Assembly (NCBI RefSeq): GCF_001654865.1
Contig: NZ_LXEO01000065.1
Span: forward strand, 62,001-126,000
Reading direction: 5' to 3'
Length of the DNA stretch: 64,000 nt
DNA from: Buttiauxella noackiae ATCC 51607
GTDB lineage: Bacteria > Pseudomonadota > Gammaproteobacteria > Enterobacterales > Enterobacteriaceae
Shown here: positions 1-64,000 of the stretch, in pieces
Layout: every line of letters starts with the position of its first letter
Numbering within the stretch: the stretch's first letter is position 1
Notes under the pieces: model-generated
Database searches by the model: none
What the model saw: only the letters and a program-made list of their open reading frames with translations
Told to the model about the DNA's origin: nothing
Position numbers and translations under genes: made by a program

Positions 1-969
1 TTGCATGGTGTTGTGTCACCACGTACGGAAAACACCATCGAAACCGGTGTGGGTTATTCCACCGATGTGGGGCCGCGCGTAAAAGCGACGTGGAAAAAGC
101 CGTGGATGAACTCTTACGGCCACAGCCTGACCAGTAGCGCCAGTATTTCAGCGCCTGAGCAAATTCTTGATTTCAGCTATAAAATGCCGCTGCTTAAAAA
201 CCCGCTGGAACAATATTATTTGGTACAGGGCGGTTTCAAACGCACAGACCTGAACGACACTAAATCTGACTCCAGCACCCTCGCAGTCTCACGATACTGG
301 GATTTATCCAGCGGTTGGCAGCACGCCATTAACCTACGCTGGAGCCTCGATCACTTTACCCAGGCTGACGTAACTAACACCACGATGCTGCTTTACCCAG
401 GACTTAGCCTCAACCGTACTCGCTCGCGTGGCGGCCTGATGCCGACCTGGGGCGATTCACAGCGCTATTCCATTGACTGGTCTGATACCACCTGGGGTTC
501 TGATGTCGACTTCGGGGTATTCCAGGCGCAGCAGGTCTGGATTCGAACGTTGCAGGAAAAGCACCGTTTTGTCGTGCGTGGCAATGTGGGTTGGATTGAA
601 ACCAATAACTTCGACAAAGTGCCGCCAGATTTGCGCTTCTTTGCCGGTGGCGACCGCAGTATTCGCGGCTATTCCTACAAATCCATCTCTCCTGAAAACG
701 ATAAAGGCGAACTGACCGGTGCGTCAAAAATGCTTACCGGATCGCTGGAGTATCAATACAACGTTACCGGGAAATGGTGGGGGGCGGTTTTCGTCGACTC
801 TGGCGAAGCGGTCAACGATATCAAACAGAGTAACTATAAAACGGGTGCGGGCTTTGGCGTGCGTTGGCAGTCACCGGTTGGGCCAATCAAACTCGATTTA
901 GCGGTCCCGGTGGCTGATAAAGATGAGCACGGTTTACAGTTTTACATCGGTCTGGGGCCTGAACTATGA
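1..969 (+). CDS. tamA: TamA, outer-membrane translocation and assembly module subunit (3' part only)
   Basis: This is the C-terminal 322 residues of an Omp85/BamA-family protein. The reading frame is open at the left edge, so the start at base 1 is an artefact of the window. The E. coli protein has about 577 residues, so the signal peptide and POTRA domains are missing and the 16-stranded membrane barrel is what remains. Visible Omp85 features are the sequence [13 protein letters not shown], which carries the family's conserved (I/V)RGY element, and a barrel terminus ending [12 protein letters not shown]. TamA works with TamB to insert or supply outer-membrane components (family knowledge). 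The stop codon overlaps the tamB start in an ATGA, indicating translational coupling. Identification is firm from sequence and neighbourhood. Confidence 0.95.
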
Positions 970-3900
970 GTCGTTGGAAGAAAATAAGCCTCGCGGTGTT
1001 GGTTTTTGTCGCGCTGCTGATTGGCGCGGTGGGTTTTCTGGTAGGCACCACTACCGGTCTGCACCTCTTATTTAATGCCGCAAACCGCTGGGTGCCGGGG
1101 CTGGATATTGCCAGCGTCACCGGCGGCTGGCGTAATCTGACTATCAAAGGCTTGCGCTATCAACAGCCGGGCGTGGACGTAACGGCGGGTGAAGTTAATC
1201 TCGCGGTGAAATTAGGTTGCCTGCGTGATAGCAGCTTGTGCGTGAATAATCTCTCGCTTAAAGACGTCGACGTCGTTGTTGATAGCAAGAAAATGCCACC
1301 GGCAGCGAAGGTTGAGGAAGAGGACACTGGCCCGCTCAATCTCACCACGCCATACCCGATTACGTTAAGCCGCGTGGCGCTTAATAATGTCAATATCAAA
1401 ATCGATAACACCACCGTTTCGGTGATGGAATTTACCTCCGGCCTGAACTGGCAAGAGCGCAATCTGACGGTTACCCCAACCAATCTCGAAGGTCTGCTGA
1501 TTGCGCTGCCAAAAGTTGCCAAAGTCGCGCAGGAAGAGGTGGTTGAGCCAAAGATCCAGAACCCACAGCCAGAAGAGCTGCCGCTGGGCGAAACGCTCAA
1601 ACAGTTGTTTGAAAAACCTGTTTTGCCAGAAATGACCGATGTGCATTTGCCGCTGAACCTGAATATTCAGGAGTTCCGTGGGGCGAACTTACGCCTGACG
1701 GGTGACACTGATTTATTGGTCAGCAGCCTGTTGCTAAAAGTCAGCAGCATTGACGGCTCTCTTAAGCTTGATGCGCTGGATGTTGATTCCTCGCAAGGGC
1801 TGGTTAATGCCACCGGCAGCGCGGAATTACGCGACAAGTGGCCGGTGGATTTAACTTTAAACACCACGCTGAATATTGACCCAATCAAAGGCGAAAAGGT
1901 GAAGATGAAGATTGGTGGGGAGCTGCGGGATGTGCTGAAAGTGGGCATGAATCTCTCAGGCCCGGTTGATCTTGAACTCACTGCGCAAACTCAGCTTGCT
2001 GAGGCAGGCTTGCCGCTCAATCTTGAAGTGGTCAGTAAGCAGCTGTATTGGCCATTTACCGGGAAGAAAGAGTACCAGGCCGACAACCTGAAGCTGAAAT
2101 TCAGCGGCAAAATGACCGACTATAAATTGTCGTTCCGTAGCGATGTGAAAGGTGAGCAAATTCCGCCAGCCACCATCACGCTGGATGCGACAGGCAACGA
2201 GCAACAGCTTAATCTCGATAAGCTACGAGTTGCTGCGTTGCAGGGCAATACTGACTTGAAAGCAGTACTTGACTGGAGCAAAGCCATTAGCTGGCGCGGC
2301 GAGCTGAAACTTGACGACATCAATACGGCGAAGCAATTCCCTGACTGGCCTGCGAAACTCGACGGCCTGGTGAAAACCAGCGGCAGTTTGTATGGCGGCA
2401 GTTGGCAGATGGATGTCTCCGAGCTAAAACTTGCCGGAAATGTCAAAAATAACAAACTAAACGTTACCGGAAAGCTCAACGGCAACAGTTACATGCAGTG
2501 GAAAACCCCTGGCCTGCATATTGAGCTGGGGCGCAACAGTGCTGATGTTAAAGGGGAATTAGGGCCAAAGGATCTCGAGCTTGATGCCACCATCGATGCA
2601 CCGAATCTCGACAATGCTTTACCAGGACTTGGCGGCACAGCGAAAGGCACGATTAAAGTGCGTGGCGATGTAAAAGCGCCACAGCTGCTGGCAGATCTTA
2701 CCGCGAATAACCTCCGCTGGCAGGAGCTGTCGATTGCTCGAGTCTTGCTGAAAGGGGATGTGAAATCCACCGATCAAATCGCCGGGAATCTGGATCTGCG
2801 CGTTGAGCGTATTTCTCAGCCTGGTGTCGATCTCAGCCTTGTAACGCTTGACGCAAAAGGCTCCGAAAAACAGCACCAGCTAAAACTGCGTATCCAGGGT
2901 GAACCTGTGTCCGGGCAGCTTGATTTGAGCGGCAGCTTTGACCGTGCGCAGGAGCGCTGGCGTGGCACTCTTAGCAATACGCGCTTTGAAACGCCGGTTG
3001 GCCCATGGTCGCTGAACCGCACGCTGGCGCTCGATTACCGCAACAAAGAGCAGAAAATCAATATCGGTGTGCATTGCTGGACTAACCCGAATGCAGAACT
3101 TTGTGTACCGCAGCCGATTGATGCAGGTGCGAAAGGACGGGCGTTGGTCAATCTGAACCGCTTTGATCTGGCGATGCTCAAACCGTTTATGCCGGCTGAT
3201 ACGCAGGCGGTAGGCACGTTCAGTGGCCGGGCGGATGTTAGCTGGGATGCTGAGTCAGGCGGTTTGCCGCAGGGCTCTGTCACGCTGCAAGGCAACGGCG
3301 TGAAAGTGACTCAGATGGTTAACGATAGCCCGTTACCGGTGGCATTCGACACGCTCAATCTCAATGCGGAGCTCAAAAACAACCAGGCGAAACTTGGCTG
3401 GCTTATTCGTGTTGCCAATAACGGCCAGCTTGATGGACAGGTGCAAATTACCGATCCGCAAGGCCGCCGTAATTTGGGCGGTAACGTGAATATGCGTAAT
3501 TTTGATCTGGCCATCGCTAACTCCATATTCTCACGTGGAGAAAAAGCCGCAGGGAAGTTGAACGCCAATCTGAGGCTTGCAGGAAATGCAGAACGGCCGC
3601 AGTTGTTCGGCCAGTTGCAGCTAAATGGCGTTGATATCGACGGCAACTTTATGCCGTTTGATATGCAGCCAAGTCAGCTGGCGATGAACTTTAACGGCAT
3701 GAACTCGACGCTTGCGGGAACGGTACGCACCAAACAGGGTGATATTGCTCTGAGTGGCGATGCCGACTGGACGCAAATCGACAACTGGCGAGCACGCGTG
3801 GCGGCGAAAGGCAATAAGGTGCGTATTACTGTGCCTCCGATGGTGCGCCTTGATGTTTCGCCTGACGTTGAGTTTGTTGCGACTCCGAGCTTGTTCACGC

Positions 3901-4742
3901 TTGATGGGAGTGTCGATATCCCGTGGGCTCGCATTGTGGTGCATGAAGTCCCTGAAAGCTCCGTTGGCGTTTCCAGTGATGAAGTTATGCTGGATAAAGA
4001 TCTGAAGCCGATTAAACCGCAAACGGCAAGCATTCCTATCAACAGCAACCTGGTTATTCACGTTGGCAACAATGTGCGCCTCGATGCGTTTGGTTTGAAG
4101 GCTCGTTTGAATGGTGATTTAAAAATGGTGCAGGACCGCCAGGGTCTCGGCCTGAACGGGCAGATCAATATTCCTGAAGGGCGCTTCCATGCGTATGGAC
4201 AGGATCTGATCGTGCGTAAAGGCGAGCTGTTATTCTCAGGTCCACCGGACCAGCCATTATTAAATATCGAAGCGATTCGTAACCCAGAAGCGACAGAAAA
4301 CGACGTAATAGCCGGTGTTCGTGTCACGGGAACAGCAGATGAGCCGAAAGCTGAGATATTTTCTGATCCAGCCATGTCACAGCAAGAAGCCTTGTCCTAC
4401 CTGCTTCGCGGGCAAGGTTTAGATAATTCTGGCGACGATGGTAACGCCATGACATCAATGCTTGTTGGCTTGGGGGTTGCACAAAGTGGTCAGGTTGTGG
4501 GTAAAATCGGCGAGACGTTTGGCGTAAGCAATCTGGCGCTTGATACCGCAGGGGTGGGGGATTCCTCACAAGTGGTGGTCAGTGGCTATGTACTGCCAGG
4601 TCTCCAGGTTAAATATGGAGTGGGTATTTTTGACTCATTGGCGACACTAACACTGCGTTATCGCCTGATGCCTAAGCTGTATCTGGAAGCGGTGTCTGGT
4701 ATCGATCAGGCACTTGATCTGCTTTATCAGTTTGAGTTTTAG
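966..4742 (+). CDS. tamB: TamB, periplasm-spanning translocation and assembly module protein
   Basis: At 1258 residues this matches the length of E. coli TamB (about 1259). One N-terminal signal-anchor helix (about residues 7-27) fixes it in the inner membrane. The rest is the long, repetitive beta-taco structure typical of AsmA-like/DUF490 proteins, ending in the DUF490 domain with a C-terminal [11 protein letters not shown]. TamB spans the periplasm, contacts TamA, and is implicated in phospholipid transport to the outer membrane and in barrel protein assembly (family knowledge). It overlaps tamA by 4 bases and is followed two bases later by ytfP, so the three genes probably share a transcript. 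No frameshift is seen. Confidence 0.97.
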
Positions 4743-4744
4743 CT

Positions 4745-5089
4745 ATGCGAATTTTTGTTTACGGCAGTTTACGACGCAAGCAAGGTAACAGTCACTGGAT
4801 GACCAACGCCCAGTGGCTTGGGGATCATCATGTTGAAAATTACGCTTTATATAACCTTGGCCATTATCCGGGAGTAGTGCCGGGTGAGGGTTCTGTGGTG
4901 GGTGAAGTGTATCGCATTGATGCTTCTACACTCTCTGAGCTTGACGCTTTGCGCACTAAAGGTGGCGAGTATAAACGTCAGCTAATTCAGACACCTTACG
5001 GCAGTGCATGGATGTACGTGTACCAACGACCGGTGGATGGATTAACCCGCATAGAAAGCGGAGACTGGTTGGATAAAGATCAGTTCTAG
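4745..5089 (+). CDS. ytfP: YtfP, gamma-glutamylcyclotransferase-fold protein
   Basis: This 114-residue protein is of the GGCT/AIG2-like fold. The substrate-binding glycine loop is VYGSLRRKQGN (residues 5-15), and the fold's conserved acidic position probably falls in the KGGEYKR stretch near residues 75-80. E. coli YtfP has about 113 residues. Family members cyclise gamma-glutamyl amines or peptides to 5-oxoproline, but the physiological substrate of YtfP is not established. It begins two bases after the tamB stop, so it is the third gene of the tam operon. A hairpin follows its stop. Confidence 0.93.
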   Translation: MRIFVYGSLRRKQGNSHWMTNAQWLGDHHVENYALYNLGHYPGVVPGEGSVVGEVYRIDASTLSELDALRTKGGEYKRQLIQTPYGSAWMYVYQRPVDGLTRIESGDWLDKDQF

Positions 5090-5102
5090 TTCATTCCCAA
5101 AG

Positions 5103-5130
5103 CGGCCACTCACTCGAGTGGCCGTTTCTC
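5103..5130 (+). terminator. Rho-independent terminator of tamA-tamB-ytfP
   Basis: CGGCCACT (5103-5110) pairs with AGTGGCCG (5117-5124) around a 6-base loop and is followed by TTTCTCTT. It lies 13 bases after the ytfP stop. Confidence 0.75.
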
Positions 5131-5140
5131 TTGCGAGCAT

Positions 5141-5171
5141 AAAAAAACACCGCCAGTTGGCGGTGTTTTTA
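5141..5171 (-). terminator. Terminator of ppa (bidirectional)
   Basis: The sequence is a run of A, then ACACCGCC, AGTT, GGCGGTGT and a run of T. The stem is flanked by A and T tracts on both sides, so it can act in both directions. It lies 23 bases past the ppa stop and also backs up the ytfP terminator. Confidence 0.85.
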
Positions 5172-5193
5172 CAAGCATTCAGCGAGGCGAGAA

Positions 5194-5721
5194 TTACTTC
5201 TTAGCGCGCTCGAAGGAAGCAACGATTTCAGCTTTAGCAGCTGCTGCGTTGTCCCAGCCTTCAACTTTAACCCATTTGCCTTTCTCGAGAGCTTTATACT
5301 GCTCGAAGAAGTGGGAGATCTGCGCTTTCAGCAGTTCTGGCAGATCGTTCACATCTTTAATGTGATCGTATTCTTTGCTCAGTTTAGTGTGCGGAACCGC
5401 AACCAGCTTGGCATCTTCGCCAGCTTCGTCAGTCATTTTCAACACGCCAACTGGACGGCAACGAATAACAGAACCTGGTTGCAGTGGGTATGGAGTTGGG
5501 ACCAGAACGTCAACCGGGTCACCGTCTAAAGACAGGGTGTGGTTGATGTAACCGTAGTTGCACGGATAGAACATTGCTGTAGACATGAAACGGTCAACGA
5601 ACAGTGCGCCGGTGTCTTTATCAACTTCATATTTGATAGGATCAGCGTTTGCTGGGATTTCGATAACAACGTAGATGTCTTCTGGCAGATCTTTGCCCGC
5701 AGGGACGTTGAGTAAGCTCAT
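5194..5721 (-). CDS. ppa: Inorganic pyrophosphatase (Ppa)
   Basis: This 175-residue cytosolic soluble pyrophosphatase hydrolyses pyrophosphate to two phosphates and pulls biosynthetic reactions forward. The family signature DGDPVDVLV, with the metal-binding aspartates, is near residues 66-74, and FYPCNYGYI is also conserved. I chose the ATG at 5721 ([10 protein letters not shown]), not the in-frame ATG 10 codons upstream. It matches the E. coli N-terminus and has an AAGGA-type ribosome site just upstream. The gene is convergent with ytfP, and an ERIC element lies upstream. Confidence 0.97.
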
Positions 5722-5800
5722 CTCTTTTTCCTTTAAACTGGTGTCATTCAAGTGCCGGGTATTATAGCTAACTGCTCCTAAAAGTCTTTTTCTCTTTTTT

Positions 5801-5921
5801 TACCCGTCATACTTCGAACTACAGCGGCGTTGGTTGCACTTACTCATCCCAGTCACCTACCTTAGTAAGCTCCAGGGGATTCTTGAGCTTGCCGCCTGGC
5901 TGTAACTCGAATTATTCAGAT
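5801..5921 (-). repeat. ERIC (IRU) element, essentially full length
   Basis: The sequence TACCCGTCATACTTCG opens the element, TAGTAAGCTCCAGGGGATTC lies in its core, and it ends AACTCGAATTATTCAGA. These match the two arms and core of the roughly 126-base enterobacterial repetitive intergenic consensus, including the region targeted by the classic ERIC1R primer. It lies between the ppa and ytfQ promoters. Confidence 0.88.
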
Positions 5922-6009
5922 TAAATTTTTTTGTTTCTCCCACATCCCTTTTCAGAACCTTCCGACAACGGAAAAATCCATAAACATAGCCGTATTCTTT
6001 ATAAAGTTG

Positions 6010-6023
6010 TGTAAGCGGTTACA
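6010..6023. promoter_or_regulatory. LacI/GalR-type operator candidate upstream of ytfQ
   Basis: TGTAAGCGGTTACA is a near-perfect palindrome with the central CG and outer TGTAA/TTACA arms typical of LacI/GalR-family operators. It lies about 117 bases before ytfQ. Its assignment to GalR/GalS is an inference. Confidence 0.45.
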
Positions 6024-6047
6024 AGGTTATGCGCGACTTGTTGGAAT

Positions 6048-6071
6048 TGTGATGTAACTCATTCTGTTACA
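6048..6071. promoter_or_regulatory. CRP-like site overlapping a second inverted repeat upstream of ytfQ
   Basis: TGTGA-TGTAAC-TCATT (6048-6063) matches the CRP pattern TGTGA-N6-TCACA in eight of ten key positions. Overlapping it is a perfect 6-base inverted repeat, TGTAAC (6053-6058) with GTTACA (6066-6071). Catabolite activation plus a second regulator acting on the sugar importer is plausible. Confidence 0.45.
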
Positions 6072-6139
6072 CCACACGTCGTCTATAGTTTTTTCGACGC
6101 CCAGATTTTAACCAACAATAACCCTACGAGGATGTCCCT

Positions 6140-7096
6140 ATGTGGAAGCGCTTACTTTTGGTCTCTGCAGTCTCCGCAGCCATGTCGTCTATGGCAATAG
6201 CTGCTCCGTTAACGGTCGGATTTTCGCAGGTAGGTTCTGAATCCGGCTGGCGTGCAGCAGAAACATCGGTTGCGAAGAGCGAGGCTCAGAAGCGTGGTAT
6301 CACGCTGAAAATCGCAGACGGCCAACAAAAACAAGAAAACCAGATTAAAGCGGTACGTTCATTCATCGCCCAGGGCGTAGACGCAATCTTCATTGCGCCA
6401 ATCGTCGCCACGGGTTGGGAGCCAGTATTACAAGAAGCAAAAGAGGCAAAAATCCCAGTCTTCCTGCTCGACCGTAATATCGATGTGAAAGATAAATCGC
6501 TGTACATGACCGTCGTTACCGCCAACAACGTGCTGGAAGGACAGTTGATTGGTGAATGGCTGCTTAAAGAGCTGAACGGTAAGCAATGTAACGTGGTTGA
6601 ACTGCAAGGCACCGTGGGTGCGAGCGTGGCAATCGATCGTAAGAAAGGTTTCGCCGACGCTATTTCTAAAGCGTCGAACGTGAAAATCATTCGTTCTCAG
6701 TCTGGCGACTTTACCCGCAGCAAAGGTAAAGAAGTTATGGAGAGCTTCATCAAAGCTGAGAACAATGGCAAAAACATCTGCATGGTTTATGCACATAACG
6801 ATGACATGGTGATCGGTGCGATTCAGGCCATCAAAGAAGCGGGCCTGAAACCAGGCAAAGACATTCTGACCGGTTCAATTGATGGCGTGCCGGATATCTA
6901 CAAAGCGATGATCGACGGCGAAGCGAACGCAAGCGTTGAACTGACGCCAAACATGGCAGGTCCGGCGTTCGATGCACTCGAGAAGTTCAAAAAAGACGGC
7001 ACCATGCCTGAAAAAGTAACCATCACCAAGTCCACACTGTATCTCCCGGACACGGCGAAAGAAGAGCTCGAGAAGAAGAAGTCGATGGGTTACTGA
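6140..7096 (+). CDS. ytfQ: YtfQ, periplasmic galactofuranose-binding protein
   Basis: This is a 318-residue periplasmic substrate-binding protein of the ribose/galactose-binding (PBP1) family, the same length as in E. coli. A signal peptide ends near residue 22 (SMAIA|AP). The mature protein carries the family's sugar-binding pattern (VGFSQVGSESGWR, DGQQKQENQI, LLDRNID). In E. coli YtfQ binds galactofuranose and feeds YtfRT-YjfF. It is the first gene of the transporter operon. A hairpin and a REP element separate it from ytfR, an arrangement that often gives the binding protein more message than the permease. Confidence 0.95.
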   Translation: MWKRLLLVSAVSAAMSSMAIAAPLTVGFSQVGSESGWRAAETSVAKSEAQKRGITLKIADGQQKQENQIKAVRSFIAQGVDAIFIAPIVATGWEPVLQEAKEAKIPVFLLDRNIDVKDKSLYMTVVTANNVLEGQLIGEWLLKELNGKQCNVVELQGTVGASVAIDRKKGFADAISKASNVKIIRSQSGDFTRSKGKEVMESFIKAENNGKNICMVYAHNDDMVIGAIQAIKEAGLKPGKDILTGSIDGVPDIYKAMIDGEANASVELTPNMAGPAFDALEKFKKDGTMPEKVTITKSTLYLPDTAKEELEKKKSMGY

Positions 7097-7105
7097 TGAG
7101 TTACG

Positions 7106-7131
7106 CCCCTCCCGAAACGGAGGGGTTGTTT
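7106..7131 (+). terminator. Intercistronic hairpin after ytfQ
   Basis: CCCCTCC (7106-7112) pairs with GGAGGGG (7119-7125), followed by TTGTTTT. It is a partial terminator or message-stabilising stem between the binding-protein gene and the rest of the ABC operon. Confidence 0.65.
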
Positions 7132-7133
7132 TA

Positions 7134-7213
7134 TGTAGGGCGGATAAGCGTAGCGTCATCCGCCATTAAGGCACGGGCCAGGTTGAGGGCGCTGCTGCTT
7201 ATCCCACCCTACA
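7134..7213. repeat. REP/BIME-type element between ytfQ and ytfR
   Basis: Two inverted REP-like units form an 80-base element. The left arm, TGTAGGGCGGATAAGCG, mirrors the right arm, GCTTATCCCACCCTACA. Related units occur at 12454, 24641, 29872, 36555 and 39737. Confidence 0.75.
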
Positions 7214-7238
7214 GTTGTGCGTTGGCAGGAGTGCGTTC

Positions 7239-8741
7239 ATGAACACAAACAACAATCAGGAAATTCTGCGCACGGAAGGCTTATCAAAACATTTCCCAGG
7301 CGTTAAGGCGCTCGATAAAGTGGATTTCAGCCTCAATCGTGGCGAAATCATGGCGCTACTGGGTGAAAACGGAGCAGGGAAATCAACGCTTATCAAAGCA
7401 CTTACCGGAGTTTACCAGCGCGATAGCGGCAATATTTATCTTGAAGGGGAGCTGATTTCCCCGAAAAATACCGCCCATGCCCAACAGCTTGGCATCGGTA
7501 CGGTGTATCAGGAAGTGAACCTGCTGCCGAATATGTCGGTGGCGGATAATCTGTTTATCGGCCGCGAGCCGCGCCGCTTTGGATTTATACAACGCAAAGA
7601 GATGGAACAGCGCGCTACACGCCTGATGGAATCCTACGGGTTTTCGCTGGACGTCGCCGAGCCGCTCAACCGCTACTCCGTGGCGATGCAGCAAATCGTT
7701 GCCATTTGCCGGGCCATCGATCTCTCCGCCAAAGTGCTGATCCTCGACGAACCCACCGCCAGCCTCGACACCAAAGAAGTCGAAATGCTTTTTACCCTGA
7801 TGCGTCAGCTGCGCGATCAGGGCGTGAGCCTGATCTTCGTCACCCATTTCCTCGATCAAGTTTATGAAGTCACCGATCGTATTACTGTTCTGCGCAATGG
7901 ATCGTTTGTTGGTACGCGAAATACAAAAGATCTGCCGCAGATCGAACTGGTGAAAATGATGTTGGGGCGCGAGTTGGAAACCAACGCGCTGAACCGCGCG
8001 GGCCGCACATTGCTGAGCGACAAACCGGTCGCCGCGTTTAAAGATTTCGGTAAGAAAGGGGTGATCAATCCGTTTGATTTGGAGGTTCGCCCTGGCGAGA
8101 TCGTTGGCCTGGCGGGCTTATTAGGCTCCGGTCGTACCGAAACCGCTGAAGTCATTTTTGGGATCAAGCCCGCAGATAGCGGCAACGCCTGGATCAAAGG
8201 CAAACAGCAATCACTGCGTTCGCCGCATAAGGCATCATCGCTCGGCATTGGTTTCTGCCCGGAAGACAGGAAGACAGACGGCATTATTGCCGCCGCTTCG
8301 GTACGTGAAAATATCATTCTGGCCTTGCAGGCTCAGCGCGGCTGGTTAAGGCCGATCCCTAAACGTGAGCAGTATCAGATAGCGGAACGGTTTATCCGCC
8401 AGCTGGGCATCCGCACGCCAGGGCCGGATCAGCCGATTGAATTTCTTTCAGGCGGTAATCAGCAAAAAGTTCTGCTGTCGCGCTGGCTGCTGACCAAACC
8501 ACAGTTCCTGATCCTTGACGAACCCACTCGTGGGATCGATGTGGGCGCGCACGCTGAAATTATCCGTTTGATAGAAACACTGTGTGCCGATGGCTTGGCG
8601 CTGCTGGTTATCTCATCTGAACTCGAGGAGCTGGTGGGTTATGCGGATCGCGTGATCATCATGCGTGACAGGCAGCAAGTGGCTGAGATCCCGCTCGCAG
8701 ATCTTTCCGTATCGGCCATTATGAATGCCATTGCGGCATAA
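7239..8741 (+). CDS. ytfR: YtfR, galactofuranose ABC importer ATP-binding protein
   Basis: This 500-residue protein has two tandem ABC ATPase domains, as in the RbsA/MglA class. The first half carries Walker A GENGAGKST and Walker B VLILDEPTASLD. The second half has the degenerate P-loop GLLGSGRTE, the signature LSGGNQQK and Walker B FLILDEPTRGID. The asymmetry is normal for sugar importers. I chose the ATG at 7239 (MNTNNNQEIL), preceded by AGGAG at 7 bases' spacing, over an upstream in-frame TTG. It energises uptake of YtfQ-bound sugar through YtfT and YjfF. Confidence 0.95.
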   Translation: MNTNNNQEILRTEGLSKHFPGVKALDKVDFSLNRGEIMALLGENGAGKSTLIKALTGVYQRDSGNIYLEGELISPKNTAHAQQLGIGTVYQEVNLLPNMSVADNLFIGREPRRFGFIQRKEMEQRATRLMESYGFSLDVAEPLNRYSVAMQQIVAICRAIDLSAKVLILDEPTASLDTKEVEMLFTLMRQLRDQGVSLIFVTHFLDQVYEVTDRITVLRNGSFVGTRNTKDLPQIELVKMMLGRELETNALNRAGRTLLSDKPVAAFKDFGKKGVINPFDLEVRPGEIVGLAGLLGSGRTETAEVIFGIKPADSGNAWIKGKQQSLRSPHKASSLGIGFCPEDRKTDGIIAAASVRENIILALQAQRGWLRPIPKREQYQIAERFIRQLGIRTPGPDQPIEFLSGGNQQKVLLSRWLLTKPQFLILDEPTRGIDVGAHAEIIRLIETLCADGLALLVISSELEELVGYADRVIIMRDRQQVAEIPLADLSVSAIMNAIAA

Positions 8742-8751
8742 GGAGTAACAC

Positions 8752-9783
8752 GTGATGTCTCGTTCATTGCCGCAAACGGATGCCGAAAAGCCAAAGCGAA
8801 ATTTCCGCTGGCCGCCGGGTATTCCGCAGTTAGTCGCCCTGGTGCTGGTGCTGTTAGTTGATAGCCTGGTCGCCAACCATTTCTTTGATATCGTTGTGCA
8901 AAACGGGCGGCTGTTCGGCAGCCCGATAGACATTCTTAACCGTGCGGCACCGGTCGCATTACTCGCCATTGGTATGACGCTGGTGATCGCCACCGGCGGT
9001 ATCGATCTTTCCGTTGGTGCAGTAATGGCGATTGCGGGAGCCACGGCTGCGACGCTCACCGTTGATGGGCATAGTCTGACGGTTGTGATTCTCGCATCGC
9101 TCGGTGTCGGTGTTCTTGCGGGGCTGTGGAACGGCATTCTGGTCGCGATCCTCAAGATTCAGCCGTTTGTTGCCACGCTGATTTTAATGGTCGCCGGGCG
9201 CGGGGTGGCGCAACTTATCACCGCCGGGCAAATCGTCACTTTTAACTCACCAAATCTCTCTTATCTGGGCAGCGGCTCGCTGTTCTTCTTCCCGACGCCG
9301 GTGATTATCGTGCTGGCGACGCTGCTGGTCTTCTGGCTTTTTACCCGCAAAACCGCGCTGGGCCTGTTTATCGAATCGGTTGGGATTAACATTCGCGCGG
9401 CGAAAAACGCCGGGGTGAATACACGCCTTGTTGTGATGCTCACTTACGTTTTAAGCGGTCTGTGCGCGGCGATTGCCGGGATTATCGTGACTGCCGATAT
9501 TCGTGGTGCCGATGCCAATAACGCCGGGTTGTGGTTGGAACTGGACGCAATTCTGGCGGTAGTCATCGGTGGAGGTTCGCTGATGGGCGGGCGCTTTAAC
9601 ATCGCGCTTTCGGTGATTGGTGCGCTGATTATTCAGGGGATGAACACCGGCATTCTGCTTTCTGGCTTCCCGCCTGAGCTTAACCAGGTGGTGAAGGCGG
9701 TGGTGGTGATGTGCGTGCTGATTGTTCAGTCACCGCGTTTTATTGCTTTGCTCAAAGGACTCCGTCGCCATGATCAAACGTAA
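8752..9783 (+). CDS. ytfT: YtfT, galactofuranose ABC importer permease
   Basis: This 343-residue polytopic inner-membrane protein belongs to the branched-chain/ribose permease family. It carries the family stretch GMTLVIATGGIDLSVGAV near residues 71-88. The GTG at 8752 is immediately followed by ATG at 8755, and either may be used. It begins 10 bases after ytfR and its 3' end overlaps yjfF by 14 bases, so the two permease subunits are translationally coupled. Confidence 0.94.
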   Translation: MMSRSLPQTDAEKPKRNFRWPPGIPQLVALVLVLLVDSLVANHFFDIVVQNGRLFGSPIDILNRAAPVALLAIGMTLVIATGGIDLSVGAVMAIAGATAATLTVDGHSLTVVILASLGVGVLAGLWNGILVAILKIQPFVATLILMVAGRGVAQLITAGQIVTFNSPNLSYLGSGSLFFFPTPVIIVLATLLVFWLFTRKTALGLFIESVGINIRAAKNAGVNTRLVVMLTYVLSGLCAAIAGIIVTADIRGADANNAGLWLELDAILAVVIGGGSLMGGRFNIALSVIGALIIQGMNTGILLSGFPPELNQVVKAVVVMCVLIVQSPRFIALLKGLRRHDQT

Positions 9784-10771
9784 CTTGCCGTTGATGATTA
9801 CCCTGGCGGTGTTTGTGCTGGGATATCTGTATTGCCTGACGCAATTCCCCGGTTTTGCCTCTACGCGGGTGATTTGCAACATCCTGACCGATAACGCGTT
9901 TCTGGGTATTATTGCCGTTGGCATGACATTTGTGATCCTTTCCGGCGGTATCGATCTTTCCGTCGGTTCGGTGATCGCCTTTACAGGTGTATTCCTCGCC
10001 AAAGCGATTGGTTTCTGGGGATTATCACCGCTGGTGGCCTTCCCGCTGGTGCTGCTGATGGGCTGCGCATTCGGCGCGTTTATGGGCTTACTTATCGACG
10101 CGCTGAAAATCCCTGCCTTTATTATTACGCTCGCTGGGATGTTCTTCCTGCGTGGGGTAAGTTATCTGGTTTCAGAAGAGTCGATTCCTATTAACCACCC
10201 GATTTACGACACCCTTTCAAACCTTGCCTGGCGCATTCCCGGCGGCGGGCGTTTGAGTGCGATGGGCCTGCTGATGCTGGCGGTGGTGGTGATTGGTATT
10301 TTCCTTGCGCACCGTACCCGTTTTGGTAACCAGGTTTATGCGATTGGCGGCAATGCGACTTCGGCAAACCTGATGGGGATTTCAACGCGCAGCACTACTA
10401 TCCGCATTTATATGCTGTCGACCGGGCTTGCTACTTTGGCCGGTATTGTCTTTTCACTCTATACCTCAGCAGGTTATGCGCTGGCGGGAATGGGCGTTGA
10501 GCTGGATGCGATTGCCTCCGTGGTTATCGGTGGCACGCTGTTAAGCGGTGGAGTGGGAACGGTGCTCGGTACGCTGTTTGGCGTGGCTATTCAGGGGCTG
10601 ATTCAGACCTATATTAACTTCGATGGCACGCTCAGTTCGTGGTGGACAAAAATTGCCATCGGCATTTTGCTGTTTATTTTCATTGCCCTACAGCGCGGCC
10701 TGACGGTGCTGTGGGAAAACCGCCAAAGCTCGCCAGTGAAGCGCATTAACGTCACGTCCGGTCAAAGCTGA
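9770..10771 (+). CDS. yjfF: YjfF, second galactofuranose ABC importer permease
   Basis: This 333-residue permease is homologous to YtfT and shares the motif GMTFVILSGGIDLSVGSV. The E. coli protein has about 331 residues and starts MIKRNLPLMIT, as does the ATG at 9770. An in-frame TTG 48 bases upstream is rejected because it lies deep inside ytfT. YtfT and YjfF are expected to form the heterodimeric membrane pore. It is the last gene of the ytfQRT-yjfF operon. Confidence 0.95.
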   Translation: MIKRNLPLMITLAVFVLGYLYCLTQFPGFASTRVICNILTDNAFLGIIAVGMTFVILSGGIDLSVGSVIAFTGVFLAKAIGFWGLSPLVAFPLVLLMGCAFGAFMGLLIDALKIPAFIITLAGMFFLRGVSYLVSEESIPINHPIYDTLSNLAWRIPGGGRLSAMGLLMLAVVVIGIFLAHRTRFGNQVYAIGGNATSANLMGISTRSTTIRIYMLSTGLATLAGIVFSLYTSAGYALAGMGVELDAIASVVIGGTLLSGGVGTVLGTLFGVAIQGLIQTYINFDGTLSSWWTKIAIGILLFIFIALQRGLTVLWENRQSSPVKRINVTSGQS

Positions 10772-10840
10772 ATCGCTTTGTCTAAACTTTCCCCGGTGAT
10801 GGTCGATAACACTTAATCGTTCTGTCACCGGGAAAAGAGC

Positions 10841-12394
10841 ATGTTGAAAAATTTGTCTATTCGCACGGGGCTGCTGACTTTGCTGGCAGTTATGACCTTC
10901 CTGTTGTTATTTGTCAGCGGCATGGGCATTTTTGCTCTGCAACAAAGCTCAACCTCACTCCAGAATATCAATCGCCTACAGGGCGAGCAGATGGTGCGGT
11001 TGTCTGATGGCTATGTTTCGTTGCTACGTGCGCGTAATGGTGCAGGGCAGGCGGTTCGCCAGATGGAAATTGGCCTGCTGGAAGATGCCACCAAATCTAC
11101 CGATTACGTTGCAAGTGATGTGACGGCGGCTCAACAGCAGCTAAAAGAGTTTATCGACAGCGGCGTGAGTGATGAAGAAGGCAATCGACTGATTCAAAAC
11201 TTATCGCAAAGCTATGCGGAATATCTCGCAAAAGGCATCAATCCGATGCTTGCAGCACTCACCAAACAAAGCCCCGATGATTACTACGACCTGCTGGAAA
11301 AGACGTTGATTCCGCTGTCGCAGAAGTTTGATACCGATGTGGAAATTTTCAAACAGTGGGGCGAGGCGCGCGGAAACAGCGAAGTTGAAGCGGTGCAATT
11401 GCATAAGAAAATCGTCCTGACGCTTATTATTATCGCCGCATTGCTCACTGCCGGAATTATCGTGCTGGTGTGGCTGGCTCTACGCCATTTACTGCTCAAG
11501 CCGTTAAATCAATCGATTGAACAACTGGAGTTTGTCGCCAAAGGTGATTTAACCCAGACGTTGCCGCCTGCTGGCAATAACGAATTTGGCCGTCTGGCGA
11601 CGGCAATTACCCTCATGCGAGATTCCCTGATGGAATCGGTGAGCCGCGTGCGTGATGCCAGCTCGCAAATTGATACTGGCAGCCGCGAACTAGCCGCAGG
11701 CAACCAGAACCTTGCCCAGCGCACCGAATCGACCGCCTCTTCTCTTGAGCAAACTGCCGCCAGCATGGAGCAGATTACCGCAACTGTGAAACAGAACGCC
11801 GACAACGCCGAGCAGGCGCATAAATTAGCGAAAGACGTTTCTGATACTGCCGATCGTGGTAGTGAAATGGTGTGCTATGTGATTGAGAAAATGCGTGATA
11901 TCTCCAGTAGTTCTGACCGTATTGCAGACATCCTGAGCGTTATCGACGGCATCGCTTTCCAGACCAATATCCTGGCGCTCAACGCCTCGGTAGAAGCGGC
12001 GCGTGCTGGTGAGCAAGGGCGCGGGTTTGCGGTCGTTGCGGGCGAAGTTCGTACCCTGGCAAGCCGTAGTGCTGATGCTGCAAAAGAGATCCGCACGCTG
12101 ATTTCTGACTCGCAAAATCATGTTGGTGAAGGCCGTGAACTGGCGCAGCAAGCCGGGGAAACCATGGATGAAATCGCCGAAGAAGTGATGCGTATGACTC
12201 GTCTGGTGAGTGAAATTGCCAGCGCTTCTAACGAACAAAGCAGCGGAATTGAACAGGTCAATATTGCGGTCAGCCAGATGGATGAAGCGGCGCAGCAGAA
12301 TGCGGCATTGGTTCAGGAATCTACCGCAGCTACGCGTTCCCTTGAAGAGCAGTCGCAGCATTTGGTGGCGGCTATGGCGACATTCAGGTGCTAA
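10841..12394 (+). CDS. Methyl-accepting chemotaxis protein
   Basis: This 517-residue transmembrane chemoreceptor has TM1 at about residues 10-32 and a periplasmic four-helix-type ligand domain at about 33-190. TM2 lies at about 191-214, a HAMP domain at about 215-268, and a long coiled-coil signalling domain follows. The highly conserved kinase-control hairpin, [17 protein letters not shown] followed by [21 protein letters not shown], is intact. The C-terminus ends MATFRC and lacks the NWETF tether for CheR/CheB, so it probably needs helper receptors for adaptation. It starts 69 bases after the galactofuranose importer. Ligand unknown; sensing through YtfQ is only a hypothesis. Confidence 0.92.
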
Positions 12395-12422
12395 TGCCGT
12401 ATTAACATTGATTATCGCCCAT

Positions 12423-12448
12423 AAAAAAACCCGCATTTGCGGGTTTTT
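12423..12448. terminator. Bidirectional terminator between the chemoreceptor gene and fbp
   Basis: AAAACCCGC (12426-12434), ATTT, GCGGGTTTT (12439-12447), flanked by A and T tracts, serves the convergent genes on both sides. Confidence 0.85.
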
Positions 12449-12453
12449 GGCTT

Positions 12454-12480
12454 TTGTAGAGTGGATAAGCGTCATCCACA
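12454..12480. repeat. REP-like half unit
   Basis: TTGTAGAGTGGATAAGC followed by GTCATCCACA is a shortened single unit of the REP family seen elsewhere in the window. It lies between the terminator and the fbp stop. Confidence 0.6.
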
Positions 12481-12492
12481 ACCCATCACAAC

Positions 12493-13491
12493 TTATGCGT
12501 CCGGGTATTCACGGATAAAGCGTTCTACATCATCGACCATATGTTCGTTACCCACGAAGAATGGGCGGCGCTGGTGCAGGGTTTCCGGGATGATATCCAG
12601 AATACGTTCTTTGCCGTCACTCGCTTTACCGCCAGCCTGTTCTGCAAGGAACGCCATTGGGTTACCTTCATACAGTAAACGCAGCTTCCCTTGCGGGTGG
12701 CTTGCGGTACTTGGATAAAGATAAATCCCGCCTTTGAGCAAGTTGCGGTGGAAGTCGGCAACCAGAGAACCGATATAACGTGAGGTATATGGGCGTTGGG
12801 TGTTTGAATCTTCTTCCTGGCAGAACTTAATGTACTTTTTCACACCCTGCGGGAAACGGATGTAGTTCCCTTCGTTGATGGAGTAGGTATTGCCGGTTTC
12901 CGGGAAACGCATACGTTCCTGGCACAGGCAGAATACGCCAAGAGAAGGATCGTAGGTGAAGGCATGAACGCCACAACCGGTGGTATAAACCAGCATGGTT
13001 GAAGAGCCATAAACCACATAACCCGCCGCGACCTGGCGGTTGCCTGGTTGGAGGAAATCGGCTTCGGTAACAGGTGTGCCTACCGGCGTAATACGGCGAT
13101 AGATAGAGAAAATGGTACCGACTGATACGTTTACGTCGATGTTTGATGAACCATCAAGCGGGTCCATCAGCACTACATATTTGGCATGTTCCGCGCCTTC
13201 GAAAACAACAATGTCATCTTCTTCTTCGGAAGCAACACCGGCCACAATCCCTCGGGCTTTCAGTGCTGCTTTCAGTTTTTCGTTTGCGAACAGGTCAAGT
13301 TTTTGCTGCACTTCGCCCTGAACGTTTTCAGCTCCGCTGGCACCCAAAATATCAACCAGACCTGCTTTGTTGATATCACGGTGGATGATTTTTGCGCCGA
13401 GCTTTATTGCCGACAACAAGGCAGTCAGTTCACCGGTTGCGTGCGAGAACTCGTGCTGCTTTTCGACAATAAATTCACCTAACGTTTTCAT
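12493..13491 (-). CDS. fbp: Fructose-1,6-bisphosphatase class I
   Basis: This 332-residue cytosolic gluconeogenic enzyme hydrolyses fructose 1,6-bisphosphate to fructose 6-phosphate. The metal-binding motif [20 protein letters not shown] and the substrate motif [21 protein letters not shown] are intact. The ATG at 13491 ([10 protein letters not shown]) gives the same length and N-terminus as E. coli Fbp. An in-frame ATG 31 codons upstream is not supported. It is divergent from mpl, the standard enteric arrangement. No anomaly seen. Confidence 0.97.
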
Positions 13492-13665
13492 AACACTTTC
13501 CCTGCTTCTGTTAATTAAATGAAACGACTGCAACAATCCTAACAAAGATTCAAATAGTAGCGTACAGGTGAATCGCGCCAGCAAAATACGGAATTAACTT
13601 AAATGCGATTTGCCAGCACCCAACATACGGTTAGAATGTGCGCCAAATAATAAAAGGATAGTTTT

Positions 13666-15039
13666 ATGCGTATTCATATTTTGGGTATTTGCGGCACGTT
13701 CATGGGCGGCCTTGCTATGCTGGCTCGTTCACTCGGCCATCAGGTTACGGGCTCGGATGCTAATGTGTACCCTCCAATGAGCACTCTGCTTGAAGAGCAG
13801 GGTATTGAATTAATTCAAGGTTACGACCCAAGCCAGCTCGATCCGCAACCGGATCTGGTGATCATCGGCAACGCAATGACGCGTGGAAATCCGTGTGTTG
13901 AAGCGGTACTTGAGAAAAGTATCCCTTACATGTCTGGCCCACAATGGCTGCACGATTTTGTGTTGCGCGACCGTTGGGTGTTGGCTGTGGCGGGTACGCA
14001 CGGTAAAACCACCACCGCAGGTATGGCAACGTGGATTCTGGAAGCCTGTGGCTACAAGCCTGGCTTTGTAATCGGCGGCGTACCGGGTAATTTCGACGTC
14101 TCTGCTCGCCTGGGCGACAGTCCATTCTTCGTGATTGAAGCTGACGAATACGACTGCGCGTTCTTCGATAAGCGTTCCAAATTTGTACATTACTGCCCGC
14201 GTACGTTGATCCTCAATAACCTTGAGTTTGATCATGCGGACATCTTTGACGATCTGAAAGCGATTCAGAAACAGTTCCACCACCTGGTGCGTATCGTTCC
14301 GGGGCAGGGGAAAATCATCTGGCCTGAGAACGACACCAACATCAAGCAGACGCTGGCAATGGGTTGCTGGAGCGAGCAAGAACTGGTGGGCGAACAAGGC
14401 CACTGGCAGGCGAAGAAACTTAATCCTGATGCATCTAACTGGGAAGTGTATCTGGATGGCGAGCGTGTCGGTGAAGTTAACTGGCAGCTTGTTGGCGAAC
14501 ACAACATGCATAACGGGCTGATGGCGATCGCCGCAGCACGCCATGTGGGTGTGACACCGGCAGATGCCGCGAAAGCCCTGGATAGCTTTATCAACGCACG
14601 TCGTCGCCTTGAATTACGTGGCGAAGCGCATGGCGTGACGGTATATGACGATTTTGCTCACCATCCAACGGCGATTCTGGCAACGCTTTCGGCATTGCGC
14701 AGCAAAGTTGGCGGCACCGCACGTATTCTCGCGGTGCTTGAGCCACGTTCTAACACCATGAAAATGGGCCTGAGCAAAGATGATCTGGCACCTTCTTTAG
14801 GTCGTGCAGACGAAGTCTTCTTGCTTCAGCCTCCGCACATTCCATGGCAAGTGGTGGAAGTGGCAGAAGCCTGTATTCAGCCTGCTCACTGGAGTGCGGA
14901 TGTCGACACTTTGGCAGATATGGTGGTGAAAACGGCTCAACCTGGCGACCATATTCTGGTGATGAGCAACGGTGGTTTTGGTGGTATTCACCAGAAATTG
15001 CTGGATGGCCTGGCTAAGAAAGCTCAGCTACAAGAGTAA
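13666..15039 (+). CDS. mpl: Mpl, murein tripeptide ligase
   Basis: This 457-residue Mur-ligase family enzyme ligates recycled L-Ala-gamma-D-Glu-meso-diaminopimelate to UDP-MurNAc in peptidoglycan recycling (cytosol). The N-terminal Rossmann domain begins IHILGICGTFMGG. The ATP-binding P-loop GTHGKTTTAGM is at about residues 111-121, and the C-terminal ligase domain carries YDDFAHHPTA. Length equals E. coli Mpl. It is divergent from fbp and ends in a strong terminator shared with convergent darP. Confidence 0.97.
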   Translation: MRIHILGICGTFMGGLAMLARSLGHQVTGSDANVYPPMSTLLEEQGIELIQGYDPSQLDPQPDLVIIGNAMTRGNPCVEAVLEKSIPYMSGPQWLHDFVLRDRWVLAVAGTHGKTTTAGMATWILEACGYKPGFVIGGVPGNFDVSARLGDSPFFVIEADEYDCAFFDKRSKFVHYCPRTLILNNLEFDHADIFDDLKAIQKQFHHLVRIVPGQGKIIWPENDTNIKQTLAMGCWSEQELVGEQGHWQAKKLNPDASNWEVYLDGERVGEVNWQLVGEHNMHNGLMAIAAARHVGVTPADAAKALDSFINARRRLELRGEAHGVTVYDDFAHHPTAILATLSALRSKVGGTARILAVLEPRSNTMKMGLSKDDLAPSLGRADEVFLLQPPHIPWQVVEVAEACIQPAHWSADVDTLADMVVKTAQPGDHILVMSNGGFGGIHQKLLDGLAKKAQLQE

Positions 15040-15053
15040 TGCGACCCACCAAT

Positions 15054-15085
15054 AAAAATGCCCGCAAATTTGCGGGCATTTTTTT
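15054..15085. terminator. Bidirectional terminator between mpl and darP
   Basis: A perfect palindrome GCCCGCAAATTTGCGGGC is flanked by AAAAAT and ATTTTTTT. Its right edge overlaps the darP stop codon. Confidence 0.88.
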
Positions 15086-15635
15086 AGGCCTGGGTTTCAG
15101 CCAGTTCGCGCAGATAAGAGAAAATCTGGCGGTAAGATTTTGGCGGCTTATTTGCTGCCTTCTCTTTTTGTGCGTTACGAATCAGCACACGTAATTGCTG
15201 GCGGTCTGCTTCTGGGTAAAGTCTTAACACTTCACTCATTGCATCATCGCCTTCCTCAACCAAACGATCGCGCAGGGCTTCCAGTTTATGGAACAGTGCG
15301 ACTTGTTGGTTGTGACGGTTTTTCAGTTTATCGAGTGCAACGCGGATTGGGTCCATGTCGCGCGAACGCATCATTTTGCCAATTAACTGAACCTGACGGC
15401 GGCGGCCTTCTTTTTTGATTTTCTGAGCCAAATCAATAGCGGCACGCAAATCTTCATCAAGAGGGATTTTGTCGAGCGCATTTTTGCCCAACTCCATCAG
15501 TTCCATACCCAGGCGTTTTAACTCCTCGGCATCACGCTTAATTTCGCTTTTACTGACCCAGATAATCTCATCATCTTCGTCTTCATTTTCGTCATCTGGG
15601 ACGTCGTCGAGCCAGTCATCGGGCTGCTTAGTCAT
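15084..15635 (-). CDS. darP: DarP (YjgA), ribosomal large-subunit assembly factor
   Basis: This 183-residue, highly charged cytosolic protein has a very acidic N-terminus (about residues 5-23) and a helical DUF615 body, as in E. coli YjgA. The family associates with pre-50S particles and aids maturation of the peptidyl-transferase centre (established for E. coli DarP). It is convergent with mpl and divergent from tldE, the conserved enteric order. Its stop lies in the arm of the shared terminator. Confidence 0.94.
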
Positions 15636-15734
15636 ATTAGGCTCCTTAAAAAAAGTGGCTAATTCTACCAGTAAAGCCTGTTCACTGCGAAATTGTTCTG
15701 TTCTGGGTTAGACTTAATTCACTCACCTTACATT

Positions 15735-17087
15735 ATGGCAGTAGCGATGAAAGTAAACACGCAAGTAGCACAACAACGTCAGGTTCTGGAACAAGCGGTA
15801 TCTCAGGCGCTGGAACTGGCTTCCGCTCAGTCCGATGGCGCAGAAGTTGCCGTCAGTAAAACCACCGGTATCAGCGTAAGCACCCGATACGGTGAGGTGG
15901 AAAACGTCGAATTTAACAGCGATGGTGCGTTAGGCATCACCGTTTATCATCAAAACCGTAAAGGTAGCGCCTCCACAACCGACCTTAGCCCGGACGCCGT
16001 AGCGCGCACCGTGCAGGCGGCGTTGGATATCGCTCGTTACACATCCCCAGACCCGTTTGCCGGTGTGGCGGATAAAGAATTACTGGCTTTTGAAGCGCCA
16101 GATTTAGACCTTTTCCATCCAACGGAAATGGATGCTGACCGCGCGATTGAGCTGGCGGCACGCGCGGAAAATGCATCATTGAACGTTGATAAGCGCATCA
16201 ACAATACCGAAGGCGGCAGTTTTAACAGCCACTACGGCATTAAGGTATTCGGTAACAGCAACGGTATGCTGCAAAGCTACTGTTCAACGCGCCATTCGCT
16301 TTCCAGCTGTGTTATCGCAGAAGTTAACGGCGAGATGGAGCGTGATTACGCCTACACCATTGGTCGCGCGATGGAAGACCTCGACAGCCCTGAATCGGTA
16401 GGTATCGAGTGCGCCCGCCGCACTTTAGCGCGCCTCTCCCCGCGCAAACTGTCTACTATGAAAGCACCGGTTATCTTTGCGGCTGAAGCGGCAACTGGCT
16501 TGTTTGGCCATTTAGTGGGTGCGATTGCGGGCGGTTCGGTTTACCGCAAATCCACTTTCCTGCTGGATTCCCTCGGCAAACAAATCTTGCCGGAATGGCT
16601 GACGATTGAAGAGCACCCGCATCTGCTCAAAGGCCTGGCATCTACACCGTTTGATAGCGAAGGGGTTCGTACAGAACGCCGTGACATTATTAAAGATGGT
16701 GTTCTGCAACAATGGCTGTTGACCAACTACTCTGCGCGCAAACTGGGTCTGAAAAGCACCGGCCATGCGGGTGGTATCCACAACTGGCGTATCGAAGGGC
16801 GCGGTCTGGATTTCGCAGGTATGCTCAAAGAGATGGGCACAGGCTTAGTGGTGACTGAACTGATGGGACAGGGCGTAAGCGGCATCACTGGCGATTACTC
16901 TCGTGGCGCATCGGGTTTCTGGGTCGAAAACGGTGAAATTCAATATCCGGTGAGCGAAATTACTATCGCTGGAAACTTGAAAGATATGTGGCGTGAAATG
17001 GTCACAATTGGTAGTGATATTGAGAAGCGCAGTAATATTCAATGTGGTTCAGTGCTGTTACCGGAGATGAAGATCGCCGGTCAGTAG
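15735..17087 (+). CDS. tldE: TldE (PmbA), metalloprotease complex subunit
   Basis: This 450-residue subunit of the TldD/TldE heterodimeric protease removes the microcin B17 leader and degrades unfolded peptides (family knowledge). TldE supports TldD and lacks its own metal site. Conserved blocks [16 protein letters not shown] and [10 protein letters not shown] are present. The ATG at 15735 gives MAVAMKVN, aligning with E. coli TldE; an ATG 14 codons upstream is not favoured. cybC follows after 57 bases, as in E. coli. Confidence 0.95.
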
Positions 17088-17144
17088 AACGGTAATGGGT
17101 GCGTCCTGCCGCGTCCTTCTTCGACATAATAAAAAGGTGAGCAA

Positions 17145-17537
17145 ATGCAAATGCGTAAGCAACTGATTGCAATGTTGGCAGTATCGTCGGTGTTATTTAC
17201 TGGCGCTGTAATGGCAAAAGATGTTGGCGATGACATGGATACCATCGCTGAAAATTACAAAACCGTGTTGAAGACCGATAACGCGGCAGAGTTAAAAACC
17301 TCGCTGAATAATATGCGAACCGCGGCGCTGGATGCGCAAAAGGGCACCCCTCCAAAACTTGAGAACAAAGCGGCAGACAGTGCCGAGATGAAAGATTATC
17401 GTCACGGTTTGGATTTACTGGTTGGACAGATTGACGGTGCGCTGAAGCTTGCCAACGAAGGCAAAGTGAAAGAAGCGCAGGCGGCGGCAGAAGAATTCAA
17501 AACCACTCGCAATGCCTACCATAAAAAATACCGCTAA
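17145..17537 (+). CDS. cybC: Cytochrome b562
   Basis: This 130-residue periplasmic four-helix haem protein has a signal peptide ending near VMA|KDV. The mature start KDVGDDMD supplies the axial methionine, and the C-terminal NAYHKKYR supplies the axial histidine (Met7/His102 in the E. coli mature protein). Both ligands are therefore present. A second in-frame ATG two codons downstream could also be used. The protein may carry electrons in the periplasm, but its physiological partner is unknown. Some E. coli K-12 strains carry cybC in a disrupted form, whereas this copy is intact. Confidence 0.93.
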
Positions 17538-17546
17538 GCTCATACT

Positions 17547-17568
17547 GGCCCCTAACCCCTAAGGGGCC
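17547..17568 (+). terminator. Hairpin after cybC (weak)
   Basis: GGCCCCT (17547-17553) pairs with AGGGGCC (17562-17568) around an 8-base loop. No clear T tract follows, so it may attenuate rather than end transcription before the next gene. Confidence 0.45.
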
Positions 17569-17605
17569 GGAACATCTCTGTTTATCTTATAAGGACATCC
17601 GATTT

Positions 17606-18190
17606 ATGAAACCGATTCAAACGTTTATTAAAGGTGCCGCTACAGTTTCGCTGCTGGCATTTAGCGTTTTCTCTGCAAATGCCGCGATTTTGCCTGTCGC
17701 CGGTGATTTCCAGGCCGATCATTTCTCCGCAAAAGTTGTTTCCGTTGATCAAAAAAATCACGTTGTAGTCCTGGAAGGTGAAGAAGGGAATAAAGTTTCT
17801 CTCAACGTTCCAGAACAAGCCGGTACGCTGGCGAATATAAAAGCGGGCGATACTGTAGACACTACCGTTACGCGTTCTGTCGCTATTGCGTTTGATACCG
17901 ATATTGATAAGTCGGCACCGACTGCGTCCACAACTAAAGGTGAGGAGAAGGCGACCAAAGAAGATCCGCAACATGAAGCCTTCCGCCAGGTTAACGTTCA
18001 GCTGAAAATTAAACACATCGATCTGAAAAAGAATGAAATTACCTTCGTAGGGCCAAAAGGTCAGGAAAAAACGGTAACCGTGGAAGACCCTAAAGTTCAG
18101 GCGAAATTGAAAGATCTGAAAGTGAACCAAAGCGTGCGCGTGACTTACACTGATTCAATCAAAATCACTGCCCATCCGGCTAAATCATAA
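17606..18190 (+). CDS. Exported protein of unknown function with an internal duplication
   Basis: This 194-residue protein is unnamed by me. A signal peptide (about residues 1-26, ending SANA|A) predicts periplasmic location. The mature part seems to hold two related beta-rich units of about 57 residues. Unit A (about 42-96) contains VVSVDQKNHVVVLEGEEGNK and unit B (about 133-190) contains KHIDLKKNEITFVGPKGQEK. A Lys/Glu/Thr-rich linker joins them. The pattern (VD.K...V...G.G...) suggests two small OB- or SH3-like barrels. A Shine-Dalgarno-like AAGGA lies upstream. It is placed behind cybC, with only a weak hairpin between. Confidence 0.8.
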   Translation: MKPIQTFIKGAATVSLLAFSVFSANAAILPVAGDFQADHFSAKVVSVDQKNHVVVLEGEEGNKVSLNVPEQAGTLANIKAGDTVDTTVTRSVAIAFDTDIDKSAPTASTTKGEEKATKEDPQHEAFRQVNVQLKIKHIDLKKNEITFVGPKGQEKTVTVEDPKVQAKLKDLKVNQSVRVTYTDSIKITAHPAKS

Positions 18191-18207
18191 TAGCTTAAGC
18201 TTTACAT

Positions 18208-18233
18208 CCCTCTTTCCGTTTGTGGGAAGAGGG
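18208..18233 (+). terminator. Hairpin after the exported protein gene
   Basis: CCCTCTTTCC (18208-18217) pairs with GGGAAGAGGG (18224-18233) with one mismatch. It separates the exported-protein gene from the mdc operon; there is no long T tract. Confidence 0.5.
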
Positions 18234-18336
18234 GCCAATAATGAAATAAAGTTTTTATATTGCCAGTAGTGCAGAATTCCTGTTCCCGCCTTCCGCCCCG
18301 ATCACAAAACCGAATATCCATTATTACTCTAAGGCT

Positions 18337-18417
18337 AATGATTCATTCCTCACCTTAATTGATACCCCAAATGGGTAGGCGCACAATTTAACCAGACTAA
18401 AGCAAATCAAAATGATT
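18337..18417 (+). promoter_or_regulatory. mdc operon control region
   Basis: A palindrome AATGA-T-TCATT lies at 18337-18347. A promoter-like pair TTGATA (18359-18364) and CACAAT (18382-18387) has a 17-base spacer. A second inverted repeat AATCA-AAA-TGATT is at 18405-18417, before the AGGAGG ribosome site and the mdcA ATG. MdcR would be the expected activator; which repeat it binds is not shown by sequence alone. Confidence 0.4.
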
Positions 18418-18438
18418 GGCTGAATCAGGAGGTTAAAT

Positions 18439-20094
18439 ATGTTGTCTGGGCAAACCCCAGCACGGGCCTGGAACACACGTCGCACCGAGAAACAGCGTCG
18501 TATGGCTTCCACCAACGTGCAGGGCAAGGTGCTTCCAACCGAAGGCCTTGTCGATATGCTGGAAAAACTGATCGCTCCTGGCGATCGCGTGGTGCTTGAA
18601 GGCAATAACCAAAAACAGGCGGATTTCCTTTCCCGCATGTTGGCTGAAGTTAGCCCATCCAAAGTTCACGACCTGCATATGATTATGCCGAGCGTCGGGC
18701 GTAGCGAACACCTTGATATTTTTGAAAAAGGTATCGCCCGCAAGCTCGATTTCTCCTTCTCTGGCACCCAAAGCCTACGCATTTCGCAGCTGCTTGAAGA
18801 CGGTCAGTTAGAGATTGGTGCCATTCATACCTACATCGAACTCTATTCCCGTTTGTATGTGGACCTCGCGCCGAACGTTGCGTTGATTGCCGGTTTTAAA
18901 GCTGACCGCAAAGGTAACTTGTATACCGGCGCCAGCACCGAAGATACACCAGCTCTGGTTGAAGCGGCTGCTTTCCACGATGGCATTGTTATCGCTCAGG
19001 TTAACGAACTGGTGGATGACGAGTGTGAATTGCCGCGTGTGGATATCCCCGGCTCGTGGATTGACTATGTAGTTGTTGCCGACAAACCATTCTTTATCGA
19101 ACCGCTGTTTACCCGCGACCCGCGTTTGATCAAGCAAGAACACATTCTGATGGCGATGATGGCGATTAAAGGCATCTACGCTGAACATCAGGTGCAATCG
19201 CTCAATCACGGCATCGGCTTTAACACCGCCGCCATCGAACTGCTGCTGCCGACCTACGGCGAACAGCTCGGCCTGAAAGGCAAAATCTGTAAACACTGGA
19301 CGCTGAACCCGCACCCAACATTAATCCCTGCCATTGAAAGCGGCTGGGTAGAAACCGTGCACTGCTTCGGCGGCGAACTGGGTATGGAAGAGTACGTACG
19401 CGCTCGTCCGGATGTGTTCTTTACCGGTGCCGACGGTTCGATGCGTTCTAACCGCGCGTTCTGCCAGTTAGCAGGCCAGTACGCGGTGGATATGTTTATC
19501 GGTTCTACCTTGCAGGTGGATGGCTACGCCAACTCCTCTACGGTGACTCGCGGTCGTCTGTCCGGTTTCGGCGGTGCGCCAAACATGGGCCATGACCCAC
19601 ACGGCCGTCGTCATGCAACGCCTGCCTGGCTTGCGATGCAGGCTCAACCGGATCTGATGCAGCGTGGCCGTAAGCTCGTTGTTCAGATGGTCGAAACCTT
19701 CCAGGCTGGCGTTAAGCCAACGTTCGTGGAAAAACTCGACGCGGTTGAAGTCGCAAAATCCTCCGGTATGCCGCTGGCTCCGGTCATGATTTACGGCGAT
19801 GACGTGACCCACGTGCTGACCGAAGAAGGCATCGCGTATCTGTATCGTGCTGAAAGCATGGAAGAGCGCCGTGCGATGGTGGCATCCGTTGCAGGTATCA
19901 CTGATATCGGTCTGGGTGTTGACGCTAAACGCGTTGCCGCATTGCGCCAAAGCGGCAAAGTGGTGTTCCCGGAAGACATGGGTATTCGCCGCACTGACGC
20001 AACCCGTTCTCTGCTGGCTGCCAGCAGCGTGGCGGACTTAGTGGAATGGTCTGGCGGTCTTTATAACCCACCTGCGAAATTCCGGAGCTGGTAA
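18439..20094 (+). CDS. mdcA: Malonate decarboxylase alpha subunit (malonate:ACP transferase)
   Basis: This 551-residue CoA-transferase-like subunit exchanges acetyl on the acyl carrier protein for malonate, forming malonyl-S-ACP. The N-terminus MLSGQTPARAWNTRR and blocks such as FTGADGSMRSNRAFCQLAGQ are characteristic of MdcA. An AGGAGG site precedes the ATG. It is the first gene of mdcABCDEFGH, in the same order as the biotin-independent Klebsiella pneumoniae system. The mdcB start overlaps its stop by one base. Confidence 0.96.
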   Translation: MLSGQTPARAWNTRRTEKQRRMASTNVQGKVLPTEGLVDMLEKLIAPGDRVVLEGNNQKQADFLSRMLAEVSPSKVHDLHMIMPSVGRSEHLDIFEKGIARKLDFSFSGTQSLRISQLLEDGQLEIGAIHTYIELYSRLYVDLAPNVALIAGFKADRKGNLYTGASTEDTPALVEAAAFHDGIVIAQVNELVDDECELPRVDIPGSWIDYVVVADKPFFIEPLFTRDPRLIKQEHILMAMMAIKGIYAEHQVQSLNHGIGFNTAAIELLLPTYGEQLGLKGKICKHWTLNPHPTLIPAIESGWVETVHCFGGELGMEEYVRARPDVFFTGADGSMRSNRAFCQLAGQYAVDMFIGSTLQVDGYANSSTVTRGRLSGFGGAPNMGHDPHGRRHATPAWLAMQAQPDLMQRGRKLVVQMVETFQAGVKPTFVEKLDAVEVAKSSGMPLAPVMIYGDDVTHVLTEEGIAYLYRAESMEERRAMVASVAGITDIGLGVDAKRVAALRQSGKVVFPEDMGIRRTDATRSLLAASSVADLVEWSGGLYNPPAKFRSW

Positions 20095-20978
20095 TGAAAC
20101 TACAGCCACAGATTGGGAGTGAAGGCAGCGCTGCATGGCTTGCAAGGGTTGCCACCCAAAGCTTGATCACAGAAGCACGCTTAAGCCCGAAACCTGGTCT
20201 CGTGGACAGTCGGGGAAGCGGTGCACATCACGACCTGACACTGGAATTGATGGAGCGCTCGGCGCACAGCCTTTCCCCGACGTTTCATGCGCTTGCATTG
20301 CAAAGCTGGCAACGCCCGGCCGATATCGCTCTACGCCAACTTGTAGGTCGGTTAGGCCGAGAAGGTGAAGCACAAATGATGGCGGCTACAGGTGGAGTGA
20401 ATACTCACCGGGGCGCCATTTGGGCACTCGGATTGCTGGTCGCCGCGGCGGCAATGCACGGCTGTGAAGGCAGTAGTTCAGAGATTGCGGCAAGTGCCGC
20501 AAAACTTGCCAGCCTGCCAGACAGCTGCGCACCAAAGGTTTTCAGTAAGGGGTTACTCGCAACACGCCGTTATCGCGTTCCTGGCGCCCGGGAAGAAGCC
20601 CAGCTTGGCTTCCCGCACATCATGCGACTGGCACTGCCGCAACTGCGTCGCAGCCGCCAGTCAGGCGCAACGGAAGAGCAAGCCCGGCTTGATGCTCTGA
20701 TGGCCATTATGACTTCGCTTAGCGATACCTGTGTGCTTTCACGTGCAGGCCTTGAAGGGCTGGAAACTATGCAAAACGGCGCGCGTAGCGTGTTGGTCGC
20801 AGGTGGCACAGCAACAGCTCAAGGTCGCGCAGCATTAGCCTGGCTCGATAAGCAAATGCTGGCACTCAATGCCTCTCCGGGTGGGGCCGCAGATTTGCTG
20901 GCCGCCACGCTGCTGGTTGACCGCATCGCCTGCGATAACGCGACGCTTACCCCATTACCGCAACATTCACACTTTTAA
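20094..20978 (+). CDS. mdcB: Triphosphoribosyl-dephospho-CoA synthase
   Basis: This 294-residue protein is related to CitG. It makes 2'-(5''-triphosphoribosyl)-3'-dephospho-CoA, the prosthetic-group precursor of MdcC, from ATP and dephospho-CoA. The family motif SPKPGLVDSRGSGAHHDLT is at about residues 31-49. It is translationally coupled to mdcA (TAATG). The enzyme acts with MdcG in maturing the carrier protein. Confidence 0.94.
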   Translation: MKLQPQIGSEGSAAWLARVATQSLITEARLSPKPGLVDSRGSGAHHDLTLELMERSAHSLSPTFHALALQSWQRPADIALRQLVGRLGREGEAQMMAATGGVNTHRGAIWALGLLVAAAAMHGCEGSSSEIAASAAKLASLPDSCAPKVFSKGLLATRRYRVPGAREEAQLGFPHIMRLALPQLRRSRQSGATEEQARLDALMAIMTSLSDTCVLSRAGLEGLETMQNGARSVLVAGGTATAQGRAALAWLDKQMLALNASPGGAADLLAATLLVDRIACDNATLTPLPQHSHF

Positions 20979-20987
20979 GAGGGTGTT

Positions 20988-21287
20988 ATGGAACACATTA
21001 CGTTGTCTTTTCCGGCAACTCGCACCGTTAGCGGCAAAGCGCTGGCGGGTGTAGTTGGCTCCGGTGATATGGAAGTTCTGTTTACCGCGACTCAGGGTGA
21101 AACCCTGGCTATCGCCATCACCACATCTGTCGATAACAGCGAGCAACGTTGGCAGGCACTGTTTGAACGCCTTGGCGCATTGTCCAGCCTGCCAGCCGGA
21201 CAGATGCAGATCCACGACTTTGGCGCGACGCCGGGTGTGGCTCGTATCCGCATCGAACAAGTTTTTGAAGAGGTGACTCATGCGTAA
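20988..21287 (+). CDS. mdcC: Malonate decarboxylase acyl carrier protein (delta subunit)
   Basis: This 99-residue carrier protein has the prosthetic-group serine at residue 25 (GVVGSGDMEV), the position used in Klebsiella MdcC. The phosphoribosyl-dephospho-CoA arm carries acetyl and malonyl groups between MdcA and MdcDE. It starts 10 bases after mdcB and overlaps mdcD by 8 bases. Confidence 0.95.
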   Translation: MEHITLSFPATRTVSGKALAGVVGSGDMEVLFTATQGETLAIAITTSVDNSEQRWQALFERLGALSSLPAGQMQIHDFGATPGVARIRIEQVFEEVTHA

Positions 21288-22113
21288 CGACAGCAGCTTT
21301 ATCGAACTTAAAGCGCGTGAACGTGCTCGCCTGCTGCTCGATGACGGCAGCTTCCGCGAACTGCTTGACCCATTCGAAGGCATTGTTTCCCCGTGGTTAG
21401 AAGCTCAGGGCATCGTTGTGCAATCTGACGACGGCATGGTCGTTGCCAAAGGCACCATTAATGGCGGCCCGGCGGTAGTGATTGCGATTGAAGGTGCTTT
21501 CCAGGGCGGCAGCATGGGTGAAGTGTCCGGTGCGAAAATGGCCGCAGCCCTTGAACTGGCAGCGGAAGATAACCGTAACGGCATCCCGACTCAGGCGGTT
21601 TTGTGCCTCGAAACGGGCGGCGTGCGCTTACAAGAAGCAAACCTTGGCCTTGCGGCAATCGCAGATATTCACGCCGCTATCGTGGATCTGCGCCGTTATA
21701 CGCCGGTCATTGGCGTGGTGGCAGGCACCGTGGGCTGCTTCGGCGGGATGTCTATTGCAGCAGCATTATGCAGCCACTTGATTGTGACTCGCGAAGCGCG
21801 CCTTGGCCTGAACGGTCCGCAGGTTATCGAACAGGAAGCGGGAATCGACGAATACGATTCACGTAACCGTCCGTTTATCTGGAGCATGACTGGCGGCGAA
21901 GTTCGCTATGAGAGCGGCCTGGTGGAAACGCTGGTGGGTGATGGCGTCAACGCTGTTAAACAAGCGGTGAACGCAGCTATCGCCAAAGGTGTTCCGGCTC
22001 AACATCGTACCGATAACTATGACTGGTATCTCGAGCGCCTGAACAATTTCGACACCACTAAACAGGCTGATTCCGAACAGATTAAACAGCTTTTTGGGGA
22101 GAAACGCGCATGA
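21280..22113 (+). CDS. mdcD: Malonate decarboxylase beta subunit
   Basis: This 277-residue carboxyltransferase-fold subunit, with MdcE, decarboxylates malonyl-S-ACP to acetyl-S-ACP and CO2. The family stretch ETGGVRLQEANLGLAAIA is near residues 111-128. It overlaps mdcC by 8 bases and mdcE by 4, giving tight stoichiometric coupling. No membrane segments are seen, as expected for the soluble, sodium-independent enzyme. MdcL/M-type transporter genes are not present in the operon. Confidence 0.95.
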   Translation: MRNDSSFIELKARERARLLLDDGSFRELLDPFEGIVSPWLEAQGIVVQSDDGMVVAKGTINGGPAVVIAIEGAFQGGSMGEVSGAKMAAALELAAEDNRNGIPTQAVLCLETGGVRLQEANLGLAAIADIHAAIVDLRRYTPVIGVVAGTVGCFGGMSIAAALCSHLIVTREARLGLNGPQVIEQEAGIDEYDSRNRPFIWSMTGGEVRYESGLVETLVGDGVNAVKQAVNAAIAKGVPAQHRTDNYDWYLERLNNFDTTKQADSEQIKQLFGEKRA

Positions 22114-22910
22114 GCCAGAAACTGAATCGCGCCGCCATTTGGTTGGACAAACTCACCGCAAACGCACCGCATATGGCTGGCCTGTGTGCTTCAGTACAAG
22201 TTGCTGACGGCACCGTTGATGGTAAAGCCGCACGCTTTATCGCGGTCGTGCCGGACGAAAATAACCACTACCCGCGTGCAAAAGGCGGGGAAGTGGGTCT
22301 GCTTGAAGGCTGGACACTGGCAAAAGTGGTTAGCGAAACCATCGCAGAAGATGCTGAAAAGTCGGAGAAACGCGCCATTGTGGCGGTGATTGATGTTCCG
22401 AGCCAGGCTTATGGCCGTCGCGAAGAAGCATTTGGTATTCACCAGGCACTGGCAGGTGCAGCAGCGGCTTACGCCAATGCGCGTCTGGCGGGGCACCCGG
22501 TTGTTGGGCTGATTGTTGGTAAAGCGATGTCCGGTGCGTTCCTTGCACACGGCTACCAGGCAAACCGCCTGATCGCGTTCAACGATTCTGGCGTGATGAT
22601 CCACGCAATGGGTAAAGAGTCTGCAGCACGAATCACGCTGCGTACTGTAGAAGCGCTGGAAAAACTGGCGGCGACCATCCCACCGATGGCTTACGACATC
22701 AGCAACTACGAAACCCTGGGCCTGTTATCCGCTCTGCTGGATATCGCCAGTCCTGAAGCGCCACTTGGTGCTGATATGGACAAAGTGAACGCAGCGCTGG
22801 CGACCGCAGTACGCGAAGCCCGCACGGATAACACGCTGAAAAACCGCCTGAATGCGAAAAATCGCAGTAGCTCAGCGCTGGTTCGCGAACGTATGCGAGC
22901 AAGCTGGTAA
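22110..22910 (+). CDS. mdcE: Malonate decarboxylase gamma subunit
   Basis: This 266-residue partner of MdcD also has the crotonase/carboxyltransferase fold (GHPVVGLIVGKAMSGAFLAHG near residues 129-149). MdcDE together form the decarboxylase site. The start overlaps the mdcD stop by four bases (ATGA). A roughly 140-base gap then precedes the transporter gene mdcF. Confidence 0.95.
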   Translation: MSQKLNRAAIWLDKLTANAPHMAGLCASVQVADGTVDGKAARFIAVVPDENNHYPRAKGGEVGLLEGWTLAKVVSETIAEDAEKSEKRAIVAVIDVPSQAYGRREEAFGIHQALAGAAAAYANARLAGHPVVGLIVGKAMSGAFLAHGYQANRLIAFNDSGVMIHAMGKESAARITLRTVEALEKLAATIPPMAYDISNYETLGLLSALLDIASPEAPLGADMDKVNAALATAVREARTDNTLKNRLNAKNRSSSALVRERMRASW

Positions 22911-23049
22911 CGATTGTAATTAGAGCCAAAAGACAGACCTGCCAGACGATAATAATGGGCGCCGTTAGAGCGCCCAATAAACAACACTCGTCTGAAAATA
23001 ATAACTATCGCGCTCGTGCCAGATTTCTTTTTTAACTACAGGTGAAGTT

Positions 23050-24009
23050 ATGACTTACGTAATTGTTCATGCTCTTGCGCCCATTTTTGTCATCATGCTG
23101 CTCGGCTTTTTCGCCGGTAAAGCAAAGATGGTCGATAACAAAAATGTTTCCTTGCTCAATATCTTTGTAATGGATTTCGCTCTGCCTGCCGCACTGTTTA
23201 GTGCAACGGTTCAAACCCCATGGGAAGGTATCGTTAAACAGTCACCAATGAGTGTGGTGCTGGTTCTGGCAATGTGGATTACCTACGCTGCGATTTATTT
23301 CCTGGCGACCAAAGTATTCAAAAAATCTCCGCAGGATGCGGCTGTACTGACATTGACCGTTGCGTTACCAAACTATGCTGCACTTGGCCTGCCAATTTTG
23401 GGTAGCGTGCTGGGTGAAGGTCCATCAACGTCGCTGTCTGTTGCGGTTTCTATCGCTTGCGGTTCCGTACTGATGACGCCGTTCTGCCTGATGATTCTGG
23501 AACGTGAAAAAGCGCGTGCCGCGGGCGAAGCTGCCGGTTCTACACTTGCGATGCTGCCAGTGTTGATGTGGCGTTCACTGAAAAAACCTATCGTTTGGGG
23601 CCCGCTACTGGGTGTGATTCTGTCAGCGATTGGCATTCGTATGCCGGACCTGCTGCTGTCGTCTATCAAACCACTGGGGATGTCGGCAACCGCTGCTGCG
23701 CTGTTCCTGACCGGTGTGATTCTTTCTGCCCGTAAGCTGAAAATCAACACCGTGGTTTGCACCGCGACCATCACCAAACTGCTGATTCAGCCATTCATCG
23801 CCTGGGGTATCGTGCTGGCGTTGGGTCTGAGCGGCCCGATTGCTATCACTGCCATTCTGATGATTGCGCTGTCTGCTGGTTTCTTCGGTGTGGTGTTTGG
23901 AAACCGCTTCGGCGTGCAGTCTCCGGATGCAGAGGCCGTCTTGCTGCTGAGCTCCGTGCTCTCTATCCTGTCGTTACCGCTGTTTATCTCTTTGACTTCA
24001 GGAATGTAA
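23050..24009 (+). CDS. mdcF: MdcF, malonate transporter of the auxin-efflux-carrier family
   Basis: This 319-residue hydrophobic protein has about ten predicted membrane segments and the typical AEC N-terminus (ALAPIFVIMLLGFFAGK). In Klebsiella the corresponding mdcF product is assigned to malonate uptake. An AGGTGAAGTT ribosome site precedes the ATG. It lies within the mdc operon, 3 bases before mdcG. A separate TRAP system on the far side of mdcR might transport the same substrate. Confidence 0.92.
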   Translation: MTYVIVHALAPIFVIMLLGFFAGKAKMVDNKNVSLLNIFVMDFALPAALFSATVQTPWEGIVKQSPMSVVLVLAMWITYAAIYFLATKVFKKSPQDAAVLTLTVALPNYAALGLPILGSVLGEGPSTSLSVAVSIACGSVLMTPFCLMILEREKARAAGEAAGSTLAMLPVLMWRSLKKPIVWGPLLGVILSAIGIRMPDLLLSSIKPLGMSATAAALFLTGVILSARKLKINTVVCTATITKLLIQPFIAWGIVLALGLSGPIAITAILMIALSAGFFGVVFGNRFGVQSPDAEAVLLLSSVLSILSLPLFISLTSGM

Positions 24010-24012
24010 AAC

Positions 24013-24630
24013 ATGAACACACCACGCCCACACGACTTACTCTGGCTTAGCGAAAGCAACGCGCTTGAAGGCGTGAGTGAAGAGTGGGTAGCAAGCCAGT
24101 GGCGGCCTCAGCTTCCAGTGGTAGTGCGGCGTGATGTGAATACTGACGCGCGCATTCCGGTAGGTGTTCGTGGAATGCGCCGCGACCAGCGTGCAGCCGG
24201 TTGGGTGAATGCCGCAAAGATTAAACGCGTCGTTTCCCCGGAATCACTGGCTTCACGCGAACTCTTAATGAAATCCCCGTTTGTTTCAATGCCGCCTGTT
24301 CAGGGGGCTATTCAACTGGCACTGCGTGAATGGCCCTGGGTTTGGGGTATCACTGGTAGTGTAGGTTATGCGCTGGCGACCGAAGTACCGGTACTGCATG
24401 CGGATAGCGATCTTGATTTAATCATTCGTTGCCCTGAGCGTGTAGAACGCGAGGCGCTATTGGAATGGCAGCAGGTCATCGGCCAGTTGTTATGCCGTGC
24501 CGATACGCAAATCGAAACACCGTTAGGGGCATTTGCGCTGGCAGAATGGTTGCGTGATGGACGCGTGCTGCTGAAAACCAGCAGTGGGCCGCATCTGGTC
24601 ACCGATCCGTGGATGTCAGGAGAAAAGTAA
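24013..24630 (+). CDS. mdcG: Phosphoribosyl-dephospho-CoA transferase
   Basis: This 205-residue nucleotidyltransferase attaches the prosthetic group made by MdcB to MdcC. The nucleotidyltransferase signature GSVGYALA (residues 115-122), followed by DSDLDLI with Asp133 and Asp135, matches the catalytic G-S...D-x-D pattern shared with CitX-like enzymes. It starts three bases after mdcF. A REP element separates it from mdcH. Confidence 0.93.
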   Translation: MNTPRPHDLLWLSESNALEGVSEEWVASQWRPQLPVVVRRDVNTDARIPVGVRGMRRDQRAAGWVNAAKIKRVVSPESLASRELLMKSPFVSMPPVQGAIQLALREWPWVWGITGSVGYALATEVPVLHADSDLDLIIRCPERVEREALLEWQQVIGQLLCRADTQIETPLGAFALAEWLRDGRVLLKTSSGPHLVTDPWMSGEK

Positions 24631-24640
24631 GGCCTTTCTT

Positions 24641-24721
24641 TTGTAGAGTGGATAAGCGAGAGCAACATCCACTGTTTACGCCAGCTCTGGCGGGTGACGC
24701 GTTGCTTACCCGCCCTACAAA
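24641..24721. repeat. REP/BIME-type element inside the mdc operon
   Basis: TTGTAGAGTGGATAAGCG opens the element and GCTTACCCGCCCTACAA closes it, forming two inverted REP-like units between mdcG and mdcH. An intra-operon REP can change message stability, so mdcH may be expressed at a different level from mdcA-G. Confidence 0.72.
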
Positions 24722-24751
24722 ACCTATTCGACGGACGTTGTTGGCAATCAT

Positions 24752-25660
24752 ATGAAAATTCTCTTTACCTTTCCCGGGCAGGGAACGCAACGTGCAGGCA
24801 TGTTGCAGACGTTGCCGCAAAATAGCGACATTATGGTGCGTGTTCGCGCTGTTTTAGGTGATGAAGCCGATTCGCTTGATACGCCTGAAGCACTGAAACA
24901 TACCCGCGCCGTTCAGCTTTGCCTTCTTATCGCTGGTGTTGCTAATGCGCAGGCGCTGGAACGTAACGGCGTGCTGCCCGATATGGTGTGCGGCCTGTCC
25001 ATCGGTGCTTTTCCGGCAGCAGTCGTTGCAGGTGCTTTGGACTTTGAAGATGCGCTACGCCTTGTCGCATTGCGCGGTGATTTAATGGAGCAGGCGTATC
25101 CGCAAGGGTATGGATTAACGGCGATCACTGGTTTGCAGTTAAGCCAGGTGGAAAAGCTGATAGAAGGTAGCGGGACTTACATCGCCAATATCAACGCCGA
25201 ACAGCAAATTGTGATTGCGGGCCGTGATAAGGATATGGCGCAAGTCGCGCAACGCGCACTGGCATCAGGGGCGCAGAAGGCGAAGCAACTGGCGGTAAGC
25301 GTGCCATCACACTGCGAATTACTGCGTGAACCGGCGCTGAAGCTGCAACAGGCTTTTGCCGATGTGACACTGACTCGCCCGCGTTGTACTTATCTCAGTG
25401 GCAGTACTGCGCGAGTGGCCTGGCAACCAGAGAAAATTGCTGAAGATTTGGCGCTGAATATGTCGCGTACCGTACGCTGGCGCGATGCGATGATCGCCGC
25501 TAACGAACGCGATGTGCGCCTGGCAATCGAAATGCCACCGGGAAGTGTGCTAACAGGTCTGACGCGACAGGCATTTCGTGAAGGTGAAATGTTGTGTGCA
25601 GAACAAAACAGCGTGGAGCTGATTAAACGCCTGGCTGAGCGCGTTAAAGAACTGCGTTAG
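24752..25660 (+). CDS. mdcH: MdcH, malonyl-CoA:ACP malonyltransferase
   Basis: This 302-residue FabD-like acyltransferase primes the carrier protein by transferring a malonyl group from malonyl-CoA. The N-terminus FTFPGQGTQ, the nucleophile elbow GLSIG (Ser83) and VPSHCELL (His187) are the expected acyltransferase motifs. It is the last gene of the operon; its 3' end overlaps the convergent mdcR by 17 bases. Confidence 0.95.
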   Translation: MKILFTFPGQGTQRAGMLQTLPQNSDIMVRVRAVLGDEADSLDTPEALKHTRAVQLCLLIAGVANAQALERNGVLPDMVCGLSIGAFPAAVVAGALDFEDALRLVALRGDLMEQAYPQGYGLTAITGLQLSQVEKLIEGSGTYIANINAEQQIVIAGRDKDMAQVAQRALASGAQKAKQLAVSVPSHCELLREPALKLQQAFADVTLTRPRCTYLSGSTARVAWQPEKIAEDLALNMSRTVRWRDAMIAANERDVRLAIEMPPGSVLTGLTRQAFREGEMLCAEQNSVELIKRLAERVKELR

Positions 25661-26582
25661 GCGTATCAATAATCGAGCGGGCGTACATGCGCCCTTCGGC
25701 GGCCAGCGCCAATAAATTCGGGTCAAGCTCGCGGTTACGGGCAAAAACAATCGCAATAGATTGCTGCATTTGATAAGGCTCGGCGAGCTTGAGCAGTTGC
25801 ACCGAATTTTCATACACTTTCTTCATTCTCCCCGGCATTAACGCCAGTCCCACACCTGCCTGTACCAGGCTTATCATCGAGAAAATATCGTTCACGCGCG
25901 TCACAATCTCGGGCTCAAAACCTGCAATGTGAAACGCTTCCTGGAAACCGTTATAGGTCGCAAATCCTTCGGCTAATGAAACAAATTTTTCGCTGTGGTA
26001 ATCACGAAGATCTGCAAATTTGCTGGTATCGAGTGGGAAAGTACTGGATGCGGCGAGGAAAATATCATCCTGAAATAATGGCAGTACCTCCAGGCGGTTA
26101 CGGTCGATTTCGCTTTCCGAAATAGAAATCAGAATCGCGTCAAGTACGCCATCTTCAAGCATGTTGAGTAGCATTTGATTGGAACCCATGGTGAGATCCA
26201 TCTCAAGTTCAGGGCGGCGCAATTTCATTCCCATAATCAGACGCGGCACAGTTTCTAGCGTCAACGAATAGAGCGTGCCGATGCGCAGTCTTCCTTGCCC
26301 AACACCCGCCGCCTGGCGCGTTTCTTCAATACCACGCGCCATCAGCGCTACGGCTTCCTGGCTGTGTTCGAGCAGAGTGTAAGCCGATGGCAGAGGCACC
26401 AGGTTGCGGCCTTTATGGATGAACAGCGGGCAGCGCACGCCTTCTTCAAGCGTATGCAACGCGCGATGGACACTTACACCACTAATACCAAGCGTTTCAG
26501 CGGTACGGGCGATGTTCCCCTTTTCCATAAACGCAATAAAAATCTCGAGTTTACGGAAGGTGATTTCTGCATCTATTTTCAT
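25644..26582 (-). CDS. mdcR: MdcR, LysR-family regulator of malonate utilisation
   Basis: This protein of about 312 residues from the ATG at 26582 (MKIDAEITFRKLEIF) has an N-terminal winged helix (ARTAETLGISGVSVHRALHTLEEG) and a co-inducer domain. I chose this start by resemblance to Klebsiella MdcR. An in-frame ATG at 26618, preceded by AGGG, would add 12 residues and cannot be excluded. The gene is convergent with mdcH and divergent from the TRAP genes, so it may control both units. The co-inducer is expected to be malonate. Confidence 0.92.
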   Translation of the reverse strand: MKIDAEITFRKLEIFIAFMEKGNIARTAETLGISGVSVHRALHTLEEGVRCPLFIHKGRNLVPLPSAYTLLEHSQEAVALMARGIEETRQAAGVGQGRLRIGTLYSLTLETVPRLIMGMKLRRPELEMDLTMGSNQMLLNMLEDGVLDAILISISESEIDRNRLEVLPLFQDDIFLAASSTFPLDTSKFADLRDYHSEKFVSLAEGFATYNGFQEAFHIAGFEPEIVTRVNDIFSMISLVQAGVGLALMPGRMKKVYENSVQLLKLAEPYQMQQSIAIVFARNRELDPNLLALAAEGRMYARSIIDTPNAVL

Positions 26583-26888
26583 TAGTTTTCCGAATGTTTC
26601 ACCCAGTAAGATTGCCATAAAGTACCCTAAAACCGTTGCTGCTTCACTGACTCAGTTCTTGTCTGCGCACTCCCTATTTCTGACGATTGCCGTTTGTCTT
26701 TCCAAAAGTAGTTCATTAATTGTGCGATTCATAAGCGTAAAACGCTGCGTTTTTGAGATCTCATCAGCAAAATGAATCAAAAGTTCTTTTTAAATAAAAT
26801 AACGTTTCATTTTATGGGGTTTTGATGTGTAAATGATTCCGAAACGTAATAGTACCGAACTGAAATCATGGATAAGGGAGTCTGAAGG
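26583..26888. promoter_or_regulatory. mdcR-TRAP divergent control region
   Basis: About 300 bases between divergent mdcR and the TRAP binding-protein gene, with no supported ORF. It contains AAAACGC-T-GCGTTTT (26739-26753), a perfect 7-base inverted repeat. AATGAATCA (about 26771-26779) resembles half of the AATGA-T-TCATT palindrome before mdcA. The region is AT-rich, as promoters are. Confidence 0.4.
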
Positions 26889-27902
26889 ATGCAGCATTTC
26901 AAACATGTTTTGCCAAAAATTTCGCTGGTTGCTACCGCTGTTGCGGCGACAATTTTACTGAGCGGATGTGGAGATGACGCAGCGCCAACAGGCCCTGTAG
27001 TCCTGAAAACAGCGTTTAACCAGTCTGAAAACAACCCACAATACAAAGCATTAGTCTCTTTCAGCGATAAGCTGGAATCTGCGACTAATGGTCGCTACAA
27101 ACTTGAAATTCACCCTAACGAACTGTTAGGTGACCAGCGCGCTTCACTGGAACTGGTTCAGTCTGGCGCGATTCAGATGGCGGTCGTTGCCAACCCACTG
27201 GTGGAAAACTTTAATAAAAACTTCTCTGTTCTGGCGATGCCGTACGTTTACGACAACCCGGAACATCAACGCAAAGTGTTTACTTCGGGCGTGCTGGATA
27301 ACCTGTTTGCTTCCACCAAAGGCACTGGTTTTGAAGTTATTACCGCCTATACAGCAGGCGCTCGCAGTGTTTACACCAAAGGTGCCGCAGTCACCAGTCC
27401 GGCCGATATGCAGGGCAAAAAGATCCGCGTAATGCAGTCCGACACCATGATCAAAATGCTGTCTTGCATGGGTGGAACCGGCGTACCGATGGGCCAGGGT
27501 GAAGTGTATTCAGCGATTCAGCAGGGCGTTCTGGATGGTGCTGAAAACAATGAGATCACTTATGCCGATCTGAAGCAGTACGAAGTGGCTCCTTACTTCT
27601 CTGCAACGCGTCATGTCATGGTGGCTGATTTGCTCGTCGCGAATGAAAGCTTCATTGCCAAAATGGATGAAAGTGACCGCGAACTGTTCCGTAAGCTTGC
27701 TAAAGAGAGCACCCAGACTCAGTTTGAGCTTTGGGACAAAGCCCTTGATGGTGCGCGTAAAACCGCAAAAGACAACGGTGCAGTCTTCACCGAAGTGGAT
27801 ATCAAACCATTCCAGGAACGTTGCAAACCGCTGCAAGCAGCCATGTTGACCACCCCGGAACAAAAAGCGCTGTACGAAAAAATTCGTGAGTTGGCCGAGT
27901 AA
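26889..27902 (+). CDS. TRAP transporter substrate-binding protein (DctP family)
   Basis: This 337-residue solute-binding protein has an N-terminal signal with a lipobox-like LLSGC (Cys near residue 27), so it may be membrane-anchored. The DctP body shows KLEIHPNELLGDQR and the conserved arginine segment GKKIRVMQS that typically binds the substrate carboxylate. Downstream genes encode the small and large membrane subunits. Proximity to mdcR suggests malonate or another dicarboxylate, but specificity cannot be read from sequence. Confidence 0.9.
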   Translation: MQHFKHVLPKISLVATAVAATILLSGCGDDAAPTGPVVLKTAFNQSENNPQYKALVSFSDKLESATNGRYKLEIHPNELLGDQRASLELVQSGAIQMAVVANPLVENFNKNFSVLAMPYVYDNPEHQRKVFTSGVLDNLFASTKGTGFEVITAYTAGARSVYTKGAAVTSPADMQGKKIRVMQSDTMIKMLSCMGGTGVPMGQGEVYSAIQQGVLDGAENNEITYADLKQYEVAPYFSATRHVMVADLLVANESFIAKMDESDRELFRKLAKESTQTQFELWDKALDGARKTAKDNGAVFTEVDIKPFQERCKPLQAAMLTTPEQKALYEKIRELAE

Positions 27903-27917
27903 TTCGGCCTGAAGTCA

Positions 27918-27937
27918 GGGGGACGAGGATGTCCCCC
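27918..27937 (+). promoter_or_regulatory. Stable hairpin between TRAP binding-protein and small-subunit genes
   Basis: GGGGGAC (27918-27924) pairs with GTCCCCC (27931-27937) around GAGGAT. It encloses the first possible ATG of the small subunit (27929), which argues that translation starts at the next ATG (27950). Such stems often protect the binding-protein message. Confidence 0.6.
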
Positions 27938-27949
27938 GTGGAGATAAAA

Positions 27950-28492
27950 ATGAAAGTTACCCAGTCCATTCCCTCCGCCACAGCATCCAAATCTGATTTT
28001 TATTCGCATGTCACACGAGTAAAACAGGCCATTGATAAAGCGGCGTCTTATCTATGTATTTTGATTGTTAGCTTAATGACGCTGCTGGTGACCTGGCAGG
28101 TTGCGTCGCGTTATTTATTTAATAGCCCGAGCGCGGTCAGTGAAGTGCTGGCGCGATATTTATTTATCTGGCTGGTGCTTATTGGTGGGGCCTATGTTTT
28201 TGGCCTGCGTGAGCATATGGCGATCACTTTTATGCGCGACAAAATGCCGCGTAAATTGCGTCTTTCACTGGAAATTATCGGTGAGTTGGCGACTTCAGTA
28301 TTTGCATTACTGGTGCTGACTATCGGTGGTTATATCGGTATGAGCCGCCAGATGGCGCAGCTCGACTCTGCATTACAAATTCCTATCGGCATTATCTACA
28401 TTGCGATTCCACTGAGTGGCGCAATGACGCTGTTCTATTGTCTGTATAACCAATATGGGTTGTTCAGAAAGTTCTCTTCGAAACAAGATTGA
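27950..28492 (+). CDS. TRAP transporter small membrane subunit (DctQ family)
   Basis: This protein of about 180 residues has four predicted membrane helices (VSLMTLLVTWQVASRY, VLARYLFIWLVLIGGAYVFG and two later ones), typical of DctQ. I prefer the ATG at 27950 (MKVTQSIPS), preceded by GGAG at 7 bases. The ATG at 27929 is buried in a GC-rich hairpin and would add seven residues. The stop TGA directly precedes the large-subunit reading frame. Confidence 0.88.
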   Translation: MKVTQSIPSATASKSDFYSHVTRVKQAIDKAASYLCILIVSLMTLLVTWQVASRYLFNSPSAVSEVLARYLFIWLVLIGGAYVFGLREHMAITFMRDKMPRKLRLSLEIIGELATSVFALLVLTIGGYIGMSRQMAQLDSALQIPIGIIYIAIPLSGAMTLFYCLYNQYGLFRKFSSKQD

Positions 28493-28504
28493 TTGGGTGT
28501 CGAT

Positions 28505-29812
28505 ATGGATATTGCAATTATTGTTGCTCTGGTGATGTTTAGCGGCGTATTTATTCTGCTGCTAGCGGGAACGCCAATTAGTATTAGTATTGGGATTTCA
28601 TCTTTCGCCGCGATGTGTCTTATTTTACCGTTAGATGGCGCGATATTAACCTCTGCCCAACGCGTTTTTGTTGGTCTCGACTCTTTTGCCCTATTAGCCA
28701 TTCCCTTCTTTATTCTGGCCGGGAATTTAATGAACAATGGCGGGATAGCCATTCGTTTAATTAACTGTGCAAAAATGGTTAGTAACTTCCTGCCGGGTCC
28801 TTTGGCGCAAACCAACGTCGTGGCTAATATGCTGTTCGGCTCGATCAGCGGTTCTGGTGTGGCATCTGCGGCGGCAGTGGGTGGCATCATGTCACCAATC
28901 CAGAAAAAAGAGCAGTACGACCCGGCGTTTAGTGCCGCGGTGAATATCGCTTCTGCACCAACGGGTATGCTGATTCCACCAAGCAACTCTTTGATTGTTT
29001 ACGCAACGGTTGCGGGCAGTGTGTCTATTTCTGCGCTGTTTATGGCGGGTTACGTGCCTGGCATTTTGTGGGGCTTAGGCGTAATGCTGGTTGCTGGTTT
29101 TATTGCTAAACGCCGGGGTTATGTCGCTGATCGTTCTGCCAATAAAGGCCAGACGCTGCGCATTCTGTTTGATGCGATTCCTAGTCTGATGATGATCGTT
29201 GTGGTTATCGGCGGCATTCTGGGCGGCGTATTTACCGCAACAGAAGCATCCGCGATTGCGGTGGTTTATTCACTGGTTCTTGGCATTATTTATCGCAACA
29301 TTAAAGTTGAAGATTTGCCGAAAATTTTCCTCGCTACTGCGAAAATGACAGCGATTGTTATTTTCATGCTGGCAGCGTCATCGATTATGTCGTGGGTAAT
29401 GGCATTTACCAAAATTCCGGCATTGATTGCATCCGGCTTACTTTCAGCAACTGATAGCTTTATCGTTATTCTGCTGATTATGAACCTGGTATTACTGCTG
29501 GTGGGCACCTTTATGGACCCAACGCCTGCGGTATTAATCTTCACCCCAATCTTCCTGCCAATTTGTATGCAGTTTGGAATGGATCCGGTGCATTTCGGAA
29601 TCATGATGGTGTTCAACTTATCGCTCGGCACAATCACGCCACCGGTAGGGCCAATATTATTTACCGGCTGTAAGGTCGGGGATATTAAGATTGAGCGCGT
29701 GATTAAACCGTTGCTGCCTTTCTTTGCGGTGATTGCGATTGTTCTGATGATGGTAACGTATTTACCGGCTATCTCTATGGCGCTGCCACAGAGCATGGGT
29801 CTGGTGAAGTAA
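28505..29812 (+). CDS. TRAP transporter large membrane subunit (DctM family)
   Basis: This protein of about 435 residues has many hydrophobic helices. It is the ion-coupled translocation subunit that accepts substrate from the DctP protein. DctM features include the glycine-rich SGSGVASAAAVGGIM and IPPSNSLIVYATV. The ATG at 28505 (MDIAIIVALV) is preferred; an in-frame TTG at 28493 immediately follows the small-subunit stop and could also initiate. It is the last gene of the TRAP operon. Confidence 0.9.
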   Translation: MDIAIIVALVMFSGVFILLLAGTPISISIGISSFAAMCLILPLDGAILTSAQRVFVGLDSFALLAIPFFILAGNLMNNGGIAIRLINCAKMVSNFLPGPLAQTNVVANMLFGSISGSGVASAAAVGGIMSPIQKKEQYDPAFSAAVNIASAPTGMLIPPSNSLIVYATVAGSVSISALFMAGYVPGILWGLGVMLVAGFIAKRRGYVADRSANKGQTLRILFDAIPSLMMIVVVIGGILGGVFTATEASAIAVVYSLVLGIIYRNIKVEDLPKIFLATAKMTAIVIFMLAASSIMSWVMAFTKIPALIASGLLSATDSFIVILLIMNLVLLLVGTFMDPTPAVLIFTPIFLPICMQFGMDPVHFGIMMVFNLSLGTITPPVGPILFTGCKVGDIKIERVIKPLLPFFAVIAIVLMMVTYLPAISMALPQSMGLVK

Positions 29813-29820
29813 GGGAAGTT

Positions 29821-29842
29821 GAGCGGGGATTTGTCCCCGCTC
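29821..29842 (+). terminator. Hairpin ending the TRAP operon
   Basis: GAGCGGGGA (29821-29829), TTTG, TCCCCGCTC (29834-29842) is a perfect 9-base stem eight bases after the stop. There is no T tract, so it is an imperfect intrinsic terminator or a 3'-end stabiliser. Confidence 0.65.
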
Positions 29843-29871
29843 AGATTGCTTACAAAGGGTGATGAACGGGT

Positions 29872-29947
29872 TTTGTAGGGGGGATAAGCGTTAGCGTCAT
29901 CCACCATTTTCACCAGTATTGTCGGATGACGCTGCGCTTATCCGACC
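29872..29947. repeat. REP/BIME-type element
   Basis: GATAAGCGTTAGCGTCATCC and the inverted GGATGACGCTGCGCTTATCC form a two-unit REP element downstream of the TRAP operon. The remaining bases up to 30135 contain nothing I can support. Confidence 0.72.
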
Positions 29948-30135
29948 TGGTAAAAGGTTTGTCATTAGCCTTAGCGCGCCCATCACTAATGCGCCGCTAA
30001 TTCCTGAAAGAATGCGGGGTTAGCTTGGATAGTTGCCATCCTGATTTTTCGCAACCCACCACTTCACGAAGAGCCTTTCTTATTCCGCGCGGCAATTATG
30101 CCAGTCGGAAGATCTCTAAAAGTAAAGGATTCGAA

Positions 30136-30630
30136 TTACAAGGGCACTTCGATTTCAAGTGCAGCAACAATTGCGGCCTCCATTTTCTCCGGGGTGGAGA
30201 TCGGTGCAAAACGCTTGAGCGGTTTGCCGTCGCGTCCAATCAGGAACTTCGTAAAGTTCCACTTGATTCGCCCGCCCAACAAACCTGGCAATTCGTCTTT
30301 CAGGTAACGAAATACCGGGTGCGTTGCTGGGCCGTTAACCTCCACTTTCTCGAACATCGGGAAGCTCACACCGTAGTTGATGTGACAGGTCTGCGCGATT
30401 TCATCGGCACCGCCGGGTTCCTGCTTACCGAACTGGTTGCAGGGGAAACCAAGCACCACCAGCCCCTGGTCTGCGTACTTCTTGTAGAGCGCTTCAAGGC
30501 CTGCGTATTGCGGTGTGAAGCCACAATGGCTGGCGGTATTGACCACCAGAACCAGCTTGCCAGCGTAGTCGGCCATAGAGATGAGCTGGCCACGCAGACT
30601 GATGGCAGTAAGTTGATGAAAGGTGGTCAT
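30136..30630 (-). CDS. Glutathione peroxidase family protein
   Basis: This 164-residue thioredoxin-fold peroxidase has the peroxidatic cysteine in VNTASHCGFTPQY (Cys36), the catalytic glutamine in GFPCNQFGKQEPG and the tryptophan in IKWNFTKFLIGRDG. It reduces hydroperoxides with glutathione or, as in many bacterial homologues, thioredoxin. It is a relative of E. coli BtuE (about 183 residues) but shorter and not clearly the orthologue, so no symbol is given. It stands alone between the TRAP operon and the amino-sugar-acid operon, transcribed opposite to both. Confidence 0.9.
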   Translation of the reverse strand: MTTFHQLTAISLRGQLISMADYAGKLVLVVNTASHCGFTPQYAGLEALYKKYADQGLVVLGFPCNQFGKQEPGGADEIAQTCHINYGVSFPMFEKVEVNGPATHPVFRYLKDELPGLLGGRIKWNFTKFLIGRDGKPLKRFAPISTPEKMEAAIVAALEIEVPL

Positions 30631-31063
30631 GTCGAAATCCTCAGAGCAGAATCAGTTTGACGTTAGTATTGCCACATAGCAGCGTTGCTGCTCGGGCGCG
30701 TAGTCAATACGGGATCTTTTTTTCATAGTAACGCCAATGAATTAGAGGAAGCACCGGGATTGGGTACCCGGAGGGACGCCAACCAACTCCCAATACCCAT
30801 TCATAAGCCTTTCCAATACTTCCCCTAAAATGCCCATCACATCACAATTTCGCTCAAAAATTAACACTGTCATCAATACATTCACCATCACTAATTCGTG
30901 AGACTAATCACATTAACCCAGCGAATTATCATGAATCGGCCACTTTTTGTGGTGCATATCACTCTTGCCTGCGGGATTTCCACTTCAAAGTGGAAAACAA
31001 CTCGCTACAAACCTTTAACGCCCGCCGATACCTTAAAAGCCTGACAGTGAAGAGGTACGTAGT
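30631..31063. promoter_or_regulatory. Control region of the amino-sugar-acid (DUF4310-4312) operon
   Basis: This 433-base gap between divergent genes has no supported ORF. Its striking element is a perfect inverted repeat, TTTCCACTT-CA-AAGTGGAAA (30977-30996), about 70 bases before the first gene. That is a suitable position for an operator bound by the PRD regulator encoded at the far end of the cluster. Confidence 0.5.
30977..30996. promoter_or_regulatory. Perfect 9-base inverted repeat, operator candidate
   Basis: TTTCCACTT (30977-30985) and AAGTGGAAA (30988-30996) are exact reverse complements separated by two bases. The dyad lies upstream of the operon start and is not followed by a T tract, so an operator is more likely than a terminator. 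Confidence 0.5.
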
Positions 31064-31399
31064 GTGAATGACGGAGCGGTAATGGTTAATGAAGCCGGGA
31101 GTACCGAGAAAACGCTACTCACAGAGCGAGTGCTGGCGTTTATCACCAGGCTGCTAAAGAACAGAAACATCACGCCGAACGCGGTGCAGGAACAGATGTT
31201 GGCATCCCACGTTCGTGCCATGGCGCATAGGTCACTGACCGGCGAGCCATTGCCAGAAGTTGAAGAGAGCCTGTTTGACGAAATCTCTGATGACTCTCTG
31301 GAAATGGCAAAAGAAGTGGTGGAGCAATTTGGCAATTTACCGATTGAAGAAGCGTGGTTGTTGTCAGTGCATTTCGAAGTCGCGAAAGACAATCTTTGA
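31064..31399 (+). CDS. Stand-alone PRD-domain protein (EF_0829/AHA_3910-like)
   Basis: This 111-residue cytosolic protein is essentially one PTS regulation domain, with histidines in SHVRAMAHRS (about residues 45-54). It has no DNA-binding or RNA-binding domain. PRDs are phosphorylated by HPr or EII proteins on histidine. A GTG start at 31064 has AGAGG upstream; an ATG at 31082 (MVNEAGS) with GGAG is equally plausible. It heads the operon and is known in the same context in Enterococcus and Aeromonas clusters (TIGRFAM-type family, recalled from memory). Role unknown: possibly a PTS phosphorylation sensor or a subunit acting with the regulator at 37815. Confidence 0.85.
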   Translation: MNDGAVMVNEAGSTEKTLLTERVLAFITRLLKNRNITPNAVQEQMLASHVRAMAHRSLTGEPLPEVEESLFDEISDDSLEMAKEVVEQFGNLPIEEAWLLSVHFEVAKDNL

Positions 31400-31416
31400 A
31401 TAATCAGGAGATTCAG

Positions 31417-31779
31417 ATGGAACAGATTACCGTAGTTATTGGCGACCGTTTGGGTAAAGGCCAGAAAGTGGCCGCAGGGATTGAAAAAGCGGGTGGCCGC
31501 GCCGTGGTGATTGCAGGCGTTGCTGCTGATATGAAACTGGGTGATGTGATGAAAGCAGAAAATGCCACCTTTGGTATCTCTTTCTGCGGCAGCGGTGGTG
31601 CCGGGGCTATCACCGCGCAGACTAAACACGGCTACAAAGCCAAGTACGGCATGCGCTCTGTGGAAGAAGGTGTTACTGCGATCAACGAAGGCAACAATGT
31701 TCTGGGCTTCGGCTTTATGGACAAAGAAGAACTGGGCGAGCGTCTGGTGCAGGCCTGGGCCAAGAAGTACGGAAAGTGA
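31417..31779 (+). CDS. Glycine-rich SFCGS family protein
   Basis: This 120-residue cytosolic protein of unknown function has the hallmark GISFCGSGGAGAI near residues 53-65, with Cys57. The start at 31417 (MEQITVVIGD) follows CAGGAG at six bases. An upstream in-frame ATG inside the previous gene is rejected. The N-terminal VVIGDRLGKGQKVAAGIEKAGG and the Cys-Gly-Ser-Gly-Gly loop recall a nucleotide- or phosphate-binding fold. The cysteine loop is reminiscent of PTS EIIB phosphocysteine loops, which is inference only. It always accompanies DUF4310-4312 genes, as here. Confidence 0.85.
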   Translation: MEQITVVIGDRLGKGQKVAAGIEKAGGRAVVIAGVAADMKLGDVMKAENATFGISFCGSGGAGAITAQTKHGYKAKYGMRSVEEGVTAINEGNNVLGFGFMDKEELGERLVQAWAKKYGK

Positions 31780-31781
31780 GT

Positions 31782-32078
31782 ATGAAAGAACACTTCTCAG
31801 AAACGGTGAGAGTGAAGGGGCGTGGTGATACCAAAGCCAAAGCCTTTGCCGATGCTCTGAACCATGTTCAGGGCTCGGTTCTGAAATCTTCTCCCCACAT
31901 TTTACTGCGTATTGAGCCACAGGATGTGCAGGTTGTTCAGGCGCGGGTACAGGTTAAGAAAGAGGCATTTTTGTTCTTCTTTCTGAAGCGCGAAAAACGC
32001 ATGTTCAGCGTGGAGCTGGATGTTTCGGTCAACGTAACAGCGATAAATCTCGATAAGGTAGATTTCGCCACGACCTAA
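31782..32078 (+). CDS. DUF4312 family protein
   Basis: This 98-residue small cytosolic protein starts MKEHFSETVRVKGRG, two bases after the preceding stop. An in-frame GTG two codons earlier is possible. No known catalytic motif is seen; the KEAFLFFFLKREKRM stretch is hydrophobic-basic and may contact the membrane partners. It is conserved with the SFCGS, DUF4311 and DUF4310 proteins as a four-gene block. Function not established; it may be a soluble subunit of the membrane complex. Confidence 0.82.
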   Translation: MKEHFSETVRVKGRGDTKAKAFADALNHVQGSVLKSSPHILLRIEPQDVQVVQARVQVKKEAFLFFFLKREKRMFSVELDVSVNVTAINLDKVDFATT

Positions 32079-32101
32079 AATCACACAGAAAGGACAGACA
32101 G

Positions 32102-32878
32102 ATGTTCTTAATAATACTAATAAAATCGCTAATAATCGGGGGGCTCGTCGGCGTAGGTGTTGGCGCTGGAGCTGCACGTATGTTTCACGCGCCAACCACT
32201 CAAGGGATGGGCGCTTTTCGTACTCTTGGTGAACTTAACTCCTGTGAAGGAGACCCGGCTTCACACTTCTCATTTGGCTTAGGTTTCTTCTTCAACGCCT
32301 GGGCGTCGTCCGTTGCGGCCGGTGCTTTTACCCAGGATGTTGACCACCGCATTATCCCAAACTGGGGCGCTGCCGCGTTGATGGTGAAAAACCGTAACGT
32401 CGCGCAAACCCTGCATGACCCGAAAAAGATGGCTATCGCTTGCGGTGTCATCGGCATGATTGTCGTTACCTTCCTTAACACCACCGCTTCCGCCGTTCCG
32501 GCAGCATTACAGGTTACCGCAGTAAAAGTTCTGGTTCCTGCGGCGAACCTGCTGGTTAACACCGTGATGCCAGTGATCTTCTGGCTGGCGGCGATTGATG
32601 CCGGTAAGAAATCAGGCTTCTGGGCGACGATTTTCGGCGGCTGCGCACAACTGATTATGGGCAACGCTGTGCCTGGTTTGGTACTCGGCATCCTGATTGG
32701 TAAAGGTGTGGAAGAGAGCGGCTGGAACCATGTCACTAAAGTGATGATGGTGGCGATTGTCGCGCTATTTGTCTTGAGTGGTTTCTTCCGCGGCTTCGAC
32801 ATGAAAATGATCGAATCCTTCCATCTGACTGTGCCGAACTGGCTGGATCTGATTCATAACTCGCTGAGCGGAAAATAA
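32102..32878 (+). CDS. DUF4311 family polytopic membrane protein
   Basis: This 258-residue inner-membrane protein has about six predicted helices. Examples are LIIGGLVGVGVGAGAARM (about 10-27), IACGVIGMIVVTFLNT and VMMVAIVALFVLSGFF. A glycine-rich N-terminus and the conserved-looking LGELNSCEGDPASHFSFGLGFFFNAWASS (positions about 42-70) mark the family. It is expected to form a membrane complex with the DUF4310 protein, probably as a transporter of the substrate degraded by the downstream enzymes. That role is inferred from context only. Confidence 0.85.
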   Translation: MFLIILIKSLIIGGLVGVGVGAGAARMFHAPTTQGMGAFRTLGELNSCEGDPASHFSFGLGFFFNAWASSVAAGAFTQDVDHRIIPNWGAAALMVKNRNVAQTLHDPKKMAIACGVIGMIVVTFLNTTASAVPAALQVTAVKVLVPAANLLVNTVMPVIFWLAAIDAGKKSGFWATIFGGCAQLIMGNAVPGLVLGILIGKGVEESGWNHVTKVMMVAIVALFVLSGFFRGFDMKMIESFHLTVPNWLDLIHNSLSGK

Positions 32879-32889
32879 GGGAGCCTGTG

Positions 32890-33531
32890 ATGGAAGAGAA
32901 TAAAGGTTTTTGGTACGCCGACTGGTCGTTCCCGATTTTTGTTGGCCTGCTTTCCTCCGGCGTGTTTGCCGGAACACACATGTACTACCTGTATGGCATC
33001 GGCGCATTTAACGAAGTGGCGTTTGTTTCCATGCTGCGTGCCGGGATAGATACCGGTGTATATGGCGCAGTCGCCGCATTTGGTGCCAGCTTCCTGTTTG
33101 CCCGCATCATTGAAGGCTCATTAGTCGGGATTCTGGATATCGGCGGGGCGATTCAAACCGGTGTTGGGCTGGGCGTGCCAGCGCTGTTACTCGGCGCGGG
33201 TATCATCTTCCCGGTTGCGAACTTTGCGGCTTCACTGGTAACCGGCCTGGTGATTGGCCTGGCGATTGGTTATGTGATTATTCTGGCGCGTAAATTCACC
33301 ATCAACCAGAGCAATTCAACCTACGGCGCGGACGTAATGATGGGCGCAGGCAACGCTTCCGGTCGCTTCCTTGGGCCGTTGATTATCCTGAGCGCAATGG
33401 CCGCTTCCATTCCGATTGGTATCGGCTCCTTGATTGGTTCTCTGCTGTTTTATCTGTGGAATAAACCGATTACCGGTGGCGCGATTCTTGGCGCAATGCT
33501 GTTTGGGGCATTCTTCCCGATTGCTTTGTAG
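32890..33531 (+). CDS. DUF4310 family polytopic membrane protein
   Basis: This 213-residue inner-membrane protein has about six helices and repeated Gly-Ala-rich segments (GAIQTGVGLGVPALLLGAGI, LVTGLVIGLAIGYVIILAR). I prefer the ATG at 32890 (MEENKGFWYADWSFP), six bases after AGGGAG; a GTG directly in front is possible. It follows DUF4311 by 11 bases, so the two are co-translated. Together they resemble a two-component permease, but no family member known to me has a demonstrated transport activity. Confidence 0.85.
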   Translation: MEENKGFWYADWSFPIFVGLLSSGVFAGTHMYYLYGIGAFNEVAFVSMLRAGIDTGVYGAVAAFGASFLFARIIEGSLVGILDIGGAIQTGVGLGVPALLLGAGIIFPVANFAASLVTGLVIGLAIGYVIILARKFTINQSNSTYGADVMMGAGNASGRFLGPLIILSAMAASIPIGIGSLIGSLLFYLWNKPITGGAILGAMLFGAFFPIAL

Positions 33532-33540
33532 TCCTTTTTG

Positions 33541-33564
33541 GGCGGGAAGCGTATGCCTCCCGCC
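33541..33564 (+). promoter_or_regulatory. Intercistronic hairpin between permease and enzyme genes
   Basis: GGCGGGA (33541-33547) pairs with TCCCGCC (33558-33564), with an inner GC/GC pair. It lies between DUF4310 and the amidohydrolase gene and could set different message levels for the two halves of the operon. Confidence 0.5.
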
Positions 33565-33579
33565 AGTCAGGAGAAAACC

Positions 33580-34713
33580 ATGTTTGACTTAATCCTGCGT
33601 AACGCCTGTCTGGTGGATGATACCGTCATCGACATTGCGCTGACGGATGGAAAAATTGCCGCGCTTGGCGAGATCACAGGCGAGGCAAAAGAAGAGCGCC
33701 AGCTTAATGGCGAATACTACGTCAGCGCGGGCTGGATTGATTCTCACGTCCACTGCTACCAAAAATCCCCCATTTATCATGACGATCCTGACAGCATCGG
33801 CATTAATACTGGCGTGACGACCGTTATTGATGCCGGGAGCACAGGCGCTGACGATATCGACGAGTTTTACGAGCTAACTCGCAAAGCGACGACGGATGTT
33901 TACGCATTACTGAACGTCTCGCGTGTCGGGTTGATTGCACAGAACGAACTGTCGAATATGGCGAATATCGACAACATCGCCGTGCGTGATGCGGTAAAGC
34001 GCCATCCTGGATTTATCGTTGGCATCAAAGCGCGCATGAGCAGCAGCGTAGTAGGGGAAAACGGCATCAAACCGCTGGAACGTGCGAAAGAAATCCAGCG
34101 CGAAAATGGTGATTTACCACTGATGGTACACATCGGTAATAACCCGCCGGATCTTGATGAAATTGCCAATTTACTGACAAGCGGCGACATCATTACTCAC
34201 TGCTACAACGGCAAACCGAACCGGATTCTCACGCCTGCTGGTGAATTACGAGCGTCGATTTCCAGTGCGATTGCGCGTGGCGTGCGTCTCGATGTGGGCC
34301 ACGGCTCCGCCAGTTTCAGCTTCGAAGTGGCGAAAATCGCTATCAGTAAAGGGATTCTGCCCCACACCATCAGCTCCGATATTTACTGCCGCAATCGTAT
34401 TAACGGCCCGGTACATAGCCTCGCAGTGGTGATGTCTAAATTCCTCTCCATTGGCATGTCTCTGCCACAAGTGATTGATTGCGTTACCGCACATGCAGCG
34501 CAAGGGTTACGCCTGACGAATAAAGGGCGCTTATCCGTGGGGCTTGATGGCGACCTGACTATTTTTGCCAAACGCCGTCAACCGACGATCTTTATCGATT
34601 CAGAAAGTCAGACGCTCCAGGGCGAACAACTGCTGGTGGCACTTGCCGCCGTTCGCGCCGGGAAGTGGTTTGTTACCGAACAAGGGAAGGAAGAACATGT
34701 CTTCGATTTATGA
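33580..34713 (+). CDS. Amidohydrolase/deacetylase-family metallohydrolase
   Basis: This 377-residue TIM-barrel metal-dependent hydrolase is related to dihydroorotases. Ligands seen are the HxH pair in DSHVHCYQ, a lysine candidate for carbamylation in GIKARMSSS, histidines in MVHIGNNPPD and ITHCYNGK, and an aspartate in ISSDIYCRN. All metal positions therefore appear intact. I chose the ATG at 33580 (MFDLILRNACLV), with CAGGAG upstream. Its 3' end overlaps the next gene by 17 bases. In this context it probably removes an acyl, carbamoyl or lactam group from an amino-sugar acid before the lyase step; the substrate is not known. Confidence 0.88.
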   Translation: MFDLILRNACLVDDTVIDIALTDGKIAALGEITGEAKEERQLNGEYYVSAGWIDSHVHCYQKSPIYHDDPDSIGINTGVTTVIDAGSTGADDIDEFYELTRKATTDVYALLNVSRVGLIAQNELSNMANIDNIAVRDAVKRHPGFIVGIKARMSSSVVGENGIKPLERAKEIQRENGDLPLMVHIGNNPPDLDEIANLLTSGDIITHCYNGKPNRILTPAGELRASISSAIARGVRLDVGHGSASFSFEVAKIAISKGILPHTISSDIYCRNRINGPVHSLAVVMSKFLSIGMSLPQVIDCVTAHAAQGLRLTNKGRLSVGLDGDLTIFAKRRQPTIFIDSESQTLQGEQLLVALAAVRAGKWFVTEQGKEEHVFDL

Positions 34714-35815
34714 GAAATACAATTTAAAACAAGTCATTAATGCATCTGGCCGCATGACGGCACTTGGTGTTTCTACCCCGCGCCCGGAAGTGGTCGAAGC
34801 CGTAGCTAACGGTATGAATCATTATTTTGAGATGAAAGACCTGGTGAACAAAACCGGGGAGTACATCGCCAAACTACTGGACGTTGAAGCCGCAACGGTG
34901 GTGTCTTGCGCATCTGCGGGTATCGCGCAATCCGTGGCGGCTGTGTTAGTGAAGGATAACGCCTGGCTGATAGAAAACCTGCATGGCACGCCACTTGAGA
35001 ATAACGAAATTGTGTTGCCGAAAGGCCACAACGTGAACTTCGGCGCACCGGTTGGCACCATGGTTTATCTCGGTGGTGGCAAAGTGGTGGAAGCGGGTTA
35101 TGCCAACGAATGCTCTGCCGAACAACTAGCTGCTGCCATCTCCCCGCGTACCGCCGCCATTTTGTATATCAAATCGCATCACTCGGTACAGAAAAGCATG
35201 CTCAGTGTTGAGCAGGCGGCGGTCGTGGCGCGCAAACATAACCTGCCGCTGATTGTTGATGCTGCCGCAGAAGAAGATTTGCAGTGCTACTACCGCGCAG
35301 GTGCTGATCTGGTGATTTACAGCGGTGCAAAAGCAATTGAAGGGCCAACCAGCGGCCTGGTAATTGGCAAAGCGCAGTACGTTGAGTGGGTGAAGCTGCA
35401 AACCGGCGGTATTGGCCGCGCCATGAAAGTGGGCAAAGAGGGCATTCTTGGACTGACCTGTGCCATCGAACACTACTTAACAGCAGCCAAAGAGAGTGGG
35501 GTGCAAATGGTCGAAAAAATGACGCCGTTTATCAGTAGCCTCAACACCCTTAATGGCGTGAGCGCCCGTGTAGTGTGGGATTCTGCAGGGCGTGATATCG
35601 CGCGTACTGAGATTAAGTTCGATGAAGCGGTTATCGGCATCAGCACCAGCGAACTGGTGAGCGCGTTGAAACAGGGTGAGTACGCGATTTTCTTCCGCGG
35701 CTACAAAGCCAATGAAGGGATTATCGAAGCCGATGTGCGTAGCGTCAGCCCGCAACAGTTAGAGATTATTTATCACTGTATTAGCGCATTGGTAAGCAAG
35801 GAGAAGCAGGCATGA
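34697..35815 (+). CDS. PLP-dependent ammonia lyase of the D-glucosaminate-6-phosphate (DgaE) family
   Basis: This 372-residue SelA-related fold-type I PLP enzyme has the Schiff-base lysine in IYSGAKAIEGPTSG. In Salmonella, DgaE converts D-glucosaminate-6-phosphate to 2-keto-3-deoxygluconate-6-phosphate and ammonia. The ATG at 34697 (MSSIYEKYNLKQ) lies inside the end of the amidohydrolase gene, with GGAAGGAAG upstream. It overlaps the aldolase gene by 4 bases. The D-glucosaminate PTS genes of Salmonella (dgaABCD) are not here; the DUF4310-4312 block occupies that position. Confidence 0.88.
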   Translation: MSSIYEKYNLKQVINASGRMTALGVSTPRPEVVEAVANGMNHYFEMKDLVNKTGEYIAKLLDVEAATVVSCASAGIAQSVAAVLVKDNAWLIENLHGTPLENNEIVLPKGHNVNFGAPVGTMVYLGGGKVVEAGYANECSAEQLAAAISPRTAAILYIKSHHSVQKSMLSVEQAAVVARKHNLPLIVDAAAEEDLQCYYRAGADLVIYSGAKAIEGPTSGLVIGKAQYVEWVKLQTGGIGRAMKVGKEGILGLTCAIEHYLTAAKESGVQMVEKMTPFISSLNTLNGVSARVVWDSAGRDIARTEIKFDEAVIGISTSELVSALKQGEYAIFFRGYKANEGIIEADVRSVSPQQLEIIYHCISALVSKEKQA

Positions 35816-36552
35816 AACTGACCCCGAACTTTTACCGTGACCGTGTATGCCTGAACGTGCTGGCGGGTTCGAAAGAGAACGCGAAAGAGATTTATGACGC
35901 CGCGCAAGGTCATGTGTTGGTCGGCGTGCTTTCTAAAAATTACCCTGATGTAGCAACTGCCGTGGCTGATATGCGTGAATACGCGACGCTTATCGACAAT
36001 GCATTGTCGGTTGGCCTTGGCGCGGGTGATCCGAACCAGTCGGCGATGGTCAGTGAAATCTCCCGCCTGGTGCAACCGCAGCATGTAAACCAGGTATTTA
36101 CCGGCGTGGGCGCAAGCCGTGCGCTGCTTGGGCAAAACGAAAGCGTGGTCAATGGCCTGGTTTCCCCAACGGGGATGGTTGGCATGGTGAAAATTTCCAC
36201 CGGTCCGCTAAGCTCACTCTCCTCTAATGGCATTGTGCCGGTAGATACTGCTATTGCATTGCTTAAAGATATGGGCGGCAGCTCAATCAAATATTTCCCG
36301 ATGGATGGGCTGAAATACTGCGATGAGTTCCACGCTGTGGCACTGGCCTGTGCAAAACATGATTTCTGGCTGGAGCCGACTGGTGGTATCGATCTCGAAA
36401 ACTACGAAGAAATCCTGAAGATCGCTCTGGATGCGGGAGTGAGCAAGATCATTCCACATATTTACAGCTCAATTATTGATAAAGCGAGCGGTAATACGCG
36501 TCCGGAAGATGTGCGCACTTTGCTGGATATGACGAAGAAGTTGGTTGGCTGA
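35812..36552 (+). CDS. KDPG-type aldolase (DgaF family)
   Basis: This 246-residue TIM-barrel class I aldolase is expected to split 2-keto-3-deoxy-6-phosphogluconate (or a close analogue) into pyruvate and glyceraldehyde 3-phosphate. The Schiff-base lysine is probably in SSIKYFPMDGLKY, followed by LEPTGGIDLENYEEI, which is typical of DgaF-like proteins. Start and previous stop overlap as ATGA. It is the last enzyme of the main operon; a REP element follows its stop. Confidence 0.88.
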   Translation: MKLTPNFYRDRVCLNVLAGSKENAKEIYDAAQGHVLVGVLSKNYPDVATAVADMREYATLIDNALSVGLGAGDPNQSAMVSEISRLVQPQHVNQVFTGVGASRALLGQNESVVNGLVSPTGMVGMVKISTGPLSSLSSNGIVPVDTAIALLKDMGGSSIKYFPMDGLKYCDEFHAVALACAKHDFWLEPTGGIDLENYEEILKIALDAGVSKIIPHIYSSIIDKASGNTRPEDVRTLLDMTKKLVG

Positions 36553-36554
36553 TT

Positions 36555-36590
36555 GGCGGCGGATGGCGCTGCGCCTATCCGCCCTATAAA
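36555..36590. repeat. REP-like unit
   Basis: GGCGGATGGCGCTGCGCC followed by TATCCGCCCTATAAA is a single REP-type unit between the aldolase and lactonase genes. Confidence 0.6.
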
Positions 36591-36614
36591 TGCGACAAAC
36601 AATGAGGAACTCCA

Positions 36615-37766
36615 ATGCCTGCAACACGTAATCTCCTTATCGCTTCACTTGCTCTGCTCGCTGGAACTGCAACAGCACAGAATCAATATGCCTGGGTTGG
36701 TACGTACAATCCCAATGGCGAAGGGTTGTACCGTTTTCAGGTGGACGCGAAAACGGGTGCACTGAGCAATAAAACGTTAGTCAGTAAGATCCCAAATGCG
36801 GCACAGCTAACGGCATCGAATGATGGCAAAACGTTGTATGTGGCGAGTGAAATGGAGAAGGGCGTAATAGCAGCCTTACGTGTTGGAGATGACGGAAGCC
36901 TGAAAGAGCTAAACCAGGTTCCATCAGGTGGAGCAGGGCCGGTTTATCTGTCGCTTACTCCAAACGGGCGCCATCTGCTGGTGGCAAATTACATCAGCGG
37001 CTCCGTTGCCGTGTTGCCGGTAAAAGAGGACGGCAGCCTTGGTGAAGCTACCGATACTCAACAAGATTCCGGGCCTCCAGGAGCCGCCAAACCTGAAGCC
37101 GCAGTAGAAGGTAGTTTTGCGATAAGCGATCATAACGGCCCACATGCTCATATGATCAGTGCCGATCCCAGTGGGAAGTTTGTGTTTACCACCGATCTTG
37201 GGCTGGATCGGATCTATCAATATCGTTTCGATGACTCCACCGGAAAGCTCACCCCCAACGATCCTCCTTACATTGATGCCTCATCAAAAGGTGCGGGGCC
37301 ACGCCATTTTGTCTTCACGCCAAAGGGCGATGGCTTATGGTTGATCAACGAAGAATCTTCTACGCTTACCCACTACCAACTTGATGTAGCTAAAGGAACC
37401 CTAACCGAGGGCGAGAGCATTTCCTCGCTACCAGAGGGGTTCAAAGGAACCAACTTTGCTGCGGGTCTGGTGTTGAGTAAGGACGGGAAACAGCTGTATG
37501 TGGCGAACCGTTTGCACAACAGTATTGGGCATTTTAGCGTGACCGCGAATGGCAAGTTATCGCATCAGGATGATATCTGGACACGTGGCGATTACCCACG
37601 CACCTTAACCCTCGACCAGAATGGAAAGTACCTTTACGTCATGAATCAGCGTAGCGATAACATTACTCGCTTTAGTGTGTCGCCTGAGGGTGGAAAACTG
37701 ACGTTTATTGAGGATTACAGTGCGGTTGGAAGTCCGTCACAGTTGATTCTGACGCCTGCTAAGTAG
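36615..37766 (+). CDS. Exported beta-propeller lactonase (YbhE/Pgl-like family)
   Basis: This 383-residue seven-bladed propeller protein of the 6-phosphogluconolactonase (lactonase) family shows repeated blade motifs such as SNDGKTLYVAS, TPNGRHLLVAN and SKDGKQLYVAN. A signal peptide (residues 1-21, ending GTATA|Q) sends it to the periplasm, unlike cytosolic Pgl. It probably hydrolyses a sugar lactone outside the cytoplasm, giving the aldonic acid that the neighbouring permease could import. This link is inference. A ribosome site GAGGAACTCC precedes the ATG. Confidence 0.87.
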   Translation: MPATRNLLIASLALLAGTATAQNQYAWVGTYNPNGEGLYRFQVDAKTGALSNKTLVSKIPNAAQLTASNDGKTLYVASEMEKGVIAALRVGDDGSLKELNQVPSGGAGPVYLSLTPNGRHLLVANYISGSVAVLPVKEDGSLGEATDTQQDSGPPGAAKPEAAVEGSFAISDHNGPHAHMISADPSGKFVFTTDLGLDRIYQYRFDDSTGKLTPNDPPYIDASSKGAGPRHFVFTPKGDGLWLINEESSTLTHYQLDVAKGTLTEGESISSLPEGFKGTNFAAGLVLSKDGKQLYVANRLHNSIGHFSVTANGKLSHQDDIWTRGDYPRTLTLDQNGKYLYVMNQRSDNITRFSVSPEGGKLTFIEDYSAVGSPSQLILTPAK

Positions 37767-37775
37767 TTGCAGTAT

Positions 37776-37794
37776 CGGGCGCCTTGCGCGCCCG
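37776..37794 (+). terminator. Hairpin between lactonase and regulator genes
   Basis: CGGGCGC (37776-37782) pairs with GCGCCCG (37788-37794) around a 5-base loop. No T tract is seen, so it is at best a weak terminator. Confidence 0.45.
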
Positions 37795-37814
37795 CTTAAT
37801 GAAAGGAAACGGCT

Positions 37815-39725
37815 TTGAGATTCCCAAACCTTCGACTGGCTCAGTTGTTTGAGATGCTGCAAAACGAGACGCTGCCCCAGGATGAGCTTGCGCGACGTTT
37901 ATCTGTTTCTACTCGCACGGTACGCACAGATATCACGGCTTTAAATGCGTTAATGGCCGGGCACGGTGCCCAGTTTGTGCTTAGCCGTGGTGAAGGCTAT
38001 CAACTCAATATTGCCGATCGGGATCTCTATCAGTCGCTTGTGCAGCAGCCTTCGCGCCAACTGCGTATTCCGCGTAATTCTCCGGATCGTGTGCATTATC
38101 TGGTGGTGCGTTTTCTGACGTCCGCCTTCTCTTTAAAACTCGAAGATCTGGCCGAAGAGTGGTTTGTTAGTCGTGCGACATTGCAAAGCGATATGGCTGA
38201 GGTTCGTGAGTGGCTGGCTCGCTACAACTTGACGATTGAAACCCGCCCGCGCCACGGCATGAAGCTGTTTGGCAGTGAAATGTCGGTGCGTGCCTGTCTG
38301 ACCGAGCTGCTCTGGAAACTCACACAGGAAGATTGCGAAAATCCACTGCTCACTGAAGAAGTGCTCAATGCCGGTGTACCAGAACAACTGGCGGCAGAGC
38401 TGCACAATTGTTTTACGCGTTGCCGTATCCGTCTGACTGACGAAGGTGAGCAGTTTATCCGTTTATACTGCGCCGTTGCGGTTCGCCGTATCAGCGAAGG
38501 TTACCCATTACCGGAATTTAGCGCCGAAAATGTAGACGAAGCGGTGCGCGAAGCCGCAAAACAAATCACCGTACTGCTACAGGGTCTTGCCGGTAAAGCG
38601 CTTTCCGAGGCGGAAGAACAATGGCTGCAAGTTCATATTGCCTCGCGCCAGGTGCAAGAGGTAGCCGCGAGCGTTATCAGTGCTGACGATGATGAAGCGC
38701 TGGTGAATTACATTCTGAGCTTTATCAACAATAACTATAACTACAACCTACTGACCGATAAGCAGCTACATGCTGATTTGCTCACGCATATCAAAACGAT
38801 GATTACCCGTGTGCGCTATCAGATAAATATTCCTAATCCCCTGCTAGGCAATATCAAACAACACTACCCGATGGCTTATGACATGACGCTTGCGGCGGTG
38901 TCGAGCTGGGGGAAATACACGCCTTATGTCATCAGTGAAAACGAAATTGGTTTCCTGGTGCTGCATATTGGGGTGGGGCTTGAGCGGCACTACAACATTG
39001 GTTATCAGCGCCATCCGCGCGTGCTGTTGGTTTGCGATACCGGCAATTCAACGGTCCGCATGATTCAGGCGATGTTGCTGCGTAAATACCCCCAAATTGA
39101 GGTCACGCGGATCATTTCCCTGCGAGATTATGATCAGCTCGACGGCGTTGAAGAGGATTTTGTTATTTCCACGGCGCGCATTAGCGATAAACAAAAGCCC
39201 ACCGTGGTAGTGGCCCCGTTCCCGACAGAGTACCAACTTGAGCAACTGGGCAAACTGGTGCTGGTGGACCGCACGCGCCCGTACATGCTGGAAAAATTCT
39301 TTGATGCCAGCCATTTCAGGGTCGTTGATGAGCCGATGACGCAGCAGGAATTATTCAGCACGCTTTGCCAGCAGCTTGAGGACGAAGGCTATGTCGCTGG
39401 TGATTTTTATCCGTCGGTGGTCGAGCGCGAGGCTATCGTCAGCACCGTATTGGGTGAGGGGATTGCACTGCCTCACTCATTGGGGCTGATGGCGAACAAA
39501 ACCGTGGTGTATACCGTGCTTGCACCACAAGGTATTCGCTGGGGAGATGAAACGGCGCATGTCATCTTCTTGCTGGCTATCAGTAAAAGCGAGTACGAAG
39601 AAGCGATGGCGATTTACGATCTGTTTGTCACGTTTCTACGTGAAAGGGCGATGCCACGTTTGCGCGATAGCAAGAGTTTTGAGGAGTTTAAAGCAGTAGC
39701 AATGGATTGTTTGAGCAGGTTTTAG
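37815..39725 (+). CDS. PRD-containing transcription regulator (BglG/MtlR type) with EIIB- and EIIA-like domains
   Basis: This 636-residue regulator begins at a TTG preceded by AAAGGAAA. Order: HTH_11 (about 1-60, DELARRLSVSTRTVRTDI); a second winged helix (about 90-160); PRD1 (about 170-285, His274 in VHIAS); PRD2 (about 290-395, His325 and His384). An EIIB-like loop VCDTGNST follows, with Cys407. The C-terminus is a mannitol-type EIIA domain with ALPHS (His554). Such proteins switch activity by PTS-dependent phosphorylation. It is the last gene of the cluster and probably activates the 31064-36552 operon. Confidence 0.92.
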   Translation: MRFPNLRLAQLFEMLQNETLPQDELARRLSVSTRTVRTDITALNALMAGHGAQFVLSRGEGYQLNIADRDLYQSLVQQPSRQLRIPRNSPDRVHYLVVRFLTSAFSLKLEDLAEEWFVSRATLQSDMAEVREWLARYNLTIETRPRHGMKLFGSEMSVRACLTELLWKLTQEDCENPLLTEEVLNAGVPEQLAAELHNCFTRCRIRLTDEGEQFIRLYCAVAVRRISEGYPLPEFSAENVDEAVREAAKQITVLLQGLAGKALSEAEEQWLQVHIASRQVQEVAASVISADDDEALVNYILSFINNNYNYNLLTDKQLHADLLTHIKTMITRVRYQINIPNPLLGNIKQHYPMAYDMTLAAVSSWGKYTPYVISENEIGFLVLHIGVGLERHYNIGYQRHPRVLLVCDTGNSTVRMIQAMLLRKYPQIEVTRIISLRDYDQLDGVEEDFVISTARISDKQKPTVVVAPFPTEYQLEQLGKLVLVDRTRPYMLEKFFDASHFRVVDEPMTQQELFSTLCQQLEDEGYVAGDFYPSVVEREAIVSTVLGEGIALPHSLGLMANKTVVYTVLAPQGIRWGDETAHVIFLLAISKSEYEEAMAIYDLFVTFLRERAMPRLRDSKSFEEFKAVAMDCLSRF

Positions 39726-39736
39726 GAGAACGTAAT

Positions 39737-39807
39737 GGTGGATGACGCTTCGCTTATCTTTCCTACAAACAAGAACGTAGAGTGGATAAGCGAAGCGTCA
39801 TCCGCGC
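39737..39807. repeat. REP/BIME-type element between the regulator gene and dolP
   Basis: GGTGGATGACGCTTCGCTTA and the inverted GATAAGCGAAGCGTCATCC form two opposed REP units between convergent genes. The element may serve as their shared 3' boundary, as no classical terminator is evident. Confidence 0.75.
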
Positions 39808-39809
39808 GG

Positions 39810-40385
39810 TTACTTCAGAATCGTAAACGCCGTCGTCACATGTTTCACACCGCTGACTCGGCTGGCAATATCTGCCGCAGCCCTGGCTTCTCTGTCAGTC
39901 AGTAGACCTAACAGGAACACTTCGCCATTCTCGGTGGTGACTTTCACATTTGTCGATTTTACCTGGTCACTTGCCAGCAGTTGCGAGCGCACTTTGGTGG
40001 TTATCCAGGTATCGTTAGATGCCGTTCCCAGGCCAATAGGTGCCATGGTGCGGATCTCGTTGTACACCTCGGTCGTACCATCAACACCCAGCGCAATTTG
40101 CTTGGCTCGTGAGGCGAGTTCAGGGTTAGGGGATTGCCCAACCAACAGCACTTTGCCCTGATATGCACTGACGTTAACACGCGCATCTTTCTTAATTTGT
40201 TCGTCTTTGGACAGTGCGCTGTTCACGCGCAATTCCAGCGTACCGTCATCAACCTGAGTACCGACGGAGCGTGGATCAGTCGCCGTTTTGGTGGCGACAG
40301 CTGCGCTGCCAACAACTGCGGCCGCGACACAACCTTGTAGCACTAGCGCAGAAATAAGGACTGCAAGTGGCTTATATGCCTTCAT
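39810..40385 (-). CDS. dolP: DolP (YraP), outer-membrane lipoprotein with two BON domains
   Basis: This 191-residue lipoprotein has a signal peptide with lipobox LQGC and acylated Cys19. Two BON domains follow (about 47-115 and 124-191), which bind anionic phospholipid. In E. coli DolP maintains outer-membrane integrity and interacts with the BAM complex (established). It lies directly downstream of diaA, as in E. coli, within the yraN-diaA-dolP run transcribed leftwards. Confidence 0.95.
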   Translation of the reverse strand: MKAYKPLAVLISALVLQGCVAAAVVGSAAVATKTATDPRSVGTQVDDGTLELRVNSALSKDEQIKKDARVNVSAYQGKVLLVGQSPNPELASRAKQIALGVDGTTEVYNEIRTMAPIGLGTASNDTWITTKVRSQLLASDQVKSTNVKVTTENGEVFLLGLLTDREARAAADIASRVSGVKHVTTAFTILK

Positions 40386-40394
40386 CTGTACTCC

Positions 40395-40985
40395 TTAATC
40401 GTCCTGGTGAGGGAATAACGTATTATCAATCAGATCGCATAAGCAGTTTACCGTCAGCATATGCATTTCCTGAATGCGCGCGCTGCGGTGAGAAGGGATG
40501 CGAATTTCCACATCCTGTGGCCCTAATAGCCCGGCCAGTTCCCCGCCATCGTAACCAGTTAGCGCAACAATAGTCATATCGCGCGTGACGGCGGCTTCTA
40601 CCGCTTTGACGATATCACGACTGTTTCCGCGGGTCGAAATGGCGAGTAAAACATCACCGGTTTGACCGAGCGCACGTACTTGTTTGGCATACACTTCTTC
40701 GTGTAAACGATCATTTGCGATCGCGGTTAAGACCACATTATCCGCATTAAGTGCAATGGCAGGTAAACTCGGGCGCTCAGTTTCAAAGCGGTTGATCATA
40801 CTGGCGGCAAAATGTTGGGCGTTGGCTGCAGACGTGCCATTGCCACAGCAAAGGATTTTATTGCCGTTAAGCAGAGACTGAACCAGTGTCATTGCTGCAC
40901 GGGAGATAGCATCTGGCAGAGCTTCCGCTGCGGCAATCTGGGTTTGAATACTTTCCGTGAAGCAGACTTTGATTCTTTCGAGCAC
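40395..40985 (-). CDS. diaA: DiaA, DnaA initiator-associating protein
   Basis: This 196-residue SIS-domain protein tetramerises and binds DnaA to promote timely replication initiation at oriC (established in E. coli). The conserved [16 protein letters not shown] and [15 protein letters not shown] segments match the SIS phosphosugar-binding fold. Length equals E. coli DiaA. Context yraN-diaA-dolP is conserved. Confidence 0.95.
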
Positions 40986-41004
40986 GTTAGTTTACCTGGT
41001 TACT

Positions 41005-41400
41005 TTAAACATCTGCGGTGAACGCGTTGGTTAACCACTCTATTTCATTGCCGGTGAAGGCTAACACATCGAAACGGCAATCCACAGTATCAAAACTTCC
41101 TGATGTTTGGGCTAACCAATACGAAGCAGTGTGTAATAATTTTTGTTGCTTACGGCGAGTGATGCTTGCGGCTGCATCACCGAAGTGGTTTGAGCGGCGG
41201 TATCGCACTTCTACGAAGACGATAACGCTGCCGTGTTTCATGATGAGATCGATTTCACCGCCGCGAGAATGGACGTTTGCGTCGATGAAACGCAGTCCTT
41301 TGCGTTCAAGAAAGCGGCGCGCCTCTAACTCATAGCGCGCGCCAGCTTGTTGACGGGTCAGGATGCCGGAACGATTTGACCTTGACTGAATTGCAGCCAA
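41005..41400 (-). CDS. yraN: YraN, UPF0102 family nuclease-like protein
   Basis: This 131-residue protein has a putative Holliday-junction-resolvase/PD-(D/E)xK-like fold: GGEIDLI...VFVEVRYR provides Glu, Asp and Glu, but arginine replaces the usual lysine. Function is unproven. Its 5' end overlaps the lpoA 3' end by 43 bases, the arrangement known for E. coli, so the start is well supported by context. Confidence 0.92.
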
Positions 41401-43424
41401 TTTAACTTCCTGTTAATGACGCAATCCTGGTTTGCAGAAAGCGTGCCGGTATTGCCATTCACCTGATAGCCAGGGACCTGGCGGATTTGAGAGAAGTGAT
41501 TTGCCAGTGACCACGCATCCACGCCCATGGCGTAAAGACGTGCCAGTGAGTAATCGTTATTCACGCTACCCAGCGCTTGCTGCATCAACGATGGGTTGTT
41601 GCCGGCAAGCATCGGGATTTCACTGAACTGCAAACCTTCCATTTCCAGACGGAAATCCGGGCCACTTACACCCTGAGAGCTGCGCGAACTGGCATACAGT
41701 TGCGCTGGGCTGCGGCTGCCGGTACGCATGGCGATCATTGGTTTGATCAATGCGACTTCGTCTGACGTTGCAACAATATAGGCTGCATCTACGCCACCGG
41801 AAGCACCACCCGTAATTTGTGCCTCGGTTGGTGGCGCCGGAATTGTCAGCCCACCAATGGTCACGGCTTCCGGTTGAGCGGCTGCGGCGTTAACCGGAGT
41901 GCCGCTCAGCGCGATACCTGAACCGCTGTTAATCCCTTGTTTTAGCTCAGCCGTTGAACCGAACCTCTGCTGGAGTACCGTGCCACCACCAAGCTTCAGC
42001 CATTCATCAGCAAAAGCTTTAGTGACGCGATCGCCAAGGGCGCTACGCGGAACCAGTAACAGCGGAGCACGGTGGCCTTGCTGCCAGATATGATCGGCTG
42101 CATCACGCGCTTCGTCTTCTGGCGACAGGGCGAAATAGCAGATATTTGCACGGTTCTGCACGTTTTCTGGTTGGTTAAGCGCCAGGATATTCAACGGAGA
42201 AGTTGTTGTTGCTAACTGATCGACGTTGTTTTTAAGCAGAGGGCCGACAACTATCGTTGCACCATCTTGCTGGGCCTGAGCGAGTATCTGAGCCAGCGGT
42301 TGTGTGGTGGTGTCGTAGACTTTAACTTCCGCAGACGGATTGGCTGGAGCAGCGGCCGCTGCTGCTGGCTGTGTTTGTGGCGCCGCTTGTGGAGCTGGAG
42401 TTGCGGCAGGTTGTTGCGTTAAATCATCAACCGATGCTGCCGCCGGACTTGCTACCATATTGGGATCGACGGGTTTCGGCAATGCGGCCTGAGTGGTGTC
42501 AACTGGCTGCCCGTTGGCATCAGCAACTTGTGCCGGAGCCGTAGTCTGTGCGACAGGGGCGGAACCCATATTTTTCGCCGCTTCAAAACCTTGCTGGATA
42601 GTGCGGCCAAATACAGCGGCCTGGCCACTTAATGGCAGCAACAGGGCGATTTTCTCAGTAGAGGCAGGTTTGTAATTCTGCATATTACTGAGCTGAGTTG
42701 GCAGCGTTTTCGCACCTGGGTTTTGCGGGTAACGCGTTTGCCAGTCTTTAATACCGGCTTTCAGCATTTCGGGGTCGTTACGGTTATCGTTCCAGACGCG
42801 TTGCAGATCCAGCCAGCCTTGCAGCGTGTTTTCGTCGGCATTAATGACCAGTGAATTCATCTGCTCCGGGGTCATCTGTGACAATGTCTGCCATGTACCA
42901 TCGATATTTTTCTGGTGCGCAGGGCCAGTCAGCATAGGTTCTTGTGCAATATACGCGCGCAGAAGTTCAAGAGATGGGCGGTTCTGGCTTGCGTCAATAA
43001 CGGCCTGGTAATAGCGAGTTTGCTGGTTTTTATTTAACTCAGCAGAGTTGATTTTCGCCAGTGCGGTGCTTGCTGCTGCGTAATCTTTCTGGGCATTTTT
43101 GATTTCAGGCACCAGCAGCGACTGTTCACGGCGCTGTTCTTCATTCATCTCTTTTGGCAGTTGATTGTAGAGATCAACAGCTTGCTTAATTTTGCCTTCT
43201 TTTAACAGCGCATGAATGGCGAGTAATTGCCAGGTGGTCTTGCTATCATCGCTACTTTGCTGCATTTGTTGCAGGTAATACGCTGAATCAGCAGTTGCCT
43301 CGCCCTGAATATGGGCAGCAGACTGGTCTGGTGCTTTAGTTGTACAGCCGGCGAATATTAGCGCGGCCAACATAACAGGCAGACAACGCCCGGCTTTAGA
43401 ACGAATAAATTTAGACGGTACCAT
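41358..43424 (-). CDS. lpoA: LpoA, outer-membrane activator of penicillin-binding protein 1A
   Basis: This 688-residue lipoprotein has lipobox FAGC with Cys27. A TPR-like N-terminal half (about 40-250) is followed by an Ala/Pro/Gln-rich linker (about 285-370) and a PBP1-like C-terminal domain. It reaches through peptidoglycan to stimulate transpeptidation by PBP1A (established in E. coli). It is divergent from rsmI with 62 bases between starts. The linker varies in length between species and is not a defect. Confidence 0.95.
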
Positions 43425-43486
43425 TCTGTATCCAGTGTAATTTTTATCTCAGTGTTCAATATTAAATCGGCAATACGGATGAAACA

Positions 43487-44353
43487 ATGAAACAACTCGA
43501 AACGGCGGCTATTTCTGCCAGCACGCTCTACATCGTTCCGACACCCATCGGTAACCTCGGCGATATCACACAGCGGGCATTAGCCGTGTTGCAAAGCGTT
43601 GACCTGATTGCCGCCGAAGATACTCGCCATACCGGTTTACTGCTGCAACATTTTGCGATTAATGCGCGGATGTTCGCATTGCATGATCATAACGAGCAAC
43701 AAAAAGCAGAAACCCTGCTGGCAAAGCTACAAGAAGGGCAAAGCATTGCGCTTGTGTCTGATGCAGGAACGCCATTAATTAACGATCCTGGTTACCATCT
43801 GGTGCGTGCGTGCCGCGAAGCAGGTATTCGCGTGGTGCCGCTGCCTGGCCCGTGTGCCGCGATTGCTGCATTAAGTGCTGCTGGTTTGCCTTCTGACCGC
43901 TTCTGCTACGAAGGTTTTCTTCCTGCAAAATCCAAAGGCCGTCGCGATGCACTCAAAGCCATTGAGCAAGAACCTCGCACGCTCATCTTCTATGAATCTA
44001 CGCACCGCCTGCTCGATAGTTTAGACGATATATGCGCTGTGCTCGGTGAATCACGTTACGTGGTGCTGGCGCGTGAACTGACGAAAACCTGGGAATCAAT
44101 TCACGGCGCACCGATTGGTGAGCTGACTGCCTGGGTTAAAGAAGACGAAAACCGCCGCAAAGGTGAGATGGTGTTGATTGTCGAAGGCTTCAAAGCCCCT
44201 GTCGATGACGCGCTGCCAGCCGATGCCTTGCGTACTCTTGCTCTGCTCCAAACTGAACTGCCGCTGAAAAAAGCCGCAGCACTTGCGGCTGAAATTCACG
44301 GCGTGAAGAAAAATGCGCTGTATAAATATGCTTTAGAAAACAGCGAAAAGTAG
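43487..44353 (+). CDS. rsmI: RsmI, 16S rRNA 2'-O-ribose C1402 methyltransferase
   Basis: This 288-residue SAM-dependent methyltransferase has the tetrapyrrole-methylase fold. The N-terminal [23 protein letters not shown] and the SAM loop [14 protein letters not shown] are family signatures. It modifies C1402 of 16S rRNA together with RsmH (established). It is divergent from lpoA. No anomaly seen. Confidence 0.96.
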
Positions 44354-44465
44354 CGTTCTCCGAGCATGTTCGCACTCTTTCATTACAGGTATCACTATTG
44401 TTAGTGTGGTTTAAATAAGCGATGGTAGTTTGCTCATACTTTAGTCTGTTCAGGATGAGCAAATT

Positions 44466-45116
44466 ATGCCGGTGTTGATTCGTGGGGATTCAAACATGAT
44501 AGTGATGCCTCTTTCTTATAGTGCCTCAGCGATTGCGCGTTCGTTTGAAGTGATTGAAGAAATAACCATCGCTGAAAAGCGTTACCTTATTATCTTTGAT
44601 AAAAAAACACCTCGCGCCTCTATTGTGAAAGCTGAATTAGAGGATGTGGGTGGCGAGCTCCGGCATGTTGCCGTTGCTATGTTGGAATTGAATAATCAAA
44701 AAGCTATTGGCGATAATGTCATTTCAGTAGAGCGGTTCTGGGAAGATTCAAGCGTACTTCAAGTGGAAGGCGTTTGTGTTGATAGGCGCTATCAGGAATT
44801 AGGCTTCGCTACGCAATTATATGAAGCTTTGGTTATCAAATGCGGTGTCATTTTAATGAGTGATAATACGCAGTACGAAGGCGGGAAAGCTTTGTGGCAG
44901 AAGATTGCGAAAAGTTCGAATGCCCTGTCCGTATTCATTCTAGACTCCGATGCAGGTCTGTTTTTCCCTTATGACGGGACGAAAGCTATTTATGATGGGA
45001 TTAGCATCCCAGAAGAAAAAATCTGGAGTGTTCATCCAGATGTTGAGCATTTTGGTATCGTGCTGATTGCTGAAGATAAACGCAGAATCGAGACACTAAC
45101 ATTCTCAAATGAATAA
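44466..45116 (+). CDS. GNAT-like protein of unknown function
   Basis: This 216-residue cytosolic protein is not one I recognise. The stretch VEGVCVDRRYQELGFATQLYEALV (about 98-121) looks like the acetyl-CoA-binding motif of GNAT acyltransferases, with the QxxGxA turn. YEGGKALWQKIAK follows. Two starts are possible: ATG 44466 (with a distant AGGA) or ATG 44496 (MIVMPLSYS, with GGGGA at eight bases). Base composition is AT-richer than in rsmI and the aga genes, suggesting acquisition. A strong bidirectional terminator follows. Confidence 0.7.
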   Translation: MPVLIRGDSNMIVMPLSYSASAIARSFEVIEEITIAEKRYLIIFDKKTPRASIVKAELEDVGGELRHVAVAMLELNNQKAIGDNVISVERFWEDSSVLQVEGVCVDRRYQELGFATQLYEALVIKCGVILMSDNTQYEGGKALWQKIAKSSNALSVFILDSDAGLFFPYDGTKAIYDGISIPEEKIWSVHPDVEHFGIVLIAEDKRRIETLTFSNE

Positions 45117-45137
45117 ACCCGCTTTCGCGGGTTTATT
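45112..45137. terminator. Bidirectional terminator between the GNAT-like gene and the aga operon
   Basis: AATAAACCCGC (45112-45122), TTTC, GCGGGTTTATT (45127-45137) is a perfect 11-base stem between convergent genes. Confidence 0.85.
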
Positions 45138-45161
45138 GTTTAACGCATTCCTGGGTAAATC

Positions 45162-47060
45162 TTATTTCGCCCTGGCAACCGGTGTTGCTTCGATAACCAG
45201 TGTTTCCAGCGGTTTCAACGTCACAATGACAGGCTTGCTGTAATCACCCGGAACTGTGGCATTCGCGCCATAGACCGGTTTGAGTGTGAAACTTGTCGCT
45301 TCGCCATCCGGGATTTCAAAGCTCTTCGTCAAATCCAGATAATAGCTTTGCTCTTTATCGGACGGGTTACGTAAACCAAAGATAGCTTTCTCTTTGCTCC
45401 ACGATGCCCAGCCATAAGCTTCGAGCGCTGTTGGGTCGCCGCCAATCCAGTGAGTGTCTACCAACACCGAGCTATTTGCGCGTGACCATTTAGCCGCATT
45501 CGCGAGAGTGTCCCATTTAGCGCTATTGAGCATCGATGGCGAAATGTACATCTCTTGTAACTGGGTTCCGGTAGCAAAGTAACTCCAGACCTGGTCGGCA
45601 AAATCACTGTCTGTTTGCACTTTTTCGAGCCCGAAATAGGCATTTTCAGCACTGACAATGCCGTGGTACATCAGGGAGTTTATCGGGAATAGTGGGCCTT
45701 TGCGCACAATGGAACGATAGGTTTCGGCATCGCGATAGGTCATCCATTGTTGAACCGGTGAACCTTTGCCGTACACGTTAATATCATCGCCCTGGCGCCA
45801 GATTGAATCGGCGTAGAACAGCCAGGATGGGCTGGCATCGGTGCCGGTGGTCAGGTTAATAAACAGGTCTTTATTTGCCGCACGCATATTTTTGATGAGT
45901 TCAATTGATGCATCAAAATCGGAGGCAAATTGGCTGCCTTTAATCCAGTTATTGGCATTGCCCATGCCATCAAGTTTGAACGAGGTAATATGTTCATTCT
46001 TGATTAACTTAATTATCTGCTCGTTGAAATTACGGAAATAATTAGGCCCGGAGAGCGCGAATTTTCCGTCGACGGTTTCAAAGCCATTTTCTTTTGCGTG
46101 CGAAACGCGAATATCACGCGGTTTGTTATAGCCACCCCACGGAGATAACCAAAGACCTACGGAAGTATGCAGACTATCGGCCTTATCTTTTACGACACCA
46201 AATCCATTGCTGAATGCCGGCCCAAATAGCCATTTGCCGGTGCGGTCATCCCAGCCATCATCCAGCAGAAAACCGTCTAGTTTTACGCCGCGCTTTTTAA
46301 TCAGTTCATTGGCGTAGCTGTCCATCCGATTCAGTACATCTTTTTCGGTATAAGTGGTGAAGAAACCAATATCCATCCAGCTGTTGTAGTGCAGATACGG
46401 CTGATATGGGCGCGGGCGCATGGTATTGATAAATTCGTTGAAGCTACGGCGTAGTTGATTGGTGGCCTCAAAAGTACCGAAGTAGGTGGTAAAGGTGACT
46501 GGCGCATCGGTTTTAATCGGGGTTTTCAGGCCAACGTTCAGATTGGTTGTCGTCTCATATGCATAGGTATTTACGATAGGTTTTTCCGGCAGAATAAAGA
46601 AGCTGTCAGCAATAATCGGTGAGCTATTAATTGCGCCATCAACGTAAGGTGCTTGCGATTGCCCTTTTGTCGGGAAGAAGGTTATTTTCGCAACATCCTG
46701 CGCCTTTCCCTTCGCTTTAATGGTGTAGTCAATACTGGCGTATTTTCCTTTAAGGACATTCAACACCACATTTACAGTGAAATCTTTATGGTCGTAATCG
46801 ATATGAATCGAGTCATCTTTTTGGCTGACATTTTTAATTTTAAAGTCGGCAGCATGAATAACATCTTCATTGGGCAGTGTTAGAAAAAACAACTCTTTGG
46901 GGGCGAGTTTACTCTGGGAAAGTTTGTCTTTGACTACTACAGCAGAATTCGTGTCGTCAAATGAGATGGAGATATTGTTGTTATTTAGCAGATATTCAGA
47001 AGCAAAAGCGCCATTGCTAACCAGAAGTAATAATATCGAGCTCTTTATGATTTTCTTCAT
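45162..47060 (-). CDS. Exported alpha-galactosidase / alpha-N-acetylgalactosaminidase-like glycoside hydrolase
   Basis: This 632-residue protein from ATG 47060 (MKKIIKSSIL; AAGGA upstream) has a signal peptide cleaved near residue 20 (GAFA|S). An N-terminal beta-sandwich (about 21-210) precedes a GH36/GH27-like barrel. LDGFLLDDGWDD lies near 261-272, the likely nucleophile Asp364 in SFKLDGMG, and a candidate acid/base in IWRQGDD (about 420-426). A C-terminal beta domain follows. Lying behind kbaY, it probably releases terminal galactose or GalNAc in the periplasm for the Aga PTS. Exact CAZy family and substrate need a profile search. Confidence 0.82.
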   Translation of the reverse strand: MKKIIKSSILLLLVSNGAFASEYLLNNNNISISFDDTNSAVVVKDKLSQSKLAPKELFFLTLPNEDVIHAADFKIKNVSQKDDSIHIDYDHKDFTVNVVLNVLKGKYASIDYTIKAKGKAQDVAKITFFPTKGQSQAPYVDGAINSSPIIADSFFILPEKPIVNTYAYETTTNLNVGLKTPIKTDAPVTFTTYFGTFEATNQLRRSFNEFINTMRPRPYQPYLHYNSWMDIGFFTTYTEKDVLNRMDSYANELIKKRGVKLDGFLLDDGWDDRTGKWLFGPAFSNGFGVVKDKADSLHTSVGLWLSPWGGYNKPRDIRVSHAKENGFETVDGKFALSGPNYFRNFNEQIIKLIKNEHITSFKLDGMGNANNWIKGSQFASDFDASIELIKNMRAANKDLFINLTTGTDASPSWLFYADSIWRQGDDINVYGKGSPVQQWMTYRDAETYRSIVRKGPLFPINSLMYHGIVSAENAYFGLEKVQTDSDFADQVWSYFATGTQLQEMYISPSMLNSAKWDTLANAAKWSRANSSVLVDTHWIGGDPTALEAYGWASWSKEKAIFGLRNPSDKEQSYYLDLTKSFEIPDGEATSFTLKPVYGANATVPGDYSKPVIVTLKPLETLVIEATPVARAK

Positions 47061-47110
47061 CGTTTGTCCTTGGGGGCGAAGTTTTCGAGGCAAGTTTCAA
47101 ACCGACTGAT

Positions 47111-47138
47111 AGCGTTACCCGGTTTTTCAGGTAACGCT
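47111..47138 (-). terminator. Intercistronic hairpin between kbaY and the glycoside hydrolase gene
   Basis: AGCGTTACC (47111-47119) and GGTAACGCT (47130-47138) are perfect inverted arms around a 10-base loop. No T tract follows on the minus strand, so read-through into the hydrolase gene is likely. Confidence 0.5.
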
Positions 47139-47152
47139 TTAAAGCACGAGAT

Positions 47153-48043
<891 letters not shown>

Positions 48044-49198
48044 TCAGCCTTTCCACGGGTGAATAACGACACCTTTCACAACACGGTTGACTGTGCCGCT
48101 GGCGGAAGGGGTATCAGGGGTAATTCCCGCTTTGACGGACTCCGTCAGTGCGAAAATTTGCGCATACATCAGGAAGCAGAAAGCCTGCTCAATGTCGATG
48201 AACTCTCGAGAAGGTGGCAGCCAGATGTGTGGCCCTGATTCCACTTCCGGGCAAGGTGATGAGCAGATAGCGACTACGCGCAGGGCCTGTTGGTCACGGC
48301 GCAACTCAGCCAGCAAATCAAGGTCGTACTGGCGGGTGTATGGGTGGCTTGAAACCATGACCACAACTAATGTTTCGTTGTTAACCAGTGATTTAGGGCC
48401 ATGACGGAACCCGGTAGGGGAGTCATAAAATGCCGCCAGTTTTCCGGCTGTGAGTTCCAGAACTTTCAGGGCGGATTCACGCGCTACACCTTGCAAGCCG
48501 CCGCTGCCGAGGTAGACGACGCGTCTGAAAGGCAAATCACCGAACACGCTTTCGCTGAGATCACCTTGTGAAGCAATGATCTCTTCACAGCGGTCAGCCA
48601 CATCCTGGAAAGTGGTGCTGTTGATAACATTCGGTGCAAACACGGCCAGGCAGCTTGCCATCATGGTGGTGATGCTGCTGGTCATGGCGAAGCCACGATC
48701 GTGAGTTTCCGGAGGCATTAGCAGTGCCAGTGAATTGCCACTTGTTGCGGCATTTTGATACAGGCTACCGGCTTCATTGCAGGTAATGACCAGGTGATAG
48801 CAATCCTTCACCAGTTGGTTGACTAAATCGACCGCCGCCACACTTTCCGGGCTGTTGCCGGATCGGGCAAAAGAGACCAGTAAAGTCGGTTCTTCCTCGG
48901 ACAGGTAATCAGTCGGGTTGGTAACAAGGTCGGTGGTGGGTACGGCAACAAAGTTTTTCCCGGTGTGGCGTGATAACCACGGCGTAATAATATCGCCAAT
49001 AAATGCGGAGGTTCCTGCACCCGTCAGGATAATTTTTAGCGAGGTGTTTTGCAGCAAAGGATCAAGGAATGCGTTGATGCTGCTACGTTGATTACCGATA
49101 TTTTTTAACGATCGGATCCAGCTTTCCGGCTGTTGGCGGATCTCTTTTTCAGTCCAGGTTGATGTGCCGGAAAGACAGGCAGATTGGGTTTCGCTCAT
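48044..49198 (-). CDS. agaS: AgaS, galactosamine-6-phosphate deaminase/isomerase
   Basis: This 384-residue protein has two SIS domains. Phosphosugar-binding segments are TGAGTSAFIGD (about 57-67) and VSFARSGNSPESVAA (about 109-123); YLGSGGLQG follows in the second domain. In E. coli AgaS deaminates galactosamine 6-phosphate to tagatose 6-phosphate. It has its own control region with AgaR-like sites and starts the agaS-kbaY-hydrolase transcript. Confidence 0.95.
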   Translation of the reverse strand: MSETQSACLSGTSTWTEKEIRQQPESWIRSLKNIGNQRSSINAFLDPLLQNTSLKIILTGAGTSAFIGDIITPWLSRHTGKNFVAVPTTDLVTNPTDYLSEEEPTLLVSFARSGNSPESVAAVDLVNQLVKDCYHLVITCNEAGSLYQNAATSGNSLALLMPPETHDRGFAMTSSITTMMASCLAVFAPNVINSTTFQDVADRCEEIIASQGDLSESVFGDLPFRRVVYLGSGGLQGVARESALKVLELTAGKLAAFYDSPTGFRHGPKSLVNNETLVVVMVSSHPYTRQYDLDLLAELRRDQQALRVVAICSSPCPEVESGPHIWLPPSREFIDIEQAFCFLMYAQIFALTESVKAGITPDTPSASGTVNRVVKGVVIHPWKG

Positions 49199-49501
49199 AA
49201 CTCAGTCCTTAGCAGTGCAAGATCATCGGAAGTAGCACAAAGCAGTACAGGACAATCTTTCGTTTTGTTTCATTTACTCAACTTCATGCTTAAATAAAAT
49301 CTATAGAAAAGAAAACGAAAGGTCAATGTAAGAAAAGCAATAAAACGAAAAATGTGATCCAGAAAAGGATCTGTTTTAATTATTTCATTGATTTAAATGA
49401 TTATTCTTAAATATTAGATAGTCGAAGTGATTTTAAACGAAAGGAAAAGAAAGGTCTGTCGCGGGGAAAGCGACAGACAAAAGTGAGGAGCAACGAAAGT
49501 A
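49199..49501 (-). promoter_or_regulatory. agaS promoter region with AgaR-like operator tracts
   Basis: This 303-base gap between agaA and agaS has no ORF. It carries several copies of the AgaR-type pattern (runs of CTTTC/GTTT). They are CTTTCGTTTTGTTTCATTT near 49257-49275, its inverse AAAAGAAAACGAAAGG near 49307-49322, and a weaker copy near 49328-49352. AAACGAAAGGAAAAGAAAGG lies at 49435-49454. The agaA terminator lies at the right end. Confidence 0.65.
49443..49478 (-). terminator. Terminator of kbaZ-agaVWEFA
   Basis: On the minus strand GTCTGTCGC, TTTCCCC, GCGACAGAC (49478 to 49454) is followed by CTTTCTTTTCC. It is a perfect 9-base stem plus a T-rich tract 24 bases past the agaA stop. 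Confidence 0.8.
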
Positions 49502-50635
49502 CTACAGGAGGAATCTCTGGCCACTAATCCAGATGTTCTGAAGCCTTAATTGTGGGTTTAGCGCAATTAAACTGGCGCGTTTCCCCACGGCTATCGAACC
49601 TAAATCTTTATCTAATCCGAGCATTTTTGCCGGATGCAGTGACGCCATATGAATGGCATCTTCGGCACAAACGCCCACGTTATTCACCAGGTTTCGTACT
49701 GCGGCATCAAGCGCCAGAGTGCTTCCTGCCAGTCCTCCGCTTTCAGTGCGTACGATCCCGTCGCGCATTGTCACCGGGTATCCGCAAATCGAGTAGTCGC
49801 CATCAGGCATACCTGCTGCACTCATGGCATCGGTTATCAGCAAAACGCGAGGTTTCGCGCAGCTACAACAAATATTCATGACGGCAGGATGAACGTGATG
49901 CCCATCAGCAATTAACTCAAGCCATGCCCGTTTATCGGTTAAACCGGCTCCGGCCATGCCCGGGTTGCGGTGGTGCAGGCCGGTCATACCATTAAAACAA
50001 TGCACCAGCCCGTCTGCTCCGGCATCAAATGCCTGAATGGTTTCTTCATAACTTGCGGCACTATGGCCAAGCATGACGCGTACATCACGGCTTTTAAGGT
50101 GCCTGATTGCCTCGAGTGCTTCCGGTTTTTCAGGCGCCAGTGCCACCACTCGTAAGGTGTTTTGTGACACGGTGATTAACCTGTCCAACTCGGCAATATT
50201 CAGTTCGCGGAATAATTCAGGCGGATGAGCACCTTTATTGAGCGGCGTAAAATATGGCCCTTCGAGATAGCTTCCCAGCACGGCGGCACCAGGCCCACCG
50301 TGATAGTAGCGCTGCGCGATTCGCTGTAATGCCCGTTCAATGTTGGCAAGCGGAGCTGTGACTGTTGTGGGCAACCAGCTACCCACACCTTCACAAGCTT
50401 TATGTTTCGCCAGCCTGTCGAGAACAGCGGGGTCGTCATCCATAACATCAACCCCGTCACCTCCGTGGACATGAATATCAATGTAGGCCGGGCATAACAG
50501 TTCAGCATCACGCGCCATCGTTCCCGCAGGAATGGGTTCGATGGCGACAATCGTTTCGTTATCAATAAGTAACTGATGATCGTCTAGCCAGCCTTGCTCG
50601 GTGAGAACGCGCCTGGCTCGCAGTAGCGTGGTCAT
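49502..50635 (-). CDS. agaA: AgaA, N-acetylgalactosamine-6-phosphate deacetylase
   Basis: This 377-residue amidohydrolase of the NagA family removes acetyl from GalNAc-6-phosphate in the cytosol. Metal-site motifs are IDIHVHGGDG (about 52-61), LGHSAASYEE and LVHCFNGMTGLHHR, with the catalytic aspartate in LLITDAMSAAG. Intact here, whereas E. coli K-12 has only a truncated agaA. It overlaps agaF by four bases. Confidence 0.95.
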   Translation of the reverse strand: MTTLLRARRVLTEQGWLDDHQLLIDNETIVAIEPIPAGTMARDAELLCPAYIDIHVHGGDGVDVMDDDPAVLDRLAKHKACEGVGSWLPTTVTAPLANIERALQRIAQRYYHGGPGAAVLGSYLEGPYFTPLNKGAHPPELFRELNIAELDRLITVSQNTLRVVALAPEKPEALEAIRHLKSRDVRVMLGHSAASYEETIQAFDAGADGLVHCFNGMTGLHHRNPGMAGAGLTDKRAWLELIADGHHVHPAVMNICCSCAKPRVLLITDAMSAAGMPDGDYSICGYPVTMRDGIVRTESGGLAGSTLALDAAVRNLVNNVGVCAEDAIHMASLHPAKMLGLDKDLGSIAVGKRASLIALNPQLRLQNIWISGQRFLL

Positions 50636-51066
50636 ATTCCTTCCTCGACCGCCTCTGCTTCGCGATAACGTCCCATTTCATCGACCAGACTGGTTAAGCC
50701 ACGATGGCCGCATTCCAGTGCCTGTAGGCGAAATTCTTTACTGCTTAGCCCGTCGCGTTCCAGCACCATTTCCAGCAGTAGTTGCAGGTTGATACCGGTA
50801 ATCACTTCGCGTCCCGGTTGCTCTAACGCCATGGTTGAAGCAACGCGGAAGGGGGTGCCGCCAAGTAAATCAGTTAAAAACACCAGCCCTTCACTTTCGT
50901 CTAATTCGCCAATGGCTGCTTCAAACTGTGAAGTGAGCAATGCCGTTGAAGACGTTTCGGGGAAATCAATGGCGATAAACTGCTCTTGCTCACCAAGAAT
51001 CTGCTTCATCGCTTTTTCAAGACCGGTGGCAAAGCCACCGTGACCGCTAAGAATAATGCTTAACAT
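50632..51066 (-). CDS. agaF: AgaF, GalNAc PTS EIIA component
   Basis: This 144-residue cytosolic mannose-family EIIA has its phosphorylation histidine at residue 9 (LSGHGGFA). It receives phosphate from HPr and passes it to AgaV. It lies between agaE and agaA; E. coli K-12 lacks this gene through its known aga deletion, so the operon here is of the complete E. coli C type. Confidence 0.93.
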   Translation of the reverse strand: MLSIILSGHGGFATGLEKAMKQILGEQEQFIAIDFPETSSTALLTSQFEAAIGELDESEGLVFLTDLLGGTPFRVASTMALEQPGREVITGINLQLLLEMVLERDGLSSKEFRLQALECGHRGLTSLVDEMGRYREAEAVEEGI

Positions 51067-51095
51067 ATTGTTTTATCTCGCTTACAGGGATTCAC

Positions 51096-51971
51096 TTACA
51101 GGAAGTGGGCAAACTTCCCGACAACACCCAACACAACCGTGATACCAATAAGGCGCAAAGGGCTCCAGCCACGGCGCACCAGCGCGTACATGCACAAGGT
51201 ATAAACCAGTGGTAAAAAGGCCGGCATCAGCTTATCGATAACGTCAGTTTGCAGTTTTACGACGGCATCGCCCGCTGTGATTTCCAGCGTAGTCGCCAGG
51301 CGAACATAAGTTGCAACCAGCGCACCAATCACCGTCATCCCAACAATAGACGCGGCATGACCTACTTTGCGAGTGTTGGCTTTGATAAGCGGGATAGCTG
51401 CCACACCCATGCGGTAAGCGTAATGAGCAAGACCGAAACGCAAGCCGAGGTGAACGACGTTAAACAGTACGATAAAGATCACTGCGCCGAGTATTGAACC
51501 CTGTAACGCAAGACTCGCCCCGATACCGCCACAAATAGGCAACAAGGTCAGCCAGAACATGGCATCGCCAATCCCGCCCAGCGGCGCACCCACGGCAATT
51601 TTAGTGCTCTGAATGCTGTTCACATCCTGCTTAGAGCGTTCCATCGCCAGAATAATGCCGATAACAAAGGTCACGAGGAACGGATGGGTGTTGAAGAACC
51701 CCATGTGGCCTTTCATGGCGCGAGCCAAATCGTTTTTATTGGTGTGGATCTTTTTCAGCGCCGGCAGCAAACCGTAGAGCCAGCCTGATGCCTGCATACG
51801 TTCATAGTTGAATGAGGCCTGTAACAGCATGGAACGCCATGCCACCCGGTTAATATCCTGTTTTGTCAGTTCCGCGCCGATGCTTTGATCTTCATAGACG
51901 TTGTCATTCTTTTCGACAGCCGTGGTGTCCGCTACGTTGACGCCCGGCAGAGTCTGTTCGTTAGATACCAT
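51096..51971 (-). CDS. agaE: AgaE, GalNAc PTS EIID component
   Basis: This protein of about 291 residues is a mannose-family EIID membrane protein. The conserved LLQASFNYERMQASGWLYGLLPAL (near 50-75), FNTHPF and the glycine-rich VGAPLGGIGDAMFWLTLLP are present. C-terminal helices anchor it. Start choice between ATG 51977 and 51971 (MVSNEQTLPG) is uncertain; both overlap the agaW 3' end. It forms the membrane channel with AgaW. Confidence 0.92.
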   Translation of the reverse strand: MVSNEQTLPGVNVADTTAVEKNDNVYEDQSIGAELTKQDINRVAWRSMLLQASFNYERMQASGWLYGLLPALKKIHTNKNDLARAMKGHMGFFNTHPFLVTFVIGIILAMERSKQDVNSIQSTKIAVGAPLGGIGDAMFWLTLLPICGGIGASLALQGSILGAVIFIVLFNVVHLGLRFGLAHYAYRMGVAAIPLIKANTRKVGHAASIVGMTVIGALVATYVRLATTLEITAGDAVVKLQTDVIDKLMPAFLPLVYTLCMYALVRRGWSPLRLIGITVVLGVVGKFAHFL

Positions 51972-52743
51972 CTTCAAATTCCTCTTGCTTCACGTGAGTG
52001 GGTTGCTGTGGTGCCGGGTCTTTGCGTAAGAAATCAATCAGCGCCATTGCTAACGCGGCGGCGGCAATGGCCAACACCGGTAGTTTTAGCCAGGCGGCAG
52101 CCACAAAGCCGAGAATGAAATAAGGGATGTAGACATTTTTCATCATAATTTTCAGCAGTACGGCAAAGCCGATGGCTGGCATGATGCCACCCGCGACACC
52201 GAGGCCGTCAATCAGACGAGCAGGGAGCATGTCGATGGCTGTTTTTGCATGCTCTGCGCCAAAATAGATTGGCAAGAATGCACACAGGAAATAGAAGATG
52301 CCGAGAGCCAGTAACGCCAGATAGTTAACACGCTCGATACCATCGGTATCGGCATTTTCTGCCATTCGGTCACAGCGGGCCATTACGCCGGACATAATGG
52401 AGAACAGGAAGGTAATCCCCATTTGCACCGCAACGGCGAATGGTACTGCGACGCCGACCGCAACTTCAGGTTTCACGCCAGTGGTAATAGCAAAAGTGGT
52501 ACCGACGATGGTGCCGATAATCACGTTAGGTGGCTGTGCGCCTGCAAGTGGCGCAAGCCCCATCCAGACCAGCTCCAGCGTACCGCCACACAAAATACCG
52601 GTATGAAGATCCCCTAGAATCAAGCCAACCAGTGGCCCTAACACAACCGGGCGGTGCATGTGCGTCAGGCCGTTGAACATATCCAGACCGGCAATAAAGG
52701 CCAGAATACCCAACGCTAATGCCTGTAATAAGCTAATTTCCAT
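51961..52743 (-). CDS. agaW: AgaW, GalNAc PTS EIIC component
   Basis: This 260-residue polytopic EIIC of the mannose family starts at ATG 52743 (MEISLLQALALG). An upstream in-frame ATG within agaV is rejected. Typical segments include LGPLVGLILGDLHTGILCGGTLELVWMG (positions 37-64) and LAGAQPPNVIIGTIVGT. It forms the translocation pathway together with EIID AgaE. Its end overlaps agaE by 11-17 bases. Confidence 0.94.
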   Translation of the reverse strand: MEISLLQALALGILAFIAGLDMFNGLTHMHRPVVLGPLVGLILGDLHTGILCGGTLELVWMGLAPLAGAQPPNVIIGTIVGTTFAITTGVKPEVAVGVAVPFAVAVQMGITFLFSIMSGVMARCDRMAENADTDGIERVNYLALLALGIFYFLCAFLPIYFGAEHAKTAIDMLPARLIDGLGVAGGIMPAIGFAVLLKIMMKNVYIPYFILGFVAAAWLKLPVLAIAAAALAMALIDFLRKDPAPQQPTHVKQEEFEDGI

Positions 52744-52753
52744 AGAAAATACC

Positions 52754-53227
52754 TCAGAGGAGTTTGTAGAGATCCTGAGCGGATTCCGTCGGCACACCCT
52801 GAACAAAACATTCTACTCCGGCCTTTTGTAAGCCATTAAAAGCAGCAATATCCTGGTCATTCACAGAGACGGTTTTCGCGATTTGTTGTTTGCCTTCTGC
52901 GTAGTGCATGTTGCCGACGTTGATCCGCGTAACAGGCACATCACCTTTCACTAAAGTCAGGAAATCATCCGGGTTTTTGCAAACCAGCAGGATTTTCTGG
53001 CGGTCTGCTGCACGGTGAATATTGTCGATAACTTTTTGCAGTGACCAGAAACGTACGGCTATCCCTTCTGCCAGAACCATCTCCATCAAGTTTTGCTGCA
53101 CGGGGTCTTCTGCGACTTCATCGTTGGCAACGAGGACAAGGTTTGCACCAGCAAAACCGACCCATTGAACACCAACCTGGCCGTGAATTAGTCGCTCATC
53201 AATGCGGCTTAATACAATGTTTGGCAT
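52754..53227 (-). CDS. agaV: AgaV, GalNAc PTS EIIB component
   Basis: This 157-residue cytosolic EIIB of the mannose family has phosphohistidine 15 in RIDERLIHGQVG. It transfers phosphate to incoming GalNAc. It lies between kbaZ and agaW in the AgaR-controlled operon. Confidence 0.94.
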   Translation of the reverse strand: MPNIVLSRIDERLIHGQVGVQWVGFAGANLVLVANDEVAEDPVQQNLMEMVLAEGIAVRFWSLQKVIDNIHRAADRQKILLVCKNPDDFLTLVKGDVPVTRINVGNMHYAEGKQQIAKTVSVNDQDIAAFNGLQKAGVECFVQGVPTESAQDLYKLL

Positions 53228-53253
53228 GTTATTTTCCTCTTATTATCATTGTG

Positions 53254-54546
53254 TTATTTGGATTGCTGTGTGCCCAGACAGGCGCAATGGTACTGGCGCA
53301 ACACGTCCTGGATATGGTCGATAATCAGTTCATGCGACGTTGCCGCGATTTTTCCTTCACGGACCTTAGCGTATTGAAGTGGCAGATACTGACTGATCAG
53401 TGGCAAAGGTATGGATTCACCAGCCAGATTGGTAAGAAGTCTTGAATACGCTTCGTCAATGTCATGATCTGGCCAGTAGTAGCGAACGCGGTCGGAGAAG
53501 CTATATCCACGTGCCAGACGGCGATCGCTGTCATTGCCGTGATAATGGTGTTTCCAGTATTCAGGGTGCTCAAGCATCACGCTTTCAAGAACATCGCGGA
53601 GCCCGGAGCATTTATGTGCTGGGCGTAATTCGCGTTCGATAGCGGCTAATGAAAACAGTGCTTCACGCAGTGCAAAGGTCAGTGCCGGGCCGACTTTCAG
53701 AATCGCAAAGTGGTTTTGTACCAGTTGTTGCAATGCCTGTGGCGTCTGGTAATCGGTGGAGTGCGCTTCAAACACCATGGTGTCGAAGGCTTCAATCATC
53801 TGGCTTAAGAAAAGTGATTTCTCAGGTTGGTAATCAATAACCTGCGTGTGGTCGAATTCCACGCCTGGCTGGACAACCAGCCCGATAATGCGCGGCCACA
53901 AGTCGCTTAAACCTTGTAATTCAAACGCATGGCGATGGGCTTCAAGCGTTGTTTTCGCGGCCTGTGGTGTCGTGACGGCGAGTTCTGCCAGCGTTTCGTG
54001 CGCGCCACCTGGGACGGGAACTTCAGTGCCGATAACGTACACCAAATCGGAAGCGCCAAATTTCTCAATACAGGTTTGTTCTGCGATCTTTGCAAGCCGG
54101 GCGGCACGCATGGCAACAATGGTGTCGGTCAGAGGAACCGGGTCATCTGCGCAAGACATGCTGCAATCGAGATGAATCTTTTTGAAACCAGCTGCGACAT
54201 AACAACGGATTAGCTCGTCTGCGTTATGCATCGCTTCTTCTGCGGGCAGAGCCTGCCAACGGTTCGGACCAAGATGATCGCCCCCCAGAATGAGTTGCTC
54301 CCGTGGGAAGTGGTATTTGTCTGCCATTTGTTCGACAAAACCACGGAAATCCTCCGGTGTCATTCCGGTATAACCGCCGTGTTGATCGACCTGATTGGAC
54401 GTTGCTTCTATTAATAAGAGAGATTTTTCGTCCCGACTATGGCGCATCGCCGCTTCGAGAACTAACGGGTGAGCAGAACAAACGGCAAAAATGCCACATC
54501 GTGAATCCTGTTTATGGTCGGCCACAAACGCGGTTAAATGTTTCAC
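53254..54546 (-). CDS. kbaZ: KbaZ (AgaZ), tagatose-bisphosphate aldolase non-catalytic subunit
   Basis: This 430-residue GatZ/KbaZ-family protein is needed for activity and stability of KbaY (established). Recognisable blocks are [20 protein letters not shown] and [14 protein letters not shown]. It is the first gene of kbaZ-agaVWEFA, divergent from agaR across a control region with several AgaR-like sites. The length matches E. coli (about 426). Confidence 0.94.
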
Positions 54547-54797
54547 TTTCCTCTCCGTATGGGTTGGTTATCTATTTGTCTTTCGATTTGTTTCATTTAA
54601 TAGTGGTGTATCGTGCGATAAAAACAAAACGAAAGATAATAGAATTGAGATCTGTTTCGCAAAAGAAACATAATGAAAGCCTATTTGACACAATGACAGT
54701 GAATGCAGCACGCGATGTAAAGGCTTGCTTTCCGCGAAAAGAAAGGTGTTAATAGACAAAGTGAAATGAAACGAAAGGTTTTATGAAAGGATCATGT
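54547..54797. promoter_or_regulatory. agaR-kbaZ divergent control region with AgaR-like operators
   Basis: Four AgaR-like tracts lie in about 210 bases. They are CTTTCGATTTGTTTCATTTA (54580-54599), AAAACAAAACGAAAGATAA (about 54621-54639), GTTTCGCAAAAGAAACATAA (54654-54673) and AAATGAAACGAAAGGTTT (54764-54781). The last almost abuts the agaR ribosome site, which fits autorepression. Copies occur in both orientations, as in E. coli. Confidence 0.65.
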
Positions 54798-55607
54798 ATG
54801 AATAATACCGACGCAGCAACGGACAAGCGTGTAACAGGTACAAGTGAAAGGCGTGAGCAGATCATTCAGCGTCTTCGTCAACAAGGAAGCGTGCAGGTTA
54901 ATGATCTATCATCATTTTTTGGTGTCTCGACGGTGACGATCCGTAACGATCTGGCTTTTTTGGAAAAGCAGGGCGTTGCGGTGCGTGCTTATGGCGGGGC
55001 ATTGGTTTGCGATTCGGGAACGGCTGCAGTTGAACCGACCGTTGAGGATAAAAGCTCTCTGAATACTTCGGTCAAGCGCAGCATTGCGCGTGTGGCGGCG
55101 GATCTTATCAAGCCAGGTCATCGTGTGATTCTGGACTCCGGTACTACCACGTATGAAATTGCTCGCCATCTACGTAACCATAAGGATGTGATTGCGATGA
55201 CCAACGGCATGAACGTGGCGAATGCGCTGCTTGAAGCTGAAGGTGTGGAGTTGCTGATGACCGGTGGGCATTTGCGCCGCCAGTCGTTGTCATTCTATGG
55301 CGATCAGGCCGATCAATCTTTGCAAAACTATCACTTCGACATTCTGTTCCTGGGTGTCGATGCCATCGATCTTGAGCGTGGCGTGAGTACTCACAACGAA
55401 GACGAGGCGCGTCTTAACCGCCGGATGTGTGAAGTGGCCGAGCGTATTATCGTGGTCACGGATTCCAGTAAATTTAACCGCTCAAGCCTGCATAAAATCA
55501 TCGATACCCAACGCATTCATATGGTTATTACTGATGTGGGGATTCCTGCGGAAAGCCTGAATGGGCTGCGTAAAGTCGGGATTGAAGTGGTATTGGTTGG
55601 GGAATAG
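54798..55607 (+). CDS. agaR: AgaR, DeoR-family repressor of the aga regulon
   Basis: This 269-residue repressor has an N-terminal winged helix ([20 protein letters not shown] and [18 protein letters not shown], about 19-58). A C-terminal phosphosugar-sensing domain ([31 protein letters not shown]) follows. The ATG at 54798 matches the E. coli start and follows AAGGA; an ATG five codons upstream is not favoured. It represses the kbaZ and agaS promoters until an aga-pathway metabolite appears. Confidence 0.95.
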
Positions 55608-55643
55608 AAATTGTAATGTTCGTTTCATGCAGGAGGCTGACTT

Positions 55644-56645
55644 ATGGCTGGTTACCAACCGCCTTTTAGTATCACTCCATCTATTATTAATCGAGTGGTC
55701 GAGATTGGTGAATTGTTAGGTCGCTGGGCTACGCATGCTGAACAAGCATCGCCGATGCTACGTAAAGAAAACCGTATTCGTACCATCCAGGCCTCGCTTG
55801 CAATTGAACATAATAGTCTCTCAACAGAACAGGTTTCCGCCATCATGGATGGTAAACGTGTGTTGGCTCCAGCCAAAGATATCCAGGAAGTCCGTAACGC
55901 TATTATTGCTTATGAGGCGATGTCTTCCTGGAAAAGTGGGCGTGTTCAGGACTTGCTAGCGGCGCAACGGATTTTAATGACTGGCCTGGTAGATGCACCA
56001 GGACAATTCAGAACAGGCAATGTTGGGGTCTACAGGGAGAAACAATTAATCCATATGGCCCCACCTGCTAATCAGGTTTCACGTTTAATGGCAGATTTAC
56101 TTGGCTGGTTGGATCAAACGGACGTTCATCCTCTGATTGCGAGTTCCATTTTTCATTATGAGTTTGAATTTATTCACCCTTTCGTTGACGGGAATGGTCG
56201 AATGGGGCGGTTATGGCAAACGCTTATTCTGAGCGAGTGGCGTGAAGAACTCGCGTGGTTGCCAGTGGAAACCATCATTCATAATCAACAGAAAAGCTAT
56301 TACCAGGTATTAGGTGAATGTGATCGGGCAAGCGATTGCACGCTCTTTATAGATTTTATGCTCGAGAAATTAATTGAGGGTCTGAGTGAAGGCATTGCTA
56401 CTGAGCAAAGTAGAGCCACCAAAGTGGCGGTAGAAATGGCGGGAGAAATGGCGGGAGAAATAAGTGCCAGCGAATACCAACTCCTTACGGTGTTAGCTGA
56501 TAAACCTCATGTAACCGTTGCTGAATTGATCGAAGTGCTTGGCAGAAGCCGCAGAACGATTGAAAGGAATATCAGGTCACTGCAGGAGAAAGGAAAACTT
56601 CAGCGAATGGGAGCGACAAAGAAAGGATTCTGGCGGGTGATATAA
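55644..56645 (+). CDS. Fic-domain protein with N-terminal inhibitory helix and C-terminal winged helix
   Basis: This 333-residue protein has a Fic_N region with SLAIEHNSLS (51-60), resembling the (S/T)xxxE(G/N) inhibition motif. Glu55 is kept but His replaces Gly/Asn. The catalytic HPFVDGNGRMGR (178-189) is intact, so AMP or another group could be transferred to target proteins. The C-terminus (about 275-333) is a winged helix (TVAELIEVLGRSRRTIERNI). A 12-base tandem repeat encodes EMAG-EMAG near residues 264-271. It follows agaR by 36 bases but is functionally unrelated. Target unknown. Confidence 0.88.
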   Translation: MAGYQPPFSITPSIINRVVEIGELLGRWATHAEQASPMLRKENRIRTIQASLAIEHNSLSTEQVSAIMDGKRVLAPAKDIQEVRNAIIAYEAMSSWKSGRVQDLLAAQRILMTGLVDAPGQFRTGNVGVYREKQLIHMAPPANQVSRLMADLLGWLDQTDVHPLIASSIFHYEFEFIHPFVDGNGRMGRLWQTLILSEWREELAWLPVETIIHNQQKSYYQVLGECDRASDCTLFIDFMLEKLIEGLSEGIATEQSRATKVAVEMAGEMAGEISASEYQLLTVLADKPHVTVAELIEVLGRSRRTIERNIRSLQEKGKLQRMGATKKGFWRVI

Positions 56646-56668
56646 AAAGGTGTGGCGCAAACCACACC
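56641..56668 (-). terminator. Terminator of the MFS exporter gene
   Basis: GGTGTGG (56649-56655) pairs with CCACACC (56662-56668). On the minus strand the stem is followed by TTTTTATA. It overlaps the end of the Fic gene and lies 15 bases past the exporter stop. Confidence 0.75.
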
Positions 56669-56682
56669 GACCTGGGTTCACC

Positions 56683-58077
56683 TTATCCTGCTGCTAATTT
56701 ATATCCCCGTAAGCGGCTAACACTCAGCATAATCGCTAACACCGTTGCGATAACTGCCATCCACAGACTGAAATGCACTGCGCTGTTTTGCGCATAAATC
56801 GACATCATCACACCGACAAAGGCGGCGCCCAGGCACTGTCCGAAGGTGCGCATGATTGCCAGAACACCGGATGCATATCCGCTGTTTTCCCGCGAGGCAT
56901 TGGACAACATTTCTTTGTTATTCGGGCTTTGGAAACAGCCAAAACCTATTCCGCAAATCAAACTGCGCAGACAGATGTCCCACGCTTGTGCGTGTTCCGG
57001 GAGTATTGCCAGCAAAGCAAGACCGATGGCGAAGATAAACAACCCTACTGTTGAGATTATTGCGGCTGAATATCGGTCGGCAAGGCGTCCGGCATGAGGT
57101 GCGGCCAGAATAATGCCTATCGGCCATGGAGTGAAAAGCAGTGCTGAGACAAGTGCGCTATAACCGTAAACGCTCTGAAAAAGAAACGGCAGTGCAATGA
57201 ACGTGATGCCCTGACTAACAAAGGAGGCCAGCGAAGTGAGTGCTGCCAACGAAAACCGTGAAGAGGCAAAGATATTTAGCGGAAGCAAAGGCTTAGCTAC
57301 GCGGCGCTGAACCCAGATAAACGCAAGTCCGGTGAGAATGGCGATGCTTGCGAAAATCACAGCAGTAGTCAGGTCGCCATTGCCGGGATGGGTAAAAGCA
57401 TCTGCGGCCATAATCAGTGCGCCTAACGCAATTGCCGAAAGTAAGGCTCCGGCATAATCGAACGATTCGCGTTTCAAAGCCGGGTTATGGGGAACAACAC
57501 GCAGTGTTAGCAATAAAGAGATAATGCCCAGAGGAATATTAATCGCAAATAGCCATGGCCAACTCAATGTGGAAAGAATTGTGCCTCCCAGAAGCGGTGC
57601 GATGGCAGTACTCGTGCCAATCAGCAGCGCGTTCAGGCCAAGTATTCGCCCCAAAAGGCGATTGGGGAAAACTGAGCGTAGTATCGCTGGGCCAATACTT
57701 AATGTTGCCGCCCCACCAATACCCTGCAAAACCCGCATGATAACTAACATATCCAGTGACGATGAGAGCGCACATCCCACAGAGGCCAGCGTGAAAAGGC
57801 CAAGGCCGAAGGCAAAAATCGAGCGAAAGCCTATGCGGCTGGAAAGGGCGGCAAATATCGCCAACGTCATCGCCGCCGATAATAAATATCCGTTGGAAAC
57901 CCAGACGGTGGCACCTAATGAAGCGTCTAGCGAGTGTGCTATTTGTGGCAAGGCAATGTTTATCATCGAGCCGTCAAACACGGCCATAGTAGTCATGGTC
58001 ATGACAGCAGCCATCGCTAAGCCGCGTTCGCGGCCCGGTAATCCTTCATCGCCTGGTTGATTGGTAAATAGTGCCAT
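56683..58077 (-). CDS. Major facilitator superfamily drug exporter (DHA2 / EmrB-QacA type)
   Basis: This 464-residue membrane protein has 12-14 predicted helices. Family motifs include D-x-x-x-x-N in VFDGSMINIALPQIA (motif D1), MRVLQGIGGAATLSIGPAIL (motif B/C) and INIPLGI. It should export drugs or metabolites by proton antiport; the substrate cannot be told. It is divergent from a LysR-family gene that is likely its regulator. The annotation is by family only. Confidence 0.88.
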   Translation of the reverse strand: MALFTNQPGDEGLPGRERGLAMAAVMTMTTMAVFDGSMINIALPQIAHSLDASLGATVWVSNGYLLSAAMTLAIFAALSSRIGFRSIFAFGLGLFTLASVGCALSSSLDMLVIMRVLQGIGGAATLSIGPAILRSVFPNRLLGRILGLNALLIGTSTAIAPLLGGTILSTLSWPWLFAINIPLGIISLLLTLRVVPHNPALKRESFDYAGALLSAIALGALIMAADAFTHPGNGDLTTAVIFASIAILTGLAFIWVQRRVAKPLLPLNIFASSRFSLAALTSLASFVSQGITFIALPFLFQSVYGYSALVSALLFTPWPIGIILAAPHAGRLADRYSAAIISTVGLFIFAIGLALLAILPEHAQAWDICLRSLICGIGFGCFQSPNNKEMLSNASRENSGYASGVLAIMRTFGQCLGAAFVGVMMSIYAQNSAVHFSLWMAVIATVLAIMLSVSRLRGYKLAAG

Positions 58078-58213
58078 CGGTTAAAACTCTTTATCTCTGG
58101 TGAGTGCCAGAAATATAGCGGCACCGCAGATAAGGCGGAAGGCGCAGCATTTGCATTAATAACCTGCACCAAACGCCTTCTCCCATTTCAACGCGCACGC
58201 TACTATTGAGTTT

Positions 58214-59143
58214 ATGACTGAACCCGATCTGAACTTACTTATCGCTCTGGATGTGCTTCTTGCCGAAGGCAGTGTGGCAGGGGCTGCGCGTCGTCTGGGA
58301 TTAAGCGCCTCCGCGATGAGTCGGACATTAAGCCGCCTGCGCGACACCACTGGCGATCCGCTGCTGGTGCGAGCTGGGCGGAATATGGTGCTGACTCCTT
58401 ATGCTGAAGATATTCGTGAGCGCACGCAAAATGCCGTCTTTGAAGCTCGAGCGATACTTCGCCCTTCATCGGATGCTCTTAATCTTGCAACACTTGAGCG
58501 CAGTTTTACCTTGCGTACTAACGCCGGGTTTATCGAGATATTTGGTGCTGCATTGATTGCTGCGGTAGCCGCCGTTGCGCCTTTGGTACAACTGCGCTTT
58601 ATGCCAAAACCCGAGAAAACGGTGAAGTATTTGCGTGAAGGTTTAATTGATCTTGAGATCGGTGTACTTGGGGAGATGGGGCCAGAAATACGCTTAACGG
58701 CGCTGTATCGGGATAAGTTTGTTGGTGTGGTTAGAAAAAATCATCTGCTGGAGCAAGACGGTGATATTACCGCCACGAAGTATGCCGAGCTGGGGCATGT
58801 CGTGGTTTCCCGCCATGAACGAGGAACGGGGCCGGTTGATGTGTTGCTGGCAGAACTGAATTTAAGCCGCAAAATTGCGGCGATGGTGCCTGGGTTTCCC
58901 GCGGCGATTGCGGTGGCGCAGGCGTCAGATTTAGTCGCGTTGGTGCCAGCAACTTTCTTGCTTAACCAGCCGGGGTTGAATGGCAATTCAGGTGAGGCCA
59001 GGCTTTATGTTTTTGAGCTGCCGGTAAAAACCAATGAGATTACGGTGTCGTTGATGTGGCATCCGCGTTCGGAAGCAGACCCAGCGCATCGCTGGCTGCG
59101 GCAATTGGTGTTGAAGGTTTGCCGAGAAAAAGTGCCGGGGTAA
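58214..59143 (+). CDS. LysR-family transcriptional regulator
   Basis: This 309-residue protein has an N-terminal winged helix (LNLLIALDVLLAEGSVAGAARRLGLSASAMSRTLSRLR, about 6-43) and a periplasmic-binding-type effector domain. It is divergent from the MFS exporter with 136 bases between starts, the classical layout for a LysR regulator and its target. The effector is unknown. Its 3' end runs into an ERIC remnant. Confidence 0.9.
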   Translation: MTEPDLNLLIALDVLLAEGSVAGAARRLGLSASAMSRTLSRLRDTTGDPLLVRAGRNMVLTPYAEDIRERTQNAVFEARAILRPSSDALNLATLERSFTLRTNAGFIEIFGAALIAAVAAVAPLVQLRFMPKPEKTVKYLREGLIDLEIGVLGEMGPEIRLTALYRDKFVGVVRKNHLLEQDGDITATKYAELGHVVVSRHERGTGPVDVLLAELNLSRKIAAMVPGFPAAIAVAQASDLVALVPATFLLNQPGLNGNSGEARLYVFELPVKTNEITVSLMWHPRSEADPAHRWLRQLVLKVCREKVPG

Positions 59144-59239
59144 GGCGCCCAGGCCGTAAGACCCCGGGAGCATAGTAACTATGTCACCGGGGCGCACGGC
59201 TGCAGCCAACGCATCTGCAGCTTGAAGTATGATGAGTAT
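59144..59239 (+). repeat. Partial ERIC element abutting the garD stop
   Basis: The core stem CCCCGG...CATAG-TAA-CTATG...CCGGGG is followed by GCAGCCAACGCATCTGCAGC and then TTGAAGTATGATGAGTAT. This matches the right two-thirds of ERIC; the left arm is missing or diverged. It fills the space between the LysR gene and garD and may act as their shared 3' hairpin. Confidence 0.8.
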
Positions 59240-60810
59240 CAGGTCACCGGCGCTGGGTTGAAAACGGCCAGTGCATTATGAAGCCCCCACTGATCTGAGA
59301 AGGTTTTCTTACGACCACTCGCCACATCAAGAATAAATTTGAATAACTCCCAGCCCACATCCTCAATGGTTGCTTCGCCTGTGGCGATGGTGCCGGCGTT
59401 GATGTCCATTAAGTCATACCAACGGTTGGCCAGTGCAGTACGGGTCGCCATTTTAATGACAGGCACAGCCAGCAAACCGTACGGCGTACCGCGCCCGGTT
59501 GTGAACACTTGTACCGTAATACCTGAGGCCACCTGCTGTGTGCCGCAAACGAAATCACTGGCAGGGGTTGCTGCGAAAATCAGGCCGCGTTTGGTTGGGC
59601 GTTGTCCTGGTGAAAGCACCTCAACAATGGCGCTTTGGCCTGATTTAGCAATTGAACCAAGTGCTTTTTCCACCACGTTTGCCAGGCCACCTTTTTTGTT
59701 GCCCGGGGACGGGTTGGCGCTACGGTCGGTTTTACCCATATCAAGATAGTTGTCGTACCATTCCATCTCTTCGAGCAGGCGTTTGCCCACTTCTTCATTG
59801 ATGGCGCGCGGTGTTAAAAGGTGGATGGCATCACGTACTTCAGTGACTTCAGAGAACATGACTGTTCCACCGCAACGCACAATCAGATCAGATGCATAGC
59901 CAACAGCTGGGTTCGCAGTCACGCCTGAGAACGCATCGCTACCGCCGCACTGCATACCCACAACCAGGTCAGACGCCGGGCAGGTTTCACGTTGGCGTTG
60001 GTTCAGTTTGACCAGATGGCGCTCAGCGACGTTAAGAATGTCATCGACCATCGATTTAAAGCCGACGTGGTGTTCATCTTGCAGGCGCACGATACTTGCA
60101 TCGCCAACATTAATAGTTTGAACGTCATCGGTACCCTCCAGCAGACGCTCTGGCTGTAGTTTTTCACAGCCCAGGCCAATCACCATAATTTCGCCGCCAA
60201 AGTTTGGATTCAGAGAAATGTTATGGATAGTGCGAATAGGGATGACCGCTGCAGGCGCGTTGATCGCCACACCACAGCCGTAAAGGTGATTCAGACCAAC
60301 TACGCCGTCGACATTCGGGTAGCGTGGCAACAACTCACGTTCAATAATTTTGATGACATAATCCACAACACCTGCAACGCAATGTACGCTGGTGGTGATG
60401 CCAAGCAGATTTTTGGTGCCTACACTGCCGTCAGCATTGCGATAACCTTCGAAGGTATAACCTTCCAGTGCTGGTAAAGACTCTGGCACTTTTGTTGCCA
60501 ACGGCAGGGTGTGAAGCGGCGGTGCTTTTGGCAGTTCTACTAAGGATTCGTCAATCCAGCTACCGCGTGGAATATCACGTACCGCGTAACCAATCACTTC
60601 GCCATAACGAACAATTTCGCCATGCGCCGGAATATCAACCAGTGCAGCTTTATGACCTTGCGGGATATGTTCGATAAGTTCCAGTCCATCCGGAAATTGA
60701 GTACCGGCTTTCAGACCATTGTCATTAACAATAATAGCGACGTTATCTGTCTCATGAACTTTTATATAAAAAGAACCAGGGGGTTGTTGTTTAATTTCAA
60801 TATTCGACAT
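59239..60810 (-). CDS. garD: GarD, galactarate dehydratase
   Basis: This 523-residue enzyme of the UxaA/altronate dehydratase family has an N-terminal SAF domain (about 1-100) and a large catalytic domain. It converts galactarate to 5-dehydro-4-deoxy-glucarate in an iron-dependent reaction. Family blocks include [38 protein letters not shown] and [16 protein letters not shown]. The length equals E. coli GarD. It is divergent from garP. The stop sits on the edge of an ERIC remnant. Confidence 0.96.
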
Positions 60811-60889
60811 TGCCGCTATTCTCCAGAATTTTTCTAATCATGACTTCTCACAAGCTAAATAAAGAATGTCAGGCTGTGAGAAATAAAAA

Positions 60890-60905
60890 TGTGAGCGAGA
60901 TCACT
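60890..60905. promoter_or_regulatory. CRP-binding site candidate
   Basis: TGTGAGCGAGATCACT fits TGTGA-N6-TCACA in nine of ten conserved positions. It lies about 80 bases before the garD start. Confidence 0.65.
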
Positions 60906-60943
60906 TTATATTGTGAGGCATTGCTAACCAGGGAGGGTTATCT

Positions 60944-61123
60944 ATGAAATTGTGCAATACACCCCACAAACATGTGCATAAGTTTAATTATTTGGCTTTT
61001 AAAGTGTTATCAATTGGGCGTATGCCTAATGTCCATTTGTTATGTGCTGGCTATACTGTGTTGCGAATGACAAACACCAGGTTAATTTCAGAGAGCAGTG
61101 TTATCCCGAAAATATATTCGTGA
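60944..61123 (+). CDS. Possible 59-residue small ORF upstream of garP
   Basis: An open frame of 59 codons starts with ATG at 60944, five bases after GGGAGGG, an unusually strong ribosome site. The product (MKLCNTPHKHVHKFNYL...) has no signal peptide, no clear hydrophobic helix and no motif I recognise. It runs through the likely garP promoter region, so it may be a chance ORF. If made, it would come from a transcript starting near 60900. Confidence 0.25.
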   Translation: MKLCNTPHKHVHKFNYLAFKVLSIGRMPNVHLLCAGYTVLRMTNTRLISESSVIPKIYS

Positions 61124-61185
61124 AATATTGCTTTATATAAATAAAAAATCCTTGAATTAAGTACCCGCAACAGAGGATGTAGAAA

Positions 61186-62517
61186 ATGATTTTGGATACA
61201 GCAGTTGAGTCGAAAAAAGGTAAGAACACACGATATTTAATATTATTAATTATCTTTATTGTAACGACGATTAACTACGCAGATCGCGCCACTCTTTCTA
61301 TTGCGGGTACTGAAGTTGCTAAAGAATTACAGCTCAGTGCAATCTCAATGGGCTATATTTTCTCGGCATTTGGTTGGGCATACCTGTTAATGCAAATCCC
61401 TGGCGGCTGGTTACTTGACCGCTACGGCTCGAAGAAAGTTTATACCTACAGTCTGTTTTTCTGGTCGCTGTTTACGTTCATGCAGGGCTTTGTTGATATG
61501 GTGCCGCTGGCCTACGCCGGTATCTCCATGTTTATCATGCGTTTTATGCTCGGATTCTCTGAAGCGCCATCGTTCCCGGCTAACGCCCGTATTGTTGCGG
61601 CCTGGTTCCCGACAAAAGAACGCGGCACTGCTTCAGCCATTTTTAACTCTGCACAATATTTCTCGCTGGCGCTGTTCTCACCTTTACTCGGTTGGCTGAC
61701 TTTCGCATGGGGTTGGGAGCATGTGTTTACCGTGATGGGCGGTATCGGTTTTGTACTGACCTTCCTGTGGGTGAAGTTTATCCATAACCCGACTGACCAC
61801 CCGCGTATGTCAAAAGAAGAGCTGGATTACATCACTCAAGGCGGCGCAGTGGTTGATATGGACCACAAAAAACCTGGTGCCGTGGTTGAAGGACCAAAAC
61901 TTCATTACATCAAGCAGTTACTGACTAACCGTATGATGCTGGGCGTGTTCTTCGGTCAGTACTTTATCAACACCATTACCTGGTTCTTCCTGACCTGGTT
62001 CCCGATTTACCTGGTGCAAGATAAAGGTATGTCGATTCTGAAAGTGGGTATGGTCGCTTCAATTCCGGCGCTGTGTGGTTTCGCAGGTGGTGTGTTGGGC
62101 GGCGTATTCTCCGATTCGTTAATCAAACGCGGTTACTCACTGACCGTTGCTCGTAAGATACCGATTGTTCTCGGGATGTTGCTTGCTTCAACCATCATTC
62201 TTTGTAACTACACCGAAAGCACGGCTCTGGTTATCACCCTGATGGCATTTGCCTTCTTCGGTAAAGGTTTTGGCGCGCTGGGCTGGCCGGTTATTGCCGA
62301 CACCGCACCAAAAGAGATGGTCGGCCTGTGCGGTGCTGTGTTCAACGTGTTCGGTAACGTCGCTTCTATCGTAACGCCACTGGTGATTGGTTACCTGGTC
62401 AGCGAACTCCACTCCTTCAATGCGGCACTGATTTTCGTTGGTTGCTCGGCACTGGCAGCGATGGTTTGTTATCTGTTCGTAGTGGGTGACATTAAACGTA
62501 TGGAATTGCAGAAGTAA
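61186..62517 (+). CDS. garP: GarP, galactarate/glucarate transporter
   Basis: This 443-residue MFS permease is of the anion:cation symporter (phthalate/glucarate) family with about 12 helices. The N-terminal [15 protein letters not shown] and the motif [14 protein letters not shown] are typical of GudP/GarP proteins. It imports hexarates for GarD. It begins garP-garL-garR and is divergent from garD, as in E. coli. Confidence 0.93.
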
Positions 62518-62543
62518 GCAACCACAAAATTAAGGTAAGGCTC

Positions 62544-63314
62544 ATGAATAGCAACGTTTTCCCAAATAAATTCAAAGCAGCACTGGCAGCACACCAGACG
62601 CAAATCGGTTGCTGGTCTGCACTGGCAAATCCTATCAGTACGGAAGTGCTGGGCCTGGCTGGGTTCGACTGGATTGTGCTCGATGGCGAACATGCACCAA
62701 ACGATATCACCACATTCATTCCACAGTTGATGGCATTAAAAGGCAGCGAAAGTGCCGCCGTAGTGCGCGCGCCGACCAATGACCCGGTGATCATCAAGCG
62801 CCTGCTGGATATCGGCTTCTATAACTTCCTGATCCCGTTTGTGGAAACGCAGGAAGAGGCTGAGCTGGCGGTCTCTTCAACCCGTTACCCACCGGAAGGG
62901 ATTCGTGGGGTGTCCGTTTCACACCGCGCCAATATGTTTGGCACCGTGCCGGACTACTTTGCGCAGTCCAACAAGAACATCTCTATCCTGGTTCAGATTG
63001 AAAGCCAGCAGGGCGTTGATAACGTAGATGCCATCGCTGCAACCGACGGTGTTGATGGGATTTTCGTTGGGCCAAGTGACCTTGCTGCGGCATTAGGCCA
63101 TCTGGGTAATGCTTCGCATCCGGACGTGCAGCAATGCATCAAACACATCTTTGCCCGAGCTAAAGCACACGGTAAACCAGCCGGCATTCTGGCACCAGTT
63201 GAAGCTGACGCGCGTCGTTATATGGAATGGGGCGCCACCTTCGTGGCTGTGGGCAGTGATTTAGGCTGCTTCCGCTCGGCAACCCAGAAATTGGCTGATT
63301 CTTTTAAAAAATAA
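62544..63314 (+). CDS. garL: GarL, 5-keto-4-deoxy-D-glucarate aldolase
   Basis: This 256-residue class II aldolase of the HpcH/HpaI family splits 5-dehydro-4-deoxyglucarate to pyruvate and tartronate semialdehyde. Conserved elements are LDGEHAPND (metal/substrate side), [11 protein letters not shown] and [16 protein letters not shown]. Length and N-terminus match E. coli GarL. Its product is reduced by GarR encoded next. Confidence 0.96.
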
Positions 63315-63341
63315 CCACCACCTGAAAAGAGAGACTGAATT

Positions 63342-64000
63342 ATGACACTGAAAGTTGGGTTTATTGGCCTGGGTATCATGGGCAAACCAATGAGTAAAAA
63401 CCTCATCAAAGCCGGTTATTCACTGGTGGTTGCCGACCGTAATGCAGAGGTAATTGCTGAAGTTATCGCAGCCGGTGCAGAAACTGCCGCCACACCAAAA
63501 GATATTGCTGAGCAGTGCGATGTGATTATCACCATGCTGCCTAACTCCCCACACGTTAAAGAAGTGGCGTTGGGCGAAAACGGCATTATCGAAGGGGCAA
63601 AACCGGGCACCGTCGTTATCGACATGAGTTCCATCGCACCGCTGGCGAGCCGCGAAATTAGTGAAGCACTAAAAGCAAAAGGCATCGATATGCTGGATGC
63701 ACCCGTGAGCGGTGGCGAACCTAAAGCTATCGAAGGCACGCTGTCCGTCATGGTTGGCGGTGATAAAGCGATTTTCGACAAGTATTACGACCTGCTCAAA
63801 TCAATGGCCGGTTCCGTGGTGCACACCGGTGATATTGGTGCGGGCAACGTCACCAAACTGGCAAACCAGGTGATTGTAGCGCTGAACATTGCTGCGATGT
63901 CTGAAGCACTGGTGCTGGCAACCAAAGCGGGTGTAAACCCAGAATTAGTCTTCCAGGCGATTCGTGGTGGTCTTGCGGGCAGCACCGTTCTGGAGGCGAA
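63342..64000 (+). CDS. garR: GarR, tartronate semialdehyde reductase (5' part, cut by window end)
   Basis: The ATG at 63342 follows AAGAGAGAC, and the frame stays open to the window edge, giving about 219 of roughly 295 residues. The Rossmann motif GFIGLGIMGKPMSKNL and the substrate loop DAPVSGGEPKAIEGTLSVMVGG identify the beta-hydroxyacid dehydrogenase family. The catalytic lysine is in GAGNVTKLANQ. It reduces tartronate semialdehyde to D-glycerate with NAD(P)H. garK would be expected next. Confidence 0.95.
   Translation, partial: MTLKVGFIGLGIMGKPMSKNLIKAGYSLVVADRNAEVIAEVIAAGAETAATPKDIAEQCDVIITMLPNSPHVKEVALGENGIIEGAKPGTVVIDMSSIAPLASREISEALKAKGIDMLDAPVSGGEPKAIEGTLSVMVGGDKAIFDKYYDLLKSMAGSVVHTGDIGAGNVTKLANQVIVALNIAAMSEALVLATKAGVNPELVFQAIRGGLAGSTVLEA

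Follow-up and report, generated by a model that had tools for sequence, protein, structure and literature searches.

Among the closest described systems are the dga operon of Salmonella and the ong cluster of Pseudoalteromonas. The dga operon serves D-glucosaminate and combines a PTS (DgaABCD) with DgaE and DgaF; the phosphate site of the Salmonella lyase (DGL) was placed by manual docking (PMC9529869). The ong cluster is the chemical precedent for the use of N-acetyl-D-glucosaminate (GlcNAc1A) and for oxidative chitin use. It has an SSS transporter, a Cys/His/His deacetylase (subtype V), a fold-type III deaminase, no phosphorylation before KDG and the kinase KdgK (PMC9537276). A further cluster, EF_0829-EF_0839 / AHA_3910-3917, is represented by the models TIGR03577-TIGR03583 and TIGR01437, most of them named hypothetical equivalogs, and none of the papers searched names the DUF families of this block. 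We analysed a 64,000-nucleotide window of the Buttiauxella noackiae ATCC 51607 genome that carries such a block. At about even odds (probability roughly 0.5), we propose that its operon encodes a non-canonical PTS-coupled importer and the degradation of an N-acyl-2-amino-2-deoxy-aldonate, with GlcNAc1A as the best candidate, via KDPG.

Gene content and distribution of the operon

Positions 31064-39725 hold a ten-gene operon that runs from a small PRD protein to a PRD-EIIA regulator in the order of Table 1. Adjacent genes overlap by 4-17 bases or are separated by gaps of 8-62 bases, so co-transcription is plausible. Each protein from PRD to the aldolase scores above the NCBIfam cut-off of its EF_0829-EF_0839 family and relatives share the gene order, which bears out the original prediction of a block of this type, known from Enterococcus and Aeromonas. 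The four small DUF/SFCGS proteins described there, two of them polytopic, were recovered as well: family matches agree, hydrophobic segments are found in DUF4311 and DUF4310, and SFCGS and DUF4312 have none. The lactonase did not feature in that earlier account; it is an accessory gene, present in 46 of 80 loci and in one of 14 regions from further genomes.

Table 1 Features of the operon and its upstream region in the window
Feature	Position	Strand	Match	Remarks
CRP-like site	30897..30912		1 mismatch to TGTGA-N6-TCACA	
Second CRP-like site	30948..30963		2 mismatches	
Small PRD protein, EF_0829 family	31064..31399	+	TIGR03582, 131 bits	PF00874 weak (E 0.0073, below cut-off)
SFCGS protein (EF_0830/PF14272)	31417..31779	+	218.5 bits	Soluble; single invariant cysteine, Cys57
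DUF4312 protein (EF_0831/PF14189)	31776..32078	+	127.1 bits	Soluble; faster-evolving; invariant His/Cys absent
DUF4311 membrane protein (EF_0832/PF14188)	32102..32878	+	516.7 bits	~6 hydrophobic segments; strongly conserved
DUF4310 membrane protein (EF_0833/PF14187)	32887..33531	+	393.0 bits	~5 hydrophobic segments; likely ATG 32890
Amidohydrolase/deacetylase, EF_0837 family	33580..34713	+	TIGR03583, 559.1 bits	PDB relatives 8wzy, 2ics
DgaE-family PLP ammonia lyase	34697..35815	+	TIGR01437, 600.8 bits	
DgaF-type KDGP aldolase (EF_0839/PF07071)	35812..36552	+	NF047796, 390.6 bits	
7-bladed-propeller lactonase, exported	36615..37766	+	PF10282, 3.8e-101	Signal-peptide-like N-terminus (judged by eye)
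PRD-EIIA regulator	37815..39725	+		HTH_11, Mga HTH, PRD, stretch with conserved EIIB-like Cys motif, EIIA type-2 domain with GIALPH

The first eight genes keep one order in 80 of 80 loci, and in 83 of 84 loci any insert between block genes stays within 321 bases. Only at the E. faecalis locus (1/84) are DUF4310 and the amidohydrolase separated by an insert. The nine-gene core recurred in 13 of the 14 further regions, the fourteenth being a 4.3-kb contig. Neither the ten genes nor the conserved core encodes a kinase or a recognised transporter, and 19 flanking ORFs in seven of the 14 further regions are neither; this absence, which agrees with the missing kinase of the original prediction, applies to the core and those 19 ORFs, and a nearby kinase is possible in the unannotated flanks of the 80 loci. 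The same prediction named a separate transporter and kinase as evidence that would tell against it. E. faecalis offers a finding of this kind, as its block contains or adjoins a separate PTS EIIC and also a PfkB kinase; these were seen in that lineage only. Of 394 genomes sampled from the order Enterobacterales, 63 have the membrane gene of the block, and the block also occurs in Enterococcus, Aeromonas and Bartonella; a scan of viral contigs found no relatives.

Enzyme chemistry and candidate substrate

The lyase exceeds the TIGR01437 cut-off of 385.3 bits and misses the strict D-glucosaminate-6-P lyase equivalog NF047797 (373.3 bits against 600), which makes it a DgaE-family enzyme and not a certified DgaE. 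Counterparts of DGL His162/His163, the SGAK lysine and Arg301/332/346 are all present. The DGL proton donor His163, the PLP lysine and the phosphate-cluster arginines correspond to H162, K212, R303, R334 and R348 in the window, and the donor, lysine and three arginines are kept in 26 of 26 lyase sequences (the window and 25 of the 26 aligned loci). Given that the three phosphate-site arginines are kept, the lyase substrate is very probably 6-phosphorylated, as had been predicted for this step. A point against is that DGL Arg226, which is assigned to the carboxylate, is a lysine in the window (Lys in 16 and Arg in 10 of the 26). The aldolase passes the DgaF equivalog NF047796 (cut-off 300 bits) and is the sole copy found in its genome. 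In the amidohydrolase, H56, H58, K150, H184, H207 and D267 are invariant and form an HxH, Lys, His, His, Asp set that presumably provides the ligands. The predicted trio of amidohydrolase, DgaE-type lyase and DgaF-type aldolase stands at the family level, with the lyase short of the strict DgaE model.

These families support the catabolic reading, originally put forward as an acylated amino-sugar-acid pathway, and a phosphorylated amino-sugar acid is very probably what the operon degrades. In loci that have the exported lactonase, this enzyme would open a lactone in the periplasm. Judging by its family, the amidohydrolase would strip the acyl group. The next two steps are strongly supported by sequence: the lyase would act on the 6-phosphorylated amino-sugar acid and release ammonia and a KDPG-type keto acid, which the aldolase would split into pyruvate and glyceraldehyde-3-phosphate.

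GlcNAc1A is perhaps the best candidate substrate. LPMO matches were found in 27 of the 63 block-bearing genomes and in 78 of the 331 others (Fisher p 0.003); 17 of those 27 belong to one family, in which all 17 block-bearing genomes have an LPMO. Within the window's own family, the figures were 8 of 25 with the block and 2 of 9 without (p 0.69). LPMO matches are lacking in the window's own genome, and likewise in a family of small genomes of which 18 carry the block (one only as a fragment). We did not count this co-occurrence in favour of GlcNAc1A: the overall signal is dominated by one family, and the association expected for GlcNAc1A is absent within the own family, which speaks against this substrate.

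Uptake, regulation and the source of phosphate

Pfam finds no PTS EIIA, EIIB, EIIC or EIID domain at E 1 in SFCGS, DUF4312, DUF4311 or DUF4310, and comparison of SFCGS and DUF4312 with the window's own Aga EIIA/B/C/D revealed no clear relation. A shared DRLxxGQ motif raised mannose-type EIIB as an identity for SFCGS; this was not significant (three proteins, z 1.0-3.1 with the window SFCGS), and the best of the three scores was matched by 6 of 500 shuffles. DUF4310 was rejected as an EIIC, its scores being not above those of the membrane panel or reversed EIIC. DUF4311 reached means of 58-63 with three AgaE-type EIID proteins, against 43.1 for a panel of 29 membrane proteins (sd 4.8, best 52.4); 12 of 15 EIID proteins fell inside the panel range, two EIIC proteins gave 54-56 and one reversed EIID 54.3. 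By hhalign, DUF4311 matched EIID at E 0.055, from alignments so shallow (Neff ~1.3-2.3) that E-values of single comparisons are weak. At the level of sequence, these comparisons established no relation to a PTS EIIA/B/C/D family. We keep EIID as a lead for DUF4311, which resembles only 3 of the 15 proteins. AlphaFold2 models from 37 enterobacterial sequences each were unusable (pLDDT 42.4 for DUF4311, 44.5 for DUF4310), probably because sequence diversity was too small.

Sequence comparison makes YhfU/DUF2620 a probable distant relative of SFCGS. The SFCGS protein aligned with a Cetobacterium YhfU at a Smith-Waterman score of 70 (z 6.5, 0 of 500 shuffles) and with six other YhfU proteins at z 2.1-3.2. 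Among 8,709 other ORFs, a YhfU was the best non-self match for 16 of 26 SFCGS queries and was not ranked first for 10; only seven queries, all from one group of related genomes, reached E <0.1 with a YhfU. Pfam matches were weak in both directions, with SFCGS below the DUF2620 cut-off (E 0.16 and 0.034; 12.6 and 14.8 bits against 25), and one of two HMM tests (one direction) was no better than shuffles. The C-terminal half of SFCGS also resembles RpiB (PDB 2vvr E 0.19, Pfam 0.017, NCBIfam 0.0018), with Cys57 aligned to RpiB Cys66; the match covers the C-terminal part only and is below the RpiB/LacAB cut-off (Pfam 15.6 bits against 24.7). A YhfU protein has a similarly weak RpiB match (0.077).

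We initially thought it likely that DUF4311 was YhfT, E. coli having a weak PF14188 match below cut-off, and dropped this: the match lies at 710299, far from yhfT at 4280909, and a comparable match in the window's own genome is a DnaJ-type protein that we take to be DjlA-like. Against YhfT, DUF4311 and DUF4310 gave hhalign E-values of 0.063 and 0.38, HMM tests below shuffles and shuffle z of -0.9 to 1.2. What links the membrane parts is gene order alone.

CRP-like sites with up to two mismatches to the CRP consensus TGTGA-N6-TCACA are present in 79 of 80 upstream regions and in 118 of 1,547 control stretches. The block is probably regulated by CRP and the PRD/EIIA regulator. Of the domains originally claimed for the regulators, PRD and EIIA (a clear Pfam match, PF00359, 1.4e-19) hold, and the EIIB-like part has zero PTS family matches, a conserved Cys motif being its sole support. 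Against PTS coupling, the regulator supplies the only EIIA of the block, and in E. faecalis the regulator has none. On two related Bartonella plasmids, an HPr-EI fusion adjoins the block. In HY406, the one plasmid tested for domains and motifs, its GLHARP and TGGATSHVAILAR motifs are intact, and it is the only PTS gene in the whole-plasmid gene table, although such tables can be incomplete. This HPr-EI beside the block, with no other PTS gene listed for the plasmid, makes it probable that PTS phosphate is required by the block, whether for the regulator, for transport or for both; the Bartonella protein may serve the regulator alone.

Most likely, the four DUF/SFCGS proteins import the compound, and they may phosphorylate it in an undescribed way. 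DUF4310 and DUF4311 would build the membrane pore, and SFCGS and DUF4312 would be the subunits on its cytosolic side. We infer phosphorylation during transport: the substrate would be 6-phosphorylated during entry or immediately after, with phosphate from EI/HPr. SFCGS Cys57 is the candidate phospho-carrier, because no other Cys or His is invariant in the two soluble proteins (SFCGS Cys57 in 26 of 26 sequences; none in 26 for DUF4312). A serious competitor, which we consider possible, is that the DUF proteins import the substrate without phosphorylating it, that an ATP-dependent kinase encoded elsewhere in the genome does so and that EI/HPr controls only the PRD/EIIA regulator. The PfkB kinase adjoining the E. 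faecalis block, the position of the Bartonella HPr-EI directly beside the regulator gene and the lack of EII homology in the DUF proteins all fit, as do the plain SSS transporter and late phosphorylation of the studied GlcNAc1A route, ong (PMC9537276). This account has to reconcile a core with no space for a kinase in 83 of 84 loci, and none among the 19 flanking ORFs, with a lyase phosphate site kept in all 26 sequences, and it gives the invariant SFCGS cysteine no obvious role.

The RpiB resemblance, with Cys57 on Cys66 and a YhfU protein sharing it, would suit SFCGS/DUF4312 as a soluble RpiB-like isomerase or epimerase beside a separate simple permease (DUF4310/4311). We find this distinctly unlikely: every RpiB match is below curated cut-offs, an open-chain aldonate should not need a ring isomerase, SFCGS holds the same place in the operon in 80 of 80 loci, with DUF4312 alone between it and the membrane genes, and YhfU lies immediately upstream of YhfT. 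Entry by another system, with the DUF membrane proteins as a membrane enzyme, exporter or sensor, is very improbable. It draws on the TRAP transporter 1.3 kb upstream of the block in the window and on the PTS EIIC within the E. faecalis block; no more than 6-7 of 84 loci have TRAP genes close to the block, for which reason we rejected the upstream transporter as the real importer, and the EIIC-bearing insert is confined to one locus of 84.

Comparison with known systems

Importer-coupled phosphorylation, if true, would define a type of PTS permease without any known EII domain. A wider reading, which we regard as doubtful, would make SFCGS-DUF4312-DUF4311-DUF4310 and its sister YhfU-YhfT a further unrecognised PTS-type permease superfamily, with a two-protein pore and a phosphocysteine carrier on an RpiB-like fold that takes its phosphate either straight from HPr or from the EIIA domain of the operon's regulator. 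Alongside the non-phosphorylated ong route, it would provide a phosphorylated one for GlcNAc1A derived from oxidised chitin and close the Aeromonas gap. Should the substrate be N-acetylglucosaminate, the operon would offer a phosphorylated route for chitin-oxidation products, a gap in an Aeromonas study.

The block shares with the yhf operon (YhfY PRD, YhfU/DUF2620, YhfT, Php, YhfS, YhfX), as seen in Cetobacterium, the succession of PRD, small Cys protein, membrane protein, amidohydrolase-fold enzyme and PLP enzyme. YhfT, however, is one protein of ~430 residues with no detected sequence relation to DUF4310/4311, the other yhf enzymes differ and no DUF4312 counterpart was seen. With the Salmonella dga operon, the block has in common a DgaE-family lyase with its phosphate site and a DgaF-type aldolase; it differs in having four DUF proteins in place of mannose-family PTS genes, in adding a deacylase and often a lactonase, and in a lyase below the strict DgaE cut-off. 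For ong (PMC9537276), the proposed overall conversion is the same, from GlcNAc1A to KDPG, acetate and ammonia via an amidohydrolase and a PLP deaminase. The block has instead an HxH/Lys/His/His/Asp amidohydrolase, not a Cys/His/His one, a SelA-type lyase and a probable early phosphate, and none of its ten genes encodes an ong-type SSS transporter or kinase. Within the EF_0829-EF_0839 / AHA_3910-3917 cluster, to which all window genes from PRD to the aldolase belong, the E. faecalis block is set apart from the other loci by its EIIC/MupG insert. To the existing models of that cluster, this report adds the pathway, the PTS link, the CRP-like sites and the relation to YhfU.

Gene content and distribution

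The block comprises ten tandem genes whose neighbours overlap by 4–17 bases or lie 8–62 bases apart. They encode, in order, a PRD protein, the four uncharacterised proteins SFCGS, DUF4312, DUF4311 and DUF4310, an amidohydrolase, a DgaE-family lyase, a DgaF-type aldolase, a lactonase and a regulator. Families were assigned above curated Pfam and NCBIfam cut-offs; certification of the small PRD protein rests on its NCBIfam model instead of the Pfam PRD cut-off. The regulator was assigned from its Pfam domains. The aldolase family has one match in the genome itself.

Features and their positions in the window or in individual loci (L-numbers)
Feature	Sequence	Positions	Strand	Remarks
Ten-gene block	window	31064-39725	+	
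Malonate-decarboxylase-type genes, auxin-carrier-like permease, LysR regulator	window	18439-25660		names presumed
TRAP transporter set	window	26889-29812		names presumed
Weak DUF2232 (PF09991) match	window	32522-32806		DUF4311 residues 141-235
Aga-type mannose-family PTS operon	window	48044-55607	mostly -	8 kb from block; presumably SIS protein, deacetylase, EIIA, EIID, EIIC, EIIB (also supported by Pfam), GatZ/KbaZ-like, DeoR-type regulator
Bartonella block with HPr-EI fusion	L021	8047-10062		fusion Pfam-tested; beside type VI secretion cluster
Bartonella block with HPr-EI fusion	L119	15405-17420		beside type VI secretion cluster
Urate-oxidase-type and dienelactone-hydrolase-type genes adjoining block	L158	12886-15193		
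LPMO/GbpA-like gene	L166	10-3630		Enterobacteriaceae; with GH20 hexosaminidase
LPMO/GbpA-like gene	L167	1534-2982		Enterobacteriaceae

A scan of a named genome collection confirmed at least 498 DUF4311 relatives, and we analysed the best 80, among which the nearest by DUF4311 are Buttiauxella. All are labelled Enterobacterales except one contig labelled Chryseobacterium, so these loci are close relatives. The first eight genes occur in 80/80, the regulator in 79 (it was not found in L025, an incomplete locus) and the lactonase in 46, and a single gene order holds across the 84 loci compared (the 80 and four annotated records). TRAP genes lie near the block in only 6–7 of the 84. Among sampled genomes, DUF4311 was found in 12 of 398 from the phylum, all in the same family as the window, and DUF4310 in 1 of 369 from the class (the genome itself) and in 63 of 394 from the order, one as a 31-residue end only. 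We chose 14 regions from DUF4310-positive genomes of the order, all outside the genus and 12 outside the family; tblastn recovered a nine-gene core in 13, the remaining region being a 4.3-kb contig. Plasmid records with the block come from Klebsiella (two, the second known from its DUF4311 match only), Aeromonas (one, incomplete), Bartonella (two) and Enterococcus faecalis (one, with 68% identity to the window for DUF4311, 71% for DUF4310 and SFCGS and 48% for DUF4312). L023, Aeromonas caviae KAM479, gave no amidohydrolase or lyase match and a short DUF4310 match, and its block is apparently incomplete.

The block is a real, widespread catabolic operon without assigned function. DUF4310, DUF4311 and DUF4312 are unnamed in the literature searched, in which subscription journals are sparsely represented, and by title and abstract no paper listed assigns a function to the EF or STM locus tags (the latter being those we take to apply), SFCGS, PF14272, TIGR03577, TIGR03583 or the structure 8wzy.

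Enzymes and probable substrate

The lyase scored 600.8 bits on TIGR01437 (cut-off 385.3) and fell below the strict DgaE equivalog (373 bits, cut-off 600); the aldolase lies above the DgaF equivalog cut-off. Mapped on the Salmonella D-glucosaminate-6-phosphate ammonia lyase DGL (PDB 7lc0), the window lyase keeps His162, His163, the SGAK lysine and arginines 301, 332 and 346 (window H161, H162, K212, R303, R334 and R348). That lysine is chain position 213 in 7lc0, and a passage of the DGL paper names it Lys-217; in that paper, phosphate is placed near the three arginines by manual docking, not by a bound-substrate structure (PMC9529869). We surveyed 26 lyases, the window and 25 of 26 loci (L023 yielded none). 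All 26 keep the three arginines, the second His and the Lys, and 25 keep the first His; at the counterpart of the DGL carboxylate Arg226, 16 sequences have Lys and 10 have Arg. As the phosphate-site residues are kept in all 26 sequences, the lyase step very probably uses a 6-phosphate, in line with the original prediction that DgaE/DgaF chemistry acts on 6-phosphorylated substrates.

Close relatives of the amidohydrolase in the PDB are 8wzy (E = 3.7e-190) and 2ics (5.5e-107). These were deposited as dihydroorotase and adenine deaminase, names that are probably misassigned; related cog3964 enzymes are deacylases or esterases. It carries an HxH, Lys, His, His, Asp set, which we take to be the amidohydrolase motif, and these residues are invariant in our alignment.

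Two CRP-like sites lie upstream of the window block. With two mismatches, such sites occur in 79/80 upstream regions versus 118/1,547 control stretches taken from these loci, and with one mismatch in 34/80 versus 4/1,547; because the loci are related, the 80 regions are not independent. These sites fit a carbon-catabolic operon. A phosphorylated amino-sugar acid is very probably what its enzymes require, and we infer that N-acetylglucosaminate is the simplest substrate needing a deacylase and then a glucosaminate-6-phosphate-type lyase. An exported lactonase would fit lactone products. In six genomes a chitin LPMO/GbpA-like gene lies, by coordinates, about 16–27 kb from DUF4310, with housekeeping-like genes between them in L166 and L167; within the window's own family the association of LPMO and block fails.

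Likely transport and the link to the PTS

By hydropathy DUF4311 has about six hydrophobic segments and DUF4310 about five, and neither matched a Pfam family besides its own above cut-off. Authentic EIIA, EIIB, EIIC and EIID proteins for comparison came in part from the window's Aga operon. Residues about 101–195 of DUF4311 can be aligned to the C-terminal portion of EIID proteins of the AgaE type, with mean scores of 58–63 for 3 of 15 EIID proteins versus 43.1 (s.d. 4.8, best 52.4) for a panel of 29 other membrane proteins; the other 12 EIID score at panel level, two EIIC proteins reach 54–56 and a reversed EIID 54.3, and for Bartonella DUF4311 an unrelated panel protein outscored EIID. The apparent EIID likeness is a lead only. 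The DUF2232 match is like-placed in three proteins (E = 0.0045 in the window, 0.034 in E. faecalis and 2.1 in Bartonella). The DUF proteins are likely to act in transport, and phosphorylation during transport is a plausible hypothesis.

On plasmid 2 of Bartonella sp. HY406, nine block genes precede a gene for a 671-residue protein that contains an HPr domain and complete EI domains. Its GLHARP and TGGATSHVAILAR motifs, which we take to be the HPr and EI active sites, respectively, are intact. The gene table of this 55.7-kb plasmid, a kind of table that can be incomplete, holds no other PTS gene. Plasmid HY761 has a matching arrangement within the part seen, and is not independent of HY406 because protein accessions are common to both. 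The fusion could serve the regulator, transport or both. EIIA-like and EIIB-like regulator domains had been predicted: the EIIA type-2 domain was confirmed in the window and Bartonella, with a GIALPH motif in the window, Bartonella and Klebsiella, and is absent from the E. faecalis regulator; the EIIB-like stretch keeps its Cys in 4/4 regulators, and none of the three tested matched a Pfam PTS family there. The module's connection to the PTS is well supported.

In E. faecalis, genes for a PF02378 EIIC, a 99-residue protein and a MupG-type protein separate DUF4310 from the amidohydrolase, and a PfkB kinase gene lies past the aldolase, which tblastn located. These extra genes may serve to import a glycoside of the same acid, or they may provide the actual phosphorylating route in this species. 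An EF_0839/EF_2975 promoter is listed as active in urine (PMC2912369). The 19 flanking ORFs scanned in 7 of the 14 regions include no kinase and no transporter; among them are genes for fatty-acid synthesis, a protease, a helicase, a lyase, TPM-domain and LemA proteins and others of this sort.

Comparison with known systems

Pseudoalteromonas uses N-acetylglucosaminate via a deacetylase, a deaminase and then KdgK, without early phosphate (PMC9537276), and its deacetylase is described as a Cys/His/His enzyme (PMC12017989). A study of two Aeromonas strains reported only distant or no matches to OngB/OngC and left the route open (PMC11653859). One Aeromonas record carries the block, as does a genome family taken for Aeromonas.

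The yhf genes are mentioned in the literature. Window SFCGS scored 70 against Cetobacterium YhfU (DUF2620; shuffle mean 31.5, 0/500 shuffles reaching 70) and z = 2.1–3.2 against six other YhfU proteins. Among 8,709 mechanical ORFs, YhfU was the top non-self BLASTP match for 16/26 SFCGS queries and was not ranked first for 10, with E-values from 0.001 to 5, of which the seven below 0.1 all belong to a single group of related small genomes. With a YhfU HMM, three real SFCGS outranked every one of 2,000 shuffles; with an SFCGS HMM, two shuffles ranked above the best real YhfU. Profile–profile comparison was collinear and weak. A C-x-x-G motif with an invariant Cys is common to both families, and a weak RpiB match aligns SFCGS Cys57 with the catalytic RpiB Cys66.

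In the comparisons run, neither DUF4311 nor DUF4310 could be shown to be related to YhfT. A divergent YhfT (50% to Cetobacterium) occurs in the 2.5-Mb genome L016, where the 4.3 kb analysed gave no match to YhfU, the phosphotriesterase homologue or the PLP enzyme. The Cetobacterium yhf operon encodes YhfZ, a PRD protein, DUF2620, YhfT, an amidase, a phosphotriesterase homologue, a PLP enzyme, YhfX and a mutase, and it and the block have a common ground plan.
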